Below are positions 1-64,000 of a stretch of 64,000 bases of DNA, in pieces. The stretch covers positions 62,001 to 126,000 of the forward strand of contig QFXE01000001.1 of the NCBI GenBank assembly GCA_003349915.1, written 5' to 3'. The position numbers and the translations under genes were made by a program. The notes under the pieces were generated by a model. The model was not told the origin of the DNA. It saw only the letters and a list, made by a program, of their open reading frames with translations, and did no database searches. The stretch's first letter is position 1. Each line of letters begins with the position of its first letter. Source of the DNA: an endosymbiont of Escarpia spicata. Its GTDB lineage: Bacteria > Pseudomonadota > Gammaproteobacteria > Chromatiales > Chromatiaceae.

Positions 1-63
1 ACTTCTATACGGAGTCCTGTAGCCAAGATTAGGGGCCGGCGCAGCCCTAGGGAAACGTGACCA

Positions 64-684
64 ATGGCCATTGAAGACCAAGCAGATGATCAGGCGGATC
101 GCCGTGAATTTTTTCGTATCGATGACTCGATTCAGTTGAGTTACCGTGTTGTGGACAGTGTCGAGTTATCGTTGCGGTTGGAGAAACTCGATAACAGTGT
201 CAACGGAAGCTTTACAGTAATGACGCGTTTGCAGGCGCTAAGCCAGCACCTTTCGGCATCATTGCATCGTATCGAGCAGAAAGATCCTGATGTGGCCGAT
301 TACCTCAAGGCGCTGGATAAAAAAGTCGAACTGCTGGGACAGAGTTTTCTGGCGGATGAGGTCGATCTGACGGAACAGCCCGCAAAACCGGTCAATCTCA
401 GTGCGGGTGGTATGTCTTTGTACACCACCGAGTCCCTCGAAATCGGTGCTCAGCTTGAGATCAAGATGCTGCTACTGCCGTCGTTTACCGGTGTTCTTAT
501 CTATGGTGAGGTGGTGGGAAGTGAAGCGGAGTCGGATGATGCCGATTTTCCGTGGAACCTGCGAGTCAATTTTTCTCATATTCGCGATGCGGACAGAGAT
601 GCCCTGATCAGGCATATCCTGCGTCGTCAGGCTGCAGTGTTGCGCCAAAAACGGGAGGATCGGGAACGGCTGGAGGATGAGTGA
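64..684 (+). CDS. PilZ-domain protein (probable cyclic-di-GMP receptor)
   Basis: A 206-residue protein with the two parts of a PilZ c-di-GMP site: an arginine-containing N-terminal stretch (RREFFRID, about residues 13-20) and the NLSAGG motif (NxSxxG type) near residue 112. About 90 helical residues lie between them, longer than in a minimal PilZ protein. The C-terminus is charged and probably coiled coil. There is no signal peptide, so it should be cytosolic. The ATG at 64 is the only good start; the ribosome site before it is weak (GGGAAA, about 10 bases upstream). The next gene overlaps it by four bases, so the two are translationally coupled. It probably binds c-di-GMP made by diguanylate cyclases elsewhere; its partner cannot be read from the sequence. 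Confidence 0.82.
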   Translation: MAIEDQADDQADRREFFRIDDSIQLSYRVVDSVELSLRLEKLDNSVNGSFTVMTRLQALSQHLSASLHRIEQKDPDVADYLKALDKKVELLGQSFLADEVDLTEQPAKPVNLSAGGMSLYTTESLEIGAQLEIKMLLLPSFTGVLIYGEVVGSEAESDDADFPWNLRVNFSHIRDADRDALIRHILRRQAAVLRQKREDRERLEDE

Positions 685-956
685 AAAAACCGACTAACGA
701 GGATGTTTCACTGGCCTTGGAGGCCGCCCACGGACTGCTTGGAGGGGAAGACACTGGTGATGCTGTCGGCAGATGCCTGCTATATCTGGAACACCGCAAT
801 GAGCAGTTGGAACAGTTGGCTGAGTTGGCGGAACGTTACTTTCGCTTTGGCCAACCGGAAGAGGATCATGCCCGCATAGTGCGTCTGCTGGAGTCCATCC
901 GGGAGGAGACACGGGATGAGGAAGAGACTGATAGTAGTGAATTTGGACTGGAATAA
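681..956 (+). CDS. Small acidic helical protein of unknown function
   Basis: A 91-residue acidic protein I do not recognise. It is predicted to be helical, with a leucine-rich heptad-like stretch (residues 35-55) and a very acidic tail. The start is GTG at 681, overlapping the stop of the PilZ gene (GTGA), with a strong GGAGG at 672-676. An ATG at 677 hits a stop after six codons, so it is not the start. The tight coupling suggests it works with the PilZ protein, but that is inference from position only. It has no membrane segments, cysteines or signal peptide. Confidence 0.7.
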   Translation: MKKPTNEDVSLALEAAHGLLGGEDTGDAVGRCLLYLEHRNEQLEQLAELAERYFRFGQPEEDHARIVRLLESIREETRDEEETDSSEFGLE

Positions 957-1050
957 GCGGCTGTTTTTTTAAGATGTGGTAGAATCCCCCGCAATTAAAT
1001 GCCGTCTGCAACTGCCGGACGGTAGACACGAGATTACGAGGACACCTGCC

Positions 1051-1308
1051 ATGCCGATCTACGAATATCGCTGTGATTCCTGTGGGCACGAATTTGAAGC
1101 GCTGCAAAAGATGAGCGATGAGCCGCTGACTGTGTGCAGCGAGTGCGATAAACCGGATCTGAAAAAACTGATCTCTGCTGCGGGTTTCCGTCTCAAGGGC
1201 GGCGGTTGGTACGAAACCGACTTCAAGAGCGGCAAGAAGAAAAATATTCACGACACCGGCAAGAAGGATTCCAAACCCTCCTGTGGCGGTGGTTCCTGCT
1301 GTAACTGA
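1051..1308 (+). CDS. FmdB-family zinc-ribbon protein
   Basis: An 85-residue FmdB-type regulatory zinc ribbon. It opens with the family hallmark MPIYEYRC and carries two CxxC pairs (CDSC at residues 8-11, CSEC about 28-31) that should bind zinc. The tail is glycine- and cysteine-rich (CGGGSCC). A longer frame is open from 976, but the family always starts at MPIYEY, so ATG 1051 is chosen; a purine-rich ACGAGGA lies about 8 bases before it. The family is often found upstream of aspS in gammaproteobacteria, as here. The molecular role is not established; ribosome or nucleic-acid association is a guess. Confidence 0.9.
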   Translation: MPIYEYRCDSCGHEFEALQKMSDEPLTVCSECDKPDLKKLISAAGFRLKGGGWYETDFKSGKKKNIHDTGKKDSKPSCGGGSCCN

Positions 1309-1316
1309 CCCTTTTC

Positions 1317-1943
1317 ATGGTTCAACTAAGACGCTATCTGGTTGCCGGTCTGCTGGTCTGGTTGCCGCTGGGCGCCACTTTCTTTGTTATCAGACTGTTG
1401 GTTCGCTGGATGGACAACAGCCTGTTGCTGGTACCTCAGGCATATCGTCCTGAAAACCTGCTTGGTTTTGCCATTCCCGGCTTGGGGGTGGTGCTCACAC
1501 TGATTATCCTGCTGTTCACCGGACTGGTGGCGGCCAATCTGTTTGGCCGTAAACTGGTCAGTCTGTGGGAACGGGTGTTGGCGCGGATTCCCCTGGTGCG
1601 TTCCGTCTACTCTGCAGTGAAGCAACTGGTGGAGACCATGCTTTCCGATGGCGGTCAGTCGTTCCGTAAGGTGCTGTTGGTTGAATTTCCCCGTCGTGGT
1701 CTCTGGACACTGGCCTTCCAAACCGGCACCGATCAGGGTGAAGCTCAGAAGAAGACCGGGCGCGACGTGATCAACGTCTATATTCCCACCACACCCAATC
1801 CCACCGGTGGTTACTTTGTTTTGGTGCCTCGGGAGGACGTGCAGGAACTCGATATGAGCGTTGATGACGGCCTTAAAATGCTGCTCTCCATGGGGGCAGT
1901 GGTGCCGGACCACCCACAAATGGACGCTCCAGAGTCTGCTTAG
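1317..1943 (+). CDS. DUF502 family membrane protein
   Basis: A 208-residue integral membrane protein of the DUF502 family. Two strong transmembrane helices (residues about 8-28 and 50-75) are followed by a soluble domain with the family signature TTPNPTGG near residue 160 and a [11 protein letters not shown] stretch close to the C-terminus. It lies only 8 bases after the fmdB-like gene and 95 bases before aspS, an arrangement repeated in many gammaproteobacteria. The biochemical function is unknown; no catalytic motif is visible. Confidence 0.88.
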
Positions 1944-2038
1944 GGCCTGCCTGGGAGACTTCCGGGTTGCACAGGCCCGAATCAGGCCGTAACATTCCCG
2001 CTTTTTACCGGGCGATTTTTTCACAGGACAATCCTCCC

Positions 2039-3826
<1,788 letters not shown>

Positions 3827-3848
3827 GCAGGTTGTAAATCAAGTCGCC

Positions 3849-3880
3849 GTAGGTCGGATTAGCGCAGCGTAATCCGACAA
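3849..3880 (+). repeat. Short palindromic intergenic repeat, family A
   Basis: Nine-base arms GTCGGATTA (3853-3861) and TAATCCGAC (3870-3878) flank an 8-base loop. The same layout, with changes in the arms, recurs at 15330-15360, 39341-39372 and 48208-48238, with a decayed copy at 39224-39254. It resembles REP-type elements of gammaproteobacteria. Confidence 0.75.
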
Positions 3881-3897
3881 TACAGATTTGAACTCAG

Positions 3898-4338
3898 ATG
3901 ACCAATAGACGATACAAGCGTCCTGAGTCGGTGCTGGTGGTGGTCTACACTTTTGCCGGCGAGGTACTGATGCTGCGCCGCAAAAGCCCCAATGATTTCT
4001 GGCAGTCGGTTACCGGCAGCCTGCGTTGGGGCGAATCCCCTTTGCAGGCGGCGCGCAGGGAACTCTACGAGGAGACCGGGTTGATGGCGGGTTGTGGGTT
4101 GATCGACCTGCATCACCAAGTGGAGTTTCCGATCATCACCCCCTGGCGCGCCCGCTATGCGCCTAACGCCAGAACCAACCGTGAACACTGGTTTGCGCTG
4201 CCCCTCAATTCACGCCGTATTCCTCATCTGAATCCGGCGGAACATACGGCCTACCGCTGGCTTTCCTCACTTGAGAAGGGGGCGCAGCTAGCCACTTCCT
4301 GGACCAATCGGGATGCGATCCGCGTGTTGGCGGGGTGA
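3898..4338 (+). CDS. nudB: Dihydroneopterin triphosphate diphosphatase (Nudix)
   Basis: A 146-residue Nudix hydrolase. The box is complete: G at the start of GSLRWGE, then REL and EETGL in the GX5EX7REUXEEXGU pattern (residues about 41-63). The N-terminus (RRYKRPESVLVVVYT) and the WQSVTGSL segment match NudB, which removes pyrophosphate from dihydroneopterin triphosphate in folate synthesis and also acts on dATP. The position directly after aspS is the usual gammaproteobacterial order (aspS-nudB). It is cytosolic. The gene ends facing the deaminase at 4467-4943, with a large inverted repeat between them. Confidence 0.92.
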   Translation: MTNRRYKRPESVLVVVYTFAGEVLMLRRKSPNDFWQSVTGSLRWGESPLQAARRELYEETGLMAGCGLIDLHHQVEFPIITPWRARYAPNARTNREHWFALPLNSRRIPHLNPAEHTAYRWLSSLEKGAQLATSWTNRDAIRVLAG

Positions 4339-4394
4339 GTAGGGACGGTGCCACCTCCGTGATTTACCCTCTACGGAATAATCGCGGCAAGAAT

Positions 4395-4454
4395 GTAGGG
4401 TGCGCCGTGCGCACCATGATCGCTGCATATTCTGGTGCGCACGGCACACCCTAC
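4395..4454. repeat. Imperfect inverted repeat, family B (possible bidirectional terminator)
   Basis: Two 22-base arms, one beginning GTAGGGTGCGCCGTGCGCAC and the other its complement with one mismatch, are separated by 17 bases. Each arm contains its own small hairpin (GGTGCGC/GCGCACC). It lies between the convergent nudB and deaminase genes. A single-arm copy occurs at 49553-49585, so it is a mobile or dispersed element rather than only a terminator. Confidence 0.75.
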
Positions 4455-4466
4455 CAGATGAGATCC

Positions 4467-4943
4467 TCAATATTTGAAACGCTGCTCATCGTTTTTCCAC
4501 AGTTGGAAGACAGCAAGGCTCTCTTCCCGTAACAGTTGTCGGGACTGGATCTTTCTCTCTTCAGGGGGACTTTGTAACTCCTGACAAATAAACTGGTCGG
4601 AGAAGCCGATCCCGGCTGCATCATTGGCATCTGCCGCATAGACGATGGTTTGAATGTGGGCCCAGTAGGCGGCACTCAGGCACATTGGGCAGGGTTCACA
4701 GCTGGCATAGAGTGTGGCTCCGTTGAGATGCATGCTCTCCTGCTGTCCACAAGCCTCGCGGATGGCATTGATCTCAGCATGGGCAGTGGGGTCGTTGTTA
4801 TTGACCACCTGATTCCAGCCACGGCCGATGATTCGTCCATCAAGCACAACGACTGCGCCGAAGGGGCCGCCGTGATGCAGTTCCACACCCCGACGTGCCA
4901 GATCTATCGCCTCCTGCATGAACGCCTTCTCGTCCTGACCCAT
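4467..4943 (-). CDS. Nucleoside/guanine deaminase family protein
   Basis: A 158-residue zinc-dependent deaminase of the CDA fold. The zinc ligands and catalytic acid are visible in HAEINAI (His and Glu, near residue 60) and PCPMC (two Cys, near residue 88). The NAE/HAE context and the length fit guanine or cytosine deaminases (GuaD-like) more than tRNA adenosine deaminase TadA, but substrate cannot be fixed. The frame opens at a TTG at 4958 that overlaps the permease; the ATG at 4943, with GGGAG about 8 bases before it, is the better start. It is the last gene of the minus-strand run that includes the ABC exporter. Confidence 0.85.
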   Translation of the reverse strand: MGQDEKAFMQEAIDLARRGVELHHGGPFGAVVVLDGRIIGRGWNQVVNNNDPTAHAEINAIREACGQQESMHLNGATLYASCEPCPMCLSAAYWAHIQTIVYAADANDAAGIGFSDQFICQELQSPPEERKIQSRQLLREESLAVFQLWKNDEQRFKY

Positions 4944-4948
4944 GGTGA

Positions 4949-5947
4949 CTACTCCCAACGGAAGGTTTTGGCCCCAATCCAGATAAAGATAACACTAAAG
5001 CCGGTGAGTGCGATGAGCTGGGGCCAGATATCTGCCGGACCTGCGCCGTCGATCATGATCGCCCTGGCGGCGTCGATCATATGGGTCAGGGGCAGGGCAA
5101 GGGCTAACTGCTGCACCAGTGGATGAGAGCCTTCCAGGGAGAACCAGACGCCGGAGAGCAGCATCATCGGCCAGCTGATCAGATTCAACAGGCCGTTGGC
5201 AGCCTCCTCGCTGGTCATGCGCGCCGCGATCAACAAGCCGACGCTGATCATGCTCAGACCGCCCAGGATGAGAACCGTCAGTAGCAGCCAGTAGGAACCA
5301 TACATGCGGAACCCGATGAGTTGATCGGTGCCGATATAGACCAGGGTAGTAAATGCGACGATCATCAACAGCCGGGAGACGATCTGCGCCAGGAGGAATT
5401 CAAATGCTGTCAATGGTGTGGCGCTGAGTCTTTTCAGGACGCCGTTCTTGCGGTACCGCACGATCACATAACCGACACCGAAGAGGGAGCTGAACATGAT
5501 GTTCATTCCCAGTACGCCGGGAATCACCCAGTCCACGTAGCGGATCTCCTTGCCGCTTACCGAATCTTTTTGCAGTTCGCTGGTGTCCAGCAGTCGTTCC
5601 AGGATATACCCCTTGGCTGAGCTGTTGTTGATCCAGTAGCGGTTGCCTGGGATGTCTATCAGCATATCCAGCTGATGACGGTCCACCTTGGTGATGGCAT
5701 CTGTCTGTGATTCGATGGGAATAAACTGGATATGACGGGTTGTAAGAAAGGTTTCCAGTCTGCTGTTATCCGCTGTTTCTCCCTGGACGCCTACCTTGTA
5801 GAGATCCTGATCTTCGGAACCAAAGGCAAAGGCGAAGCCGATGACGATAAGCACCGGCATGATGATGTTCCAGCCAAGCGCCGTGCGATCCCGCAGAAAC
5901 TCCTGATTGCGGGCCTTGAGAAGGGCAAGAAAACGGTGTGGTGACAT
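4949..5947 (-). CDS. ABC-2 type transporter permease
   Basis: A 332-residue permease with an N-terminal membrane helix (residues about 24-44), a periplasmic domain (45-170) and five further helices in the C-terminal half, the ABC-2 plan of NodJ/YhhJ-type exporters. It starts three bases after the ATPase gene stops, so the two form one exporter. The substrate (drug, lipid or polysaccharide) is not shown by the sequence. The N-terminal sequence ALLKARNQEFLRDRTALGWN is typical of the family. Confidence 0.9.
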   Translation of the reverse strand: MSPHRFLALLKARNQEFLRDRTALGWNIIMPVLIVIGFAFAFGSEDQDLYKVGVQGETADNSRLETFLTTRHIQFIPIESQTDAITKVDRHQLDMLIDIPGNRYWINNSSAKGYILERLLDTSELQKDSVSGKEIRYVDWVIPGVLGMNIMFSSLFGVGYVIVRYRKNGVLKRLSATPLTAFEFLLAQIVSRLLMIVAFTTLVYIGTDQLIGFRMYGSYWLLLTVLILGGLSMISVGLLIAARMTSEEAANGLLNLISWPMMLLSGVWFSLEGSHPLVQQLALALPLTHMIDAARAIMIDGAGPADIWPQLIALTGFSVIFIWIGAKTFRWE

Positions 5948-5950
5948 AGT

Positions 5951-6829
5951 TCAGGATCGCAGAGAGTGGCCGGTTAATTCAAGGAACAGATCTTCCAGGG
6001 TAGGGGAGCGCACCAGCAAGTGGGTCAGTGAGATCTGGTGTTTGATCAGATGCTCGATGCTGGTGTTCACCTCCCTGGAAAGAATCTCCACCCGGTCCTC
6101 CTGTGGAAGGAGACTGGATCCCGGGTCAGGTTTGAAACCTGCAGGCAGCGCATCTGCGGGAAGGGTGAGAATCGAATTTTTGTAGTGTTCGGCGAGCAGT
6201 TCCCTGGGTACGCCACAGGCGATGATCTTGCCGTGATCCATGATCAGGATCTCATCGCAGAGTTCATAGGCCTCTTCCATATAGTGAGTGGTGAGTATCA
6301 GGGTCTTGTTCTCCCCCTTGATTCGCCTGACCTGTTCCCAGAGGTTGCGCCGTGACTGGGGGTCCAGTCCGGTCGTGGGTTCATCGAGGAAGACGATCTC
6401 GGGGTTATTGATCAGGGCAATCGCCAGCAATAGTCGCTGCCGTTGACCACCGGAGAGTTTACGGGTGTCCCGTTCGAGAAACTCGCCCAATGCGCAGATC
6501 TCAATCAACTCATCCAGAGATCGGGTATGGGGATAGAACTGCTGGAAGAGCTTCAGCACCTCACGGACCGTGATGTGCTCTTGCAGGGCAGTATGCTGAA
6601 ACATGATGCCTGCTTCGTTTCGGAACTCGGCGCCCAAGGGAGCGCCCTTGTAGAGAATGGTGCCGGAGGAGGGGCGCAGAATACCTTCCAGCATCTCTAC
6701 CGTGGTGGTCTTTCCTGCGCCGTTAGGGCCTAGCAGACCGAGGCAGATGCCCCGGGGAATAGTGAAGCTGATGCCATCCACCGCCTTGAGACCGGCATAG
6801 TGTTTGGTTAGGTCTTTTACCTCGATCAT
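5951..6829 (-). CDS. ABC transporter ATP-binding protein
   Basis: A 292-residue ATPase with Walker A GPNGAGKTTT (residues about 34-43), Q-loop MFQHTALQ, signature LSGGQRQR, Walker B IVFLDEPTTGLD and the switch histidine in LTTHYMEEA. The C-terminal 70 residues form the extra domain seen in drug-export (CcmA/DrrA-like) ATPases. It energises the permease encoded immediately downstream. It follows the HDOD gene by 12 bases, so the four genes 4467-7681 are probably one operon. Confidence 0.94.
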   Translation of the reverse strand: MIEVKDLTKHYAGLKAVDGISFTIPRGICLGLLGPNGAGKTTTVEMLEGILRPSSGTILYKGAPLGAEFRNEAGIMFQHTALQEHITVREVLKLFQQFYPHTRSLDELIEICALGEFLERDTRKLSGGQRQRLLLAIALINNPEIVFLDEPTTGLDPQSRRNLWEQVRRIKGENKTLILTTHYMEEAYELCDEILIMDHGKIIACGVPRELLAEHYKNSILTLPADALPAGFKPDPGSSLLPQEDRVEILSREVNTSIEHLIKHQISLTHLLVRSPTLEDLFLELTGHSLRS

Positions 6830-6841
6830 CTTTGTGGGGTA

Positions 6842-7681
6842 TTAGGACAGAAACATCACTTCGACCTCTTTCACCTCTTCTTCAACCCCTTCGATATCCA
6901 CGACATTGATCTCAGGTTCCAGGCCCACCTTTGCGAAGGCAGGGATGAGGCCCCAATCCTCATTGGTAAGGGAATGGTCGTTACCCAAGGCGGTCTGCAG
7001 GCGGGCGACAAGGACGACGTCGACATAGTCCGCTTGTGTACCCCCATCATAACCAAGATCCTGGAAGTGTGCTGGCACCTTGATCAGGGATTCCGGAAAA
7101 TCCCAGTCTTCGAGAATGCGTTTGCCGATCCTGGGGCTCAGGGCCTCGATAACCCGGTCAAGCTCTTCCTGATCACTGATCAATTCTGGAGAGTGTTCCG
7201 CCATGGTCAGCACAGGAAGGGCGCCGATATTGTGGATCAGCCCGGCAAGCATCGCCTGTTCTCTATCCAGATGTTTGAGATTCTGTGCCAACACTCTGCT
7301 GATGGCGGCAATCTGCACACTCTCTTCCCAGAGTTGCCGAAAACGTTTGTCCAGAATATCGCAGGTGGCCTGGAAGATCTGCTGCATGATCAGGCTGACC
7401 ACCAGGCTGCGTACCAACCGCGTACCCAGCCTGGCTACCGCCATCTGCAGGTTGTCGATAGGGTTGCGTCCACGATAGAGCGGGCTGTTGGCGACCTGTA
7501 GGAGGCGGGCGGAGAGCGCGGCGTCGGTGGCGACGATTTTGGCGATCTGTTGGGCCGTGGAGTCTTCACTCTCGACCGCATCCCTGACCCGTAATGCAAC
7601 CTCCGGTAGCGTCGGCAGGGTCAGTTTATGTTCGTCGATGGCTTTGAAGATAGAGTCTAGAAAGGCGTTTTCGTCAATCAT
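6842..7681 (-). CDS. HDOD-domain protein
   Basis: A 279-residue cytosolic protein made almost entirely of an HDOD domain (about residues 15-215), recognised by LPTLPEVALRVRDAVE, DAALSARLLQVANSPLY and the AGLIHNIGALPVL segment. HDOD proteins lack full HD metal sites and usually act as signalling scaffolds; here the HN in LIHNIG replaces the catalytic HD, consistent with loss of phosphohydrolase activity. The acidic C-terminus is valine- and glutamate-rich. Linkage to the ABC exporter is positional only. Confidence 0.88.
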   Translation of the reverse strand: MIDENAFLDSIFKAIDEHKLTLPTLPEVALRVRDAVESEDSTAQQIAKIVATDAALSARLLQVANSPLYRGRNPIDNLQMAVARLGTRLVRSLVVSLIMQQIFQATCDILDKRFRQLWEESVQIAAISRVLAQNLKHLDREQAMLAGLIHNIGALPVLTMAEHSPELISDQEELDRVIEALSPRIGKRILEDWDFPESLIKVPAHFQDLGYDGGTQADYVDVVLVARLQTALGNDHSLTNEDWGLIPAFAKVGLEPEINVVDIEGVEEEVKEVEVMFLS

Positions 7682-7777
7682 ATCCGTGTCTTGTTATTCC
7701 CGGTGGTTATTGCGGATCAATGTGTTACCGCATGGCCGCATGGTGATATGGTCGGTTCCTCTCTGTTAGCGGCAGGG

Positions 7778-8782
7778 TTACTCGGATTCTGAAGTAAATT
7801 CATAAGGCAGATTGCGAATCTCCAATGCCGGCCCGGTTTCTCCCAATGTGATCTTTTCGTTTTCCGCGTTGGCGACCTCGATAACCACCAGCAGGTCGAA
7901 TCCACCGTCAGCGGCTTGGGCGTCCACGACCTTGCCGGCGCCTTGGCCCGACTGACTGTTGGCCGCGTGGAGCGCGTCACCTGGTTTCGGTTCGAAATCT
8001 CCGGAAATATGGGCCAGGTACATGCGGCGCTTGAGTTTGCCCAGATAATGCATGCGCGCCACCACCTCCTGGCCGGTGTAGCATCCTTTGGTGAAACTGA
8101 CGCCATCGACAAGCTGCATGTTGGTCATTTGGGGAACGAATGCTTCTGCGGTCTCCGGAAAGATGGTTGGAATTCCGGCTCGGATATTCTGCAGCGCCCA
8201 ATAATGACTATCACCCGTTGTGGTCCCTGACTCCAGAGCCTCCCAGAGACTGATCGATTCATCCACCGGACCGATAATCTCAAAGCGGGGTACCTCACCA
8301 GACAGGCGGATCAGGATGAGGTTGTTCTGCTCCACCACGCTGTTTGTCTCATCGGGCAGGCTGGTGAAATGGGGTTGCAGAAGCGCCTCCACACAGTTTC
8401 CGGTGAGTCCGAAACGAACCAGCTCATCACTCGCATCAGTGACAGTGACCTTGGATCTCATCACAAACATCTGCAGTCGTTTGAGGCTTGTTGCCATATT
8501 GCCGGCAGGTGTTTGCAGGAGGAAGTCGTCACCCTGGCGAAGTGCCCGGTAACTTGCCAGCATGCGGCCTTTGGCTGTGCACCAGCCGCAGAGGTTACTG
8601 TGCCCGGCGGTGACTTCGCGCATGTCGTTCGTCATCTGACCCTGCAGAAAACCTTCTGCATCCTCTCCGCTGACCCGCAACAGGCCAAAGTGGGAGAGAT
8701 CGTTCAAAACGCAGGCATCTGCGGTGGGCTGTACCGCTGAAGCCGGGCGTGACTGCATGAATGCTGACCACTGTGTGTTCAT
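7778..8782 (-). CDS. ygfZ: Folate-binding protein YgfZ (iron-sulfur cluster repair)
   Basis: A 334-residue member of the YgfZ/GcvT family. The family signature KGCYTGQEVVARMHYLGK, with its conserved cysteine, lies near residues 225-243. The N-terminal half (LNDLSHFGLLRVSGEDAEGFLQGQ) matches the folate-binding fold. YgfZ helps mature or repair some [4Fe-4S] enzymes in a tetrahydrofolate-dependent way; its presence near Fe-S enzymes such as dsrAB is suggestive only. It is divergent from the RNB exoribonuclease. The 96 bases downstream, before the HDOD gene, hold nothing I can recognise. Confidence 0.93.
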   Translation of the reverse strand: MNTQWSAFMQSRPASAVQPTADACVLNDLSHFGLLRVSGEDAEGFLQGQMTNDMREVTAGHSNLCGWCTAKGRMLASYRALRQGDDFLLQTPAGNMATSLKRLQMFVMRSKVTVTDASDELVRFGLTGNCVEALLQPHFTSLPDETNSVVEQNNLILIRLSGEVPRFEIIGPVDESISLWEALESGTTTGDSHYWALQNIRAGIPTIFPETAEAFVPQMTNMQLVDGVSFTKGCYTGQEVVARMHYLGKLKRRMYLAHISGDFEPKPGDALHAANSQSGQGAGKVVDAQAADGGFDLLVVIEVANAENEKITLGETGPALEIRNLPYEFTSESE

Positions 8783-8902
8783 GGTGTGGACGGACTCCTG
8801 AGTTTGCTCCTATTCTGTGCGTATCATACCCCATCGTCAGAGGTACGAAACGTCCATTGTGTGTGGTTTCGTGCTGCTCCATCAAACACTATTGGAATCC
8901 GC

Positions 8903-10717
8903 ATGAGTAGTCCCGTTGCAGGCAGTCTGGTCCTGTATAAAATACGTCCCGCAAAAGTGGTTGAAGTCAGCGACAAGATCACTATTGAGTTGGAGGGGGG
9001 CAAAACCAAGCGTGTCAGAACCAAGGATATCGTCCTGCTGCACCCCGGTCCCCTTGCCAGTCTGAAGGATCTCACTCCGCAGACGGGAGAGATCGAGGAG
9101 AGCTGGGAGTTACTGGAGGAGAGCACCACCGAGATTCAGGAGTTTACTGAACTGCTGTTTGACGCTTACACGCCGGTGACTGCCTGGGCTGCCTGGGAAG
9201 TGGTGGCGGATGGACTCTATTTTGCGGGAGAGCCCCAGGCCATCACCCCCAGACCGGCGTCAGAAGTGCAGGCAGAGCGGGAACGGCGCGAGGCCAAAGA
9301 GGCAGCGGAGACGGCCTGGACTGCTTTTGTCGACAGGGTCAACCGGGGCGAGCTGGTGGAAGAGGACCGCAAGCCACTGGGCGAGGTGGAGGCTCTCGCC
9401 CTGGGGACGCGTAACAACAGCCGGATTCTCAAAGCGCTGGGTTTTCAGGAGACACCGGTCAATGCGCACCGGCTGCTGGTGAAGACAGGTTACTGGAGCG
9501 AGAACGAGAACCCCTATCCGCGCCGTTTTGGCATCAATCCGGAGACCCCGGAATATGAGATACCCATGTTGCCGGATGAGTCCCGTCTCGATCTGACCCA
9601 TCTGCCCGCGTACGCCATCGACGATGAGGGCAACCAGGATCCGGATGATGCCGTCAGTCTCGACGGCGAGCGTATCTGGGTGCATGTGGCGGATGTTGCC
9701 GCACTGGTACCCCCCGATAGCGTGATGGATCTGGATGCACGTAACCGCGGCTCAAATCTCTATATCCCGGAACAGGTCATATCCATGTTGCCTCCCGGCT
9801 TGACCCATCGACTGGGGCTTGGGCTGGAGGATGAGTCACCGGCCCTGTCGATCGGTTTCTCGCTTTCCGATGCGGGAGAGATCGATGATATAGAGATTCA
9901 GCCCACCCGCCTGAAAGTGACCCGAATAAGCTATCAGGATGCTGACCAGAGTCTGCTTGAGGCGCCTTTTACCGAATTGCAGCGCAAGGCACAGATCTAC
10001 CGGAAACGCCGTGCAGCTGCAGGCGCCGCCTTCATCAACCTGCCGGAGGTGAAGATCAGGGTTGAAGACGCAGGCGTCCGGGTGACGCCGCTGCCCCCAC
10101 TGGCCAGCCGTGAGATGGTGATGGACCTGATGCTGATGGCGGGGGAGGCGGTGGGTCGATACTGTATCGACAAAGATATCCCGGTACCGTTTGCCACCCA
10201 GGCGCCACCTGATGAGCCGTCGACTCCTGAGGGGATGGCAGCCATGTTCGCTTACCGGAGGAAGTTCAAGCCCAGCCAGATCAAGACGCAACCCGAGCCC
10301 CATTCAGGTCTTGGTCTGGCGTTTTATATCCGGGCGACCAGCCCCTTGAGACGCTATTCTGATCTGCTGACTCATCAGCAGCTCAGGGCCCACCTGCGGG
10401 GTGAGGACCCACTCGACATTCACGCCGTATCGGAGCGAATAGGACTGGCGGAGGTTGGCAGTGCAGCAATCCGCAAGTCGGAACGGCTCTCCAACAGTCA
10501 TTGGCGTTTGGTTTTTTTGCGCGACAATCCGGATTGGCAGGGCGAAGCGGTAGTCGTTGCCAGAGAGGGTGAGCGGGCAACGGTAATGATTCCTGAACTC
10601 GGTATGGACACCAAGGTCAGGGTGAAAAGTGCACCTGCACTCAATGAGACGATCCGTCTTAAACCGAGGGAGATCGATCTGCCGGATTTGGCCTGCTATT
10701 TCAGTGTGCTGGGATAA
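8903..10717 (+). CDS. RNB-family 3'-5' exoribonuclease (RNase II type)
   Basis: A 604-residue RNase II/R family enzyme. The catalytic RNB domain carries the acidic motif IDDEGNQDPDDAVS (four metal-binding aspartates, near residue 240) and the SPLRRYSDLLTHQQL signature near residue 480. It lacks the long N-terminal cold-shock region and the basic tail of RNase R, and a true RNase R is encoded at 51698-54025, so this is the second family member. The frame is open from 8786, but that would run through the divergent promoter region; ATG 8903 (MSSPVAGSLVLYK) gives the family N-terminus. Confidence 0.87.
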   Translation: MSSPVAGSLVLYKIRPAKVVEVSDKITIELEGGKTKRVRTKDIVLLHPGPLASLKDLTPQTGEIEESWELLEESTTEIQEFTELLFDAYTPVTAWAAWEVVADGLYFAGEPQAITPRPASEVQAERERREAKEAAETAWTAFVDRVNRGELVEEDRKPLGEVEALALGTRNNSRILKALGFQETPVNAHRLLVKTGYWSENENPYPRRFGINPETPEYEIPMLPDESRLDLTHLPAYAIDDEGNQDPDDAVSLDGERIWVHVADVAALVPPDSVMDLDARNRGSNLYIPEQVISMLPPGLTHRLGLGLEDESPALSIGFSLSDAGEIDDIEIQPTRLKVTRISYQDADQSLLEAPFTELQRKAQIYRKRRAAAGAAFINLPEVKIRVEDAGVRVTPLPPLASREMVMDLMLMAGEAVGRYCIDKDIPVPFATQAPPDEPSTPEGMAAMFAYRRKFKPSQIKTQPEPHSGLGLAFYIRATSPLRRYSDLLTHQQLRAHLRGEDPLDIHAVSERIGLAEVGSAAIRKSERLSNSHWRLVFLRDNPDWQGEAVVVAREGERATVMIPELGMDTKVRVKSAPALNETIRLKPREIDLPDLACYFSVLG

Positions 10718-10763
10718 AGTAGATTCACTCCTTAGGCTACACTGGGCTGATAGGGAGGTTTGT

Positions 10764-11312
10764 ATGAAAACGTCACTTGCCATAGTTACACTGTTATTGC
10801 TGACGGGTTGTGCGGGTTTCGACAGGGTAAGCGGTGGTGAATCGGATGTTTATGCGATGCCCCCGGTGGGAACCGCGATTGTTCTAAAAGAGTCCCTGTT
10901 TGTGCCTGCCGGGCAGACCCGTGTCTATCTGCAGGGTGGTGCTGTAGTGAGCAAGGCGAAGATGGATCGTTATGTTCCCAACTGCAATTTTGAGCTTCAA
11001 ACACTCTCGGAGGATGCGCAGGAGATTAGACCTGAGTCGTTCATCGTCAGTCGGCTACAGCGGGAGATGGCGCAGGTCGTTATGTTAGATACCCCCCTGA
11101 TGGTGGCGGGTCTCAATCTGGCGGGTCTCGACGGCGGCGTACCGATGGTTTTCCGTGGCGTGCACATGTGGATTAGTTCCGACATCCAGCCGGAGGTCAT
11201 GCGCCTGACTTGCCGAGGCGTGCTGGAGGATATGATCTGGGCGCGGCCGCCATCGATCCGGGAGATGCGGGCGGCCATGGGGGATAAGGCCGGTCTTATT
11301 TTTCCAGAGTAA
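10764..11312 (+). CDS. Putative outer-membrane lipoprotein
   Basis: A 182-residue protein with a type II signal peptide: charged start MKTS, hydrophobic core and lipobox LLTGC (cleavage before Cys 16). The start is ATG 10764 with AGGGAGG six bases before it; the longer open frame from 10629 runs inside the exoribonuclease gene and is rejected. The mature part is mostly beta and has two further cysteines (in PNCNFEL and LTCRGVL) that could form a disulfide. I do not recognise a named family with confidence. It lies 47 bases after the exoribonuclease and may share its transcript. Confidence 0.8.
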   Translation: MKTSLAIVTLLLLTGCAGFDRVSGGESDVYAMPPVGTAIVLKESLFVPAGQTRVYLQGGAVVSKAKMDRYVPNCNFELQTLSEDAQEIRPESFIVSRLQREMAQVVMLDTPLMVAGLNLAGLDGGVPMVFRGVHMWISSDIQPEVMRLTCRGVLEDMIWARPPSIREMRAAMGDKAGLIFPE

Positions 11313-11537
11313 TCCGCATATTTTTAAAAAATAGGGTGAGAGGAGGTTGTGCCCGAATTTCAGACGATATTTTTAAGCCAATAATATGGCTGACTTGCTG
11401 TAAGTAAACCTCCTGTAGAGCAAGGTCAATCTCCTCCTCGCTACCCCATTGGTTATATAAAATCCTCCATCAAACCTGCTAGCCTGGTAATAAGAGTGAT
11501 TTGCATTCTCTATTGCCCGTCAAGAGTGAGGCTTTTG

Positions 11538-12803
11538 ATGAAGATCCATGACACGCCGATGATTGATCAGCTTGAAGAGGGGGAATGGCCAAGTTTCGTT
11601 AAGGGAATCAAGCGGTTGCGGGATATGCATCCGGATAAGCGGATCAACGAGATGACGAATGATCTGCTGGGACAGCTTGAGCACTCCTATGAAACCCGCA
11701 AAGGCTACTGGAAGGGCGGTACCGTCAGCGTCTACGGTTACGGTGGAGGTATTATTCCCCGCTTCTCCAAGGTAGGGGATTTATATCCGAAGTCCAAGGA
11801 GTTTCACACGCTGCGAGTTCAACCGCCGGCAGGCAACTACTACACCACCGAAATTCTGCTGAAACTGGCGGACAGTTGGGAAAAATACGGGTCAGGCCTG
11901 GTTACCTTCCACGGCCAGACCGGCAATATCATGTTTATCGGTGCCACCACTGAAAACACCCAACGCTTCTTCAACGAGATCAATGAGTATGGATTTGATC
12001 TGGGCGGCGCAGGCCCCTGTATGCGTACCGCGCAATCCTGCGTAGGCTCAGGCCGCTGTGAACAATCCTGTGCCAATGAGCATAAGATCCATCGGTTACT
12101 GATAAACGACTTTATCGATGAGATGCATCGGCCGGCCCTGCCCTACAAGTTCAAATTCAAGGTATCAGGCTGTCCAAATGACTGTGTGAATGCCATCGAA
12201 CGCTCCGATTTCGCTGTCATCGGCACCTGGCGTGATGATATGAAGGTGGATCAGTTGGAAGTTAAGCACTACGTCGCCAAGAAGGGACGCAAATATCTCA
12301 ACGACAATGTCATCTCCCGCTGTCCCACCCATGCGCTCACCCTAGATTCGGACGATGCACTGACAGTGGACAACAAGAACTGCGTCCGCTGCATGCACTG
12401 CCTGAACGTGATGCCAAAAGCCCTGTCGCCGGGTGATGACAAAGGCGTCACTATCCTGATCGGCGGTAAACGCACCTTGAAGATCGGTGATCTGTTTGGT
12501 TCCGTTGTGGTGCCCTTCATGAAACTGGAGAGCGAGGAGGACTATCGGAAACTCCAGGAACTTGCAGAGGAGACGGTGGATTTTTTTGCTGAGAACGCCC
12601 TGGAACATGAGCGTGTCGGGGAGATGATCGAACGTATCGGCCTGGTTAACTTCCTGGAGGGTATTGGCCTGGAGATCGATCCCAATATGGTTGTGCATCC
12701 GCGGGAAAACTCCTACGTCCGCACTGATCATTGGGACGAAGAGGCGAAAAAGTGGCAGGAACGCAAGACCAGGATGGAAAAAACGGTCATCGACGCAGCC
12801 TGA
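11538..12803 (+). CDS. dsrA: Dissimilatory sulfite reductase alpha subunit (oxidative type)
   Basis: A 421-residue DsrA. Four cysteines that hold the sirohaem-linked cluster are present (C161, C168 and C174/C178 in GRCEQSC), as is the GCPNDC pair (212/216). A ferredoxin insert follows, with C262 and NCVRCMHC (282, 285, 288). The sequence follows the Allochromatium vinosum oxidative enzyme along its length from memory, including QLEHSYETRKGYWKGG. With DsrB it forms the alpha2beta2 enzyme that oxidises stored sulfur to sulfite in the cytoplasm. The start is ATG 11538 with GAGTGAGG before it. The 225 bases upstream hold no gene and should contain its promoter, but no convincing -35/-10 pair stands out. 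Confidence 0.96.
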   Translation: MKIHDTPMIDQLEEGEWPSFVKGIKRLRDMHPDKRINEMTNDLLGQLEHSYETRKGYWKGGTVSVYGYGGGIIPRFSKVGDLYPKSKEFHTLRVQPPAGNYYTTEILLKLADSWEKYGSGLVTFHGQTGNIMFIGATTENTQRFFNEINEYGFDLGGAGPCMRTAQSCVGSGRCEQSCANEHKIHRLLINDFIDEMHRPALPYKFKFKVSGCPNDCVNAIERSDFAVIGTWRDDMKVDQLEVKHYVAKKGRKYLNDNVISRCPTHALTLDSDDALTVDNKNCVRCMHCLNVMPKALSPGDDKGVTILIGGKRTLKIGDLFGSVVVPFMKLESEEDYRKLQELAEETVDFFAENALEHERVGEMIERIGLVNFLEGIGLEIDPNMVVHPRENSYVRTDHWDEEAKKWQERKTRMEKTVIDAA

Positions 12804-12848
12804 TTGCGGCGTTCCCCAAATCCTGGAGTGATGAATTCGGAGACAACC

Positions 12849-13925
12849 ATGGCTAAAGCCCACCCCCGTACTCCCATCGAGAGCGGCTGCCCCGACGGCA
12901 TTCAGTATATGCATCCGGTGATGCGCAGCAATTTCGGCCAGTGGAAATACCATGAGGACCCGCAACCCGGCGTACTGCGCCATGTCGCAAAAGGGGGCGA
13001 TGAAATCTGGACTGTGCGGGTCGGTACTCAGAGGATTCTTGATCTCTTCACTCTGCGCAAGCTCTGTGAGATTGGTGACCGCTATGCCGACGGTTATGTG
13101 CGCTTTACCATCCGCAGCAATATTGAATATATGGTGGCGGACGGTGCCAAAGTCGCTCTCCTCATCCAGACGCTGGAGGATGAAGGATTCGTAGTGGGTG
13201 GTACCCGCAACTCTGTCACCTCCATCTCACACACCCAGGGTTGGTTGCACTGCGACATCCCCGCCACAGACGCCTCTGGGGTGGCCAAATCGATGATGGA
13301 TGAACTGGTGGATGAGTTCAAAAGCTGGCAGATGCCAAACCGGGTGCATATCACAACCTCCTGCTGCCAGATCAACTGCGGTGGACAGGGCGATATTGCA
13401 ATCAATATTCAACACACCAAACCACCTAGAATTGACCATAGTAAGGTCGCCAATATCTGTGAACGGCCTTTGGTCGTGGCCCGCTGTCCCGTGGCTGCCA
13501 TAAGGCCTGCGATGGTAAATGGCAAACCCTCACTGGAAGTGGATGAACGAAAATGCATCTGCTGCGGCGCCTGTTATCCACCTTGTCCGCCCATGCAGAT
13601 CAACGATCCCGAACACTCCAAGCTCGCAATCTGGGTAGGGGGTAACCATTCGAACGCCCGCAGTCGGCCCACTTTTCAAAAGCTGGTAGTGGCGGGAATC
13701 CCCAACAATCCCCCCCGGTGGCCGGAGGTCACGGCTATAGTAAAGCGTATTCTTGCGGCCTATAAAAACAGCGCACAGGATTGGGAACGGATCAGTGACT
13801 GGATCGATCGCATCGGCTGGAAGCAGTTTTTTGAATTAACAGATCTCCCGTTCACCAAATATCATATCGACGATTGGCGCTATGCCCGGAAGAGCCTGAA
13901 CTCATCGAGTTATATCCATTTTTGA
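12849..13925 (+). CDS. dsrB: Dissimilatory sulfite reductase beta subunit (oxidative type)
   Basis: A 358-residue DsrB, the same length as in Allochromatium. Cluster ligands lie in SCCQINCGG (172, 173, 177), and the ferredoxin domain has KCICCGACYPPC (236-246). The start is ATG 12849 with GGAGAC before it; earlier in-frame codons from 12804 lack the family sequence. It is 45 bases after dsrA. In Allochromatium dsrAB is followed directly by dsrEFHC and dsrMKJOP; none of these is here. The next gene is on the other strand, and the 188 bases between hold only a possible methyltransferase remnant. Confidence 0.96.
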   Translation: MAKAHPRTPIESGCPDGIQYMHPVMRSNFGQWKYHEDPQPGVLRHVAKGGDEIWTVRVGTQRILDLFTLRKLCEIGDRYADGYVRFTIRSNIEYMVADGAKVALLIQTLEDEGFVVGGTRNSVTSISHTQGWLHCDIPATDASGVAKSMMDELVDEFKSWQMPNRVHITTSCCQINCGGQGDIAINIQHTKPPRIDHSKVANICERPLVVARCPVAAIRPAMVNGKPSLEVDERKCICCGACYPPCPPMQINDPEHSKLAIWVGGNHSNARSRPTFQKLVVAGIPNNPPRWPEVTAIVKRILAAYKNSAQDWERISDWIDRIGWKQFFELTDLPFTKYHIDDWRYARKSLNSSSYIHF

Positions 13926-13962
13926 ACAGGCCTATCCCTATTTGTTGGTAAGCGACAAGGTA

Positions 13963-14073
13963 TCAGTCGTCAAGGGACAGCAGCAGGGTATTACCTCCCA
14001 CTGCTAGCAGGCTGATAGCCTTTTTGTAGGCGCTGAAGTAGCGGTCGGCGTCAGCTTGTCCCGGATCAGGCGA
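13963..14073 (-). pseudogene. Possible O-methyltransferase remnant
   Basis: The minus strand encodes a 36-residue stretch between two stops that includes DADRYFSAYKKAISLLAVGG. This resembles the DADKxxYxxYYxxxLxLLxxGG region of caffeoyl-CoA-type O-methyltransferases, with two residues missing. No start codon or remaining domain is visible, so if real it is a decayed fragment. The similarity is judged by eye and could be chance. Confidence 0.25.
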
Positions 14074-14113
14074 TCAATCGTGTCGCTATCTGGAATCCGC
14101 AGTAGCGCTTCAG

Positions 14114-15292
14114 TTAGAAATATCGGGCAAGATTGAACTCAATGTAGTCATCCTGACTGATAGTGTAGAGCGGATCGTCTTCCGGCACATCAATCCAGAG
14201 GCGGATTTGAGCGGATGCCTTCCAGGCATCACCGATGCGGCGGCTTGCCTCCAGATTATATAACCAGGCGCTTGAATCCATATCCTTGATGACGCCGGTC
14301 AGCAGTTCACTGCTTTGCTCGTCGTTGGCAGTCAGACGCAGACCGATAAAAGTGTCGTTCTCGAAAGCGATGGGTGCATTGTCGCCCCGTTCGTCATACA
14401 TGTACTCGGTCAGCACTCCAAGGTCCATATCGCTATCGCCCAGACCGATGAAGGTGTATTCAAAACCACCGGTGTAGGAGAAGACATCCTCCCTATCCGA
14501 TGTGCTGTAGAGCGCCTCAAGTTTCCACAGCCAGTCTCCTTTGGTTGCCTGCAGGTCGAGACTGGTCTGATGAATGAGTTCGTAATAGGGCGCCAATACG
14601 ATCTCATTGGCGCTGTTCAGGATGGGTTGCAGGAGAGGATTGCGGTTGGTGCCGTAGAAGTGGGCAAGTCCGATATCCCAGTCACCGAGCGAGTGGGACC
14701 AGCGCAGGGCCAGGTCGACGCGCTTGTTCCCGGCGCCGGACTCATAGCTTGCCAGATCGTTGTCAACTCTGGGATGTGAGCGCAGACGACCCTCCTCACC
14801 AGGAAAAGTCCGCTCCCGGAAGCCGGGCAGGGCGTATAGATCCAGTACCCCCCAAGTCTTTTCGAAGGAGAGCTTGAACATGGGTTGACCGAGCTTCTGC
14901 TCGCCGTCCGGGTTTTCCACCAAGTCAGTCTGGTTGATGACATCCACCAGATGACGTGCCTCGGTGACACCCCAGAAGACCTTGCCGATTCCCGCCTGAA
15001 CCTCCCACTCGTCGCCGACATGGATCCAGAGCAGCTCGCGGATGTCGGCATGGGTGCGACTGTTATCCTGGGAATCCCAGCGCAGGAAGGGACGAAAGAT
15101 GAAACTTTGGCGGTCGTCGTCCCAGGCGTGATAGTACTCGGGTTCGAATGCCAGGGAGAGCGTGCTGTCAGTCTGTGCCGGATCGAGTGCCTCCTGGGTG
15201 AAATAGCGCCCCTGGCCTTCGATATAACCTGCCCATTCGCCGGCGCAGGCCAATGATGGGATGAGGCAGAGGGCTTTGATCCAGTGTTTCAT
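14114..15292 (-). CDS. Outer-membrane beta-barrel protein of an MMPL exporter cluster
   Basis: A 392-residue protein with a cleavable signal peptide (MKHWIKALCLIPSLACA) and a terminal phenylalanine (ARYF), as in beta-barrel outer-membrane proteins. The body alternates aromatic-rich strands. A segment QAGIGKVFWGVTEARHLVDVINQTDL resembles DUF1302-type porin-like proteins. ATG 15292 gives the signal peptide; a longer frame is open to 15448 but runs through a family A repeat. It follows the LolA-like gene by 171 bases and probably belongs to the same export system (TetR, MMPL, LolA-like, barrel). The substrate is unknown; hydrophobic compounds or lipids are a reasonable guess from the partner families. 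Confidence 0.75.
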   Translation of the reverse strand: MKHWIKALCLIPSLACAGEWAGYIEGQGRYFTQEALDPAQTDSTLSLAFEPEYYHAWDDDRQSFIFRPFLRWDSQDNSRTHADIRELLWIHVGDEWEVQAGIGKVFWGVTEARHLVDVINQTDLVENPDGEQKLGQPMFKLSFEKTWGVLDLYALPGFRERTFPGEEGRLRSHPRVDNDLASYESGAGNKRVDLALRWSHSLGDWDIGLAHFYGTNRNPLLQPILNSANEIVLAPYYELIHQTSLDLQATKGDWLWKLEALYSTSDREDVFSYTGGFEYTFIGLGDSDMDLGVLTEYMYDERGDNAPIAFENDTFIGLRLTANDEQSSELLTGVIKDMDSSAWLYNLEASRRIGDAWKASAQIRLWIDVPEDDPLYTISQDDYIEFNLARYF

Positions 15293-15328
15293 TTTTGTGC
15301 TGTTTGGTCTTTGATCGTTTTTTCCGGC

Positions 15329-15360
15329 GTAGGCCGGTTCAAGCGGAGCGGAACCGGCAA
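15329..15360. repeat. Palindromic repeat, family A copy
   Basis: Arms GCCGGTTC (15333-15340) and GAACCGGC (15351-15358) around AAGCGGAGCG, the same layout as the copy at 3849-3880. It lies between the LolA-like and barrel genes. Confidence 0.7.
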
Positions 15361-15463
15361 AACTGCAGAAGCCTTTTTGCTTTGAAATGCCCGATCTGCT
15401 GCGCTTGGCCGGGACCGCGCACTGGGTGGTTATTAAAGGTATTTGCAATTTTTCTGTTGGAAA

Positions 15464-16243
15464 TTACCGGGCACGCTTGAGACTGTTCTTGCCGAAGTTG
15501 GAGGATTTCAGGCCAGTGCGAAACTTGTAATCCTCCCAGGTGAGCAAGGTACTCTTCCCGGTTTGGTGGTTCTGCATGAACATTTCGCTGGCCCGCCAGT
15601 AGCGATCGAGATACTGCTTGTAACTCTTGAATTCCAGAGTTTTCAGCAATGCTTTTTTGCGGTCATAGAGCTCGATCTTCAACGGGATGTATTCTGCCTT
15701 GTCGACCCATACCATCTGACGGGTGTAGCCGGAGTTGGGGTCCACGGGATAGCGTTCCTGAACCAAGACATCCTTGCTGTTGAGCTGTTCATCGCGGATA
15801 TATTTGTAGGTGTACTTCTCCACCTCTTGGGACGATAGATCCTCGTAAGCGAACTCACTGCCCATGAAGGGACCGGATTTGTTTCGCGATGCGATGCGCT
15901 TCACCCGTTTGAGCGCCGGGAGGTAGAGCCATTGGTCGTCCGAGCCTGTCTTGTGGGAGTAGCTCAGCAGGGCGGTGCCTTTTACATCCCGTGGGCGATC
16001 AAAGATGATCAGCGTCTTGTCACCATCATTCTCAACCTCCAGGGCGTTGGTGCGCATGTGGCGGAGGCTCTCCTCCCCGTGTTTATTGCGCAGCAGCATG
16101 GTCATGGTGGCTTTGAAGTCGTGGAAGCCGGTATCGCGGCGATCCACTTCCCTGACGATCTCCAGGCCCTGCTCTTCCGGAGTCATGGCGTTACCGGTTA
16201 GCGGCAGCAAGCTGCAGAGAACGATGAGCAGCAGTCGTTTCAT
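15464..16243 (-). CDS. Outer-membrane lipoprotein-sorting (LolA-like) periplasmic protein
   Basis: A 259-residue protein with a signal peptide (MKRLLLIVLCSLLPLTGNA, cleavage before MTPEEQ). The core (KTLIIFDRPRDVKGTALLSY, QWLYLPALKRVKRI, GSEFAYEDL) is diagnostic of the LolA-like family that travels with MMPL exporters. It should bind a lipid or hydrophobic cargo in the periplasm. Its ATG overlaps the MMPL stop by four bases (ATGA at 16240-16243), so the two are co-translated. The longer frame to 16411 lies inside the MMPL gene and is rejected. Confidence 0.9.
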   Translation of the reverse strand: MKRLLLIVLCSLLPLTGNAMTPEEQGLEIVREVDRRDTGFHDFKATMTMLLRNKHGEESLRHMRTNALEVENDGDKTLIIFDRPRDVKGTALLSYSHKTGSDDQWLYLPALKRVKRIASRNKSGPFMGSEFAYEDLSSQEVEKYTYKYIRDEQLNSKDVLVQERYPVDPNSGYTRQMVWVDKAEYIPLKIELYDRKKALLKTLEFKSYKQYLDRYWRASEMFMQNHQTGKSTLLTWEDYKFRTGLKSSNFGKNSLKRAR

Positions 16244-18522
16244 TTTGTTCGGCCTCCGAAGAGTATCAACAAGGGTGGCAGGAAAAGGAAGTCGGCAAGC
16301 AGGGCCAATCCGATGGTAATCGAAGTCAGCAGACCCATGCCGGCATTCAATTGGAAGTGGGAGAGGGCGAGGATGGCAAAACCCAGCATCAGCACAAACG
16401 AGGTGACCCATAATGCCGTACCGACGGTGGAGAAGGCGTAGCGCACGGCATCTTCGGCATTCATACCCTGCTCCCGGCGGGCGCGCAGAAACTTGCTGAG
16501 AAAGTGTACTGTGTCATCAACCACGATGCCCAAGGTCATGCCGCTGACTACCGAGAGGGCAAGCCCAACCTCTCCTACCAGCAGTCCCCATAGACCAAAG
16601 GCCGTGCCGATGGGTACCAGATTCGGTAGCAGGCTCAGTCCACCGATGCGCAGGGAGCGGAAGGCAAGGATAAGAATTGCGGAGATCATCACCAGCGCCA
16701 CAGTGGTGCCCTTTAGCATGGAGCGGATGTTCCTGTTGCCGATGTGGGCAAACATGATACTGGGGCTGGCGCCATCTGCTTTCATACCGGGTGCGTTTGC
16801 TGCCAGCCATTGTTGCGCGCTCTCTTCTATGGCCAGCATTTCCTGGGTGGAGATGCTCTCCAGCGTGACGATGAAGCGTGTGGCCGATTTCCTGACGTTG
16901 ATCTGGTTGTTCAGATCCAGTCCGAAGGGAAGCGAGAACTCATAGAGCAGCAGATACTGTGCAGACAGGTCGCGTTTGTCCGGCAGGCGATACCACTCAT
17001 CGTCGTCCGCATGCATGTTCCGATTGAGCCGTTTCATGATGTCCGTAAGCGTGTTGACGTGCAGGACGTTGGGTTGCTGCCGGTACCACTGGGCAAATGC
17101 TTCGACATTGCGGAGAAATTCAGGATTGCTGACCCCGCCTGCCTCTCCGGAATCGAGTGAGTATTCGATCAAATAGATGCCGGTCAGATTGTCCGTCGCA
17201 AAATCAGTGGCGGTTCTGAATTCATTGGTTTCATCAAAATATTTGACGAACTGGTCGTCCAGCCGGTTGTTGGGAATCTGCGCTATCAGGAACAGAATTG
17301 AGCCACCTACCACCCAAAGCAGCTTGATTTTATGCCGGATCACGAACTCTGCAAGGTGCATCATCGCTCTGCTTCCGCGTGAATCAGCATTCATCGCCTT
17401 GACCGGCAGGATCATCATCATCGCCGGCAGCAGAGTGATGGAGAGGATGAATGCCAGGACGACACCCATTGCAGCCATATTGCCGAGATCCCGGAACGGC
17501 GGAGCATCGCTGAAATTCAGACTCATGAATCCGATAGCAGTGGTGATCGTGGTGAGAAAGATTGGCTGCAGATTGATGCGCAGGCTCTCCAGCAACGCTT
17601 CCCGTTTGGCCAAACCAACACGCATCCCATGCAGAAAATTGACCAGTATATGTACACAGTCGGCTATTGCCAGAGTCATGATGACAATGGGTACGGTGGT
17701 GGTCGGAGGAGAGAGTTTAATATTAATCCAACCAGTGATTCCCATGGTGCCGAGTATCATCAGGATGATGACGATCAGGGTTGCAAAAGTGCCCGGAATC
17801 GAACGCAGCATCAGTGCGAGGGTGATCAATACCGCGACGAACATGGCCGGGTAGAGCGTTTTCATGTCTTTTACTGATGCTGCCGGGAAGGCATTATTTA
17901 TCATCACCATGCCGGTGAGGTAGATCTTGATATGAGGATATTTCTGCTCGATCTGCTGCGCCAGTTTTTGGGCTGCCCCGGCAACTTCAGGTACCTCGGT
18001 GAGCTTTTTTTCCGCTAGCTGTATCGTTACGTTGACACCCGTGACATGCGCCTTGGGTGAGATGAGACGATGCACCAGGAGCGGGTCATTCACGGCGATT
18101 TCTTGAGCCCGTAGCAGATCCTTATCTGACAGGCTGTCAGCCTCGCGGATCAGGTCGTCAACCACAAGATCATCGCCTTCGGCATAGGTATGTTGGAAGT
18201 TGGTGACGGAATCGACGCGCAGGGAGTAGGGAATCTGCCAGGCTGCCTTGGTCAGTTCCTCAACGGCGCTCAAGGTTTTACGGCTGAACACCTTGCCGTC
18301 TTTTGGCGCGAGCACAAACAGTACGTTGTCGTTTTTTGCGTAAGTGTTCTGCAGTTGTTCAAAAGCGGTCAGTTGCGGATTCTCTTCGCTGAAGAACATC
18401 CGGTAGTCGTTGCTGAACTGCAGGTTTTTCATCCCGGCAGCCATGGCGAACGTTACGATAAAGGTCAATAGGATGACCAGATACTTCCTGTCCAGAATGA
18501 AGCGGAAAAAACGCTCTTTCAT
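16240..18522 (-). CDS. MMPL/RND-superfamily exporter
   Basis: A 760-residue inner-membrane transporter with 12 predicted helices in two repeats. Each repeat has one helix, a large periplasmic loop (residues about 40-220 and 430-590) and a five-helix block. The TM4 acidic motifs are clear: IADCVHILVNF (first half) and GIVVDDTVHFLSKF (second half), which relay protons in RND pumps. The architecture is that of the HpnN/MmpL-like exporters that move lipids between membranes. ATG 18522 (MKERFFRFILDRKYLVILL) is preferred to the frame start at 18615, which overlaps the TetR gene. The TetR gene lies directly upstream on the same strand. Confidence 0.93.
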   Translation of the reverse strand: MKERFFRFILDRKYLVILLTFIVTFAMAAGMKNLQFSNDYRMFFSEENPQLTAFEQLQNTYAKNDNVLFVLAPKDGKVFSRKTLSAVEELTKAAWQIPYSLRVDSVTNFQHTYAEGDDLVVDDLIREADSLSDKDLLRAQEIAVNDPLLVHRLISPKAHVTGVNVTIQLAEKKLTEVPEVAGAAQKLAQQIEQKYPHIKIYLTGMVMINNAFPAASVKDMKTLYPAMFVAVLITLALMLRSIPGTFATLIVIILMILGTMGITGWINIKLSPPTTTVPIVIMTLAIADCVHILVNFLHGMRVGLAKREALLESLRINLQPIFLTTITTAIGFMSLNFSDAPPFRDLGNMAAMGVVLAFILSITLLPAMMMILPVKAMNADSRGSRAMMHLAEFVIRHKIKLLWVVGGSILFLIAQIPNNRLDDQFVKYFDETNEFRTATDFATDNLTGIYLIEYSLDSGEAGGVSNPEFLRNVEAFAQWYRQQPNVLHVNTLTDIMKRLNRNMHADDDEWYRLPDKRDLSAQYLLLYEFSLPFGLDLNNQINVRKSATRFIVTLESISTQEMLAIEESAQQWLAANAPGMKADGASPSIMFAHIGNRNIRSMLKGTTVALVMISAILILAFRSLRIGGLSLLPNLVPIGTAFGLWGLLVGEVGLALSVVSGMTLGIVVDDTVHFLSKFLRARREQGMNAEDAVRYAFSTVGTALWVTSFVLMLGFAILALSHFQLNAGMGLLTSITIGLALLADFLFLPPLLILFGGRTK

Positions 18523-18569
18523 TTTGTTTCCGTTGATTGTGATTATTGTTTGATTTATATGTTTATGGG

Positions 18570-19163
18570 TCAGGTTCCCAGACTGTCCAGATAATTTAAA
18601 ACACCTTTCCCGCACTGCAACAGCACTGCTTTGTCTTGGGCATTTTTTGCCATGCTCATGCAGCCTTCCAGCATCGCCACGATAAAAAGTGCGGTCTCCT
18701 CCGGATCGACCTCCTTCCTTACCTTACCAAGCTGCTGACCGTTTTGCAGTGCAGAAGAGATGGTTTGTAACCAGAGTTTATACAGCGCGTCGGTTCGTTC
18801 CCTGAACCCTTGATCAATGGGAGACATCTCCTGGGCCAGATTGTTCAAGGGGCAGCCAAGCCGGATGTCCCTCTCATTCAACTGTTCGCCGGCTTTGATC
18901 AGACAATCCTTCAACTGCGTAACCGGGTCACCCGTTGCCTCGGCCAGCGGTTCGAGCCAGAGGGTACGCAAATGGTCACTGATTACCTCTTTCAGAACAG
19001 CATAGCCCAGCTCTCTTTTGCTGCCGAAGTAATGATAGAGTGCACCTTTGGTAACCCCAGCATTGTCGAGTATTGCCGTCAGACTGGCGGACTGGAAGCC
19101 CTTGCGGTGAATCTCATGAAATGCAGCGTTCAGCAGTACCTGGCGTGTCGTATCAGGTTGCAA
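18570..19163 (-). CDS. TetR/AcrR-family transcriptional regulator
   Basis: A 197-residue regulator with the TetR helix-turn-helix at residues 6-50 (LTAILDNAGVTKGALYHYFGSK) and a ligand-binding helical domain after it (GCPLNNLAQEMSPID, near residue 100, places it among the TetR_C groups seen with YxaF/LmrA-like proteins). The start is TTG 19163, because an in-frame stop lies two codons upstream and no ATG is available before the HTH. It is the first gene of the minus-strand export cluster and probably represses it and itself through the palindrome at 19192-19209. Confidence 0.92.
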   Translation of the reverse strand: MQPDTTRQVLLNAAFHEIHRKGFQSASLTAILDNAGVTKGALYHYFGSKRELGYAVLKEVISDHLRTLWLEPLAEATGDPVTQLKDCLIKAGEQLNERDIRLGCPLNNLAQEMSPIDQGFRERTDALYKLWLQTISSALQNGQQLGKVRKEVDPEETALFIVAMLEGCMSMAKNAQDKAVLLQCGKGVLNYLDSLGT

Positions 19164-19191
19164 TGTTCAAAATCCACCATATAGAGCAGGA

Positions 19192-19209
19192 ACATACCAA
19201 CCAGTATGT
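19192..19209. promoter_or_regulatory. Candidate TetR operator
   Basis: A perfect inverted repeat ACATAC-N6-GTATGT, 28 bases before the TetR start. The spacing and sequence resemble operators of other autoregulated TetR proteins. It would control the whole export cluster. Confidence 0.65.
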
Positions 19210-19312
19210 ATCTCGATCAGAGAATTGTCAAAAATTGGCCGCAGTGAGGTGATGACCTATCCGCAAATTCTCCCTATACTCTAGCCGGAGATATAACAAG
19301 CTGGAGATTTTC

Positions 19313-19510
19313 ATGTCTTTGCCCGACCAGACAGAGATCACAAAGGCCGAAGGAACTGGAGTTTCGGCCCGGGAATTCATTAATTATTGTGAGGCGGAAC
19401 GAGATCGCCGTCGAAACTCAGGAGATGAGTTCGATGAGGAGAGTTTTGAAGTCGCGATGGAGAGAGTGCTGCGTAAACTCAAGGTACTTGAAGACGAGGG
19501 ATGGTCATGA
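19313..19510 (+). CDS. Small acidic protein coupled to the membrane ATPase
   Basis: A 65-residue highly charged protein (many Glu, Asp, Arg) of unknown family. It is helical by composition, with no membrane segment or cysteine pair. Its stop overlaps the start of the following ATPase gene (ATGA at 19507-19510), so it is translated with it and may be a regulatory or adaptor subunit. A GGAG ribosome site lies 7 bases before ATG 19313 (19302-19305). Confidence 0.72.
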   Translation: MSLPDQTEITKAEGTGVSAREFINYCEAERDRRRNSGDEFDEESFEVAMERVLRKLKVLEDEGWS

Positions 19511-21357
19511 TAATTCACCGCATCCTTGCCAAAAACGTCCTGAAATATTCCAGCCTCAAGCTCGAGAATCTGCCGGAAAATGGTCTGATCGGTATTACCG
19601 GCCCCAACGAATCGGGTAAGAGCACCATCGGTGAAACTGTCTGTTTTGCGCTCTTCGGGCGCAGTTTTTCCCTCGGCGACGATGACCTCGAAAAGATTAT
19701 TCTGTGGGGAGAGACACACTGCTCCGTGGAACTTGATTTCACCGCAAGCGACCGCAAGCGATATCACCTGGAGCGTTTTCTCGACGATGCGGGAAACCAC
19801 AGCGCCATGCTCTCAACCCTGGAGGGCATTACCGGTGATGAGCCATTGGCTCGTGGCGTGGAAGCGGTTGCAGACAAGCTCTACGACTTGATTGGCTACG
19901 AGTTCGATGAATTCATCGAATCTTTCTATCTGGCGCAGCGTGAAATCACTACGCCGCACCCCCACAGCTACGTGGTCAAAACCATGGCAGGGGTGGTGAC
20001 GCTCGAATATTGCGCTGCAGCCAATCAGGAGGATATCGCCGAAGCTGAAGGCGTTATTGAAGAGACGGATCGGGAAATCTCTGATTTGAATGAACAGATT
20101 GATGAGATCGGCATTGATTCCGGATATCTTCACCTGCTTGAGGATGAGCGGGCCCAGCTCAACAGGCAGATTGGCGACCATGATCGCCAGGTTGAAACGC
20201 TCGACGATGCATCCAACGCTTATCAGGACGCGCTGCCAGTGCGCAAGGCAGCGCTCGGCGGCCGAGGGCGCGCCGCATTTTTGCGTTTCATCATGTTGAT
20301 CCTGACACTGGCTACGGCTGGACTCTGGGGCCTGTTGGTGAGGATGCCTGAGCATGAATTTGCGATTAAGGCCTCCGACTGGCTGGCCGGGAATGTGCCG
20401 CAGTGGCGGGTGGAGATGCTGCTTATCGCAGTCGCGGTCCTTGCTGCGCTCTTCATCTTTTTCTGGATCCGTCGTGGCGTGTTCAATCGCCGTACCGCCA
20501 GTCTTGAATCGGTAGCACAGACATTGGTGGCCGAGCTGGATGGTCTTGAAAATCCAGTCGAAGTCACGAAGGAATCAGACAGTCCTGAAGCTGCCGGTGA
20601 CACGGATGATGAGCCTCAATCAATCGTAACTGTAGTAGTGGATAAGGCGGCCAGAGAACGTCTGGCCCAGCGTGTGGCTGGGTTTATGGCGGATGCCCCT
20701 GAGGTTCGGGATGGGGTCGGCAACGAGCAAAATCTGCTGCGCCATGCAATCGATAAGGCTCAGGAGCGGGTTGGGGAGCTGGATGAAGCGGTCCGGCAGG
20801 AGCAGAACAGGATTAACAAGGCGGACGGCTTGATCACCATCCGCGATAGCCTGAAAAACAAGGCAGCTGAACAGACACAGCAGATTGCAACCTGTGAACT
20901 TGCCGGAGAACTGATTCAGGGCGCTATCCGCGAAGTCTCAAACAAGTTCAACATCAAGCTAAAATCTCTGGTAAGCAAGATGCTACCGCTGTTTACCGAA
21001 CACCGATATGAACATTTGCAGATTGCCGATGATCTTAGTGTGCGGGCTTTTTCCAGTGAAAAACGCGATTTCATGGATCTGGACGAGATCTCCAGCGGTA
21101 CCCAACGGCAGATCATGCTGGCAGTGCGACTGGCGCTCTCCCAGGAGCTGGTCAAGCGTACCGTTGATGCCGAGCAGTTTCTCTTCCTTGATGAACCCTT
21201 CGCCTTTTTTGACCAAAGACGGACTCGCAGTTCACTCACGGTATTGCCGACGCTGAGCGAAGAGTTGACACAAATCTGGATCATCGGCCAGGAGTTTCCA
21301 GATGATGTTCATTTCGATCGGCACATTGAATGTGACAGGGATATGGACAGCATTTGA
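19507..21357 (+). CDS. Membrane-anchored Rad50/SMC-like ATPase
   Basis: A 616-residue ABC-type head ATPase of the Rad50/SbcC group. Walker A GPNESGKST is at 32-40, signature ISSGTQRQ at 528-535 and Walker B FLFLDEP at 558-564. Coiled coil is predicted at about 172-240 and 380-480. Where Rad50 has a zinc hook there are two membrane helices (about 257-278 and 302-321) around a 23-residue outside loop, and no CxxC is present. This would anchor the heads on the cytoplasmic face of the inner membrane. YhaN-type proteins are, from memory, similarly built, but no Mre11/SbcD nuclease gene is nearby. ATG 19507 is used, with GAGGG six bases upstream. DNA repair, defence or chromosome-membrane attachment are all possible. 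Confidence 0.82.
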   Translation: MIIHRILAKNVLKYSSLKLENLPENGLIGITGPNESGKSTIGETVCFALFGRSFSLGDDDLEKIILWGETHCSVELDFTASDRKRYHLERFLDDAGNHSAMLSTLEGITGDEPLARGVEAVADKLYDLIGYEFDEFIESFYLAQREITTPHPHSYVVKTMAGVVTLEYCAAANQEDIAEAEGVIEETDREISDLNEQIDEIGIDSGYLHLLEDERAQLNRQIGDHDRQVETLDDASNAYQDALPVRKAALGGRGRAAFLRFIMLILTLATAGLWGLLVRMPEHEFAIKASDWLAGNVPQWRVEMLLIAVAVLAALFIFFWIRRGVFNRRTASLESVAQTLVAELDGLENPVEVTKESDSPEAAGDTDDEPQSIVTVVVDKAARERLAQRVAGFMADAPEVRDGVGNEQNLLRHAIDKAQERVGELDEAVRQEQNRINKADGLITIRDSLKNKAAEQTQQIATCELAGELIQGAIREVSNKFNIKLKSLVSKMLPLFTEHRYEHLQIADDLSVRAFSSEKRDFMDLDEISSGTQRQIMLAVRLALSQELVKRTVDAEQFLFLDEPFAFFDQRRTRSSLTVLPTLSEELTQIWIIGQEFPDDVHFDRHIECDRDMDSI

Positions 21358-21401
21358 TTTGTTGTGGTTAAACTCCCCCGCAGCTTGCTGCAATGAGTTC
21401 G

Positions 21402-21425
21402 CAGGAGCGGCGCCCTCGCCGCTCC
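21402..21425. repeat. GC-rich hairpin after the ATPase gene
   Basis: Perfect 10-base arms AGGAGCGGCG and CGCCGCTCCT with loop CCCT. It matches the GTAGGAGCGGC-type intergenic repeats of gammaproteobacteria and could also end transcription, though no T-run follows. Confidence 0.6.
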
Positions 21426-21511
21426 TACAATTTAATTGTGTACTTCGTGCGCTTCGTGGTTATAACCGTGTTTCCGGACGAGGGAATTAAGTAGTCGAAG
21501 GAACTCTAATT

Positions 21512-22015
21512 ATGCGCCGTCTCTTTTTTCTGATGCCTGATGTGGAGTCCTGTCAATCCGTGGTCGCCGAATTGGAGGAGACAGGCATCCCCGAGCGACA
21601 CCTGCATGCCGTGGCGGGCATAGAGCAGAGACTGGATGGTCTGCCAGAGGCCGGTATTCTGCAAAAGACCGAGTTGACCCACGGTCTGGAGTGGGGCGCG
21701 GGGCTGGGCGGTGTTGCCGGAGGATTAGGGGGATTGCTGGCAATGGCGTTCCCCCCTGCAGGCATCATACTGGGCGGTGGGGCGCTGTTGACCGCTGCCG
21801 TTGCCGGCGCGGGTTTTGGCGCGGTGGTTTCTGCGCTGCTTTCCAGTCATGAACACAATCACGATCTCGATGCTTTTCAGCGTGCCATAGAGGCGGGGGA
21901 AGTGCTCCTGATGGTGGATATACCCAGAGATGATGTGGCCAAGACTCAGGAGATGATCCTCAGCCACCACCCTGAGGCGCATATCGGTGTGGCAAAACTT
22001 CCACAAACGAATTGA
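21512..22015 (+). CDS. DUF1269-like membrane-associated protein
   Basis: A 167-residue protein with an N-terminal ferredoxin-like segment (MRRLFFLMPDVESCQSVVAELEE), a central glycine-rich hydrophobic double helix (about 55-115, a glycine-zipper pattern) and a soluble C-terminus. This fits DUF1269/stress-protein families that may insert in membranes. The function is unknown. Its stop codon overlaps the TTG start of hrpB, so it shares a transcript with hrpB. Confidence 0.75.
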   Translation: MRRLFFLMPDVESCQSVVAELEETGIPERHLHAVAGIEQRLDGLPEAGILQKTELTHGLEWGAGLGGVAGGLGGLLAMAFPPAGIILGGGALLTAAVAGAGFGAVVSALLSSHEHNHDLDAFQRAIEAGEVLLMVDIPRDDVAKTQEMILSHHPEAHIGVAKLPQTN

Positions 22016-24537
22016 ATGACCTGCCGGTTACCGCCGTACTGCCCACACTGCGGCGAGTTCTGAGCAGCCGTCAAAGCGCCGTTCTGGCATCGCCAACGGG
22101 ATCCGGCAAAACCACGCTGGTTCCTCTCGAACTCCTCCATGAACCCTGGTTGAAGGGGCGTAAAATCCTGTTGCTTGAACCGCGGCGCCTGGCTGCCCGG
22201 GCCGCTGCGGTACGCATGGCGGAACTGTTGGGCGAACGGGTGGGTGAGCAGGTCGGTTACCGTATTCGTCTCGATAACAAGGTTTCCCGGCAGACCCGCA
22301 TTGAAGTCTTGACTGAGGGTATCCTCACCCGGCGATTACAGCATGATCCCGAGCTGCAGGGGGTCGGGCTGGTGATCTTTGATGAGTTCCACGAACGCAG
22401 TCTGCATGCGGATCTTGCGCTTGCGTTCTGTCTCGACGTAATGGCAGGACTGAGGGAGGATCTGCGCATCCTGGTGATGTCGGCAACCCTGGACACCGGT
22501 GCTGTGTCGGATCTGCTGGAGGGAGGGCCGGTGGTGGAGGGCAAGGGACGCAGCTATCCCGTCGAACTCCACTATCTTGGTGACCCGCCTGCAATGAGAC
22601 GTCTGCCCGACTCGGTGACAGCTGCCGTGCTTCAGGTCCTGCAGGAACAACAGGGAGATCTGCTGGTGTTCCTGCCAGGTGTCGGTGAGATAAAGCAGAC
22701 GGTGGAGCGCCTGGAACGTCTTCTCACCAGCAATGAATCCCCATTGATCTGTCCGCTCTATGGTGACCTTGGGCGGGGGGCACAGGATCGTGCCATTCGC
22801 CCTGATCCCGGCGGGCGGCGCAGGATCGTGCTTGCCACTTCCATCGCTGAGACCAGCCTTACCATCGAGGGGGTGACCTGTGTCGTGGACGGTGGTTGGT
22901 CTCGAATGCCCCGTTTTCTGCCCGGTATTGGTTTGACGCGTCTGGAGACTGTTCCTGTGTCACGTGCGGCTGCCGATCAGCGTGCCGGCAGGGCAGGGCG
23001 GCTCGGTCCCGGACACTGTTACCGCCTCTGGAGCGAGCAGCGGCAGGACCGGCTTCCAGCTCAGCATCCGCCTGAAATCCAGGAGGCTGATCTGGCGCCT
23101 CTGGCACTGGATTTGGCCCAGTGGGGGGTTAACGACCCGGCTCAACTGCGGTGGCTGGATGTCCCTCCTGCCGGAGCATTCTCCCAGGCCCGTGAATTGC
23201 TGGAATCCATCAATGCCCTGGACCGGCAGGGTCGAATAACAAAGACCGGTCAACAGATCGCAAGACTGCCCCTGCATCCCAGGCTTGGACATATGCTGTT
23301 GGTGGGCATGGAACACGGTGAGAGTGCGATGGCTGCAGATATTGCTGCGCTGCTGAGTGAGCAGGATATCTTCAGGCGTGGTTCCAGGGAAACCTGGAGT
23401 GTTGACGTGGAACGTCGCCTGACAGCATTGAACCACTGGCGCGAGCAGGATAGCCGGCAGTCGTACAGACAGAATCTGGACAGAGCAGGGTGTCGCCGGG
23501 TGGACAAAGTCAGCCGTCAGTGGCGGCAGTTGCCAAAAAAAGAGGAGATGAGTGCCGACGGCAGGCTTTTCTCCCCGGGCGGTCTGTTGGCGATGGCCTA
23601 CCCGGACAGGATAGCCAAACAGCGTAGTCACGGCAGTTATCTGTTGGCTTCCGGCAGAGGGGCGGTATTGGCCGAGAATGATGTACTGGCTGGAGAGCGA
23701 TATATAGTCGTTGCGAAAATGGATGCAGGGCGTACCGAGGGACGTATACAGCTTGCAGCAGCCTTGAATAAGGATGAAATCAGGGCGTTGCCGGGTCTGC
23801 GGTTGCATCGGGTTGCGCGGATCGAATGGGATTCTGCAAGGCACAGGGTGGTAGCCAGGGATGAAGAGCGGCTGGGCGCCCTGATGCTTGCCAGTTATCC
23901 TTTGGAAACTCCGGATCCGGAAACGATTAAGCAGACAATGCTGCAGGGTATCGAACAGATGGGAATAGAATCGCTGCCCTGGACGGATAAGCTGCGGCAG
24001 TGGCAGACACGTGTGATCTGTATGCGGGCATGGATGCCTGAAAACAACTGGCCGGACCTATCGGATCGTTGGCTCACTGAGCATCTGGGTGAGTGGCTTG
24101 AGCCTTGGCTCGATGGTGTCACCAGGCGGGAGCACCTGCAGCGTTTGAATCTGGCTGATATCCTTCAGAATTTGCTCTCCTGGGAGCAGCGGAAAGTGCT
24201 TGATGAAACATTGCCCACTCACCTGACGGTACCCAGTGGCTCACGTAAGGTACTGACTTACGAGGTGGGAAAAGCGCCTGTACTGGCGGTGCGGCTGCAG
24301 GAGATGTTCGGGCTGGCAGATACCCCAAGGGTCTGCCACAACCGGATTCAGATCATGCTGCATCTACTGTCACCCGCCCAGCGGCCGATTCAGGTCACCC
24401 AGGACCTGCGTGGTTTCTGGGATCGCACCTACAGCGAAGTCAAAAAAGAACTCAAAGGGCGGTATCCAAAACACCACTGGCCGGATGATCCCTGGCAGGC
24501 TCAGGCGACTGCCAGGGCCAAACCTCGAAGTAGATGA
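22012..24537 (+). CDS. hrpB: ATP-dependent helicase HrpB
   Basis: An 841-residue DEAH-box helicase of the HrpB family. Walker A SPTGSGKTT is at 26-34, DEFH box IFDEFHERS about 123-131, SAT motif MSATLD and motif VI QRAGRAGRLGPG about 323-334. The HrpB-specific C-terminal domain includes LPTHLTVPSGSRKVLTYE and RPIQVTQDLRGFW. It is the normal length. The start is TTG 22012, overlapping the upstream stop (TTGA); the sequence from there (NDLPVTAVLP) aligns with the E. coli N-terminus. The biological role is poorly known in the family. The gene faces mobA, with a large hairpin between. Confidence 0.93.
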   Translation: MNDLPVTAVLPTLRRVLSSRQSAVLASPTGSGKTTLVPLELLHEPWLKGRKILLLEPRRLAARAAAVRMAELLGERVGEQVGYRIRLDNKVSRQTRIEVLTEGILTRRLQHDPELQGVGLVIFDEFHERSLHADLALAFCLDVMAGLREDLRILVMSATLDTGAVSDLLEGGPVVEGKGRSYPVELHYLGDPPAMRRLPDSVTAAVLQVLQEQQGDLLVFLPGVGEIKQTVERLERLLTSNESPLICPLYGDLGRGAQDRAIRPDPGGRRRIVLATSIAETSLTIEGVTCVVDGGWSRMPRFLPGIGLTRLETVPVSRAAADQRAGRAGRLGPGHCYRLWSEQRQDRLPAQHPPEIQEADLAPLALDLAQWGVNDPAQLRWLDVPPAGAFSQARELLESINALDRQGRITKTGQQIARLPLHPRLGHMLLVGMEHGESAMAADIAALLSEQDIFRRGSRETWSVDVERRLTALNHWREQDSRQSYRQNLDRAGCRRVDKVSRQWRQLPKKEEMSADGRLFSPGGLLAMAYPDRIAKQRSHGSYLLASGRGAVLAENDVLAGERYIVVAKMDAGRTEGRIQLAAALNKDEIRALPGLRLHRVARIEWDSARHRVVARDEERLGALMLASYPLETPDPETIKQTMLQGIEQMGIESLPWTDKLRQWQTRVICMRAWMPENNWPDLSDRWLTEHLGEWLEPWLDGVTRREHLQRLNLADILQNLLSWEQRKVLDETLPTHLTVPSGSRKVLTYEVGKAPVLAVRLQEMFGLADTPRVCHNRIQIMLHLLSPAQRPIQVTQDLRGFWDRTYSEVKKELKGRYPKHHWPDDPWQAQATARAKPRSR

Positions 24538-24541
24538 GTTG

Positions 24542-24611
24542 TAGGGCCTGTTAACACTATGAGGATACCCATCGACAACGCTGGGCATCCTCATAGTGTT
24601 AACAGGCCCTA
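24542..24611. repeat. Long perfect hairpin between hrpB and mobA
   Basis: 25-base perfect arms at 24542-24566 and 24587-24611 (outer ends TAGGGCCTGTTAACACTATG and its complement), extended by a CCCA/TGGG inner stem. The right arm includes the mobA stop codon. It is placed between convergent genes, so it could block read-through from both sides; its length is unusual for a terminator and fits a miniature transposable element. Confidence 0.85.
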
Positions 24612-25217
24612 GTTCCTTGCCTGTTCCTGCATCAGCTTTTCGATTCGCTCCAACTCGCCGGGCGTGTTTATGTTGGTGAACAGTTCGGGATCAGAAGAGA
24701 AATCGGCGAGCGCCAGCCGCTGTTGTTTGAACCAGCGATGCACGGCCCGTCCGCCGGCATCAATGTAGGCAGCCAGTTCAGTTGTCAATTCACGCCGGAT
24801 CAGTGAAAACACGGGGTGCATTCGTTCTCCATCATGAACGCAGCAGACATCGGCATTCTCATTTTTCAATGTCGTGAAAAGCCGTTCCAGTAGATTTGTG
24901 GGTACCCAGGGGCTGTCACAGGGGACCGTAAGCAGCAGATCAGCTGTAGTATGTTGCAGCGCGGACAGCATGCCCGCCAGAGGTCCGGGAAAACCATCGA
25001 CCGGATCTGGAATTACCGTAAATCCAAAATTGCCGTATCGGTCAAAATTTCGGTTGGCGCTGATGAGTAGATGGTCTGTCTGAGGTTTTACCGCCTCGAT
25101 CACATACTCGATCAGAAGTTGTCCATTGAGAGGGATGAGGCCTTTATCCCCCCCCCCCATCCTGCTTGCTTGTCCCCCGGCGAGAATGACGCCGGCAATG
25201 GAAACGTTATCTATCAT
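24609..25217 (-). CDS. mobA: Molybdenum cofactor guanylyltransferase
   Basis: A 202-residue MobA, which joins GMP to molybdopterin to make the bis-MGD cofactor of enzymes such as DMSO, formate or nitrate reductases. The nucleotidyltransferase N-terminus is clear: GVILAGGQASRMGGGDKG (residues 8-25), then PCDSPWVP (about 94-101) with the metal aspartate. ATG 25217 gives the usual N-terminus; a longer frame to 25304 is rejected. The RMGGGDKG segment is encoded by an 11-base G run (25148-25158 read on the minus strand), which could slip and switch the frame. Confidence 0.93.
   Translation of the reverse strand: MIDNVSIAGVILAGGQASRMGGGDKGLIPLNGQLLIEYVIEAVKPQTDHLLISANRNFDRYGNFGFTVIPDPVDGFPGPLAGMLSALQHTTADLLLTVPCDSPWVPTNLLERLFTTLKNENADVCCVHDGERMHPVFSLIRRELTTELAAYIDAGGRAVHRWFKQQRLALADFSSDPELFTNINTPGELERIEKLMQEQARN
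25148..25158 (-). repeat. 11-base G homopolymer inside mobA
   Basis: Eleven C on the plus strand (G on the coding strand), coding Met-Gly-Gly-Gly-Asp in the nucleotide-binding loop. At this length it is in frame. Gain or loss of one base would truncate MobA. Confidence 0.9.
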
Positions 25218-25550
25218 GTTTGGGGCTGGCTTTATGGTGGACAAGTGAGTAAAAAGAAGCAGGTTCGGGTAATAAGCCCACAGCAGAAATGCGTGTTGGG
25301 TCAATATTTCTCAAATTTTAACATCAAATAGTGATATCCAGGATGGATAATTCACTTTACATTATTATTAATCTGCAACCTTTTTTCACAAGATGATAGG
25401 GTTTCTAGGGTCAGTAATCATGAAAGCAGTGCTGGGCAGTAGTGTTGAAGTCATGTGGTCTGTGATTTTTCAGCATTCCGAGAGGGATTTCAATTTGGGC
25501 GGCGACTTGGAACAAATACTCTACTCGATAATATTTTTAGGGGATGAACG
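25218..25550 (+). promoter_or_regulatory. AT-rich region upstream of the RpfF-like gene
   Basis: 333 bases without a gene, between the divergent mobA and the RpfF-like gene. TTGGAA (25507-25512) and TAATAT (25529-25534), 16 bases apart, could be a promoter, followed by AGGGG (25539-25543) as ribosome site before ATG 25551; the resulting leader would be very short, so this promoter is tentative. I see no other structure. Confidence 0.35.
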
Positions 25551-26450
25551 ATGATGAATAAACTGCAATCTCAAATCCGTCTTAACAACTCATTTGATCA
25601 CGTTGAAGTTAAATATGAACCTGAGTACAACGCGGTTTGGGCGAAATTACAGTACCCAGGGCGTCCCTGCATGAGTAAGGGATTGCTGGATGATGTTGCC
25701 AGGGCGCAGCAGCTGATTCGTGAATCTGCCAGCTACGGACATAATACCGGTGACGAAAATCGTTTGCGCTATCAGGTATTGAGTTCGGCGACCCCAGGGG
25801 TTTTCAATCTGGGGGGTGACTTGGCTCATTTTATCGACCTGATTGAGCGTAAAGACCGTGAGTCCCTGATGGCATATGCAAAGTCCTGTATCGATATTCT
25901 CTATCCTTCATCGATTGGTTATGGCCTGCCATTTACGACAATTTCCCTGGTGCAGGGAGAGGCGCTGGGAGGTGGCTTTGAGGCTGCGCTTTCCACCAAC
26001 GTGCTGATTGCAGAAGAGAGCGCAACTTTTGGTTTTCCGGAAACGGTTTTCGGCCTCTTTCCGGGGATGGGTGCCTTTAGTTTTCTCGCCAGACGCATGG
26101 CACCCGCACTGGCAAAACGTGTGATTGCTTCCGGAAAAGTCTACACGGCGTGGGAGCTGCATGAGATGGGGCTTGTTGATGTGGTTGCTCCAGATGGCAA
26201 GGGTGAAGAGGCGGTCAACAGCTATATTAAGCACCAGCAGAATCGCTCAGCCGGATTTGTCTGTCTTGATAAGATCATGGACCAGTTTAATCCGGTTACC
26301 TATGAAGAGTTGATGAAGATCACCACGATGTGGGTCGATGCGGCGATGGGGCTGAGCAAGAAAAACCTGCGACTCATGGATTATCTGCTACGCGCCCAAG
26401 AGCGGCGTTGGGGAGTAAAAGAAGATCTGATGTGTCAGGCTGTGGGCTGA
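25551..26450 (+). CDS. rpfF: RpfF-like DSF synthase (enoyl-CoA hydratase family)
   Basis: A 299-residue crotonase-fold protein that matches Xanthomonas RpfF. The segment ALGGGFEAAL followed by FPETVFGLFPGMGAFSF keeps both catalytic glutamates (E144 and E164 here, E141 and E161 in Xanthomonas). NLGGDLAHF near residue 86 also fits. RpfF dehydrates 3-hydroxyacyl-ACP and releases the acid by thioesterase action to make cis-2-unsaturated DSF signals. It is convergent with an RpfC-like kinase and overlaps its end by 16 bases, the same order as in Xanthomonas. No rpfB is adjacent. The chain length or branching of the product cannot be read from the sequence. Confidence 0.9.
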   Translation: MMNKLQSQIRLNNSFDHVEVKYEPEYNAVWAKLQYPGRPCMSKGLLDDVARAQQLIRESASYGHNTGDENRLRYQVLSSATPGVFNLGGDLAHFIDLIERKDRESLMAYAKSCIDILYPSSIGYGLPFTTISLVQGEALGGGFEAALSTNVLIAEESATFGFPETVFGLFPGMGAFSFLARRMAPALAKRVIASGKVYTAWELHEMGLVDVVAPDGKGEEAVNSYIKHQQNRSAGFVCLDKIMDQFNPVTYEELMKITTMWVDAAMGLSKKNLRLMDYLLRAQERRWGVKEDLMCQAVG

Positions 26451-28996
26451 GAACGTTTATCTCCAGCTACTGAGCGTGTTATCAGTTCCTGTTTCAGGAT
26501 TGATTCTGCGCGGCTGAATGCCGTTTCAATTGACGTCAGCGTATGCGCTCCCCTGTTGTTGAGCGCCAAGTCGTCTACTTGATTGGCATCAGTTGAAGCA
26601 CTGGTGAGTTCTTGCAGGCCAAGATAGGCCGCGGTTCCTTTCATTGCGTGGGCCGAGTCTTTGAAATCAGAGGGGTTGTTGGCGGAGAGTGCTTTGTTCA
26701 TTGCACTGATCAGTTGCCGACCGTCGCGTAGAAAGTTGTCTACCAAGCGTTCAAGAAAGTCGTTGTCCTGACCCAGGTTGATGACCTCATCAAGCACCCT
26801 GCGATCGATGATCGTGGGCACGGCGTCTATCGCTTGAGGCTGTGTAATCGAGCTCAACTCAATGGGGGCTGCTTTTTCTGGCCCTGTATGAGTAGCTTGA
26901 GCAATGGTGTCCAGGAGTTTCGATGAAGAAACGGGTTTTGTCAGGAAAAATTGAATACCGGCATCTTCACACTCCTGCCTGGCTTCCAGTGTGGCGTTGG
27001 CGGTTAGCATGACAAATGGGACGTTTGCATCCACACCATTGGCGAATCGGTACATCTTGAAGGTGTCGAGTCCACCGAGAACCGGCATCTGCATATCGAC
27101 AATGACGAGATCGAACGGCGCACTCTCCAAGGTATCCAGTATCTCCTGACCGTTTTCGACCAGTTTGAATTGGTGTCCTGCTAGTTCGAGCATTCTTCCC
27201 ACCACCATGCGATTTGTCGAGTTGTCCTCGCCGACAAGAATACGCTGCTTTGTTAAGTCGTCCTGGCTGTTGACGGTTTTCGCCTTCAAGTCTACGACAT
27301 GCTCTTGTTCAGCCCGGTTTGCATGGGCGGCATGCAGTGCGTTGAAGAGTATGGATTTGTCAACGGGAGAAGGGAGAGTTGAGATAAGGCTGGTAACCTC
27401 GTCCAATGGGAATATCGGCACACCATCGGGCAGTATGACCAAAATGTCGAAACTGTCCATTGCAAGTTCGTCACGGAAGGATTCAAGCAGTTCCCGCATC
27501 TGCTCGTCTACTGGGACTTGATCGATAATTAATAATTGATAGGGTGCCTGTTGACGATTTTCTCCGAGTATGAGCCGAAACATCTCTCGCGAGTTCTGGA
27601 CATCCTGAAAGGAGACTCCCCACTCTCGAAGGTACTTTCCGGCTATCGTCTTTACGCCGGTTTTTTCGCAAAGCCGGATTACCCGGCAGTTTTCCAATTG
27701 CGTGTCTATGCCGGCTTTGGCAGGGGGTGAACTGGATTTGAATTCGATATCGAACCAGAATGTCGTGCCGACATCAGGTGTGCTTTCCAGTCCAATTTGT
27801 CCACCCATCAATTCGACCAGTTGCTTGGCGATGGCGGTTCCGAGGCCGCTACCACCAAAACGTCGGGTGGTGCTTTCATCAGCCTGGTTGAACTTATCGA
27901 AGATGGTCGCCTGCTTCTCTTGTGGAATACCAATTCCACTGTCTATGACCTCGAAATGGATCAAAGCCTGTTTTTCAATGAGATGAGTTAAATGGCAGCG
28001 TATCTCGACGGTTCCCGTAGGTGTGAATTTGATCGCATTGCCGATCAGGTTGATCAAAATCTGACGCAGATGTAAAGGGTCGCCTATGAGCAGGTGAGGA
28101 ATTTCAAGGCTGACATTATTGATTAAACGTATATTTTTCTGTTGCGCCTGCGGAGATAGCATGCGCATGGTGTGAGTAATCAGTTCATGCAGATCAAATT
28201 GTGTCTGTTCGAGGATGAGTTTTCCTGCTTCAATCTTTGAAAAATCAAGTATGTCCTCAATGAGCATGAAAAGCGTTTGGCCTGAATTGGCAATGGCATT
28301 GGCATATTCACGTTCTTCCGAGGGAAGATCGGAGCACTTCAATAGCTCACTGATACCAATAATTCCGTTTAGAGGGGTTCTGATTTCATGGCTCATACGG
28401 GCGAGAAAATCACTTTTTGCCCGGTTAGCGTCCTCAGCGCGTTTGCGTTCTTTATGAATGCGTCTGATGAGTACGGCGGCGTACCCCGGTAATACCAGAA
28501 AAGATGCAAGCAGCCCCAACCCCAGGCTTATATGGGAATGCCAGAATTCGTTGGTGGCAATGACGATACTGAAACCGATAACGGAAAGGGCTGTGGAAAA
28601 ATGGAGGTACCTCTCTCCGTAGCGAAACCCGTTGCCGAATGTCACCCATAGATAAAGCCAGACCCAAGGTGCAAGGAGGTCGTTGGTAAAACTCGATACG
28701 ATACTGAAACCAGCAATATCCGACACAATGCTGATGATGCGACGTGGATGGGATACTCCCCGCCAAATTAACGTAGTAATGAAAATTCCGATGGAAAAAA
28801 AGAGAAAACTGGATATCAGGATCGTGGTCAGCGTCCGGGGGTGCTGCAGGGGCAGGTTGCTCGGCCCTGAAAATAACAGATAGAAAAGCACTGCGGATGA
28901 CAGAATGATGCGAACAAGCGCCTGTTCCTGCTCAGAGTTTTCTCTGTCTACAAATATGCGTTTTAGAAATTGATAAATGTCTTTAATAGACTGCAT
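26435..28996 (-). CDS. rpfC: RpfC-like hybrid sensor histidine kinase
   Basis: 853 residues. A five- or six-helix membrane input domain (about 28-178) is followed by HisKA with H203 (SHEIRTPLNG), HATPase (N-box about 316-325, DSGIGI 352-357, GGSGLG 381-386), a receiver-like domain without an aspartate box (about 435-560), a true receiver with D634 (VIVDMQMP) and an Hpt domain with H783 (SAHAMKGTAAYLG). This is the RpfC plan plus one extra degenerate receiver. RpfC senses DSF, passes phosphate to RpfG and binds RpfF to limit synthesis. The gene lies opposite and convergent to rpfF. The membrane domain (GNGFRYGERYLHFSTALSVIG) is clearly shared with the protein at 31899-33857. Confidence 0.9.
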   Translation of the reverse strand: MQSIKDIYQFLKRIFVDRENSEQEQALVRIILSSAVLFYLLFSGPSNLPLQHPRTLTTILISSFLFFSIGIFITTLIWRGVSHPRRIISIVSDIAGFSIVSSFTNDLLAPWVWLYLWVTFGNGFRYGERYLHFSTALSVIGFSIVIATNEFWHSHISLGLGLLASFLVLPGYAAVLIRRIHKERKRAEDANRAKSDFLARMSHEIRTPLNGIIGISELLKCSDLPSEEREYANAIANSGQTLFMLIEDILDFSKIEAGKLILEQTQFDLHELITHTMRMLSPQAQQKNIRLINNVSLEIPHLLIGDPLHLRQILINLIGNAIKFTPTGTVEIRCHLTHLIEKQALIHFEVIDSGIGIPQEKQATIFDKFNQADESTTRRFGGSGLGTAIAKQLVELMGGQIGLESTPDVGTTFWFDIEFKSSSPPAKAGIDTQLENCRVIRLCEKTGVKTIAGKYLREWGVSFQDVQNSREMFRLILGENRQQAPYQLLIIDQVPVDEQMRELLESFRDELAMDSFDILVILPDGVPIFPLDEVTSLISTLPSPVDKSILFNALHAAHANRAEQEHVVDLKAKTVNSQDDLTKQRILVGEDNSTNRMVVGRMLELAGHQFKLVENGQEILDTLESAPFDLVIVDMQMPVLGGLDTFKMYRFANGVDANVPFVMLTANATLEARQECEDAGIQFFLTKPVSSSKLLDTIAQATHTGPEKAAPIELSSITQPQAIDAVPTIIDRRVLDEVINLGQDNDFLERLVDNFLRDGRQLISAMNKALSANNPSDFKDSAHAMKGTAAYLGLQELTSASTDANQVDDLALNNRGAHTLTSIETAFSRAESILKQELITRSVAGDKRSQPTA

Positions 28997-29354
28997 AACT
29001 TGTATAATATCGTTGTGCGCGACTTGGTCGGATAGCGTTGGTCAATAGGTCGATAGTCTTGAGTTTAGGGTATCGTTCCTATATTTAGAGTGTCTGATGA
29101 TGGTATGCGTGTTTCCTCCTTTTGGGGTTGAAGGGTCGCGTATAAGCATATTCCAAGTCTATGCCAGAGAATGCGAAGAAACACTGATATTATAAAGAAC
29201 AACAATATTTATTCTGCATTTCGATGTGAAATATTTAATTCATATTTGCTTTGTATCTCTTCGCAGTGGTTGTTTCAGGACACGACATTGAGGCATTTTT
29301 CGATCATGGCCTCTAATTCGCATATGGTTGGTAATAGTAAAGGTAATCAGAAAG
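28997..29354. promoter_or_regulatory. Divergent AT-rich region between rpfC and the ACP gene
   Basis: 358 bases with no convincing gene. It must hold the promoters for rpfC (minus) and for the ACP-ketosynthase pair (plus). Base composition is visibly lower in GC than the flanking genes. I see no clear -35/-10 pair; an 87-codon frame at 29171-29434 is AT-rich, overlaps the ACP gene in another frame and has no ribosome site, so I do not call it. Confidence 0.4.
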
Positions 29355-29597
29355 ATGAGTCTGGATATAGAAACGGTCGTAATCTCGGCGATCGCCACTC
29401 AAAAGCAGCTGAATACAGCCAGCATAAAACGTGAATCACGTCTTCAGGATTTAGGTGTTTCCTCACTGGACGCAATCACGATTGTCTATGAGGTCGAGGA
29501 GGCCTTCGACGTCGAGATACCTAATGCTGAACTTGAAAAACTGGAAACGGTTGGCGACATCGTGGACGGTGTCGGCAGTCTGCTCGCGGGTAAGTAA
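29355..29597 (+). CDS. Stand-alone acyl carrier protein
   Basis: An 80-residue ACP. The phosphopantetheine site is S37 in LGVSSLDAI, where the usual DSL is SSL; the helix III pattern EEAFDVEIP is standard. It is not the housekeeping acpP, which normally sits in the fab cluster with the DSL motif. ATG 29355 is chosen with AAAGG about 11 bases upstream; an earlier TTG frame start (29328) adds nine non-family residues. It is followed after 5 bases by a ketosynthase, so the two probably act together on acyl chains inside the Rpf island. Confidence 0.9.
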   Translation: MSLDIETVVISAIATQKQLNTASIKRESRLQDLGVSSLDAITIVYEVEEAFDVEIPNAELEKLETVGDIVDGVGSLLAGK

Positions 29598-29602
29598 GTC
29601 CC

Positions 29603-30811
29603 GTGGGCGAACGTATTGTTATTACCGGATTGGGATCTGTTTCCGCGCTTGGTGTGGGCGTTGAGCCGTTTCGTTCGGCATTGCTTGCGGGAACTGCCGG
29701 GATTCGTGATCTCGAAAAAATAGACTGCAGTGGTTTGCGGGTGGTTATTGGTGCCCAAGTACCCCATTTTAAGGCGGCCGATTATCTCGATGAGGCACTA
29801 TTGCCCTATCTCGATCGTTTTTCACAGTTTGCCTTGATTGCAACAAAAGAAGCCTTGAATGATTCTGGGTTAACCGCCGGGCAATATGAGAATGCTGCTG
29901 CGATTATCGGTACAGGTTGCGGCGGAAAGGAGACGGATGAGGCCACCTATTCCCAGCTCTATCGTGATGGGCGATCACGGGTACATCCACTGACGATACC
30001 GAAAGGGATGCCGAGTGCGGCAGCAAGCCAAGTCAGTCTGCAAATGAAGATCAAAGGGCCGGTGTTTTTCGTAACAAGCGCCTGTACCTCGTCCGGACAT
30101 GCCATTGCACAGGCAGCGTTGATGATACGGCATGGTTTGGTTGACGTTGCAATCGCGGGTGGCACTGATGCGCCATTTACCTGTGGACTGTTAAAGTCCT
30201 GGGATATGCTGCGGGTGCTGTCAAAAGATACATGCAGGCCATTTTCCAAGGACAGATCCGGCATGGTGCTCGGAGAAGGGGCGGGTATCCTTGTTCTTGA
30301 ATCAGAACGTCACGCCAAGGCAAGAGGTGCAGACATCTATGCTGAATTAGCGGGTTTCGGCATGTCATCGGATGCGGGGCATATTACTGATCCTTCTGTG
30401 GATGGAGCGGCAAGAACTATCGGGTTGTGCCTGCAGGATGCGCAATTGAGTCCGGCGGATGTGCAATACATCAACGCCCACGGCACTGCGACTCAGGCAA
30501 ATGATGTTACGGAAACGGCAGCGATCAGCAAGATCTTCAAGGAAAACGCCGCTTCTTTAGCAGTGAGTTCAACGAAATCGATGCATGGACATGCGCTGGG
30601 TGCTGCGGGTGGGCTTGAACTGGTGGCGACGGTATTGTCTGTGAAGGAGGGGTTCATACCGCCAACAGTAAATTTTACTGAAGCAGGTGATGGATGCGAT
30701 CTGGATTATGTGCCCAATGAAGTGAGGTTTGGGTCCATTGATGCTGCACTCAGCAACTCTTTCGCTTTTGGTGGGTTGAACGCGGTGCTGGCCGTGCGTG
30801 CCTTTCAGTAA
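29603..30811 (+). CDS. Beta-ketoacyl-ACP synthase (KAS II/FabF family)
   Basis: A 402-residue condensing enzyme. The catalytic triad is complete: C161 in SACTSSGHA, H293 in NAHGTATQAND and H330 in SMHGHALGAAGG. It elongates an ACP-bound acyl chain with malonyl-ACP. It starts at GTG 29603, just after the ACP stop (29597), so the two are one transcript. It is not next to fabG or fabD, so it is a specialised copy. The position between rpfC and a methyltransferase suggests a role in making or modifying the signal or a lipid under its control. It could also serve an unrelated lipid or polyene pathway. Confidence 0.9.
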   Translation: MGERIVITGLGSVSALGVGVEPFRSALLAGTAGIRDLEKIDCSGLRVVIGAQVPHFKAADYLDEALLPYLDRFSQFALIATKEALNDSGLTAGQYENAAAIIGTGCGGKETDEATYSQLYRDGRSRVHPLTIPKGMPSAAASQVSLQMKIKGPVFFVTSACTSSGHAIAQAALMIRHGLVDVAIAGGTDAPFTCGLLKSWDMLRVLSKDTCRPFSKDRSGMVLGEGAGILVLESERHAKARGADIYAELAGFGMSSDAGHITDPSVDGAARTIGLCLQDAQLSPADVQYINAHGTATQANDVTETAAISKIFKENAASLAVSSTKSMHGHALGAAGGLELVATVLSVKEGFIPPTVNFTEAGDGCDLDYVPNEVRFGSIDAALSNSFAFGGLNAVLAVRAFQ

Positions 30812-30830
30812 CAAAAGATGCAGGCGCGTC

Positions 30831-31880
30831 TCAGGTCTTCTTGAAGAGAAACTGGCCATTGCCGAATACTTCACCTTCCATCGGGGCAAAGCAGGCTTTG
30901 CAAAGGGAGAAGTAGTTGTTCCAGTACAGGATATCGTCTGTTGAAAGCTCATCTTGGCTGACGTTATCCATGTTATTCCAGAAACGTTCGTGCCACTGAT
31001 TCAGCGTGCGCCAGTAGTTCATCCCATTGACAAACCAGCCCTGTTCCAGGGAGAAACCACTCTCTTGTTTGGCTATCAGGTCGTAAGGCCAGATTCTCCC
31101 CCCTGGAAAATAGTCTCCAATCAGTGTTTTTTCTGGGGTGAGGAAACGGGGGATAGGGATGCGGGACACAATCAGGTGGTGGAACGCGAAGCCGCCAGGT
31201 TTGGTCAGAATTGCTATTTTTTTAAATAATTCCGCGAGATTTCTTGCATGTTCAAGAACACCAATGGAGAAAACCCTGTCAAATTTTCCAATTCCAAGCG
31301 TCTCTTCGGTGAGATCTGCGAAATCACCCGTGATGAGTTTGAAACGTTTTGATGAAAGGGGATGTGCAGGATCGTTTCTTGCATTGTTGATATAACTGCT
31401 CTGTGTTGTACTGGCTGTGATCGAAGCAATCTGAAGTTGCGGATAGTTTTCTATCAGGTAACGCTCGAAAGAGCCGAATCCGCAGCCGATGTTCAGAATC
31501 TGTTCATCACCCTGGAGTCCTGCTCGTTTGCAGATGGTTTTGAATTTACTTCTCTGCGCCTTTTCCAATGATATTTCTATCGTCGCGGCTGCAGCGCCGT
31601 TTTCGCTGTAGAGCGCCATGGAATAGGCCAGGTATTCGCTATCCAGAAAACTGCGAAAAAAAGCTTCTGACGCGTCGTAATGCTGTGCCATCAGATGACT
31701 TGTGGTTTCCCACATGGGGCCATGAGAGGCGATTTGGATTAATTTCTCGGAGATTTTCTCAGGATTCTCCAACTGTTCCTGATACTCACGGGTAAAAAAA
31801 CGGTTGAGTCTTTTTTCTGTCAGTTTCAGTGCGTCCGAACCAAATGGCTGAACTTTTGGGTCAATCTGTCGTTTTGGCAT
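30831..31880 (-). CDS. Cyclopropane-fatty-acid-synthase family methyltransferase
   Basis: A 349-residue class I SAM methyltransferase. The N-terminal segment HYDASEAFFRSFLDSEYLAYSMALY is typical of the CFA synthase/mycolic acid methyltransferase family; SAM motif I is ILNIGCGFGSFE (about 148-159). The segment VFSIGVLEHARN corresponds to the family acidic motif. The family adds a methylene or methyl group across or onto a carbon chain, but some members methylate small amines, so the substrate is open. It is cytosolic, transcribed with the RpfC-like second gene 18 bases upstream, and convergent to the ketosynthase. Confidence 0.85.
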   Translation of the reverse strand: MPKRQIDPKVQPFGSDALKLTEKRLNRFFTREYQEQLENPEKISEKLIQIASHGPMWETTSHLMAQHYDASEAFFRSFLDSEYLAYSMALYSENGAAAATIEISLEKAQRSKFKTICKRAGLQGDEQILNIGCGFGSFERYLIENYPQLQIASITASTTQSSYINNARNDPAHPLSSKRFKLITGDFADLTEETLGIGKFDRVFSIGVLEHARNLAELFKKIAILTKPGGFAFHHLIVSRIPIPRFLTPEKTLIGDYFPGGRIWPYDLIAKQESGFSLEQGWFVNGMNYWRTLNQWHERFWNNMDNVSQDELSTDDILYWNNYFSLCKACFAPMEGEVFGNGQFLFKKT

Positions 31881-31898
31881 TAATCAGCGGTCAAAGGG

Positions 31899-33857
31899 TT
31901 AGCTGAGATAGGAGCTGGTTTCATCGTCCTTGGAGAGAAATCGCATGAGTGCGTCACTGGTGCGGGTGAAGGTGGCGCGCATCTCCTGCAGGATGTTGGC
32001 ACCATGGGCATCGAATTCGGAAGGAAGTATACGTGATGCGCTGAGGCTGTATTCATAGAGTGCGAATGCCCCCAAGTGTCCTGCGCTGTCCACGAACAGA
32101 TGAGCGAGGTCTTTAAAGAGTTCATTGTCGTTATCGGCAAGGGCCTGATCCATTTGTTGCAGTGTTCTTTCGCTATCGAGAGTGAAGGTTGTAATCAGAT
32201 TGGAGATGAACTGCGGATCGTTCCCGAGTATCTCGAGATTCTTCAGAACGCTGACATCCAGTGTGTCAGCATTGTGGAAACGGGTGGTGATGCTGTCTTC
32301 AGGTGTTGCAGTTGTACTTTCTCTGGTTTTTTCCTGATCAGACGAGATAACTGCAGTAACTGTTTTAACCAACTCGTTTTGTTGAATAGGTTTGAAGATG
32401 CAGGCATCGGCTTCAGCACTTTTTCACTCTCTGATTGTTGCGGGGGAATTCTCGTCTGTTATTACTACAAACGGCATCCATCTGCGCATGGAGTGGGTGA
32501 AATGGTGGAGTTTTATGACCTGAATACCGCTCATGACCGGCATGGAGAGATTGACAATTGCAAGATCGAAATGGTGGCTCTCGAGTGCATCCAGCGCCTG
32601 TTCTCCATTTTCTACTGCGTAGACCCGGTGGCCCTCCTGCTTCAACGCGCGTTCGATGCTGCTTCGGTCGACTGGATTATTTTCGGCAACCAGGATCTCT
32701 TGCGGTGGGAGAGAGCAGGCTTTGAGGTTAAGTCGACTGATCAGGCTGACAACGCTCTTTTCACTATCCTGAATTTCCGGGTTGGCACGCAGGGCCGCGA
32801 ACAGAATGGATTTATTGAGTGGTGTTTCAAGGATCTGTGAGTAGCCAGCCTGGAGGAGTTGTTGGCGATATTGCTCAGGCTGTTTTGGGCCAAGGAAAAA
32901 CAGGGAAGTATTGGCCAGCGCTGGCTCTTCGGAAATGGCCGCAGCGATCTGTAGGGGATCCAATTCCAACTGACGATGGTCCACCAACAGGATATCAAAG
33001 GGTTGAACGCCTTGGGTGTCGGCGTTCACCATCAATCGGTTGAAGGCCTGCATGCTGTTCTGACTCGTCTCGAACGCATGATTCCAGTCGTTGAGATAGG
33101 TGCTGAGGTGCTCCGCATTGGTCGGATTCCTGGAAAGCAGTAGTACCTTGCGATTATTGCTGTGTGCACCTGACTCCGCTTCCAATGCGGATTCTGTGAA
33201 AGGGAATGCCAGATCCACGGTATCCTGGGCACTCTCGATGCCTGTATCTTGTGGAGTCTCCGGAAGTACTTCTTTCGTGGTGATCTCTTCAGAATCCAAT
33301 GGACCCCAGCTATCGCTTCCCACAGCCTTAATGATAGATGCGAGGTAGAGAGAGACGCCGGTTATTCCAGCTAAAGCGCCCATCCCCTGTAACAGATGCT
33401 GAGACCAGAAGGTGCTCGTAATCAGTGCGGCACCGAGACCGAGAATACTGACCGATAGGGTGAAGTAGAGATAGGAGGCGCCAAACCGAAATCCATTGCT
33501 ACTGATGAGCAGTGGATAGAGAAATAGCAGAAACAGACCATTTTTGCAGCTGAAAAAAGTGAGGCAGGAGAGAAAGGCAACATCGGCAATGATGCCGGCA
33601 ATCCGCCGGGAAGACGAGGGGTGTGGGTCGTTAATGATAAAGAGCAACATGGTGGCGGCAAAAACAACGTAACCGGTTGCAAGAATTAACGGTGGAGATA
33701 GCTCGGAACCTGTGTGGCTGAGGTAGGTCTGAATAACCAGCCAGGAGAAAATCGGTAGGGCGACCAGCAGGCGAATGCCTGAATGCTCGATTTCAAAATC
33801 GGGGAATTGATTGAAACCGAAAGGACGTCTGCCGTGGAAGGTGGGCTGATTTTGCAT
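31899..33857 (-). pseudogene. RpfC-like membrane protein without kinase domains, interrupted by UGA (RpfH-like position)
   Basis: From ATG 33857 (AAGGAAAG before it) the frame codes membrane helices (about 30-180), an RpfC-type degenerate receiver (235-360) and a receiver (387-477), then a UGA at 32424-32426, and continues in the same frame through the rest of the receiver and an Hpt-like domain to 31899. HisKA and HATPase are absent. The receiver has N436 where the phospho-acceptor Asp should be; the Hpt retains its His but has lost the following Lys-Gly. Across 28 positions around the UGA the sequence aligns without gaps to the RpfC at 26435-28996, the UGA matching a Cys. In Xanthomonas rpfH, also an input-domain-only RpfC relative, lies between rpfC and rpfG. 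It is likely a decayed or kinase-dead receptor; a 477-residue truncated product is possible. Confidence 0.75.
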
Positions 33858-33916
33858 ATTGCTTTCCTTGGCGCTAAGGAGCTGCTGAACGAGGTATGGA
33901 CGGCAGTCTTGTGGCC

Positions 33917-33939
33917 CAAAAAACGGTCGGGAGCCGTTT
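33917..33939 (-). terminator. Probable terminator downstream of rpfG
   Basis: On the minus strand AAACGG (33934-33939) pairs with CCGTTT (33921-33926) around a 7-base loop and is followed by a run of T (33918-33923). It lies in the 231 bases between rpfG and the RpfC-like gene, which otherwise hold no gene I can support. Confidence 0.5.
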
Positions 33940-34088
33940 CTCATACCAGCCTCGAAAGGGATAAGCGTATGGAATCTTTGAATAAATTCCCATCTGCTGC
34001 GTTAAAAATTTGGGTAATAGGCCGCCTATTGCCCGTAATTTCCGTCTCGCATCGTAAAATTGTATCTCACAACTCTGCATACCCAGTC

Positions 34089-35162
34089 TCATTCAGAGGC
34101 TCCTAAGCCTGTGGCCTGCCTCGGAGCGTCGTCGAGTGAGTCGTGAATCTCGATGACCCTCCCAAAGCGTGTGAGAAATGCCCCCAGACAGTCTGGGTCG
34201 AAATGGCGGCCTTTCTCCTGCTTCAGATAGGCCAATGCTTCGTTTACGCTCCATGCCCGCTTATAAGGTCTTTCCGAAATCAAGGCATCGAAAACATCGG
34301 CAACAGCTACGATGCGTGCCTCTATTGGGATTTTATCTCCTTTTTTTCCGTATGGATAGCCGCTGCCATCGAAATGCTCATGATGGTGGAGGGCGATAAT
34401 CGCGCCCATCTGCAGATATTTGGAAGGGCTCTCACATAAGATATCATGCCCTGCCTGTGAGTGGCTCTGCATGATCTGCCACTCATCGGCCGCCAGGGTG
34501 CCTGTCTTGCGCAGGATCGCGTCCGGGATGGCGATCTTTCCGATATCGTGCATTGGTGCGGCATGTCTGATCAGATGGCACTCATCTTTGGACATGCCGA
34601 TCTCTTCGGCGATGATCTCGCTGTATTGAGACATCCTCAGTACATGATTCCCGGTTTCCTGATCGCGGAACTCCCCTGCTTTCGCTAAACGCAGGAGAGT
34701 CTCCTGTTCGCGCAGATGCAACTCTTCAGTGGTATCCCTGATCTCCCGTTCCAGCCAGGAGGCGCGGTCCTTGATAATCTGCTGTTGACGACGAATTGTC
34801 AGCAGGTTGTGGCACCTGGCCCTGCATTCGGTATGGTCTATCGGTTTTGTCAGAAAATCGGTAGCGCCTGATTCGAGTGCGCGGTATCGCACCGACTTAT
34901 CCTCGACACAAGTGATGATCACAACGGGGATATCACTGCAGGAGGGGATTTTTCTCAGCCATTGGATAAACTCCACGCCATCCATCTGCGGCATTTTGAA
35001 ATCGGTAATGACAAGATCGAACTCGTTGTGTTTGGCCCACTCCAACGCAGAGACCGGGTCGGCAAAGGATTGCGTAGTGACGTCCGGTTCGATTGAACGG
35101 GTGAGCTCCTCCAGTATCATCCGGCTGATGGATTGATCATCGATGATTAGAACCTGGGGCAT
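34089..35162 (-). CDS. rpfG: RpfG-like response regulator, HD-GYP cyclic-di-GMP phosphodiesterase
   Basis: A 357-residue protein with a receiver (1-120, phospho-acceptor D54 in LVITDFKMP) and an HD-GYP domain (about 160-340) with H205-D206 (MHDIGK), HHHEHFDG near 260 and GSGYP at 266-270, all intact. RpfG is phosphorylated by RpfC and then breaks down c-di-GMP, linking DSF to biofilm and exopolysaccharide control. It is the phosphorelay output expected for the RpfC at 26435-28996, here separated from it by four genes. Transcription probably ends at 33917-33939. Confidence 0.93.
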   Translation of the reverse strand: MPQVLIIDDQSISRMILEELTRSIEPDVTTQSFADPVSALEWAKHNEFDLVITDFKMPQMDGVEFIQWLRKIPSCSDIPVVIITCVEDKSVRYRALESGATDFLTKPIDHTECRARCHNLLTIRRQQQIIKDRASWLEREIRDTTEELHLREQETLLRLAKAGEFRDQETGNHVLRMSQYSEIIAEEIGMSKDECHLIRHAAPMHDIGKIAIPDAILRKTGTLAADEWQIMQSHSQAGHDILCESPSKYLQMGAIIALHHHEHFDGSGYPYGKKGDKIPIEARIVAVADVFDALISERPYKRAWSVNEALAYLKQEKGRHFDPDCLGAFLTRFGRVIEIHDSLDDAPRQATGLGASE

Positions 35163-35257
35163 CGCTTAGTCTAACCTCATTGCCAACTCATTGAAAAGTA
35201 GTGCAAACCCAACTTTACCTGATGAGCAGTTTCAGGCAATACCCTATCAGAATTAAA

Positions 35258-35285
35258 GTCACAAATCATGAGTTGCTCATGTGAC
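35258..35285 (-). terminator. Weak terminator-like hairpin after the tandem-receiver gene
   Basis: GTCAC/GTGAC outer arms (35258-35262 and 35281-35285) with an inner ATGAG/CTCAT stem, followed on the minus strand by a short T run. It lies in the 289-base gap between rpfG and the tandem-receiver gene, which holds no gene. Confidence 0.3.
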
Positions 35286-35451
35286 CTTTTTCGTGATCAA
35301 ACAACGATACTGTGGATTTCTGTAAATGGAAGTCTGGGGTCTGGATAAATTCAACTCGTTACAAAAAATAACTCTTGATGGAAGGAATAGGTGGGCATCT
35401 AATATTTCTGTTATTTTACAATGCCTTAGATTAATTTTTTTGTCGTAATGC

Positions 35452-36258
35452 TCAGTTGTTTTCGTCTGCCAGTGTTTTTTCCAGGTAGCGTTTGAGAATG
35501 ATGGGTTCGAAAGGTTTGTCGCAGATGGCAGAAACGCCTGATTGCTGCACGGCAGCAAGACGGCTCTGGTTAGACTCGCTCGTGATCATCAAAATGGGAA
35601 TGGTCGGTTGTAAGCTGTTGTTTCGTATGTAGTCGATAAACTCCTGCCCATTCATTTCCGGCATATTGTAGTCGGTGATGACGAGATCAAAATAGTGGTC
35701 ATTGACCTGTTGTGCTCCCTCGGAGCCATTTTCCGCCTCGGTGATCTGTTCCATGCCCATAGCTTCCAACAGCCTGCGAATATGGTTTCGAGCCATCTGG
35801 CTGTCATCCACTACTAAAATTCTCAATGATTCGGTATCGATATTGTCGAGATGGATTTCGGGCGTTTCGATATAGTCAACGGTCGATTTCAAGGCAATTT
35901 TCAGGTCATCTTCCGAAAAGGGTTTGGGAAGAATGGCGATTGCGCCTGCCTGGCGAATCGGATCCAGAAAGCGGAACCGGGTTTCGCTTGAGATCAGGAT
36001 ATAGGCTGTATCCACGAGTAGTGGTTCGTTACGCATCGTAGTGACCAGATCGGTTCCGGTCATATCGGGTAGATAGAGTGTGCTGATGACAAGGTCTGGT
36101 GGGGTGCGGCGCATCGCACCCAGTGCTGCTTCCCCGGATTCGAAGGTTTCAATCTTGGAGATGCCCAAGCCAGAGAGATAGCCATCAATGATATGCCTCT
36201 GGGTCAATGAAGGCTCGACAAGGATGACGCTGAGGTCACCTAACTCCAATCGGTTCAT
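35452..36258 (-). CDS. Tandem-receiver response regulator
   Basis: A 268-residue protein of two receiver domains and no output domain. The first (about 10-128) has Thr in place of the phospho-acceptor Asp (DLVISTLYLPDM) and is probably not phosphorylated; the second (about 145-262) keeps the Asp (DLVITDYNMPEM) and the lysine of CDKPFEP. Such proteins relay or sequester phosphate, or act by protein contact. The location just upstream of rpfG on the same strand suggests it joins the Rpf phosphorelay, possibly taking phosphate from the RpfC Hpt domain. That is inference. Confidence 0.88.
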   Translation of the reverse strand: MNRLELGDLSVILVEPSLTQRHIIDGYLSGLGISKIETFESGEAALGAMRRTPPDLVISTLYLPDMTGTDLVTTMRNEPLLVDTAYILISSETRFRFLDPIRQAGAIAILPKPFSEDDLKIALKSTVDYIETPEIHLDNIDTESLRILVVDDSQMARNHIRRLLEAMGMEQITEAENGSEGAQQVNDHYFDLVITDYNMPEMNGQEFIDYIRNNSLQPTIPILMITSESNQSRLAAVQQSGVSAICDKPFEPIILKRYLEKTLADENN

Positions 36259-36452
36259 GTGGAATCCTGTTGCGTCAAATTTGTAGAAACGGACGGAAGA
36301 TCGAGGCTAAAACGGCATAATCGGGTTTCTCAGGCGAAAATATAAGACAAAGAGAAGCGTTCTTGGCTTGGCACCCTTCGTCTACCCTCGTAGAATCGAT
36401 CGACTAGCTGGATATCGGCATCAAGCTGGATTTCTTTAGGAGTGTTGTTGCA

Positions 36453-37307
36453 GTGAAACTGAGTGTAGGTGACTTCCGGGAATGGGAGCACAAGTGCGTG
36501 ACGCTGATGGGGATGTCAGGCGTTGGAAAGACGCGTCTGTCCAATATTCTGCGTGACAGTGACTGGTTTCACTATTCGGGAGATTACCGGATTGGCACCC
36601 ATTATCTGGATGAGCCGATCCTCGATCATATCAAGGAACAGGCGATGCAGGTGCCTGTGTTGCGGGACCTGCTTCGTTCCGACTCCATCTATATTCGCAA
36701 TAATATCACTGTCGATCATCTCAAACCGGTTTCGATCTTTCTGGGCATGCTGGGTAACCCTGAGCTTGGCGGTATGCCGTTGAGTGAATTCAAACGGCGG
36801 CAGAATCTGCATCGAGAGGCAGAGGTTGCGGCCATGAGGGATGTGCCTGGATTTATCCGTAAGGCACAACGGATTTATGGGTATCGCCATTTCATCAACG
36901 ATGTAGGGGGCAGTCTGTGTGAGTTGGACGAGCCGGGCATCATCGAATTGCTCTCCGAGCATACGATGATACTCTATATTCGGGCTTCGGAGCGTGACGA
37001 GACAGCGCTGATCGAGCGGGCTGTGCGTGATCCCAAGCCACTCTACTATCGGGAGAACTTTCTCGATGAGCAGCTCGATCTCTACTTGCAGGAACAGGAT
37101 CTGCCCTATGTGGCGATGATTGAACCCATTAAATTCGTGCGTTGGGTTTTTCCCAAGCTGTTTCGTAGCCGCATTCCCCGGTATGAGGCGATTGCAAAGG
37201 ATTATGGCTACACAGTAACCACGGACGAGCTTGCTCAGGTCCAGAATGTCGATGATTTTTTGGTCATGCTTGAAGGTGTGATTGAACGTAATTCACCCAG
37301 TGTTTGA
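36453..37307 (+). CDS. P-loop ATPase/kinase of unknown substrate, paired with metA
   Basis: A 284-residue P-loop protein with Walker A GMSGVGKT near residues 20-27, in the shikimate/small-molecule kinase style. The GDYRIGTHY segment follows where a substrate loop would be. No other kinase signature is clear, so I give no substrate. The start is GTG 36453 with AGGAGT about 10 bases before it. metA begins 10 bases after its stop. The pairing suggests a role in methionine or homoserine metabolism, but this is inferred from position alone. Confidence 0.75.
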   Translation: MKLSVGDFREWEHKCVTLMGMSGVGKTRLSNILRDSDWFHYSGDYRIGTHYLDEPILDHIKEQAMQVPVLRDLLRSDSIYIRNNITVDHLKPVSIFLGMLGNPELGGMPLSEFKRRQNLHREAEVAAMRDVPGFIRKAQRIYGYRHFINDVGGSLCELDEPGIIELLSEHTMILYIRASERDETALIERAVRDPKPLYYRENFLDEQLDLYLQEQDLPYVAMIEPIKFVRWVFPKLFRSRIPRYEAIAKDYGYTVTTDELAQVQNVDDFLVMLEGVIERNSPSV

Positions 37308-37317
37308 GGAGTCCTTC

Positions 37318-38388
37318 ATGCCATTGGTCGCACACTCATCACTGCCAACCTTTCAGCGCCTGCAGCAGGAGGGACAGACGGTTTTACCCCCCGAACGCGC
37401 GGCGAAACAGTACATCCGGGAACTGCATATCGGTCTGCTCAATATGATGCCGGATGCGGCGCTTGGCGCCACTGAACGGCAGTTTTTCCGTCTCGTTGGA
37501 GAGGCGAATCAGATTGCGCAATTCTACATTCATCCCTTTACGCTGGAAGGATTGCCCCGGGATGAAAAGGCCCGCGAACATATCGGGCAGCACTATGAAT
37601 CTTTCGAGCAGCTAAAAGAAGAGGGGTTGGATGCCCTGATTATTACCGGAGCCAACGTCACTCATCCCAACCTCTCTCAGGAGCCGTTCTGGAAGCCGTT
37701 GATCGAGGTGGTCGACTGGGCTCACGAGAATGTCACATCCATGCTCTGTTCATGCCTGGCAACCCACGCGGTGATGGAGTTTCGTCATGGCCAGAAACGG
37801 CGGCATATGGGAGACAAGCTTTGGGGCGTGTATGGCCACAGGGTGGTCGACCGGACCCATCCGCTGGTCAACGATGTCAACACCCTTTTCGATGTCCCTC
37901 ACTCCCGCTTCAATGAGATAACCAGCGATCAGTTTGAATCGGCGGGTTTGAAAGTGCTTGTGGAGAGTGATGAAGGTGGGGTGCATCTCGCTGTCAGTGA
38001 GGATGGCTTTCGTGTGGTCTATTTTCAGGGTCATCCCGAGTATGACACCATTAGCCTTTTCAAAGAGTACAAGCGCGAAGTGAAGCACTTTATTGCTGGT
38101 GAAAGGGTGGATTTCCCCCCCTTTCCCGACAACTATCTACACGCCAGAGACAAGGCGATTCTCTGCGAATATCATGACCGCCTGTTGACTGCACTCGACG
38201 AGGGAGGCGAGCTACCTGAGTTTCCGGAAGCGTTGATCAGCGATTCCATCAACAATACCTGGCACGATACGGCAGAGGCAGTCTTGGGCAACTGGATCGG
38301 CAAGGTTTACCAGATCACTCATCAGGAGCGGAAATACCCGTTCATGGAAGGTATAAATCCTAATGATCCACTTGGTTTGGCGGAGTGA
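37318..38388 (+). CDS. metA: Homoserine O-acyltransferase (MetA family)
   Basis: A 356-residue MetA-family enzyme, which acylates homoserine in the first step of methionine synthesis from it. The catalytic Cys lies in SMLCSCLATHAV near residue 142, the His in YFQGHPEYD (about 238) and the Glu in the same motif. The open frame begins at 37282 inside the P-loop gene; ATG 37318 (MPLVAHSSL), with GAGGAG eight bases before it, is the right start. It is the MetA fold rather than MetX. Acyl-donor choice (succinyl or acetyl) depends on one residue I cannot align with certainty, so the product is left open. Confidence 0.9.
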   Translation: MPLVAHSSLPTFQRLQQEGQTVLPPERAAKQYIRELHIGLLNMMPDAALGATERQFFRLVGEANQIAQFYIHPFTLEGLPRDEKAREHIGQHYESFEQLKEEGLDALIITGANVTHPNLSQEPFWKPLIEVVDWAHENVTSMLCSCLATHAVMEFRHGQKRRHMGDKLWGVYGHRVVDRTHPLVNDVNTLFDVPHSRFNEITSDQFESAGLKVLVESDEGGVHLAVSEDGFRVVYFQGHPEYDTISLFKEYKREVKHFIAGERVDFPPFPDNYLHARDKAILCEYHDRLLTALDEGGELPEFPEALISDSINNTWHDTAEAVLGNWIGKVYQITHQERKYPFMEGINPNDPLGLAE

Positions 38389-38442
38389 TTTTGGGAATTG
38401 GTTTTTACCGGATTTCAGTTGGCTTAACCCGGAGAGGGAAAA

Positions 38443-38519
38443 TGGCGGAGCGGACGGGACTCGAACCCGCGACCCCCGGCGTGACAGGCCGGTATTCTAA
38501 CCAACTGAACTACCGCTCC
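38443..38519 (-). tRNA. tRNA-Asp (GTC)
   Basis: A 77-base tRNA with CCA encoded. The acceptor stem GGAGCGG/CCGCTCC is perfect; the anticodon loop CTGTCAC gives anticodon GTC. It is nearly identical to the E. coli tRNA-Asp sequence as I remember it. It lies 54 bases past the metA stop, on the opposite strand. Confidence 0.97.
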
Positions 38520-38699
38520 GAAGAAGAAGCGCGGTAGTTTAAGGGTTTTTGGGGGCAGGTCAATAGGCTTTTTGCGAAAAGCGGCAAACGTGCCTGTCGA
38601 ACAGCCGCAGGTTGCGTAATATCAACGACGATACTTGTGTCATCATGCAGAATTCATCTTGTTTCCTGTCTGGAATACCCGGTAAATCTGAGAGGGCTT

Positions 38700-39218
38700 A
38701 TGCTGTTCGAGATCGATGAGTCTGTTCGTAAGCGGGCCAAAAACCCCCATGATATATTCATGCTGAACCTGGCTGGAATTCATCTGCTGGCTGCTCCCGC
38801 TTCATTTGTCTTCATGGGCAAGCCGGGATTGCTGATACCGCTCTCGGTCTCACTGCTGATTATCGTGTTTTTCTGGATTCGTGCGAGCAGGGCGGAGAAG
38901 CAGGATCCCTGGTTCGTGGCCGCACATTGGCGGCTGGCGGCAAGCCGCACCAAAATTTTATTGGTCGGATATGTGATTACCGGCGCCATCATCGGCTTGA
39001 CCACTATGGCAACTTCCGGGGACAGTAAGGGTGCGATCATGGCGGACGCCTTCTTTCGTGTCGCAATCGTACCTGCCCTGCTCACAGTGATGGTCTGCTT
39101 TGTGCTGGAGTCCAGTGGCATCTTCATGGCGGCCAAGGCTGAACTGCCCAACGGATTGGTGAAAAGATTTCCGCCGCCGGATGACGTAGTGGTCAAAGCA
39201 GACCCGACAAGCCTCTGA
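38700..39218 (+). CDS. Four-helix membrane protein of unknown function
   Basis: A 172-residue protein with four predicted membrane helices (about residues 20-40, 43-60, 85-110, 120-142), short cytoplasmic ends and no catalytic motif. I do not recognise the family. ATG 38700 (MLFEIDESVRKRAKNPHD) is preferred to the frame start at 38637. The last codons (Asp-Pro-Thr-Ser-Leu-stop) come from a sequence repeated 160 bases downstream at the edge of a family A repeat, so the C-terminus may have been altered by a repeat insertion. Confidence 0.7.
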   Translation: MLFEIDESVRKRAKNPHDIFMLNLAGIHLLAAPASFVFMGKPGLLIPLSVSLLIIVFFWIRASRAEKQDPWFVAAHWRLAASRTKILLVGYVITGAIIGLTTMATSGDSKGAIMADAFFRVAIVPALLTVMVCFVLESSGIFMAAKAELPNGLVKRFPPPDDVVVKADPTSL

Positions 39219-39223
39219 TTTCG

Positions 39224-39254
39224 TTGAGTTACGCTACGCTAACCCAACCTACAC
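39224..39254. repeat. Decayed family A palindrome
   Basis: GTTGAGTTA and TAACCCAAC, imperfect arms with a GCGTAGCG-like loop, in reverse orientation to the copy at 39341-39372. It lies in the gap after the four-helix membrane protein. Confidence 0.5.
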
Positions 39255-39340
39255 GTAACTATTCAGCGCATGGCGAATATTGAGGTAATCTGTCGTGATT
39301 GATGCGCTACAACATTCGCAGTGGAGGGGGTGGCAATAGG

Positions 39341-39372
39341 TAGGTCGGGTTAGCGACAGCGTAACCCGACAA
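39341..39372 (+). repeat. Palindromic repeat, family A copy
   Basis: Arms GTCGGGTTA (39344-39352) and TAACCCGAC (39362-39370). The 16-base ACCCGACAAGCCTCTG at its right edge (39365-39380) also occurs at 39202-39217, at the end of the membrane-protein gene. Confidence 0.75.
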
Positions 39373-39410
39373 GCCTCTGGGACTATTACGCCTATCGCAA
39401 AGTGACTCCT

Positions 39411-40977
39411 TCAGGGAAGCATAAAGCCCCTGATGGCATAGAAGAGGGTGGCGGCCAGAAGGCCGGATACCGGCACGGTAATCAACCAGGCTGCGACGAT
39501 CTTCAACAGGGCTGATCGTTTGACGAGTTGCTGACGATAGATCTTGCGCAGGCCTTTTCGCTCTTTCTTGGTGAGGTCGGCTTCGGCGGAGTGTGCCTTG
39601 AGCTGTGACAGCATCTCTCCCTTGCGGGTGATCGAGGCACGGCGGAACTCCTCAAGAAATGCCTCAACGACCACCTGATCCTGTCCATCGTGATGGCTCA
39701 TGATCTCTTCCACCGTACGGGCATAGGTGGCCTTCAGAAACTCTCGTAGAAAGCCGACGCCGAATACCGCACCGACGGCAATATGGGTGGAACTCACCGG
39801 CAGGTCAAACTGGGTGGCGATGATGACCGTGATGGCAGCCGCCATGGCGATGCAGAAGGCCCGCATCTGATCCAGCTCTGTGATTGGAGCCCACTGTCTT
39901 GATCAGCTTAGGGCCATAGAGCGCCAGTCCCAAGGCGATACCAAAAGCACCCACCATCATTACCCAGAGAGGAACTGCAGCCTTTTGGACAATTCCGGAC
40001 CCGGAAATTGCCTCGTTGATAGCCGCGAGTGGTCCAACAGCATTCGCAACGTCATTGGCGCCGTGGGCGAAGCTGAGCAGGGCGGCAGCAAAGATCAGTG
40101 GGGCTGTGAATAGACTGTTAACGCCGACTTTGCTGTTAGGCAGGCGGTCTGCGGTTTTTTCGATGACAGGACGGACAAGCAGATAGATCGCAGTCGCAAA
40201 GAAAAGACCAGTCATTACGGCCATCTGGAAATCAATCCTCCAGACTTTCTTCAACCCTTTGAGTATGAGGTAGGTTGAGAAGGCCATCACCATAAGTGCG
40301 ACCAGCAGTGGCACCATTCTTTTGGCGGCGCGGGTCATATCGCTCTGGTAGGTTATCGTGCGTTTGATGAGGTAGAGGAAAGCGGCGGCGATCAGGCCAC
40401 CCAGAACCGGGGAGATGACCCAACTGGCGGAGATAGCTGCCACCTTGCTCCAGTTGGCGATATCGATCCCGCCGGCGGCAATGCCTGCACCCAGTACGCC
40501 GCCGACGATGGAGTGGGTGGTGGAGACAGGTGCACCCATTGCAGTGGCGATGTTGAGCCAGACTGCTCCGGCCAGCAGAGCCGCCATCATAATCCAGATG
40601 AAGGTGTCCCTGTCGGCAATCAGGGAGGGGTCGATAATGCCCTTCCTGATAGTGTCCACCACATCGCCGCCGGCGATCAATGCCCCTGCTCCCTCGAAGA
40701 CTACGGCAAGTAAGATAGCGCCGGTCAGTGTCAGCGCCTTTGAACCCACCGCCGGTCCGACATTGTTGGCAACGTCGTTGGCTCCGATGTTCATCGCCAT
40801 ATAACCGCCGATCATCGCTGCCACGATCAACATGGTATTGTCGGTGGTATTACCAAAGCGGAAATCGGTAAAGAGCATCACACCTGCGATGAATATGATG
40901 CCGATGCCGAGACGGAAGAGTTCGGGACGGCCGAAACGGGTGGCGTCTTCAATCTGCTTTATGTTTGAGAGTTCCAT
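39411..40977 (-). pseudogene. PiT-family inorganic phosphate transporter, frameshifted
   Basis: A PiT permease of about 520 residues split by a frameshift. The first frame (40977 to about 39885) contains both PiT signatures, GANDVANNVGPAVGSKAL and AHGANDVANAVGP, with STTHSIVGG between. At about 39885, after KTVGS, the frame changes: the natural continuation (ITELDQMRAFCIAMAAA, LPVSSTHIAVGAVFGVGFLRE) is in the frame that runs to 39411. Two missing bases would explain it. The break lies before the last helices, so function is doubtful unless it is a sequencing error. The transporter would import phosphate with protons or sodium. Confidence 0.88.
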
Positions 40978-41035
40978 TATGGCCGAACTCCGTTATTGAT
41001 GAAGAGGGGTGTTCAGGAACCTGCGAACTTGGGTG

Positions 41036-41683
41036 TTAAGGCTGCTGAAGTGACTCGATGAAACTGTTCGAGCGCGCTATGGATTGGTTCATCCGCTTGA
41101 TAAGCTTCCCGATATCGGACTTCAGATTGCTGAACTCGCCACGCAGGGCTCCGATGGCTTGTGCATTCAGGTTGTGTTTGAGAAAGAGTACGTTGTCACG
41201 AAAGCTGTCGAGGATTGGCTGCATGGTCTTTTCGGCCTGATGCATCGATTTGAGCATCTGGCCGTAGCGCTTTTTGGTGGTCCGCATTTTTTTGGCGCTG
41301 GCGGCTTTGAGGTTTTTATTCTGATAGAGATCCAGCTCCTCCTGCCACTCTTCGAAGAGGGCGTCTGCCACCGACTCAACTTTATCGATACGACTGGAGA
41401 CGTCATCTGCGGCGGACTGGCTCTCTTCGAATTCGTCATTCAGTTTTTCATAGGCCGATTTGAGGTCGGTCGCCTCAACTTTGATGACAGAAGCGAACTG
41501 TTCAAGGGCCGATTTGAACTGCTCCTGGGCCTCAGTCTGGGCGTCACGGGCTGATTTCACCCGGTCTACGAGAATGTCACGTTTGTGGACGCCCACTTTT
41601 TCCATGGTGTCGTAGTAGACGGTGGAGCAGCCCGCGCTCAGCAATAGGGATAACAGCAGAAATGTCGTGCGAACGGAGTTCAT
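41036..41683 (-). CDS. DUF2959-family lipoprotein
   Basis: A 215-residue protein with a type II signal peptide (lipobox LLSAGC, Cys near 18) followed by a long helical, coiled-coil-rich domain with many Lys, Glu and Gln. This fits DUF2959. The start ATG 41683 (MNSVRTTFLLLSLLLSAGC) gives the signal; a longer frame to 41728 does not. It is 58 bases upstream of the PiT gene on the same strand, and the pair is probably co-transcribed. The function is unknown. Confidence 0.85.
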   Translation of the reverse strand: MNSVRTTFLLLSLLLSAGCSTVYYDTMEKVGVHKRDILVDRVKSARDAQTEAQEQFKSALEQFASVIKVEATDLKSAYEKLNDEFEESQSAADDVSSRIDKVESVADALFEEWQEELDLYQNKNLKAASAKKMRTTKKRYGQMLKSMHQAEKTMQPILDSFRDNVLFLKHNLNAQAIGALRGEFSNLKSDIGKLIKRMNQSIARSNSFIESLQQP

Positions 41684-41856
41684 GAGAGAGCCACTCATTG
41701 TTGGATAAATTCTGCGGCATTGTGCCATATTCCAGTTCTCCTGACACAGCCGGTGAGAAGCCGGATAGAATCCGCATTGATGGCGACTTGTGCCGTGTTC
41801 CAGTATATTTCACCATCTCCTTGAATTTTCCTGATCCCCCATAGGGACGTGCTCTG

Positions 41857-42297
41857 ATGAGAAGAATGCGATCATTTCGGCCAGCAATGCTTGCCATTTC
41901 TGCTGTTCTTGCTTTGACGCTGGCCGGATGCGCATCGGGACCAAAACGTCCGGTCTTCTATCCCAATGATCATATGAAAACTGTGGGAAAGAGTCAGTCG
42001 GAACAGGATGCCGAGGCCTGCATGGCTTTGGCCCGGGATTCCGATGTGAGTGAGAACCGGGATGGCGAGGTTGGTAAGAAGGCTGCCAAAGGTGCTGTTG
42101 TCGGCGGTATTGCTTCCGGTGTGTGGGGGCTGTTTCGTGGCGATGCGGGTGAGCGGGCAGTCGCGGGTGCGGCGGCAGGTGCGGCAACGGGAGCTGTCGG
42201 CGGAGCCTTTCAGTCCGCGGAACTCAACCCCACCTTCAAACGGTTTGTGCAGCGCTGCCTGAGTGAACGCGGTTACGAAGTCATTGGCTGGGAATAG
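41857..42297 (+). CDS. Glycine-zipper lipoprotein
   Basis: A 146-residue lipoprotein with lipobox LTLAGC (Cys near 25) and a glycine/alanine-rich double helix (about 70-115, GAVVGGIASG and AAAGAATGAVGG) of the glycine-zipper type seen in outer-membrane lipoproteins such as SlyB-like proteins. The C-terminal CLSERGYEVIGW motif is common to the group. It is followed 8 bases later by dgt. It probably stabilises the outer membrane; no specific role can be given. Confidence 0.82.
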   Translation: MRRMRSFRPAMLAISAVLALTLAGCASGPKRPVFYPNDHMKTVGKSQSEQDAEACMALARDSDVSENRDGEVGKKAAKGAVVGGIASGVWGLFRGDAGERAVAGAAAGAATGAVGGAFQSAELNPTFKRFVQRCLSERGYEVIGWE

Positions 42298-42305
42298 GGG
42301 CTAGA

Positions 42306-43670
42306 ATGGCGATGAATTGGCCGCAGCTGCTCTCCCGCAAACGTCTGGGATCAGACGATGAGCCCTCCGAGACGACTGCCCGCACCGACTATCAGCGGGA
42401 CCTCGACCGGATTGTTTTCTCCTCCGCCTTCCGGCGTATGCAGGACAAAACGCAGATCTTTCCGCTGTCGAAGATTGACTATGTCAGGACCCGTCTGACT
42501 CATAGTCTGGAATCTTCCAGTGTGGGCCGTTCTCTGGGAACCTTGGTTGGCGAGCAGATCATAACCCGTCATGGTTTGGCATCTGCCGAGGCTTCCGATT
42601 TTGGTGATATATGCGCTGCGGCCTGTCTGGCCCATGATATCGGCAATCCGCCTTTCGGCCACTCAGGCGAGGATGCGATCCGTCTGTGGGCCGAGACGGG
42701 GGATTACGGCAAAGGGCGGGTTGGGGTGCTGCATGGCAGTCAGCGGGAGGATTTCCTCAATTTTGAAGGTAATGCCCAGGGTTTTCGTGTGCTTTCACGT
42801 TTGCAGAACCGTGACAATCCCGGTGGCCTGCAGTTGACGAGCGCCACCTTGGCGGCATTCAGTAAATATCCCCGTGAATCCTGTATCGGCAAAGGGCGCT
42901 TTGATGGGGTCAGTGCCAAAAAACCGGGTTTTACCGCCGCAGATCGGGAGCTGTTTGAAACCGTGGTGGAGAATACGGGGCTGATAAGGCGGGATCCCAT
43001 ATTGGCGATCTGGCACCGCCATCCACTGGCTTTTCTGGTGGAGGCGGCGGACGACATCTGCTATCGGGTGATCGATATTGAAGATGGTTACCGTTTGGGA
43101 CACCTTACCTTCGATGAGGCACTGGGGCTTTTCCTGCAGGTGCTTTCTGAACCTGAGCGGCAGGAGAAACGGCTGCGTGGCATCAGTGGAAACAAGGAGA
43201 AAATTGAGTTTCTGCGCGCCAAGGTGATCAATCAGGCGATCGGTCAGTCGATGAGCTGTTTTCTGGATTCTGAAGATGACATCCTGGCCGGCAGATTCGA
43301 CCAGCCCCTCCTGAGTGTTATACCCAAGCGGGAGGAGATGAACCAGTTGATTGAGGTGGCGGCGGAGAAGATCTACAACGCACCAGAGGTAATTGAGATT
43401 GAGGTTGCGGGTTTTCAGGTGATCAGCGAACTGCTGGAGCGCTTTATTCAGGTTGTGGATGATGTTGCCGAGCATGGTCCGCAGGCAAGTTCCCGCAGCC
43501 AGATGATGATTCTTCTGGTGCCGGATCAGTTTATTGGTCCCGATAGAAAGCCGGCGGAAGATGCTTACACCCGGCTGCTGCGTTTGACTGATTTCGTCGG
43601 TGGCATGACCGATTCATATGCAGTTTCACTCTATAAAAAGGTGACGGGTATCTCTCTGCCGGGCGGCTGA
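42306..43670 (+). CDS. dgt: dGTP triphosphohydrolase
   Basis: A 454-residue HD-superfamily enzyme that cleaves dGTP to deoxyguanosine and triphosphate. The metal site is clear: RLTHSLESSSVG (first His), AHDIGNPPFGHSGEDAI (HD pair) and ADDICYRVID further on. YQRDLDRIVFSSAFRRMQDKTQIFPL is the family N-terminal signature. The length is normal. The gene is convergent with the GGDEF-EAL gene, 11 bases apart, with no obvious terminator between. Confidence 0.93.
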   Translation: MAMNWPQLLSRKRLGSDDEPSETTARTDYQRDLDRIVFSSAFRRMQDKTQIFPLSKIDYVRTRLTHSLESSSVGRSLGTLVGEQIITRHGLASAEASDFGDICAAACLAHDIGNPPFGHSGEDAIRLWAETGDYGKGRVGVLHGSQREDFLNFEGNAQGFRVLSRLQNRDNPGGLQLTSATLAAFSKYPRESCIGKGRFDGVSAKKPGFTAADRELFETVVENTGLIRRDPILAIWHRHPLAFLVEAADDICYRVIDIEDGYRLGHLTFDEALGLFLQVLSEPERQEKRLRGISGNKEKIEFLRAKVINQAIGQSMSCFLDSEDDILAGRFDQPLLSVIPKREEMNQLIEVAAEKIYNAPEVIEIEVAGFQVISELLERFIQVVDDVAEHGPQASSRSQMMILLVPDQFIGPDRKPAEDAYTRLLRLTDFVGGMTDSYAVSLYKKVTGISLPGG

Positions 43671-43681
43671 CGTTTCCCGGT

Positions 43682-46600
43682 TCAGTTCTCGTCGAGTGTG
43701 GTCAATGGCTGAGGTTTTGCAATGCCAAACCCCTGGGCGTAGTCAACACCGATGCTGGTCAGGATCTTCCTGATGGTGTCGTTCTCCACATATTCCCCGA
43801 TTGTTTCGAGTCCCATCAGGTGGCCGATTTCGCTGATGGATTCCACCATCGCCCGGTCTATCGGGTCATCCGCAATATCCTTGACGAAGCTGCCGTCGAT
43901 CTTGAGATAGTCCACCGGCATGTTTTTCAGATAGGCGAATGAGGACATGCCAGTGCCGAAATCGTCCAGCGCAAAACGGCAACCGATGTGTTTCAGATGG
44001 GTGATAAAATGGATGGCCTGGTCCAAACGGCTGACGGCGGCCGTCTCGGTCACCTCAAAGCAGATGGTGTTGGCATCCAGGTTGTAGTGATTGAGTTTGT
44101 CAGTAATGTATCCGGGGAGGTTGTCGTCTCCCAGCGACTGCCCGGAGAGGTTGATGGCGCAGAGCTCAATATCTGCCATCCGGGTTGGATTATCCGCCAG
44201 CCACTGGAAGGTTGTATCGATTACCCAGCGATCCAGAGTCGGCATCAGATTGTATCTTTCTGCTGCGGGAATAAAGGCGCCAGGAGGCACCATCCGGCCA
44301 TCTTCATCTGTCATTCGCAGCAGAATCTCAAAATGTTGCCCGGCCTCTTCATCGTCGTCGAGAGGAATAATGGGTTGCTGGTAGAGGCAGAGCCGCTTCT
44401 CCTCGATTGCGCGCTGAATTCTGGAGACCCATTGCATCTCTCCCTGTCTGCGAATGGTTTCATCATCATGCCTTCTATGCACATGCACCCGGTTTCGTCC
44501 CAGGTCTTTGGCGACATAACAGGCGGCGTCCGCGGCACTCAGAGCGTTTTCCGGACCTTCGCTTTCATGATCGATGCTGACGATACCGATGCTCACGCCG
44601 ATGGTGAATGTCTTGTCCTGCCATGAGAAACGGAAATCCTTTACGTTTTCGCAGATTTTGTTGGCCAGTCGTATAGCCTGTTCCAGAGGGCAGTCCTCAA
44701 GCAGCAGACCAAACTCATCGCCGCCGAGCCGTGACAGAATGTCACTGTGCCTGATGGTTTGTTGCAGCAGGCGTGAGACCATCTGTAGCAGTGCGTCACC
44801 GGCGACATGCCCGCAGGTGTCATTGACCACCTTGAACTGGTCGAGATCCATGTAACAGAGCGCATAATCGACGTCACCGCTTTGCGCATTGTTGAAGGCC
44901 TGGCTGAGATGTTTTTCAAACGAGTAGCGGTTCAGCAGGTTGGTGAGGGTATCGTGGGTTGCCAGGAAATTCATCTGCTGGGCGATTGCATGGCTTTCGG
45001 TGACATCGCGAAAGACGGTTACGGCGCCTTTGATCACTCCCGCTTCATTGATCGGATAGGCCGAATACTCGACAGGGAAGGAGGTGCCGTTCTTGCGCCA
45101 GAAAACCTCGTTGTTGATCTGGCAGGGTACGCCGGTGCGGAATGCTTCATGGATTGAGCACTCCCCCATGGGGAGAGTCGAGCCGTCTGCATAAGTGTGG
45201 TGTGTCAGTGCGTGAATATTACCTCCCAGCAACTCTTCTCGCGAGAATCCAAGCATTTTGAGAGCGGACTGGTTGACGAAGGTGACGTTTCCCTTGGTGT
45301 CAATGCCATATATCCCTTCGCCTGTCGACTCCAGCAACAGACGCATCTGGCTGTTGATTTTTTCGAGTTCAGTAGAGGATTCCGAAAGTTTTTTATGGGA
45401 CTGTTCGTGCTCCTTAGCCTGTTTATAGTTACCAATGGCAAAGGAGATGTCGGAGGTCATCTCGTGCAGGAGGTCAACAATATCGGCATTGAAGAATTCG
45501 CTCTCTCCGGAATAGACGCAGAAGGCGCCTATCACGCCCTTATCCCTCGTGATGGGAAAGATGGCGGCTGAATGGATATGCGCTTTCCGGGCCAGATCCT
45601 GCCATGGAGCGGTTATGGTGCTTTCATGCAGGTTGTTGATAACCACATGCCGTTGCTCATTGATCGAAATGGAGAGAGGTCCGGATCCTTTGCTGTGCTC
45701 AGGGTCCAGGCAAATTTCAGACCACCAAGCTCTACCGCAATACGGCAGACTTTTTCGAATAGCTGTTCAGGTGAGTGGAGCCGTATGATGGTTTTGTTGG
45801 TCTGTGAAAGTGCCGCATACATGGCTTTTTGGGTGGTCAGTGCGCGTTCCCGCAGACCAATCTTTTCAGCCATCTCGTTGAATGCCGCGGCAACATGGGA
45901 GATCTCATCCTCTCCAGGCATGGAGTCAGATACTGCATAGTTTCCCTGTGCCAGTTGCAGGGCGGCATTTTTCAGCTTGCCGATCCGTTTGATGATGGTC
46001 TGCCTGAGTAACCATGAGAGGATCAGAAATGTGAGGATGAATCCGATGGAGTGGCTGATGATATTCTGGCGTGTTTGGGCAGTCACCTGCTCTTCGATAA
46101 TCTTTCCAGGTAGTTTGATGCTCATTACGCCCCGCAGATCACCGAGTTCGTAATCGTAAGACAGGTCGTAACGCTCCCTGATGCTAGGTGGTGCATCCTC
46201 GCGTTTACCGTGACATTTCAAACAGTGGGGCTTGATCCAGATCGGTTGGGAAAAATGGTAGAAGGGTTCTCCGTTGGGTCCGGCAAAGGGAACCATTCGC
46301 TCTTTTTCCTCCGGGTTGTTCTGAAAGTGGCGGATAGACTTCATCTCAATCTCATCCGCCCTGTTATTGGGGTTTCTTGGGTGATCCGAGACATTGTTGA
46401 AGGTCAGACCGGAATCCACCCATTTTCTGAACTCTTGAGAAATTCGGCTGATGGAGTGGGCAGGGAGAAATCCCAGGGTTTTTTCATTGATGGGGATATT
46501 GTGGGTAAGAAAATGCCTTTGGTAGACATTTCGCAAAGACATCAGCATGCCGCGAATGGTCCGGGCGTGGTTGCGGATGTTTTCGACGACTTGGGACTCA

Positions 46601-46689
46601 ACCTGCCGGTGACCCATATACTCCACGGTCACAAAATGGCCTAAAAAGACGATTGCAGTAACAGCCAGGACTTTGGTTTGTAACTGCAT
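43682..46689 (-). pseudogene. Haem-sensing DUF3365-HAMP-GAF-PAS-GGDEF-EAL protein, frameshifted in the GAF domain
   Basis: Two frames make one gene. The first (46689 to 45613) has a membrane helix (about 7-22), a periplasmic DUF3365 domain with haem-binding CLKCHG, a second helix, HAMP and the start of a GAF domain ending at GGLKFAW. The second (to 43682) resumes the GAF (LDPEHSKGSGPL, then VVINNLHES), followed by PAS, GGDEF (RLGGDEF intact) and EAL (EILLR, DDFGTG, KIDGSF). At about 45705-45712 the frame shifts and about 25 GAF residues are missing. The protein would make or break c-di-GMP in response to a haem ligand or redox state. The second frame could still be translated from GTG 45646. 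Confidence 0.85.
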
Positions 46690-46931
46690 TGCTAGGTCTT
46701 TTCCTTCATGCTTTCTACATGATGTGGCATCTTTCGATACAAAACAGAGGGGCTGTTTTCTTTATAATTCAATTCATGGTTTCCATACCCTGCCTCTGTT
46801 GGATATATTGCGACCAGCTATCATTTAGATAGCTATCAAAACTATTTTCGGCCCTTTCACGAAAAACTTTAATTCCGGTAATAGCCAGGCAAATAACATG
46901 GAATATTCCTTGTCAGCCTTATCCCATTAAC

Positions 46932-47297
46932 TCAGCGCGAGATTTTCCATGTGCCGTCGGCCTGCCGGCAGAAGGTGAACCTTGAAGTGCCGCTGCGTTT
47001 TTTGGCTTGGTTGGTGATTTCTGCTTCACGGCAGGTTGTGCCGCCTTTTTCGATGGTTGACAGAGCCTTCAAGCTGCCTTGGTTGCCTGATTTCGGGTTT
47101 TCCCATGCCGCACTGTCACCATCCTTTCCACTGTTCAACAGCTCTCGGGCCGTCTCTTTCATCATGTCCCAGTCCTTGTCGGTAAAGTAGCGGACGGGAG
47201 AATATTGAAGCCAACGCAACTCCAGTGCCTGGGCAGGCTGACAGATGCCACCGAGAAGGATGCAGAGTGTTATGGGACGGAGAAATCGGAATTGCAT
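46932..47297 (-). CDS. Putative periplasmic surface-antigen-like protein
   Basis: A 121-residue protein with a signal peptide (MQFRFLRPITLCILLGGICQPAQA). The C-terminal pattern CREAEITNQAKKRSGTSRFTFCRQADGTWKI, with two cysteines that could form a disulfide, is like the C-terminal domain of RT0821/Lpp0805-type surface antigens. A specific role is not known. The 242 bases downstream, before the haem-sensor gene start, are AT-rich and contain only short palindromes. Confidence 0.75.
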   Translation of the reverse strand: MQFRFLRPITLCILLGGICQPAQALELRWLQYSPVRYFTDKDWDMMKETARELLNSGKDGDSAAWENPKSGNQGSLKALSTIEKGGTTCREAEITNQAKKRSGTSRFTFCRQADGTWKISR

Positions 47298-47433
47298 CTG
47301 TGCCTCCAGTGCAGTGATTGCAGTGAGTTAAACAGTGCGTGTAAGCAACAGTGATGTCAATCTGGACTCGAACCCGGTTCAGCATTTATGAGAAAATATC
47401 CAGGAATAGGTTGTTCCAATCCTGGAGGTTCGT

Positions 47434-48210
47434 TTGGATCATTCGCGCCGTTTCGGTGGTATTGGCAGGCTCTATGGTCAGTCGGCCCTGGAAAATTATT
47501 CTGCGGCTCATGTCTGTGTGATCGGTATTGGCGGAGTTGGCTCCTGGGCTGTGGAGGCGCTCGCCCGCAGTGGTATTGGCGCTATTACACTGGTCGATCT
47601 CGACCATATTGTGGAATCCAATATCAATCGCCAACTCCACGCGCTGGATACCACGCTGGGGATGGCTAAGGTCGAAGCCATGGTAGAGCGGGTCTCTGAG
47701 ATCAACCCTGACTGCCGGGTTTCCATCATCGAGTCCTTCATTGAGGCGGATAATCTCGAACTGATTACGGACGGCGGCTTCGATTATGTCATCGACTGTA
47801 TCGACAGCTTTCGGGTCAAAGCGGCGCTGATTGTTGCATGCCGCCGCCAGCGGGTGAGAGTGATTACAATCGGTGGTGCAGGTGGGCAGATTGATCCCAC
47901 CCGTATCTACCTTGCCGACCTGAGCCGCACCAGGCAGGATCCGCTGCTCGCCAAGACCCGCAAATTGTTGCGGCGGGAATACGGCTATCCGTCTGCCGAT
48001 TCAAAACGTCGTTTCCAAGTGCCAAGTGTCTACTCAACTGAAAACCTGACCTATCCAGATGAGACTGGAGGTGTCTGCGATACCAAGCCGGGTAGAGGGG
48101 AGGGTTCGCTCAACTGTGGTGGTTATGGTTCGGCCATGACGGTGACTGCCACTTTCGGGTTGGTGGCGGTGTCCCATGTCCTTAAAGTGCTGGCGGCGAA
48201 GAAATCGTAG
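47434..48210 (+). CDS. tcdA: tRNA threonylcarbamoyladenosine dehydratase
   Basis: A 258-residue E1-like enzyme (TcdA/CsdL), which cyclises t6A37 in tRNA to ct6A using ATP. The nucleotide-binding GIGGVGSWAVEALARSG is at about 30-46, VDLDHIVESNINRQLHA follows, and the family cysteines CDTKPGRGEGSLNCGG lie near 215. The start is TTG 47434 with CTGGAGG six bases before it, which decides the start. The usual partner csdA/csdE is not adjacent. Confidence 0.93.
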   Translation: MDHSRRFGGIGRLYGQSALENYSAAHVCVIGIGGVGSWAVEALARSGIGAITLVDLDHIVESNINRQLHALDTTLGMAKVEAMVERVSEINPDCRVSIIESFIEADNLELITDGGFDYVIDCIDSFRVKAALIVACRRQRVRVITIGGAGGQIDPTRIYLADLSRTRQDPLLAKTRKLLRREYGYPSADSKRRFQVPSVYSTENLTYPDETGGVCDTKPGRGEGSLNCGGYGSAMTVTATFGLVAVSHVLKVLAAKKS

Positions 48211-48241
48211 GCCGGATCAAGCGCAGCGGATCCGGCAAACG
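48208..48241. repeat. Palindromic repeat, family A copy
   Basis: Arms GCCGGATC and GATCCGGC around AAGCGCAGCG, lying between convergent tcdA and the RsmC-like gene and touching the tcdA stop codon. Confidence 0.65.
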
Positions 48242-48244
48242 GGG

Positions 48245-48838
48245 TTATCCTTCCTTTTGGGCAAAGGCCACGGTGTAAGCTTTCCCCTGCTTGAGTTTCT
48301 TATAGTTACCAAATACCTCGTTCAGATTTCGCTTCATAAACTGGCGCAGGCCGTTGATAGTGACCAGATAGAGGCGGCCGCCGGGATTCATCCGCGCCAG
48401 GGCGTCGTGAAGATAGAGACTGAGCATCTCCTTGCCCACCTTTGCCGGGATATTCGATGCGATAACGTCAAAACGCAGATTGGGGTCGGCCTGATCGAAG
48501 CCGTTGCTGAGTTTGGCTCTGACATTGTCCAGGCCGTTTCTTTCGGCATTGCCGTTGCTGTAGTCCACGGCGATAAAATCCTTGTCTACCATCAGTGTCT
48601 GACCCTGTGGGGCAAGGCGGGCCATCAGCAGACCGATGGGGCCATAACCGCAACCGAGGTCGAAACAGTTATCTGTTGCCTCGATCCCCAGTCGGTCCAC
48701 CAGCAAGCGGGTGCCTTCGTCGATATCGCGAGGGGAGAAGAGTCCCCAGGTAGTGTGAAAGACAAAGGGCAAATCCCGCAGACGGGCATCGAAGACGATG
48801 TCCCGGCGGTATTTTTCTAGTGTTTCTCGATCCAGCAT
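48245..48838 (-). CDS. RsmC-like rRNA/small-molecule methyltransferase
   Basis: A 197-residue class I SAM methyltransferase of the MTS (methyltransferase small) family. SAM motif I is FDLGCGYGPIG (about 79-89); the catalytic NPPF of rRNA guanine methyltransferases is replaced by SNIPAKVG near 128. It is shorter than E. coli RsmC (about 340), lacking the duplicated N-terminal domain. The target (16S G1207 in RsmC) is uncertain here. Confidence 0.8.
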   Translation of the reverse strand: MLDRETLEKYRRDIVFDARLRDLPFVFHTTWGLFSPRDIDEGTRLLVDRLGIEATDNCFDLGCGYGPIGLLMARLAPQGQTLMVDKDFIAVDYSNGNAERNGLDNVRAKLSNGFDQADPNLRFDVIASNIPAKVGKEMLSLYLHDALARMNPGGRLYLVTINGLRQFMKRNLNEVFGNYKKLKQGKAYTVAFAQKEG

Positions 48839-48871
48839 GGCGGCGCAGTTTTATCCTCTTCGGTGAGAAAG

Positions 48872-49495
48872 TCAATCAAGCACCATATCCAGGGTCTCCA
48901 GGATAGGTCTAACATTAAGATAGTCGACAGGTATTGGCCAGAACCCCGTGCCTTGCTGCAGGATCAGGGCAGGAAAACTGCGAGCCCCCATTGAACGGCT
49001 GTTTTCGATCTCCTCTTCCAGCAGTCGATGGGTGGCCGGTGTTTCCAGCGCCTCTGAGAACTGCTGTTCATCCAGCCCGATGTTGCCGGCAAGTTGGATC
49101 AGCGTTTTGTTGTCGGAGGGGTTTTGTGCATATAGATAGTAGGCTTCCTGGATGGCCAGAATCATCGCTTCGGCAAAAGCTGCGTCCTGTAATCCTGCGG
49201 CGATCACCGCCCGGCAGGCCGGATAGGTGGAGCGACGGGGTTTACACTGCTGCCAGAAATCGAAGTTGAAGCGGGTCTCCGGCAGCTTCTCCTGAATTCG
49301 CTTCCAGGTGGCCTGAAGGGTCTGCTGCATCTCCTCTGGCATCGGGTCATCGCTTTCCGGAGCCAGACCGCCCAGTAGTTTTTGCAGTTTTACACCAGGT
49401 GGCAGCTGTTCGCCCAGCTGCGCGAGCACAGGTCGAAACGCCCAGCACCAGCTGCACATCGGGTCGTGGATATAGAAGAGGGTTGACTCTGTCAT
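48872..49495 (-). CDS. FrnE-type DsbA-family thioredoxin-fold protein
   Basis: A 207-residue DsbA-fold protein with active site CSWC near residues 14-17 (HDPMCSWCWAF), the hallmark of the FrnE/YwbO branch. The fold's cis-proline site is SFPALIL near 172. There is no signal peptide, so it should be cytoplasmic. Family members act as isomerases or handle organic substrates; no role is assigned. It stands 33 bases upstream of the RsmC-like gene on the same strand. Confidence 0.88.
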   Translation of the reverse strand: MTESTLFYIHDPMCSWCWAFRPVLAQLGEQLPPGVKLQKLLGGLAPESDDPMPEEMQQTLQATWKRIQEKLPETRFNFDFWQQCKPRRSTYPACRAVIAAGLQDAAFAEAMILAIQEAYYLYAQNPSDNKTLIQLAGNIGLDEQQFSEALETPATHRLLEEEIENSRSMGARSFPALILQQGTGFWPIPVDYLNVRPILETLDMVLD

Positions 49496-49552
49496 CAGGG
49501 AAAAATAGCGTTTTTAGTGGATAACACCTGGAAGTTGCGTTGAATCTGCTTG

Positions 49553-49585
49553 GTAGGGTGCGCCGTGCGCACCATGATTGCTGTA
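49553..49585. repeat. Single-arm copy of repeat family B
   Basis: GTAGGGTGCGCCGTGCGCAC followed by CATGATTGCTGTATTC, nearly identical to the left half of the inverted repeat at 4395-4454. It ends just before the antiporter stop codon. Confidence 0.7.
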
Positions 49586-49586
49586 T

Positions 49587-51569
49587 TCAATGGCCATAGA
49601 GCAACAGCCCCTCTGCATGTTCCAGATGTTGGGGCGTACCTGCCAGCACCAGCACATCGCCACTCTGCAGGCGGGTTTCGGGTGCGGGAGTCTCTCCACG
49701 AATGCCACCACGCCTGACGGCGGTCACACTGACATCCCAGTCCCAGAGATGGAGATCTTCGATAGTGTGATCCACGGCAAAGGCCTTTTTCGGCAGGGTC
49801 ACTGTATGCAGGCGCTCCTGAAACGCCTCATCGTGTTCCATATCCACCGGCTCTTCCCCATGGAAGAAGTCTCGCAGCAGTTTGTAGTGGTTCTCTCGAA
49901 TCTCACGCATGATCTTGAAGATGCGGGAGCCGGGAACCTTGAGCAGCAGCAACAGTTGTCCCCCCATCATCAGGCTGGCTTCGACTGCTTCCGGCATCAC
50001 CTCGGTGGCACCGGCGGCTTCCAGTTCGTCCATGTGAGTATCGTCGCGGGTGCGCACCAGCACCGGGAGTTCCGGGCGGAATTCCTGTAGCCGGTGCAGG
50101 ATCTTCATCGCCGAGGCGTGGTCCTCGAAGCTGAGCACTACCACGCTGGCGCGGCTGAGGCCGGCGGCATCGAGGATTTCACGGCGTGATGCATCACCAA
50201 AATGGACCGGGTCACCGGCTTCATGCGCCTTTCTGACGACAGTCGGGTCGAGATCCAGCGCCACGTAGGGGAAACCTTCGTGGTCGAGAAGACGCCCAAG
50301 GTTCTGCCCGATACGGCCATATCCACAGATGATGACGTGCTGCTCCATCTGTTCGGTCTCTTCCGCCAGGTCGCCGATGATCTGAACCTCATCGCTGAAA
50401 TTGCGCAGAGTGCAAAACTGTTTAGCCAGGCGGCCGTTGTTTCGGATCAGGAAGGGTGATGCCGTCATGCTGACAATGATCGAGGCAAAAAGTATCTGCC
50501 CGATAGGGCCGGGCAGCAGGGAAGACTCCAGGGAGAGATCCAGCAGCACGAAACCGAACTCTCCACCTTGCGCCAGCAGAACGCCGGTGCGAAATGCCGG
50601 GGACATCGAATTGCCTGTGGCGCGGACCAGGCCAAGAATGATTACGCCTTTAACCAAAATAAGCGCGGCGGCGAGCAGTAGCACCCAATGCAGGATGGGA
50701 AGCAGTGAGAGCAGATCGACGCGCATACCCACTGTCACAAAAAAGAGGCCGAGAAAGACGTCCTGGAAGGGACGTATGTCTGCCTCGATCTGATGGCGGA
50801 ATTCTGTCTCACCCAGCATCATGCCAGCCAGGAAGGCGCCAAGAGCCAGCGACAACCCTGCCTCATGGGTGAGCCAGGCGGCTGCCAGGGTTACCAACAA
50901 TACAGTTAGGGTGAAGAGTTCAGCAGAGCGGGCCCTGGCGATCTCATGAAACAGTGGCCGCAGCAGCCAGTGACCGGCTGCCATGATGACCACGAATACC
51001 AAGGCTGCTTTGAGCAGCGCCAACAACAGCGGCATCGCCATGCCCTGGTCACCGGTTCCAGCAAGGATTGGGATCACGACCAGTAATGGAATGACCGCCA
51101 GGTCCTGAAACAGCAGGATGCTGACGCCAAGTCGACCGTGCTCCGAATTGAGTTCCAGCTGTTCCGACAACTGTTTTGTGACGATGGCGGTGGATGACAG
51201 GGCCAGAATGGCGCCAACGATGATTGCGGCGTTGAGATCGATGCCCAATGCCCAAGCAATACCGGTCGCCAGTGCACCGGTGACCAGGACCTGGCTACCG
51301 CCCAAACCGAACACCGAGCCCTTCATGGCGATCATCTGCGGCAGGGAAAATTCCAGGCCGATGGTAAACAACAGAAACACCACACCAAACTCTGCCAGAA
51401 AGCGGGTGTCTTCAGTGGATGCCACCCAACCGATGCCGAAAGGTCCAACCAGGATACCGACGATCAGGTATCCGAGAATCGGCGGCAGGTGGAAGCGCCG
51501 GAAAAGGGTCACGGTGATCACCGCAATGGCGAGCAGCAGCAGGATGATCTGTAGGGTATGGATGTTCAT
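49587..51569 (-). CDS. CPA2-family monovalent cation/proton antiporter with RCK domains
   Basis: A 660-residue protein of the Kef/YbaL group. The N-terminal two thirds form 12-13 membrane helices with the family QNFTDGFT-like ion-binding segments (for example ALGAFLAGMMLGETEFRH near 230). A TrkA-N (RCK) domain follows with the nucleotide-binding GYGRIGQNLGRLLDHEG near 415, then a TrkA-C domain. It probably exports K+ or Na+ in exchange for protons under control of a bound nucleotide or glutathione. No KefF/KefG partner is adjacent. Confidence 0.92.
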   Translation of the reverse strand: MNIHTLQIILLLLAIAVITVTLFRRFHLPPILGYLIVGILVGPFGIGWVASTEDTRFLAEFGVVFLLFTIGLEFSLPQMIAMKGSVFGLGGSQVLVTGALATGIAWALGIDLNAAIIVGAILALSSTAIVTKQLSEQLELNSEHGRLGVSILLFQDLAVIPLLVVIPILAGTGDQGMAMPLLLALLKAALVFVVIMAAGHWLLRPLFHEIARARSAELFTLTVLLVTLAAAWLTHEAGLSLALGAFLAGMMLGETEFRHQIEADIRPFQDVFLGLFFVTVGMRVDLLSLLPILHWVLLLAAALILVKGVIILGLVRATGNSMSPAFRTGVLLAQGGEFGFVLLDLSLESSLLPGPIGQILFASIIVSMTASPFLIRNNGRLAKQFCTLRNFSDEVQIIGDLAEETEQMEQHVIICGYGRIGQNLGRLLDHEGFPYVALDLDPTVVRKAHEAGDPVHFGDASRREILDAAGLSRASVVVLSFEDHASAMKILHRLQEFRPELPVLVRTRDDTHMDELEAAGATEVMPEAVEASLMMGGQLLLLLKVPGSRIFKIMREIRENHYKLLRDFFHGEEPVDMEHDEAFQERLHTVTLPKKAFAVDHTIEDLHLWDWDVSVTAVRRGGIRGETPAPETRLQSGDVLVLAGTPQHLEHAEGLLLYGH

Positions 51570-51697
51570 TCAGGGTTTCTTTTCGATTTTTCTGCCACAA
51601 GGATACTTTAAATAAACAACTGATTGATATTACCCGTAGGGTTTGCGTGCCATATGCTGTTAAAATACCCTTTTTTAGTCAGTAAAGAAACGAGATA

Positions 51698-54025
51698 GTG
51701 GCCAGACGCAAACCTAATAAGTCCTCCGGTAAGATGGATCCCCATCAAGCCAGGGAAGCCAGCAAGTACGATAATCCTATTCCCAGCCGTGAGTTCATCA
51801 TGGAGACCATGGAGGAACATGGCGTCCCCATGAATCTTCCCGATGTCGCCAAGAAGCTCGATCTGCAGAACGAGGATCAACTGGAGGCGTTACGCCGCCG
51901 CCTGCGTGCCATGGAACGGGATGGCCAGCTGGTGCGAAACCGCAAGGAAAACTACTGCATCGTCAACAATCGTGACCTTATCGCAGGCCGGGTGATCGGA
52001 CATGCGGATGGATTTGGCTTCTTCAAGCCGGATGATGGTGGCGAGGATCTCTATATCTCGTTCAGAGAGATGCGTTCCCTGTTTCACGATGACCGCGCCG
52101 TAGTGCGGGTGACAGGTATGGATCGGCGGGGACGTTTGGAAGCTTCGGTGGTGGAGGTGTTGGAACGCAACACCCACAGCGTAGTGGGGCGCCTCTACCA
52201 GGAGACCGGCGTCGGTTTCGTGGTGCCGGACAATAAACGTCTGAGCAAGGATGTGATTATTCCCCGCACCGAACTCAGTGGCGCTGCTCAGGGTCAGATG
52301 GTGGTGGCTGAGATCCTCGATCAACCCACCAAGCGCACTCAGCCCATTGGCCGCATCTCCGAGATTCTTGGCGACCACATGGCGCCAGGTATGGAGACGG
52401 ATATTGCCATCCGTGCCCACGAGATACCAGTCGCCTGGCCGGATGACGTGGAGGCACAGATCGCCGGACTCTCCGGCGATGTGCTGGAGGCGGAAAAGAA
52501 AGGCCGTACCGACCTGCGCAAACTGCCGTTGGTCACCATCGATGGCGCTGACGCCCGTGACTTTGACGATGCTGTCTATTGCGAACGTAAGCCGAAAGGG
52601 TGGAAACTGCTGGTCTCTATCGCCGACGTCTCTCACTATGTGAGTCCGGGCAGTGCTCTGGATGTCGAGGGTCGTGAGCGCGGCAACTCCGCCTACTTCC
52701 CTGATCGGGTGATTCCGATGCTGCCGGAGGTGCTCTCCAACGGCCTCTGTTCCCTGAATCCTAAAGTTGATCGTCTCTGCATGACCTGCGAGCTCTATAT
52801 TGACGATAGTGGAAAGATTACCCGTTCCAAGTTCTATCCGGCTGTGATGCACTCCCATGCGCGTCTTACCTATGACCAGGTGGCCGCAATGCTCGATGGG
52901 GATGAGACGCTTTGCGGTCAATATGCCGAACTGCTGCCCCATATCCACGAACTGCACCAACTCTTCAAAGCTTTGAATGCAGGACGGCGGGAGCGGGGGG
53001 CGATCGATTTCGATACCACCGAGACCAAGATTGAGTTCAATGAGAAGAGCCGGGTTGAGCGCATTGTGCCGGTCTACCGTAATGATGCCCACCGCATGAT
53101 CGAAGAGTGCATGCTGGCGGCAAATGTGGCGTCAGCTCGTTTGTTGTTGCGCAAGAAGCTGCAGGCGCTCTACCGTATCCACGAGGTGCCTGCGGAAGAG
53201 AAACTCACCGATCTGCGGGAATTCCTGGGAGAACTGGGCCTGAGTCTGCCGGGCGGCAACAAGCCGACGGCGGCTGATTATGCCAAGTTGCTGGATGGCA
53301 TCAAGGGGCGTGAAGATGCTCACCTGATCCAGACCGTGCTGCTGCGCTCCATGCGGCAGGCGGTCTACAGCTCTGACAACGTGGGCCACTTCGGCCTTTC
53401 GTTTCCCGCCTATACCCACTCCACCTCGCCGATCCGTCGCTACCCGGATCTGGTGATACACCGAGCACTCAAGCACTTGGGGGAGAAGGGCTCTGCGGAT
53501 AACTTTCTCTACACCAAGTCCGAATTGCAGAGTATAGCCGAGCACTGCTCCAGCACTGAGCGCCGTGCCGATGAGGCGACCCGTGATGCCACTGACTGGT
53601 TGAAGTGCGAGTTCATGATGGACAAGGTGGGAGAGTCCTTCGACGGTATCATCACCAGCGTCAACTCTTTTGGTGTGTTCGTGGAGCTCAAGGATATCTA
53701 TGTGGATGGCCTTGTTCACATCACTGCTCTGGATAATGATTACTACCATTATGACCCGGTAGGTCATCGACTTTCTGGCGAGCGAACCGGCAAGGTGATC
53801 CGTCTGGGCGATCCTCTACGTATCCAGGTGGCGAAGGTCAATCTGGACGATCGTAAGATCGACTTCGTTTTGGCGCCGCAAGAGGAAACACCGCAAAAGC
53901 CAGCGAAAAAATCTCGCCGCAAGAGCAATAAGCCTCAGAATAAGCCGACCCAGCCAGTTGAAGAGAAGACTGAGAAGAGCACGAAGAAACGCCGGCGTAG
54001 ACCCCGCAAAAGGGCTAATAGCTGA
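51698..54025 (+). CDS. rnr: Ribonuclease R
   Basis: A 775-residue RNase R: N-terminal winged helix (about 25-80), two cold-shock domains, RNB catalytic domain with IDGADARDFDDAVY (metal aspartates), SPIRRYPDLVIHR, an S1 domain (GIITSVNSFGVFVELKD) and a lysine/arginine-rich tail. It degrades structured RNA 3' to 5' and matures rRNA and tmRNA. It starts with GTG 51698. rlmB follows 3 bases after its stop, the classical rnr-rlmB pair. Confidence 0.95.
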   Translation: MARRKPNKSSGKMDPHQAREASKYDNPIPSREFIMETMEEHGVPMNLPDVAKKLDLQNEDQLEALRRRLRAMERDGQLVRNRKENYCIVNNRDLIAGRVIGHADGFGFFKPDDGGEDLYISFREMRSLFHDDRAVVRVTGMDRRGRLEASVVEVLERNTHSVVGRLYQETGVGFVVPDNKRLSKDVIIPRTELSGAAQGQMVVAEILDQPTKRTQPIGRISEILGDHMAPGMETDIAIRAHEIPVAWPDDVEAQIAGLSGDVLEAEKKGRTDLRKLPLVTIDGADARDFDDAVYCERKPKGWKLLVSIADVSHYVSPGSALDVEGRERGNSAYFPDRVIPMLPEVLSNGLCSLNPKVDRLCMTCELYIDDSGKITRSKFYPAVMHSHARLTYDQVAAMLDGDETLCGQYAELLPHIHELHQLFKALNAGRRERGAIDFDTTETKIEFNEKSRVERIVPVYRNDAHRMIEECMLAANVASARLLLRKKLQALYRIHEVPAEEKLTDLREFLGELGLSLPGGNKPTAADYAKLLDGIKGREDAHLIQTVLLRSMRQAVYSSDNVGHFGLSFPAYTHSTSPIRRYPDLVIHRALKHLGEKGSADNFLYTKSELQSIAEHCSSTERRADEATRDATDWLKCEFMMDKVGESFDGIITSVNSFGVFVELKDIYVDGLVHITALDNDYYHYDPVGHRLSGERTGKVIRLGDPLRIQVAKVNLDDRKIDFVLAPQEETPQKPAKKSRRKSNKPQNKPTQPVEEKTEKSTKKRRRRPRKRANS

Positions 54026-54027
54026 CT

Positions 54028-54771
54028 GTGTCTCAATCCCAGCTGATCATCGGCCTGCACGCAGTGCGAACTGCGCTCAAGCATGGCGATGCGGTTACCG
54101 GGGTTCGGGTAGAGGCGCGTCGCAGAGACGGCAGAATAAAAGAGATCCTCGGGCTTGCGCGGCAGGGCGGGGTCGATGTCATACAGGTTGAACGCGCCGA
54201 ACTCGATGCGCTCTCCCGTGGTGAAAACCACCAGGGCGTGGTTGCCTTTACCCAAGCTCCGGCGGTGCGGGATGAAGGTTATCTCAAGCGTCTGCTGGAG
54301 GGTCTGGATAGTGCCCCTTTTCTGCTGGTGCTTGATGGTGTCCAGGATCCGCATAACCTTGGCGCATGTCTGCGCACCGCTGATGCTGCCGGGATACATG
54401 CCGTGATAACCCCCAGGGATCGCTCTGTTGGCTTGACGCCGGTGGCCTGCAAGGTAGCCAGCGGCGCGGCTGAAACGGTTCCCTTTGTCCAGGTCACCAA
54501 TCTGGTGCGCACCTTAAAGTGGCTGCAGGAGCAGGGGATCTGGCTTATCGGTACTGTGGGTGAGGCGGAAGCCGGACTCTACCAGGCGGATCTCAAAGGA
54601 CCTTTGGCTATTATTATGGGTGGCGAAGGCAAGGGTATGCGTCGACTGACCCGCGAGCAGTGTGATGCCCTGGTTCATATGCCCATGTTGGGGGCCGTAG
54701 AGAGCCTCAATGTCTCGGTTGCCACCGGTGTTTGTCTCTTCGAAGCCCTCAGACAGCGCATTTCTGATTAG
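54028..54771 (+). CDS. rlmB: 23S rRNA (guanosine-2'-O-)-methyltransferase
   Basis: A 247-residue SPOUT enzyme with the three SpoU motifs: LDGVQDPHNLGACLRTADAAG, MGGEGKGMRRL and SLNVSVATGVCLFEALRQR. It methylates G2251 of 23S rRNA. The N-terminal L30e-like domain (LIIGLHAVRTALKH) is present. It starts with GTG 54028 and forms an operon with rnr. Confidence 0.95.
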   Translation: MSQSQLIIGLHAVRTALKHGDAVTGVRVEARRRDGRIKEILGLARQGGVDVIQVERAELDALSRGENHQGVVAFTQAPAVRDEGYLKRLLEGLDSAPFLLVLDGVQDPHNLGACLRTADAAGIHAVITPRDRSVGLTPVACKVASGAAETVPFVQVTNLVRTLKWLQEQGIWLIGTVGEAEAGLYQADLKGPLAIIMGGEGKGMRRLTREQCDALVHMPMLGAVESLNVSVATGVCLFEALRQRISD

Positions 54772-54831
54772 CTTTTTCCCCTGTTTTTAATCGATTTGGG
54801 AATTATCTCTCTAAAAAGTGTGGTTTAAAAG

Positions 54832-54872
54832 TTGACTAAATTACTTGGTTACTGCTAATCTTATTACCAAGT
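54832..54872 (+). promoter_or_regulatory. iscR promoter with a partial IscR-type site
   Basis: TTGACT (54832-54837) and extended -10 TGC-TAATCT (54853-54861), 18 bases apart, form a clear sigma70 promoter. TTGACTAAATTACTTGG resembles the left half of a type 1 IscR site. Inverted repeat arms ACTTGGT and ACCAAGT (54843-54849, 54866-54872) flank the -10. Autoregulation is inferred from the E. coli system. Confidence 0.65.
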
Positions 54873-54917
54873 AAATTAGTAGGAAATGTGTTTGCGCATT
54901 TTAGGAGCGAGATAAAG

Positions 54918-55385
54918 ATGAGATTGTCAACGAAAGGCCGATATGCAGTTACCGCCATGTTGGATCTGGCACTGAATGGTGCAGATGGTCCGGTGACCCT
55001 GGCCGAAATTTCTGAAAATCAGGGTATTTCACTATCCTATCTGGAGCAGCTGTTTGCCTCTCTGCGTGCAAAAGAGCTGGTACGAGGTGTTCGTGGTCCT
55101 GGTGGTGGGTACTATCTTGGCCGCAATGCCGATGATATCTCCATTGCAAATATCATTTGCGCTGTTGATGAGTGGGTAGAATTTACCCGCTGCGGCGGCC
55201 GTAAGAACTGCAGTGGCGGTGAGCGCTGTCTGACCCACTCTCTATGGGATGACCTGAGTAGCGAAATCTTCGATTTCCTGACCAAAATCTCGCTCGGCGA
55301 TCTGATCCGGCGTGGGGAACACAAGAAAGCCGACAAAGCGGCACACTTGAGCGTCGTCGACGATGAGGGTTCCCGCGCGGCCTGA
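54918..55385 (+). CDS. iscR: Iron-sulfur cluster regulator IscR
   Basis: A 155-residue Rrf2 protein with the wHTH N-terminus ([19 protein letters not shown]) and the IscR cluster ligands C92, C98, C104 and H107, in exactly the E. coli numbering. It senses Fe-S status by binding a [2Fe-2S] cluster. Unlike in most gammaproteobacteria, iscS, iscU and iscA do not follow; a terminator and then prmB come next. ATG 54918 with AGGAG upstream is the start; a longer frame to 54888 is rejected. Confidence 0.93.
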
Positions 55386-55404
55386 TCTATTCCTGATTAC
55401 TCAT

Positions 55405-55478
55405 ATCCCTGACAGATTGTCAGGGATAGTGGCAAGCGGGCTGTTGAAACCTCCGGTTTCGGCAGCCCGTTTCTGTTT
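55405..55478 (+). terminator. Double hairpin terminator after iscR
   Basis: ATCCCTGACA/TGTCAGGGAT (55405-55427) and then a strong stem CGGGCTG/CAGCCCG (55437-55443 and 55463-55469) with inner GAAACC/GGTTTC, followed by TTTCTGTTT. The second is a good Rho-independent terminator, so iscR is probably monocistronic. Confidence 0.8.
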
Positions 55479-55584
55479 GTGGAAAATAATTCGAAATTCA
55501 GATTGCCCGAAAATCCAAATCTTGGTGAGAAATCCGGGTTAATGGGCTATGATTTACGCTTTTTTTCCGGGCACTGCCACTCGA

Positions 55585-56478
55585 ATGCAATCTTTGCAGA
55601 CCATAGCCGACTTCATCCGTTGGGGCGCAAGTCGTTTCAATGAGGCGGATCTGTTTTTCGGGCATGGTACGGACAATGCGATCGATGAAGCCGCAGTGCT
55701 TGTGTTGCATGCGCTTCATCTGCCGCCTGATTTTCCCGGCAGCTGGTTTCAGAGTCGCCTCACCCAGGCGGAACGGACAGATGTCACCCTGCTGCTGAAG
55801 CGTCGCATAGATGAACGTCTCCCAGCTGCCTATCTGACCGGTGAAGCCTGGTTTGCCGGGCTGCGGTTCAACGTCAACGAGCATGTGCTGGTACCCCGCT
55901 CTCCGATTGCTGAATTGGTGGAACATGAATTTGAACCCTGGATCGAGGCGGGTCGCATCTCCCGGGTACTCGATCTCTGTTGTGGTAGCGGCTGTATCGG
56001 CATTGCTGCAGCGGCCTATCTGCCGGATGCAGTGGTGGATCTGGCGGATATTTCCGACCTGGCACTACAGGTGGCGGCGGGCAATGTCGCGGAACATGAC
56101 TTGGGCGATCGGGTCGAAGTCGTACAGTCCGACCTTTTTTCCGCCCTGGAAGGCCGTCAGTACGACGTGATCGTATGCAATCCGCCTTATGTGAGCGAGT
56201 CGGAGATGAATCAGTTGCCGGAGGAGTATCATCGGGAACCCCGGCTCGGACTGACGGCTGACGAGGAAGGGCTGGCGCTGGTCGCCCGGATTCTGCGGGA
56301 GGCCTCCAGTCATCTGACGTCCTGGGGTATCATAGTGATTGAAGTGGGAAGCAGCGCGGAGACGCTGGTGGCACGCTATCCTGAGATTCCTTTTACCTGG
56401 CTCGAATTCGAGCGTGGAGGGGACGGCGTTTTTCTGTTTACAGCCGAAGAATTGGTTAGATATCGCGAGACCTTTTGA
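55585..56478 (+). CDS. prmB: 50S ribosomal protein L3 glutamine methyltransferase
   Basis: A 297-residue PrmB of the HemK/PrmA-like group. SAM motif I is VLDLCCGSGCIGI, and the glutamine-methyltransferase NPPY motif (VCNPPYV) is intact. The N-terminal helical domain (LQTIADFIRWGASRFNEADLFFGHGT) distinguishes PrmB from PrmC. It methylates a glutamine of ribosomal protein L3. ATG 55585 is preferred to the frame start at 55549. A small unknown gene follows. Confidence 0.92.
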   Translation: MQSLQTIADFIRWGASRFNEADLFFGHGTDNAIDEAAVLVLHALHLPPDFPGSWFQSRLTQAERTDVTLLLKRRIDERLPAAYLTGEAWFAGLRFNVNEHVLVPRSPIAELVEHEFEPWIEAGRISRVLDLCCGSGCIGIAAAAYLPDAVVDLADISDLALQVAAGNVAEHDLGDRVEVVQSDLFSALEGRQYDVIVCNPPYVSESEMNQLPEEYHREPRLGLTADEEGLALVARILREASSHLTSWGIIVIEVGSSAETLVARYPEIPFTWLEFERGGDGVFLFTAEELVRYRETF

Positions 56479-56501
56479 CGGATTGCGAGGGAGTATAGTC
56501 G

Positions 56502-56825
56502 ATGAGTTTGCAGCGCGCCCGGAGTGCTGAAGAGTACGTGGAGTGGATCAGGCAAGCCGTGTTTGAGGTGCAGGATCTTCGCAGCTGTATGGAGTACGAG
56601 CTGGAGGAGATGGAACGATTCCCCGCCTTCCTGGCTCACTTGGAGGAGGGGATCACGACGATCCAGCAGAGCATGGTCGATGGCGAATATCATTTTGGCC
56701 GGGAAGATCTGCCTTTCATGGATATGGTAAACCGGCACGCAGACGATATTCCCTTCGCCGTGCTGTTGCGGCAGATAAATGAAACGCATCGCAAGGGGAT
56801 CGATGTGGATGCATCCAACGACTGA
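56502..56825 (+). CDS. Small helical protein of unknown function
   Basis: A 107-residue acidic helical protein between prmB and hemN, all on the same strand with short gaps (23 and 30 bases). I do not recognise it. It has one cysteine, no membrane segment, and a glutamate-rich helix around residues 30-45. The spacing suggests one transcript with its neighbours. Confidence 0.75.
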   Translation: MSLQRARSAEEYVEWIRQAVFEVQDLRSCMEYELEEMERFPAFLAHLEEGITTIQQSMVDGEYHFGREDLPFMDMVNRHADDIPFAVLLRQINETHRKGIDVDASND

Positions 56826-56855
56826 AAAGCCTCTGGCTGAAAACGAGAAACAACT

Positions 56856-58241
56856 ATGGATCAATCAATTGTCTTCGATCTTGACCTGATCGCAAAATAT
56901 GATCAGAGCGGGCCGCGTTACACCTCCTATCCTACAGCCGTACAGTTTCACGAGGGTTTTGGAGAAGCCGACTACCGGCGGATTGCCCAGGAGAGCAATG
57001 CTTCCGGTGATCCACTATCGCTCTATTTCCACATCCCGTTTTGCGACACGGTATGTTTCTATTGCGCCTGCAACAAGGTAGCGACCAAGGATCGAAGCCT
57101 TGCAGACAAGTACCTGCAGCGGGTTTACAAAGAAATGGAGATGCAGGGGGCACTCTTTGACCGCTCCCGCAAGGTGGAGCAGCTGCATTGGGGTGGTGGA
57201 ACCCCGACCTTTATCAGTCATGATGAGATGCGTGAGCTGGTGCGGCAGACGCGCAAACACTTTACGCTGCTCGATGATGACAGTGGTGAGTACTCCATAG
57301 AAATAGATCCCCGGGAGGCCTTGGGCGATACCATCAAGGTGTTGCGTGAGCTGGGTTTTAACCGTATGAGCCTGGGAGTGCAGGATTTCGAGGAGAGTGT
57401 GCAAAAGGCGGTCAACCGCATCCAGTCGAAAGAGGATACGCTGAGTGTCCTGCAGTCGGCCAGGGATGAGGGTTTTCGGTCGATCAGCATTGATTTGATC
57501 TATGGCCTGCCGTTTCAGAGCCTCGGCAGTTTTGAAGGGACTTTGGATCAGATTCTGGAAGTCGACCCTGACCGGCTCTCTGTTTTCAACTATGCGCACC
57601 TGCCAGAACGCTTCAAGCCCCAGCGGCGTATCAATGAGGCTGAGCTTCCGAGTCCACAGGAGAAGCTCGATATCCTCCAGATGACCATCGAAAAGCTCAC
57701 CGGGGCAGGTTATGTCTATGTCGGCATGGATCATTTCGCCAAGCCTGATGATGAGTTGGTCATTGCCCAACGGAACGGTACGCTCTATCGAAACTTCCAG
57801 GGTTACTCCACCCATGCGGATTGTGATCTGGTGGCGTTAGGTGCAACATCCATCGGCATGGTCGGGCCGACCTATGCACAGAATAAACGCACACTGGATG
57901 AATATTATGATCGTATCGACCAGGGGAAACTTGCGGTTTTTCGCGGGGTGGAGCTGAATCGGGACGACCTGATTCGTCGGGATGTCATTACCCGATTGAT
58001 CTGCCATTTCACCCTCAATTTCGCTGCCGTCAACGCCCGGTGGGAGATCGATTTCCAGAATTATTTTGCCTCAGAGCTCAACAACCTGAGTGGGATGGCA
58101 GAAGACGGACTGGTGAACCTCACAGAGAGAGGCATAGATGTCCTGCCAAGAGGAAGACTCTTGATAAGAAATATCTGCATGCTGTTTGATGCCTACCTGA
58201 ATTCCAAAGAGTCTAAAGGCAGTTTTTCTAAAGTAATTTGA
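56856..58241 (+). CDS. hemN: Oxygen-independent coproporphyrinogen III oxidase
   Basis: A 461-residue radical SAM enzyme. The CX3CX2C cluster motif (C63, C67, C70) is followed by a further Cys (CFYCAC), as in E. coli HemN. The GGGTPT motif (about 112-117) and the C-terminal HemN domain (VYVGMDHFAKPDDEL) are present. It decarboxylates coproporphyrinogen III to protoporphyrinogen IX without oxygen, supporting haem synthesis under low oxygen. The 288 bases after it hold no gene or clear promoter. Confidence 0.96.
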   Translation: MDQSIVFDLDLIAKYDQSGPRYTSYPTAVQFHEGFGEADYRRIAQESNASGDPLSLYFHIPFCDTVCFYCACNKVATKDRSLADKYLQRVYKEMEMQGALFDRSRKVEQLHWGGGTPTFISHDEMRELVRQTRKHFTLLDDDSGEYSIEIDPREALGDTIKVLRELGFNRMSLGVQDFEESVQKAVNRIQSKEDTLSVLQSARDEGFRSISIDLIYGLPFQSLGSFEGTLDQILEVDPDRLSVFNYAHLPERFKPQRRINEAELPSPQEKLDILQMTIEKLTGAGYVYVGMDHFAKPDDELVIAQRNGTLYRNFQGYSTHADCDLVALGATSIGMVGPTYAQNKRTLDEYYDRIDQGKLAVFRGVELNRDDLIRRDVITRLICHFTLNFAAVNARWEIDFQNYFASELNNLSGMAEDGLVNLTERGIDVLPRGRLLIRNICMLFDAYLNSKESKGSFSKVI

Positions 58242-58529
58242 TTTCAGGTCGCTGAAGGAATGCCGGCTTTTGTATTTGGCATGCTCTGTAACACTATTTT
58301 ACCAATAGTCACTCCGGGTGACTGAAGGGGAGATCGTCTTCTCAATATTGCTGCTGGTTAAGGAATACAATTCGTCACTATTGCTTACCCCGATGACGTT
58401 GATGTTCTGCGGGTGTACATGGGATTATTAACAGCTTGATCATTGCCCGCTCTTTCTGGGCGAGGTGGTCGATTCAATATCGATCAATTGATCGGCTGGC
58501 ATGGAATAAGGTGCTGAAAAGAGGCTTTA

Positions 58530-59945
58530 ATGTTTGACGAAAAATCAAGGGAAATAAGTAGGTTATTATACCTGCTTGATATTCTGCTAACGCTATTGGT
58601 GTTTCTGCTGGCATACCGTTTGCGTCAGATATTCATTCCTGGCGTCAATGCAGATCTGGTATCTCATTTTGCCTTGGTGCCACTTGTCTGGGTGCCACTG
58701 GGATATTTCCTCTCTCGTTTTGGCGCCTACAGTGGACTGCGGGTTGTCTCCATTCCATCCTATGCCTGGATGGTGGCAAAGGCTTTGGGGATCAGTCTTG
58801 CACTACTTATCGGATTGCTTTTTTTGCTCAAGGTACAATTTGTCAGTCGTCCTTTGATGGTGACATTTGCTGCGCTCGACATTTTTGTTCTTGTCGGTGT
58901 TCGTGCGGGCCTCAAATGGTGGTATTTCAGGCGGTCGATACAGAAAGGCGAAAATTTCCTCAAAGTTCTGGTTATCGGTGTGGGTGAGAGAGCCCAGCGC
59001 CTGACGGAAATGTTGAATCGCCATAGCGAGTGGGGCATTGATATCGTGGGCTACCTCGATACTGACCCGGAACACGTCGGTGAAGAAGTGATGGGTGCGA
59101 AAGTGCTTGCCACGGCAGATAAAATACAGGAGATCCTGACCAGTCAGGTAATCGATGAGGTGATTTTGGCAGTGCCGCGCAGCCGCTTGAGTCACATGGA
59201 GGAGATTGTCAGCGCCTGCGAAGAGCAGGGCGTTCGCTTTCGGTTTATGGCGGATGTTTTCGATATGGAAGTTGCCCGCACACAACTGGTGGATCTCGAT
59301 GGTATCCCGCTGCTGACATTTGATCCTGTTGCACAGAATGAAGGCATGCTACTGGCCAAACGCCTGATGGATCTGATCATTGTGCTGGCAGCCATGCCTG
59401 TCATTCTGCCTGTAATGGGATTAATTGCGCTTGCCATCAAACTTGATGATGGCGGCCCGGTTTTTTTCGTCCAACATCGGGTGGGTTTGCGTAAACGCCT
59501 GTTTCCCATGCTCAAATTCCGCTCGATGGTGGTGGATGCTGAGGCCAAGATGAAAGAGATTGAACACTTGAACGAGGCTGAGGGGCCCATCTTCAAGATA
59601 GAAAGAGATCCCAGGGTAACCCGAATAGGTGATTTTATCCGCAAGACGAGTCTCGACGAATTCCCACAATTGCTGAATGTTATACGGGGCCACATGAGCC
59701 TGGTAGGCCCCCGCCCGATGTCCCAGCGCGATGTTGAATTGTTCGACAGTGGTATCCAGCGCAAGCGGTTCAGTGTGAAGCCCGGATTGACCTGTATCTG
59801 GCAAATTTCAGGCCGGAGTAACCTGCCATTCGAAAAATGGCTGGAACTGGACCTGAAATATATCGATGAATGGTCACTCTGGCTCGACCTGAAAATCCTC
59901 CTATTAACCATACCGGTTGTTCTCAAGGGAAGTGGTGCTGTCTAG
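58530..59945 (+). CDS. Polyprenyl-phosphate sugar phosphotransferase (EPS priming enzyme)
   Basis: A 471-residue EpsB/WcaJ-like initiating transferase. Four N-terminal membrane helices (about 10-115), a nucleotide-binding CoA_binding_3-like domain (VLVIGVGERAQRLTEML near 148), one further helix at 275-300 and a C-terminal bacterial sugar transferase domain (KFRSMVVDAEAKM, RKTSLDEFPQLLNVI, VGPRPM, RFSVKPGLTCIWQ). It puts the first sugar phosphate on undecaprenyl phosphate to start an exopolysaccharide or O-unit. It is the first gene of the polysaccharide cluster. Confidence 0.93.
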   Translation: MFDEKSREISRLLYLLDILLTLLVFLLAYRLRQIFIPGVNADLVSHFALVPLVWVPLGYFLSRFGAYSGLRVVSIPSYAWMVAKALGISLALLIGLLFLLKVQFVSRPLMVTFAALDIFVLVGVRAGLKWWYFRRSIQKGENFLKVLVIGVGERAQRLTEMLNRHSEWGIDIVGYLDTDPEHVGEEVMGAKVLATADKIQEILTSQVIDEVILAVPRSRLSHMEEIVSACEEQGVRFRFMADVFDMEVARTQLVDLDGIPLLTFDPVAQNEGMLLAKRLMDLIIVLAAMPVILPVMGLIALAIKLDDGGPVFFVQHRVGLRKRLFPMLKFRSMVVDAEAKMKEIEHLNEAEGPIFKIERDPRVTRIGDFIRKTSLDEFPQLLNVIRGHMSLVGPRPMSQRDVELFDSGIQRKRFSVKPGLTCIWQISGRSNLPFEKWLELDLKYIDEWSLWLDLKILLLTIPVVLKGSGAV

Positions 59946-60050
59946 GGTCTCCCAATACAAAAAAAGCGCCGCGTTGCTGTCTGAAGTCGGGCCGGACGCT
60001 GCATCCATTCATAAACATCCGTCTTGTTTGTTCAATTACTACGAAATGGC

Positions 60051-60806
60051 ATGAAGATGACCTCACCCGCAAAGATAAACCTGTTTGGTATTCCCGTAGA
60101 AGCTATGGGAATGGAAGAGGCGCTCGATACTGTCCATCATGCGATTTCTCAACATGAGCCGCTGCAGATTGGGGTGGTGAATGCCGCCAAGGTCGTAAAC
60201 ATGCATCGTGATCCCGCACTGCGTGAGGATGTGTTGTCATCCGACATCATTTTTGCTGACGGGGCGGCAGTGGTGTTGGCAAGCAAAATATTGGGTCACT
60301 CATTGCCTGAACGTGTCACCGGGATTGATCTGATGTTTGGCATGTTCGAAAGAGGTAAGGAACATGGCTATCGTGTCTACTGTCTCGGGGCGACCGAAGA
60401 GGTCTCCAAAAAGGTCGAGGAAAATATCGCACATGACTATCCGGGTTTGATACTGGCCGGCAGACACCACGGTTACTATTCCGAGGATGAACAGCAGTCA
60501 ATTGCCGACGATATCAAGAATTCAAAGGCCGATATTCTTCTGGTGGCGATGACCTCTCCCAAGAAAGAACAGTTTCTGGCCAAATGGATGGACTACATGG
60601 GTGTCTCGGTCTGTCATGGGGTCGGCGGTTCGTTCGACGTTTATTCGGGCAAGGTTGAGCGTGCTCCAGAACGCTGGCAGAAATTGGGCCTGGAGTGGCT
60701 GTATCGGGTCAAACAGGAGCCAGGGCGTCTATGGAAACGGTATCTCTTTACGAATCTAGCCTTTATAGGGTTGTTGATGAAAGAAAAACTGGGACTTCTC
60801 AAGTAG
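60051..60806 (+). CDS. WecG/TagA/CpsF-family glycosyltransferase
   Basis: A 251-residue transferase of the WecG/TagA family. GVVNAAKVVNMHRDP, ADGAAVVLASKILG and MTSPKKEQFL...GVGGSFDVYSGKVERAPERWQKLGLEWLYR give the family fold, including the conserved Asp (FADG). It adds N-acetylmannosamine or a related sugar to a lipid-linked precursor. The start is uncertain between ATG 60051 and 60057; the frame from 60024 has no family sequence. It follows the priming transferase by 105 bases. Confidence 0.92.
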   Translation: MKMTSPAKINLFGIPVEAMGMEEALDTVHHAISQHEPLQIGVVNAAKVVNMHRDPALREDVLSSDIIFADGAAVVLASKILGHSLPERVTGIDLMFGMFERGKEHGYRVYCLGATEEVSKKVEENIAHDYPGLILAGRHHGYYSEDEQQSIADDIKNSKADILLVAMTSPKKEQFLAKWMDYMGVSVCHGVGGSFDVYSGKVERAPERWQKLGLEWLYRVKQEPGRLWKRYLFTNLAFIGLLMKEKLGLLK

Positions 60807-60823
60807 GGGATTGAGTCAGCCAG

Positions 60824-62284
60824 ATGATCAGAATTACCCTCCTTTATATGCTCGTACTCTTTTTTTGCGGTTACGCGTTCAAAGATTGGTACAAGTCCCT
60901 TTGCGTCCTTATTGCGTTGATGGCAGTTGTCGAGCATCCCGATATGCCCAAGACAATCTTGGGCATACAGGGACTCAATCTGTGGAACCTGCTGCTGCTG
61001 TTCACTGTGATGGGTTTTCTTAGAAGTAAGGGCGAAGAGAAGCTGAAATGGGATATGTCAAAATTCCTCACCCTGCTTCTTTGGGCTTATCTGGGGTTTG
61101 TCCTGGTTGGTTTTGTTCGACTCATCACTGATCTAAGCGTCGTTAACAGTTACCAGCTTTTTGTTGGGCGGGAAGCACTGACCACTATGGATGTGATCTC
61201 TGAGCGTTTTATCAATACGCTGAAATTTTTGGCTCCGGCAGTATTGGTTTTTTATGGCTGTAACAGTGAGGAGCGCATGCGATTAACCATGGCTGTGATT
61301 CTTATCGTCTACTTTCTGATTGCAATACAGGTGATCAGGGCGATGCCGGTTATGGCCCTCATCGATGGTGATGGGGACAAGCTGACACGATTGAGCCTGA
61401 AGATTATGAATAAAGAGGTGGGTTTTCATCGTGTGGATGTCTCCATGATGTTGGCAGGAGGGTCTTGGGCGATATTTTCTGCACGAATGCTTATGCCAAG
61501 CAAAACAACAGCTCTGTTTATCTGGTTTGCCAGTTTTATCGCTTTTTTTGGTCAGGCTCTGACCGGTGGGCGGACGGGTTATGGGACCTGGGGGGTGATC
61601 GGCTTGGTCGTGGGTGTCTTCAAATGGAGAAAGCTACTGGTTCTGGGCCCGATATTTCTTATTGTGATAGTTATGCTCATACCTGCAACAAGAGACAGGA
61701 TGATGCAGGGGTTTTCCGAGGATTCCATCGATACCAATGAGCAACTGGAGAAAGAGGGTTTAACGGGCGCGAACGAGGGACAACCGGATTGGTATACGAT
61801 CACCGCAGGACGGAGTGTTGCCTGGCCGTTTGTCATCGATAAGATCGGAGAGAGCCCTTGGTGGGGACACGGCAGGGAGGCGATGCAAAGCACCGGTATC
61901 AGTGAGTTTTTATGGGATTATCTACATGAGGGTTTCCCCCATCCGCATAATGCCTATCTACAGTGGACGCTAGACAATGGTTATATAGCACTTGCAGTTG
62001 TCATGCTTTTCTATCTCTCTGCAATAAAAGCTTCATTGAGTATTTTCCGGGATAAACGAAGTGACTATTTCACTGCGGTTGGAGGCATTGCTTTTTCCCT
62101 TATAGCTGCCCAACTTATCGCCTCAGTGGGGAGTCAGTCATTTTATCCGCGGGAAAGCGCGGTGACGATGCTGTGCGCTATGTTTTTGATGTTACGACTG
62201 TTTACCCAGCGTAAGAAGATGAACAAACAATTTTCCGATACCCGTACAAAACAAGAAGTGGACGAAAGACTTTGGCTGAATTAG
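60824..62284 (+). CDS. O-antigen polymerase/ligase-like membrane protein
   Basis: A 486-residue protein with about 12 membrane helices and a periplasmic loop around 300-370 (with HPHNAYLQWTLDNGY near 378, the Wzy/WaaL His-rich motif). It should polymerise or ligate polysaccharide repeats. It is poorly conserved, as usual for the family, so the exact activity cannot be chosen. It overlaps the next gene by 13 bases. Confidence 0.85.
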   Translation: MIRITLLYMLVLFFCGYAFKDWYKSLCVLIALMAVVEHPDMPKTILGIQGLNLWNLLLLFTVMGFLRSKGEEKLKWDMSKFLTLLLWAYLGFVLVGFVRLITDLSVVNSYQLFVGREALTTMDVISERFINTLKFLAPAVLVFYGCNSEERMRLTMAVILIVYFLIAIQVIRAMPVMALIDGDGDKLTRLSLKIMNKEVGFHRVDVSMMLAGGSWAIFSARMLMPSKTTALFIWFASFIAFFGQALTGGRTGYGTWGVIGLVVGVFKWRKLLVLGPIFLIVIVMLIPATRDRMMQGFSEDSIDTNEQLEKEGLTGANEGQPDWYTITAGRSVAWPFVIDKIGESPWWGHGREAMQSTGISEFLWDYLHEGFPHPHNAYLQWTLDNGYIALAVVMLFYLSAIKASLSIFRDKRSDYFTAVGGIAFSLIAAQLIASVGSQSFYPRESAVTMLCAMFLMLRLFTQRKKMNKQFSDTRTKQEVDERLWLN

Positions 62285-63264
62285 CAAATGGAAAAATCAA
62301 GCTTGTGTATCTGTTGGCGGCGAGCCATTCCGGCTCAACACTTACAGCGATGCTGCTCAACTCTCATCCTGACACTCATACTACAGGTGAGTTGAAAGTC
62401 ACTGCGCTTGGGGATATTGATCGGTATCGCTGTTCCTGTCAGGCGCTGATCAAAGAGTGTCCGTTCTGGAATAAAGTCAATAAGCGGATGGCTGATAAAG
62501 GCTATCAGTTTGAGATTGCCCGAGCGGGAACTGATTTTAGAGGCATTGGTAGCAATTATGTAAAGAGGCTGCTTCGCCCTCTCTTTAGGGGTGGGATGCT
62601 GGAGTTTGTTCGTGATACTGCATTGATGCTGGATCCCACATGGCGCAGAGAGTATCCAAAAATACTCAAGAAAAATGAAGATTTGATCCACTCCGTAGCC
62701 GAGGTTTCTGGCAAAAAGGTTATTGTCGACTCTTCCAAAATCGGTTTGAGGCTGAAATTCATCAAGCGGATTAAGTCGATCGACTTAAAAGTCGTACGAG
62801 TCAATCGTGATGGAAGGGCTGTTGCCCTGACCTATATGGACCCCGCCGGTTTTGCCGATGCGACAAATCCCGAGTTACGCGGTGGTGGTATGGGTGGAGA
62901 CCGGCGTGAAGATATGGTTAGCATGCAGGAAGCGGCAAGGCGCTGGCTGCGAAGCAATGAAGAGGCCGATGCTATCGCTGCGAGCCTGAGCACTGATCAG
63001 CTTGTGCAGATAAAATATGAGGATCTCTGCGCCGACCCGGACAAAATACTTGGCGAAGTATTTACCTTTATCGGTGTCGATCCTGACAAAAGAGTGAAAG
63101 ATTTTCGCAGCGTCGAACATCATGTCATTGGAAATGGTATGCGCTTGGATGACAGGAGTGAAATTAGCCTGGACGAGCGTTGGAAAGAGAGATTGACTGA
63201 AGAGGATCTGCGCATATTCTCTGGGATTGCGGGTGAGAAAAACCGTGCGCTTGGTTATTCTTGA
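62272..63264 (+). CDS. Sulfotransferase family protein
   Basis: A 330-residue PAPS-dependent sulfotransferase. The 5'-phosphosulfate loop ASHSGSTLTAM is at about 17-27, and the 3'-phosphate region lies around VVRVNRDGRAVALTY (about 178-193). It would sulfate a polysaccharide or lipid. The start is probably TTG 62272, which overlaps the preceding stop; a GTG at 62305 is an alternative but would cut into the first beta strand. Sulfated surface polysaccharide in a sulfur oxidiser is notable. Confidence 0.85.
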   Translation: MAELANGKIKLVYLLAASHSGSTLTAMLLNSHPDTHTTGELKVTALGDIDRYRCSCQALIKECPFWNKVNKRMADKGYQFEIARAGTDFRGIGSNYVKRLLRPLFRGGMLEFVRDTALMLDPTWRREYPKILKKNEDLIHSVAEVSGKKVIVDSSKIGLRLKFIKRIKSIDLKVVRVNRDGRAVALTYMDPAGFADATNPELRGGGMGGDRREDMVSMQEAARRWLRSNEEADAIAASLSTDQLVQIKYEDLCADPDKILGEVFTFIGVDPDKRVKDFRSVEHHVIGNGMRLDDRSEISLDERWKERLTEEDLRIFSGIAGEKNRALGYS

Positions 63265-63316
63265 GAGTTGCTGGCAGACAGTGGAAATTCAATAAATTGC
63301 GTTGATGACTGGAAGA

Positions 63317-64000
63317 ATGAAAAAAATCAAAGTAATGATCGTTATCAGTAACCTGGAGTATGGCGGTGCCCAGCGGCAGGTTGTCGAGCTTGCAAATAAT
63401 ATCGACAAAGAAAGATTTAATCTCTCAATCTGTGTGTTATCGCCCTATATCCCGATGCGGCAGGAGTTAATTGACGGCGAAAATGGTTTTTTTGTCGTTG
63501 AAAAGAAGGCAAAATTTGATTTGACCGTCGCAACCAGGTTGGCCAAGATTCTAAAACAGCAGGCTATCGATATTGTCCATGGTTATCTCTTCGATGCTGA
63601 AATCGCCGTGCGCCTGGCAGGAAAGCTCGCAGGAACCCGTATTATTCTGGGGTCTGAACGGAACTGCTATCATCGCTACGGTGGACACCAGTTGCTGGCC
63701 TATAAAATCACCCGCAACTGGGTGGATTGGATCGTTGCCAACTCAAGAGCAGGGGCAGCCTTCAACCGTTCTCTGCTTGGCTACGATGATGAGAGATATC
63801 GGGTAGTCCATAACGGTGTGAATATGGACAAATTCAAACCGGTTGAAAATAAGGTAGAAGCTAAACAAAAACATGGGATTGGAGACGAGCCTGTTATCGG
63901 CATGTTTGCCAGCTTCAAAAAACAAAAACGCCACGATACTTTTTTTCTGGCGGCAAATGAGGTCCTGAAAAAGATACCCAACATCAAACTCCTTCTCGTG
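63317..64000 (+). CDS. Family 4 glycosyltransferase, cut by the window end
   Basis: At least 228 residues, with no stop before the window ends. The N-terminus (MKKIKVMIVISNLEYGGAQRQVVELA) and the VVHNGVNMDKFKP motif are typical of GT4 (GT-B fold) retaining glycosyltransferases. ATG 63317 has GGAAG just upstream. It continues the polysaccharide cluster after the sulfotransferase. The acceptor cannot be told. Confidence 0.9.
   Translation, partial: MKKIKVMIVISNLEYGGAQRQVVELANNIDKERFNLSICVLSPYIPMRQELIDGENGFFVVEKKAKFDLTVATRLAKILKQQAIDIVHGYLFDAEIAVRLAGKLAGTRIILGSERNCYHRYGGHQLLAYKITRNWVDWIVANSRAGAAFNRSLLGYDDERYRVVHNGVNMDKFKPVENKVEAKQKHGIGDEPVIGMFASFKKQKRHDTFFLAANEVLKKIPNIKLLLV

Follow-up and report, generated by a model that had tools for sequence, protein, structure and literature searches.

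In Xanthomonas, the substrate of the DSF synthase RpfF has been described as 3-hydroxydodecanoyl-ACP, with the ordinary elongation cycle being required, and both RpfF and its Burkholderia homologue are reported to use 3-hydroxyacyl-ACP (PMC4542539; PMC4504480). The Xanthomonas DSF signals are presented as products of the ordinary fatty-acid elongation cycle (PMC4542539), from which it follows that signal variety tracks whatever chains the cell makes, and the mix of signals is described as dependent on substrate supply (PMC4504480). The action of RpfF, and a proposed block of RpfF by RpfR, have also been described (PMC6361424). Xanthomonas is reported to have an additional long-chain FabG2 (XCC0416) that serves DSF supply (PMC5941067), while in Pseudomonas aeruginosa an RpfF homologue has been placed in the dspI locus among genes of fatty-acid metabolism (PMC4504480). 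RpfC and RpfG have been implied in vestimentiferan symbionts and in Sedimenticola and reported as lost in the symbiont of Sclerolinum (PMC10300362), and both have been reported for strain Hiromi 1 (PMC4136832). No title or passage returned by searches of the open-licence PMC literature described an rpf locus with the lipid genes considered here. We know of no RpfC or RpfG in the P. aeruginosa dspI cluster.

The window analysed here (the whole 64,000-nucleotide stretch, from a genome of 4.06 Mb in 23 contigs) contains an island in which an rpfC hybrid kinase gene and an rpfG gene with an HD-GYP domain lie in the neighbourhood of rpfF, as in DSF/Rpf systems, together with genes for an acyl carrier protein (ACP), a ketosynthase (KS) and a methyltransferase of the CMAS/CFA type (Table 1). 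Domain searches and open reading frames located every gene that the original prediction had named, and the convergence of rpfF and rpfC that it described was borne out, the two genes overlapping by 16 bp. The KS gene starts 5 bp past the end of the ACP gene, and a gap of 19 bp separates it from the CFA-type gene on the opposite strand, which in turn follows the RpfC-like gene on their shared strand after 18 bp. Upstream of the island are hrpB and mobA, and downstream is an open reading frame of 284 amino acids followed by a homoserine O-succinyltransferase gene. This 284-aa frame (window 36453-37307), which begins after the tandem receiver gene, had no Pfam match, and a gene for an MMPL-family transporter is found at window 16240-18615, about 7 kb before rpfF. 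In promoter and terminator scans, the signal was near the level of shuffled sequence.

Table 1. Genes of the island (window positions 25551-36258)
Feature	Position	Strand	Details
rpfF-like DSF synthase (crotonase superfamily)	25551..26450	+	catalytic E144 and E164 kept; clade marks G168, Y278
rpfC-like hybrid sensor kinase	26435..28996	-	membrane part, HisKA, HATPase, receiver, Hpt
Dedicated acyl carrier protein	29355..29597	+	motif GVSSLDAI; ORF from 29328, with relatives placing the probable start at 29355
FabF-type ketosynthase (KS)	29603..30811	+	Cys161-His293-His330 intact
CMAS/CFA-type SAM-dependent methyltransferase, own subfamily	30831..31880	-	E210, H235, I237, Y289 as in CFA synthases
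RpfC-like protein without kinase	31899..33944	-	pieces 32424-33944 and 31899-32372, one in-frame TGA between
rpfG-like response regulator, HD-GYP phosphodiesterase domain	34089..35162	-	HDIGK, HHEHFDGSGYP
Tandem receiver protein	35452..36258	-	domain search

The island resembles the Xanthomonas arrangement of rpfF with rpfC, rpfH and rpfG (PMC4504480) in the convergence of rpfF and rpfC, in having a membrane-bound hybrid kinase as RpfC, and in its HD-GYP RpfG; it differs in the addition of the ACP, the KS and the CMAS-type methyltransferase, in having mobA rather than rpfB beside rpfF, and in an RpfF that falls into a separate clade with Tyr278. Among the many receivers to which the receiver of RpfC gave matches is the one in Xanthomonas RpfC (3m6m_D, E 6e-25). 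The RpfC-like protein, like Xanthomonas RpfH (PMC4504480), resembles the input part of RpfC, with 29% identity to the membrane part of RpfC over 122 amino acids; unlike RpfH, it also contains a single clear receiver and a piece resembling Hpt (20.3 bits, below the 24.6-bit cut-off). What had been called a second RpfC-like gene is RpfC-like in its membrane part, but domain searches gave no HisKA or HATPase match in it, and it is split here by an in-frame TGA ending at 32424. This stop is absent from three sister symbiont records, and the reading frame is well conserved on either side of it; a plain nonsense change is a simpler explanation than selenocysteine.

Linkage of the lipid genes to rpfF and rpfC

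The linkage of the lipid genes to rpfF and rpfC in related genomes, on which the original prediction was to be judged, proved to be conserved. A scan of contigs from named genomes (tubeworm symbionts, Sedimenticola and related MAGs) covered 26 loci, of which L009, L010, L023 and L024 are on contigs that end in rpfC or within about 200 bp after it. All 22 contigs reaching clearly beyond rpfC have an ACP gene past it, in one case (L028) with the CFA gene between rpfC and the ACP gene, and in 21 of these loci a KS gene follows, the contig of L015 ending first. Nineteen loci extend to the place of the CFA-type gene, and 15 of them carry it, in L012 at 4.5 kb past the KS gene; it is missing from its place in L008, L011, L013 and L022, and the contigs of L015-L017 are too short to include that place.

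A survey of the class (369 genomes) found RpfF at E<=1e-45 in 66 genomes and 67 places, and the 66 places other than the window, many of them on short contigs, were annotated with custom HMMs. Within 8 kb of rpfF, an ACP was found in 10 of the 66, a KS in seven and a CFA-type gene in four, to which the window adds one each; where both flanks reach at least 5 kb (n=40), the counts are six, five and three. Two other families (f81 and f153, loci L073 and L074) show the full order rpfF-rpfC-ACP-KS-CFA-rpfG as well, with rpfG on the opposite strand in L073. KSs of the rpf type (E<=1e-130) are found in 4/369 class genomes, all RpfF-positive; in one of them, G271, the KS lies on a separate contig from rpfF (L075 and L076), and an ACP gene is beside rpfF. 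The CFA subfamily (E<=1e-60) is found in three of the 369, which are exactly the genomes with the full cluster. L070 has a canonical cfa beside rpfF, which is treated as an ordinary neighbour.

A draw from the phylum yielded RpfF in 57/398 genomes and 58 places, and in the 40 places examined (32 with at least 5 kb on both flanks) the models and thresholds used for the class loci detected no ACP, KS, CFA or radical-SAM gene near rpfF. The trait is thus a feature of a branch and not of RpfF generally. Chance neighbourhood was considered and rejected, as an ACP lies near rpfF in 10/66 class loci (6/40 with long flanks) compared with 0/40 in the phylum (0/32), and by a rough estimate based on five ACP places in 4.06 Mb, chance would put an ACP near 2% of loci. 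That the genes of the island belong together is well supported.

RpfF clade, carrier protein and ketosynthase

The window RpfF scores 342 bits against PRK08788 (cut-off 177) and 246 bits against the NCBIfam RpfF equivalog NF053515, whose cut-off is 550. Judged by its sequence, it is a relative of the RpfF modelled by NF053515 and not the same protein. It can be aligned with the RpfF of 3m6m and is 95-96% identical to the RpfFs of symbionts of deep-sea tubeworms (Lamellibrachia and Escarpia), to which the window's genome as a whole is very close. Glu144 is retained in 114 of 116 RpfF rows and Glu164 in all 116 (near-duplicates counted), while among the 40 phylum rows Glu144 is found in every one and Glu164 in 32, with Asp in the other eight; we take the roles of these two catalytic residues to be those in Xanthomonas RpfF.

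In a tree of 94 RpfF rows, from which the short L089 copy was omitted, a single clade of 32 rows (SH-aLRT 99) unites the window with the scanned loci that are at least 59% identical, L073, L074, L066 and L130-L132. An ACP lies near rpfF in 27/27 judged rows of this clade besides the window (four contigs being too short), compared with 3/39 judged rows outside it (23 too short); rows with an ACP were counted at any flank and rows lacking one only if both flanks reached at least 5 kb, and as the rows are related, these counts are descriptive and carry no statistical test. Parsimony on the same tree requires four changes for the ACP, four for the KS and five for the CFA-type gene. In some genomes of the window's own family, such as those with L064 and L067, RpfF is more distant (41-45%) and none of the lipid genes accompanies it.

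The clade is also marked by two residues, Gly168 and Tyr278, present in 32/32 of its RpfFs, where the 62 RpfFs outside it have Asn168 in 57 and Arg278 in 59 cases and the 40 phylum rows have them in 34 and 39, respectively. Gly168 lies four residues past the second catalytic Glu, and Tyr278 belongs to the helical part at the C-terminus, where it adjoins a residue that lines the pocket in Xanthomonas RpfF. Two sister RpfFs outside the clade, L125 with ACP-KS alongside and L124 with a CFA-type gene alongside, both lack Arg278, a loss that represents one event at most; L084, L076 and L070 are counter-cases in which Arg278 is kept. A further counter-case is L064, in which the genes run rpfC - rpfF - rpfC - rpfG with a tandem receiver and without lipid genes, and position 278 of RpfF is Ile.

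The carrier protein is recognised by PF00550 (40.0 bits at ORF 29328-29597, cut-off 20.8), and its modifiable serine lies in an SSL motif in the window and in close relatives. An overlapping frame at 29171-29434 was rejected as the ACP since it has neither a Pfam match nor ACP features. The KS has its domains and Cys-His-His centre and falls below the FabF equivalog TIGR03150 (444.8 bits, cut-off 493.75); another FabF-like KS, 43% identical, lies beside an AcpP-like ACP elsewhere in the window's genome. A third and more distant KS (36%) is found outside the window at G000:C1:177171-178325, with an ACP about 6 kb away at 183894-184058.

In KS trees, the KSs beside rpfF form two lineages, one with the window KS and that of G271 (19-23 rows, SH-aLRT 99) and the other with L084, L125 and L130-L132 (SH-aLRT 99-100). 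L130-L132 combine an RpfF of the window type with a KS of the second lineage, which, read from the trees, suggests that the KS was exchanged and its partnership with RpfF retained.

Methyltransferase and its radical-SAM replacement

The methyltransferase matches PF02353 (125.8 bits, cut-off 27), and at E<=0.001 the window's genome gave no second match of this kind. In common with CFA synthase and the mycolic cyclopropane synthases, it has this domain, the E/H/I/Y residue set and the fold; in a set of 17 cluster-type rows, from which five near-duplicate loci had been omitted beforehand, E210, H235 and Y289 are present in all and I237 in 16. It was ruled out as a housekeeping Cfa by its score against the PRK11705 equivalog (114 bits, cut-off 400), and it has Met88 at what we take to be the place of Cys139 in the E. 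coli enzyme. The whole fold, N-terminal helices included, is closer to plant N-methyltransferases than to CFA synthases. While the whole fold matches this plant-type group best, N-methyltransferase identity was rejected on the active-site places, where the solved 9whw has Glu for Gly207, Glu for His235 and Phe for Tyr289; in members of the cluster, position 207 is occupied by Gly or Ala.

In L022, the place of the CFA gene is taken by a gene for a radical-SAM protein of 518 amino acids (13900-15453), whose NCBIfam matches, all under cut-off, fall in radical-SAM families, including several that bind B12. A protein 57% identical to it over 510 amino acids is encoded at L084:10531-12132, followed on one strand by ACP, KS and rpfF. 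L022 and L084 belong to distant lineages, and in both this radical-SAM family is tied to sets of ACP, KS and rpfF; the other loci examined yielded no further copy. The occurrence of two unrelated SAM-using enzymes in one setting supports a chain-modifying role, which we infer for both.

Proposed pathway and competing readings

The reading we prefer, to which we give a probability of roughly 0.5, is that the island encodes a variant Rpf system in which a private ACP and KS feed a diverged RpfF and a chain-modifying methyltransferase contributes to a non-standard DSF-type signal. The KS would condense malonyl units onto a chain carried by the dedicated ACP. Reduction by housekeeping FabG would turn this chain into a 3-hydroxyacyl-ACP, from which RpfF would release a cis-2-unsaturated free acid by dehydration and hydrolysis. 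A methyl or methylene group from SAM would be added by the CMAS/CFA-type enzyme, with a second double bond in mid-chain as the likeliest site and either the ACP-bound chain or the free acid as substrate, and the cognate RpfC would sense the product and signal through RpfG to cyclic-di-GMP. What the loci show directly is which genes they contain, with which catalytic residues, how regularly these are linked, that the RpfFs form a separate clade and the KSs two lineages, and that a radical-SAM gene can take the place of the CFA gene. That the ACP-KS pair feeds RpfF is probable, an action of the methyltransferase on the signal is somewhat less likely than not, and the identity of the product is conjectural.

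Still more tentatively, these loci may represent a DSF branch of their own, each a biosynthetic cluster for a quorum-sensing fatty acid. A dedicated type II fatty-acid module would build an autoinducer that is then C-methylated or cyclopropanated, the tailoring enzyme would be exchangeable between the CMAS type and radical-SAM, and RpfF would have been re-shaped (Arg to Tyr278) for a private ACP, with users that include symbionts of deep-sea tubeworms and free-living relatives. Several bacterial families share the combination, which suggests that the signal is out of the ordinary. If this reading is true, a private ACP, KS and tailoring enzyme would give a chemically private DSF word, as in other secondary metabolites; new signal structures would be predicted, the separate RpfF clade would be explained, and the signal chemistry of tubeworm symbionts and Sedimenticola would become testable, a strain of the latter, Sedimenticola selenatireducens DSM 17993, being among the loci and having the full cluster (L014).

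A simpler account, which we regard as improbable, is that ACP and KS only boost the ordinary 3-hydroxyacyl supply for standard DSF or BDSF, the methyltransferase being a separate and loosely linked lipid enzyme. The absence or replacement of the CFA gene in some loci agrees with this, as does the extra FabG2 of Xanthomonas (PMC5941067), which is likewise an added fatty-acid-synthesis enzyme, but a reductase where the island has a carrier-plus-ketosynthase pair; supply alone would not require a private ACP, the CFA subfamily in the class survey is confined to rpf clusters (3/369), and residues that characterise the RpfF clade lie close to the active site. It is less probable again, and by a wide step, that RpfF is a dehydratase or thioesterase of a lipid pathway and that the locus has nothing to do with quorum sensing: its score under the NF053515 cut-off fits such a role, while the retention of both catalytic Glu, the rpfC and rpfG neighbours in the convergent Xanthomonas order and the match of the RpfC receiver to that of Xanthomonas (among many receivers) speak against it.

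The chief rival, which we consider unlikely though the least so of the three, holds that the three lipid genes serve to make or modify a lipid of the envelope under Rpf control and are output genes, not signal makers. It draws on KSs away from rpfF. KSs related to that of the window (E<=1e-112) are found in 38/398 phylum genomes, the window's own included, and are common without rpfF. Twelve of their contexts were read, ten of them (L165-L174) with an ACP match in nine and the others being L063 and L077. In five of the twelve (L168, L170, L171, L174 and L063) an LpxD-like acyltransferase gene lies directly before the ACP gene, those of L171 and L063 being identified through 38-42% identity to their L168 counterpart, with no LpxD domain match; L063 also has an LpxB-like gene, and the other seven contexts had no partner gene in common. 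The original prediction had counted the occurrence of the lipid genes with an unrelated lipid pathway elsewhere as evidence against itself, and half of this is seen in these KSs, which are 47-55% identical to the rpf KSs. Its proposal of an ACP and KS dedicated to the signal is favoured by the conserved linkage and by the KS tree, in which the rpf KSs form a clade of their own, and weakened by the related KSs outside rpf loci. LpxD takes its acyl group from 3-hydroxyacyl-ACP, the same kind of donor as that of RpfF, and the cassettes share with the island an ACP-KS pair adjoining an expected user of 3-hydroxyacyl-ACP, differing in having no rpfF nearby and KSs outside the rpf clade; an ACP-KS cassette may have switched its consumer from an acyltransferase to RpfF. 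Also in keeping with an envelope lipid are the position of the CFA gene close to the RpfC-like gene on the same strand, the ACP-KS genes of L130-L132, which lie on the rpfC strand directly before rpfC, and the MMPL-family transporter gene upstream of rpfF. Against it, domain searches found no acyltransferase or other lipid-assembly gene in the island, L066 and L076 have an ACP without a KS beside rpfF, in L084 rpfF follows ACP-KS on the same strand, and the RpfF protein itself is altered in the linked clade.

The LpxD-like - ACP - KS cassettes could make unusual lipid acyl chains in their own right. Elsewhere in the window's genome, an ACP-KS pair (L136, G000:C2:399718-401186) comes right after matches to LpxD, an LpxA-type protein, LpxB and RNase HII, and in L155 an ACP-KS pair adjoins genes for a type III polyketide-synthase-like protein and an FAD-binding protein.
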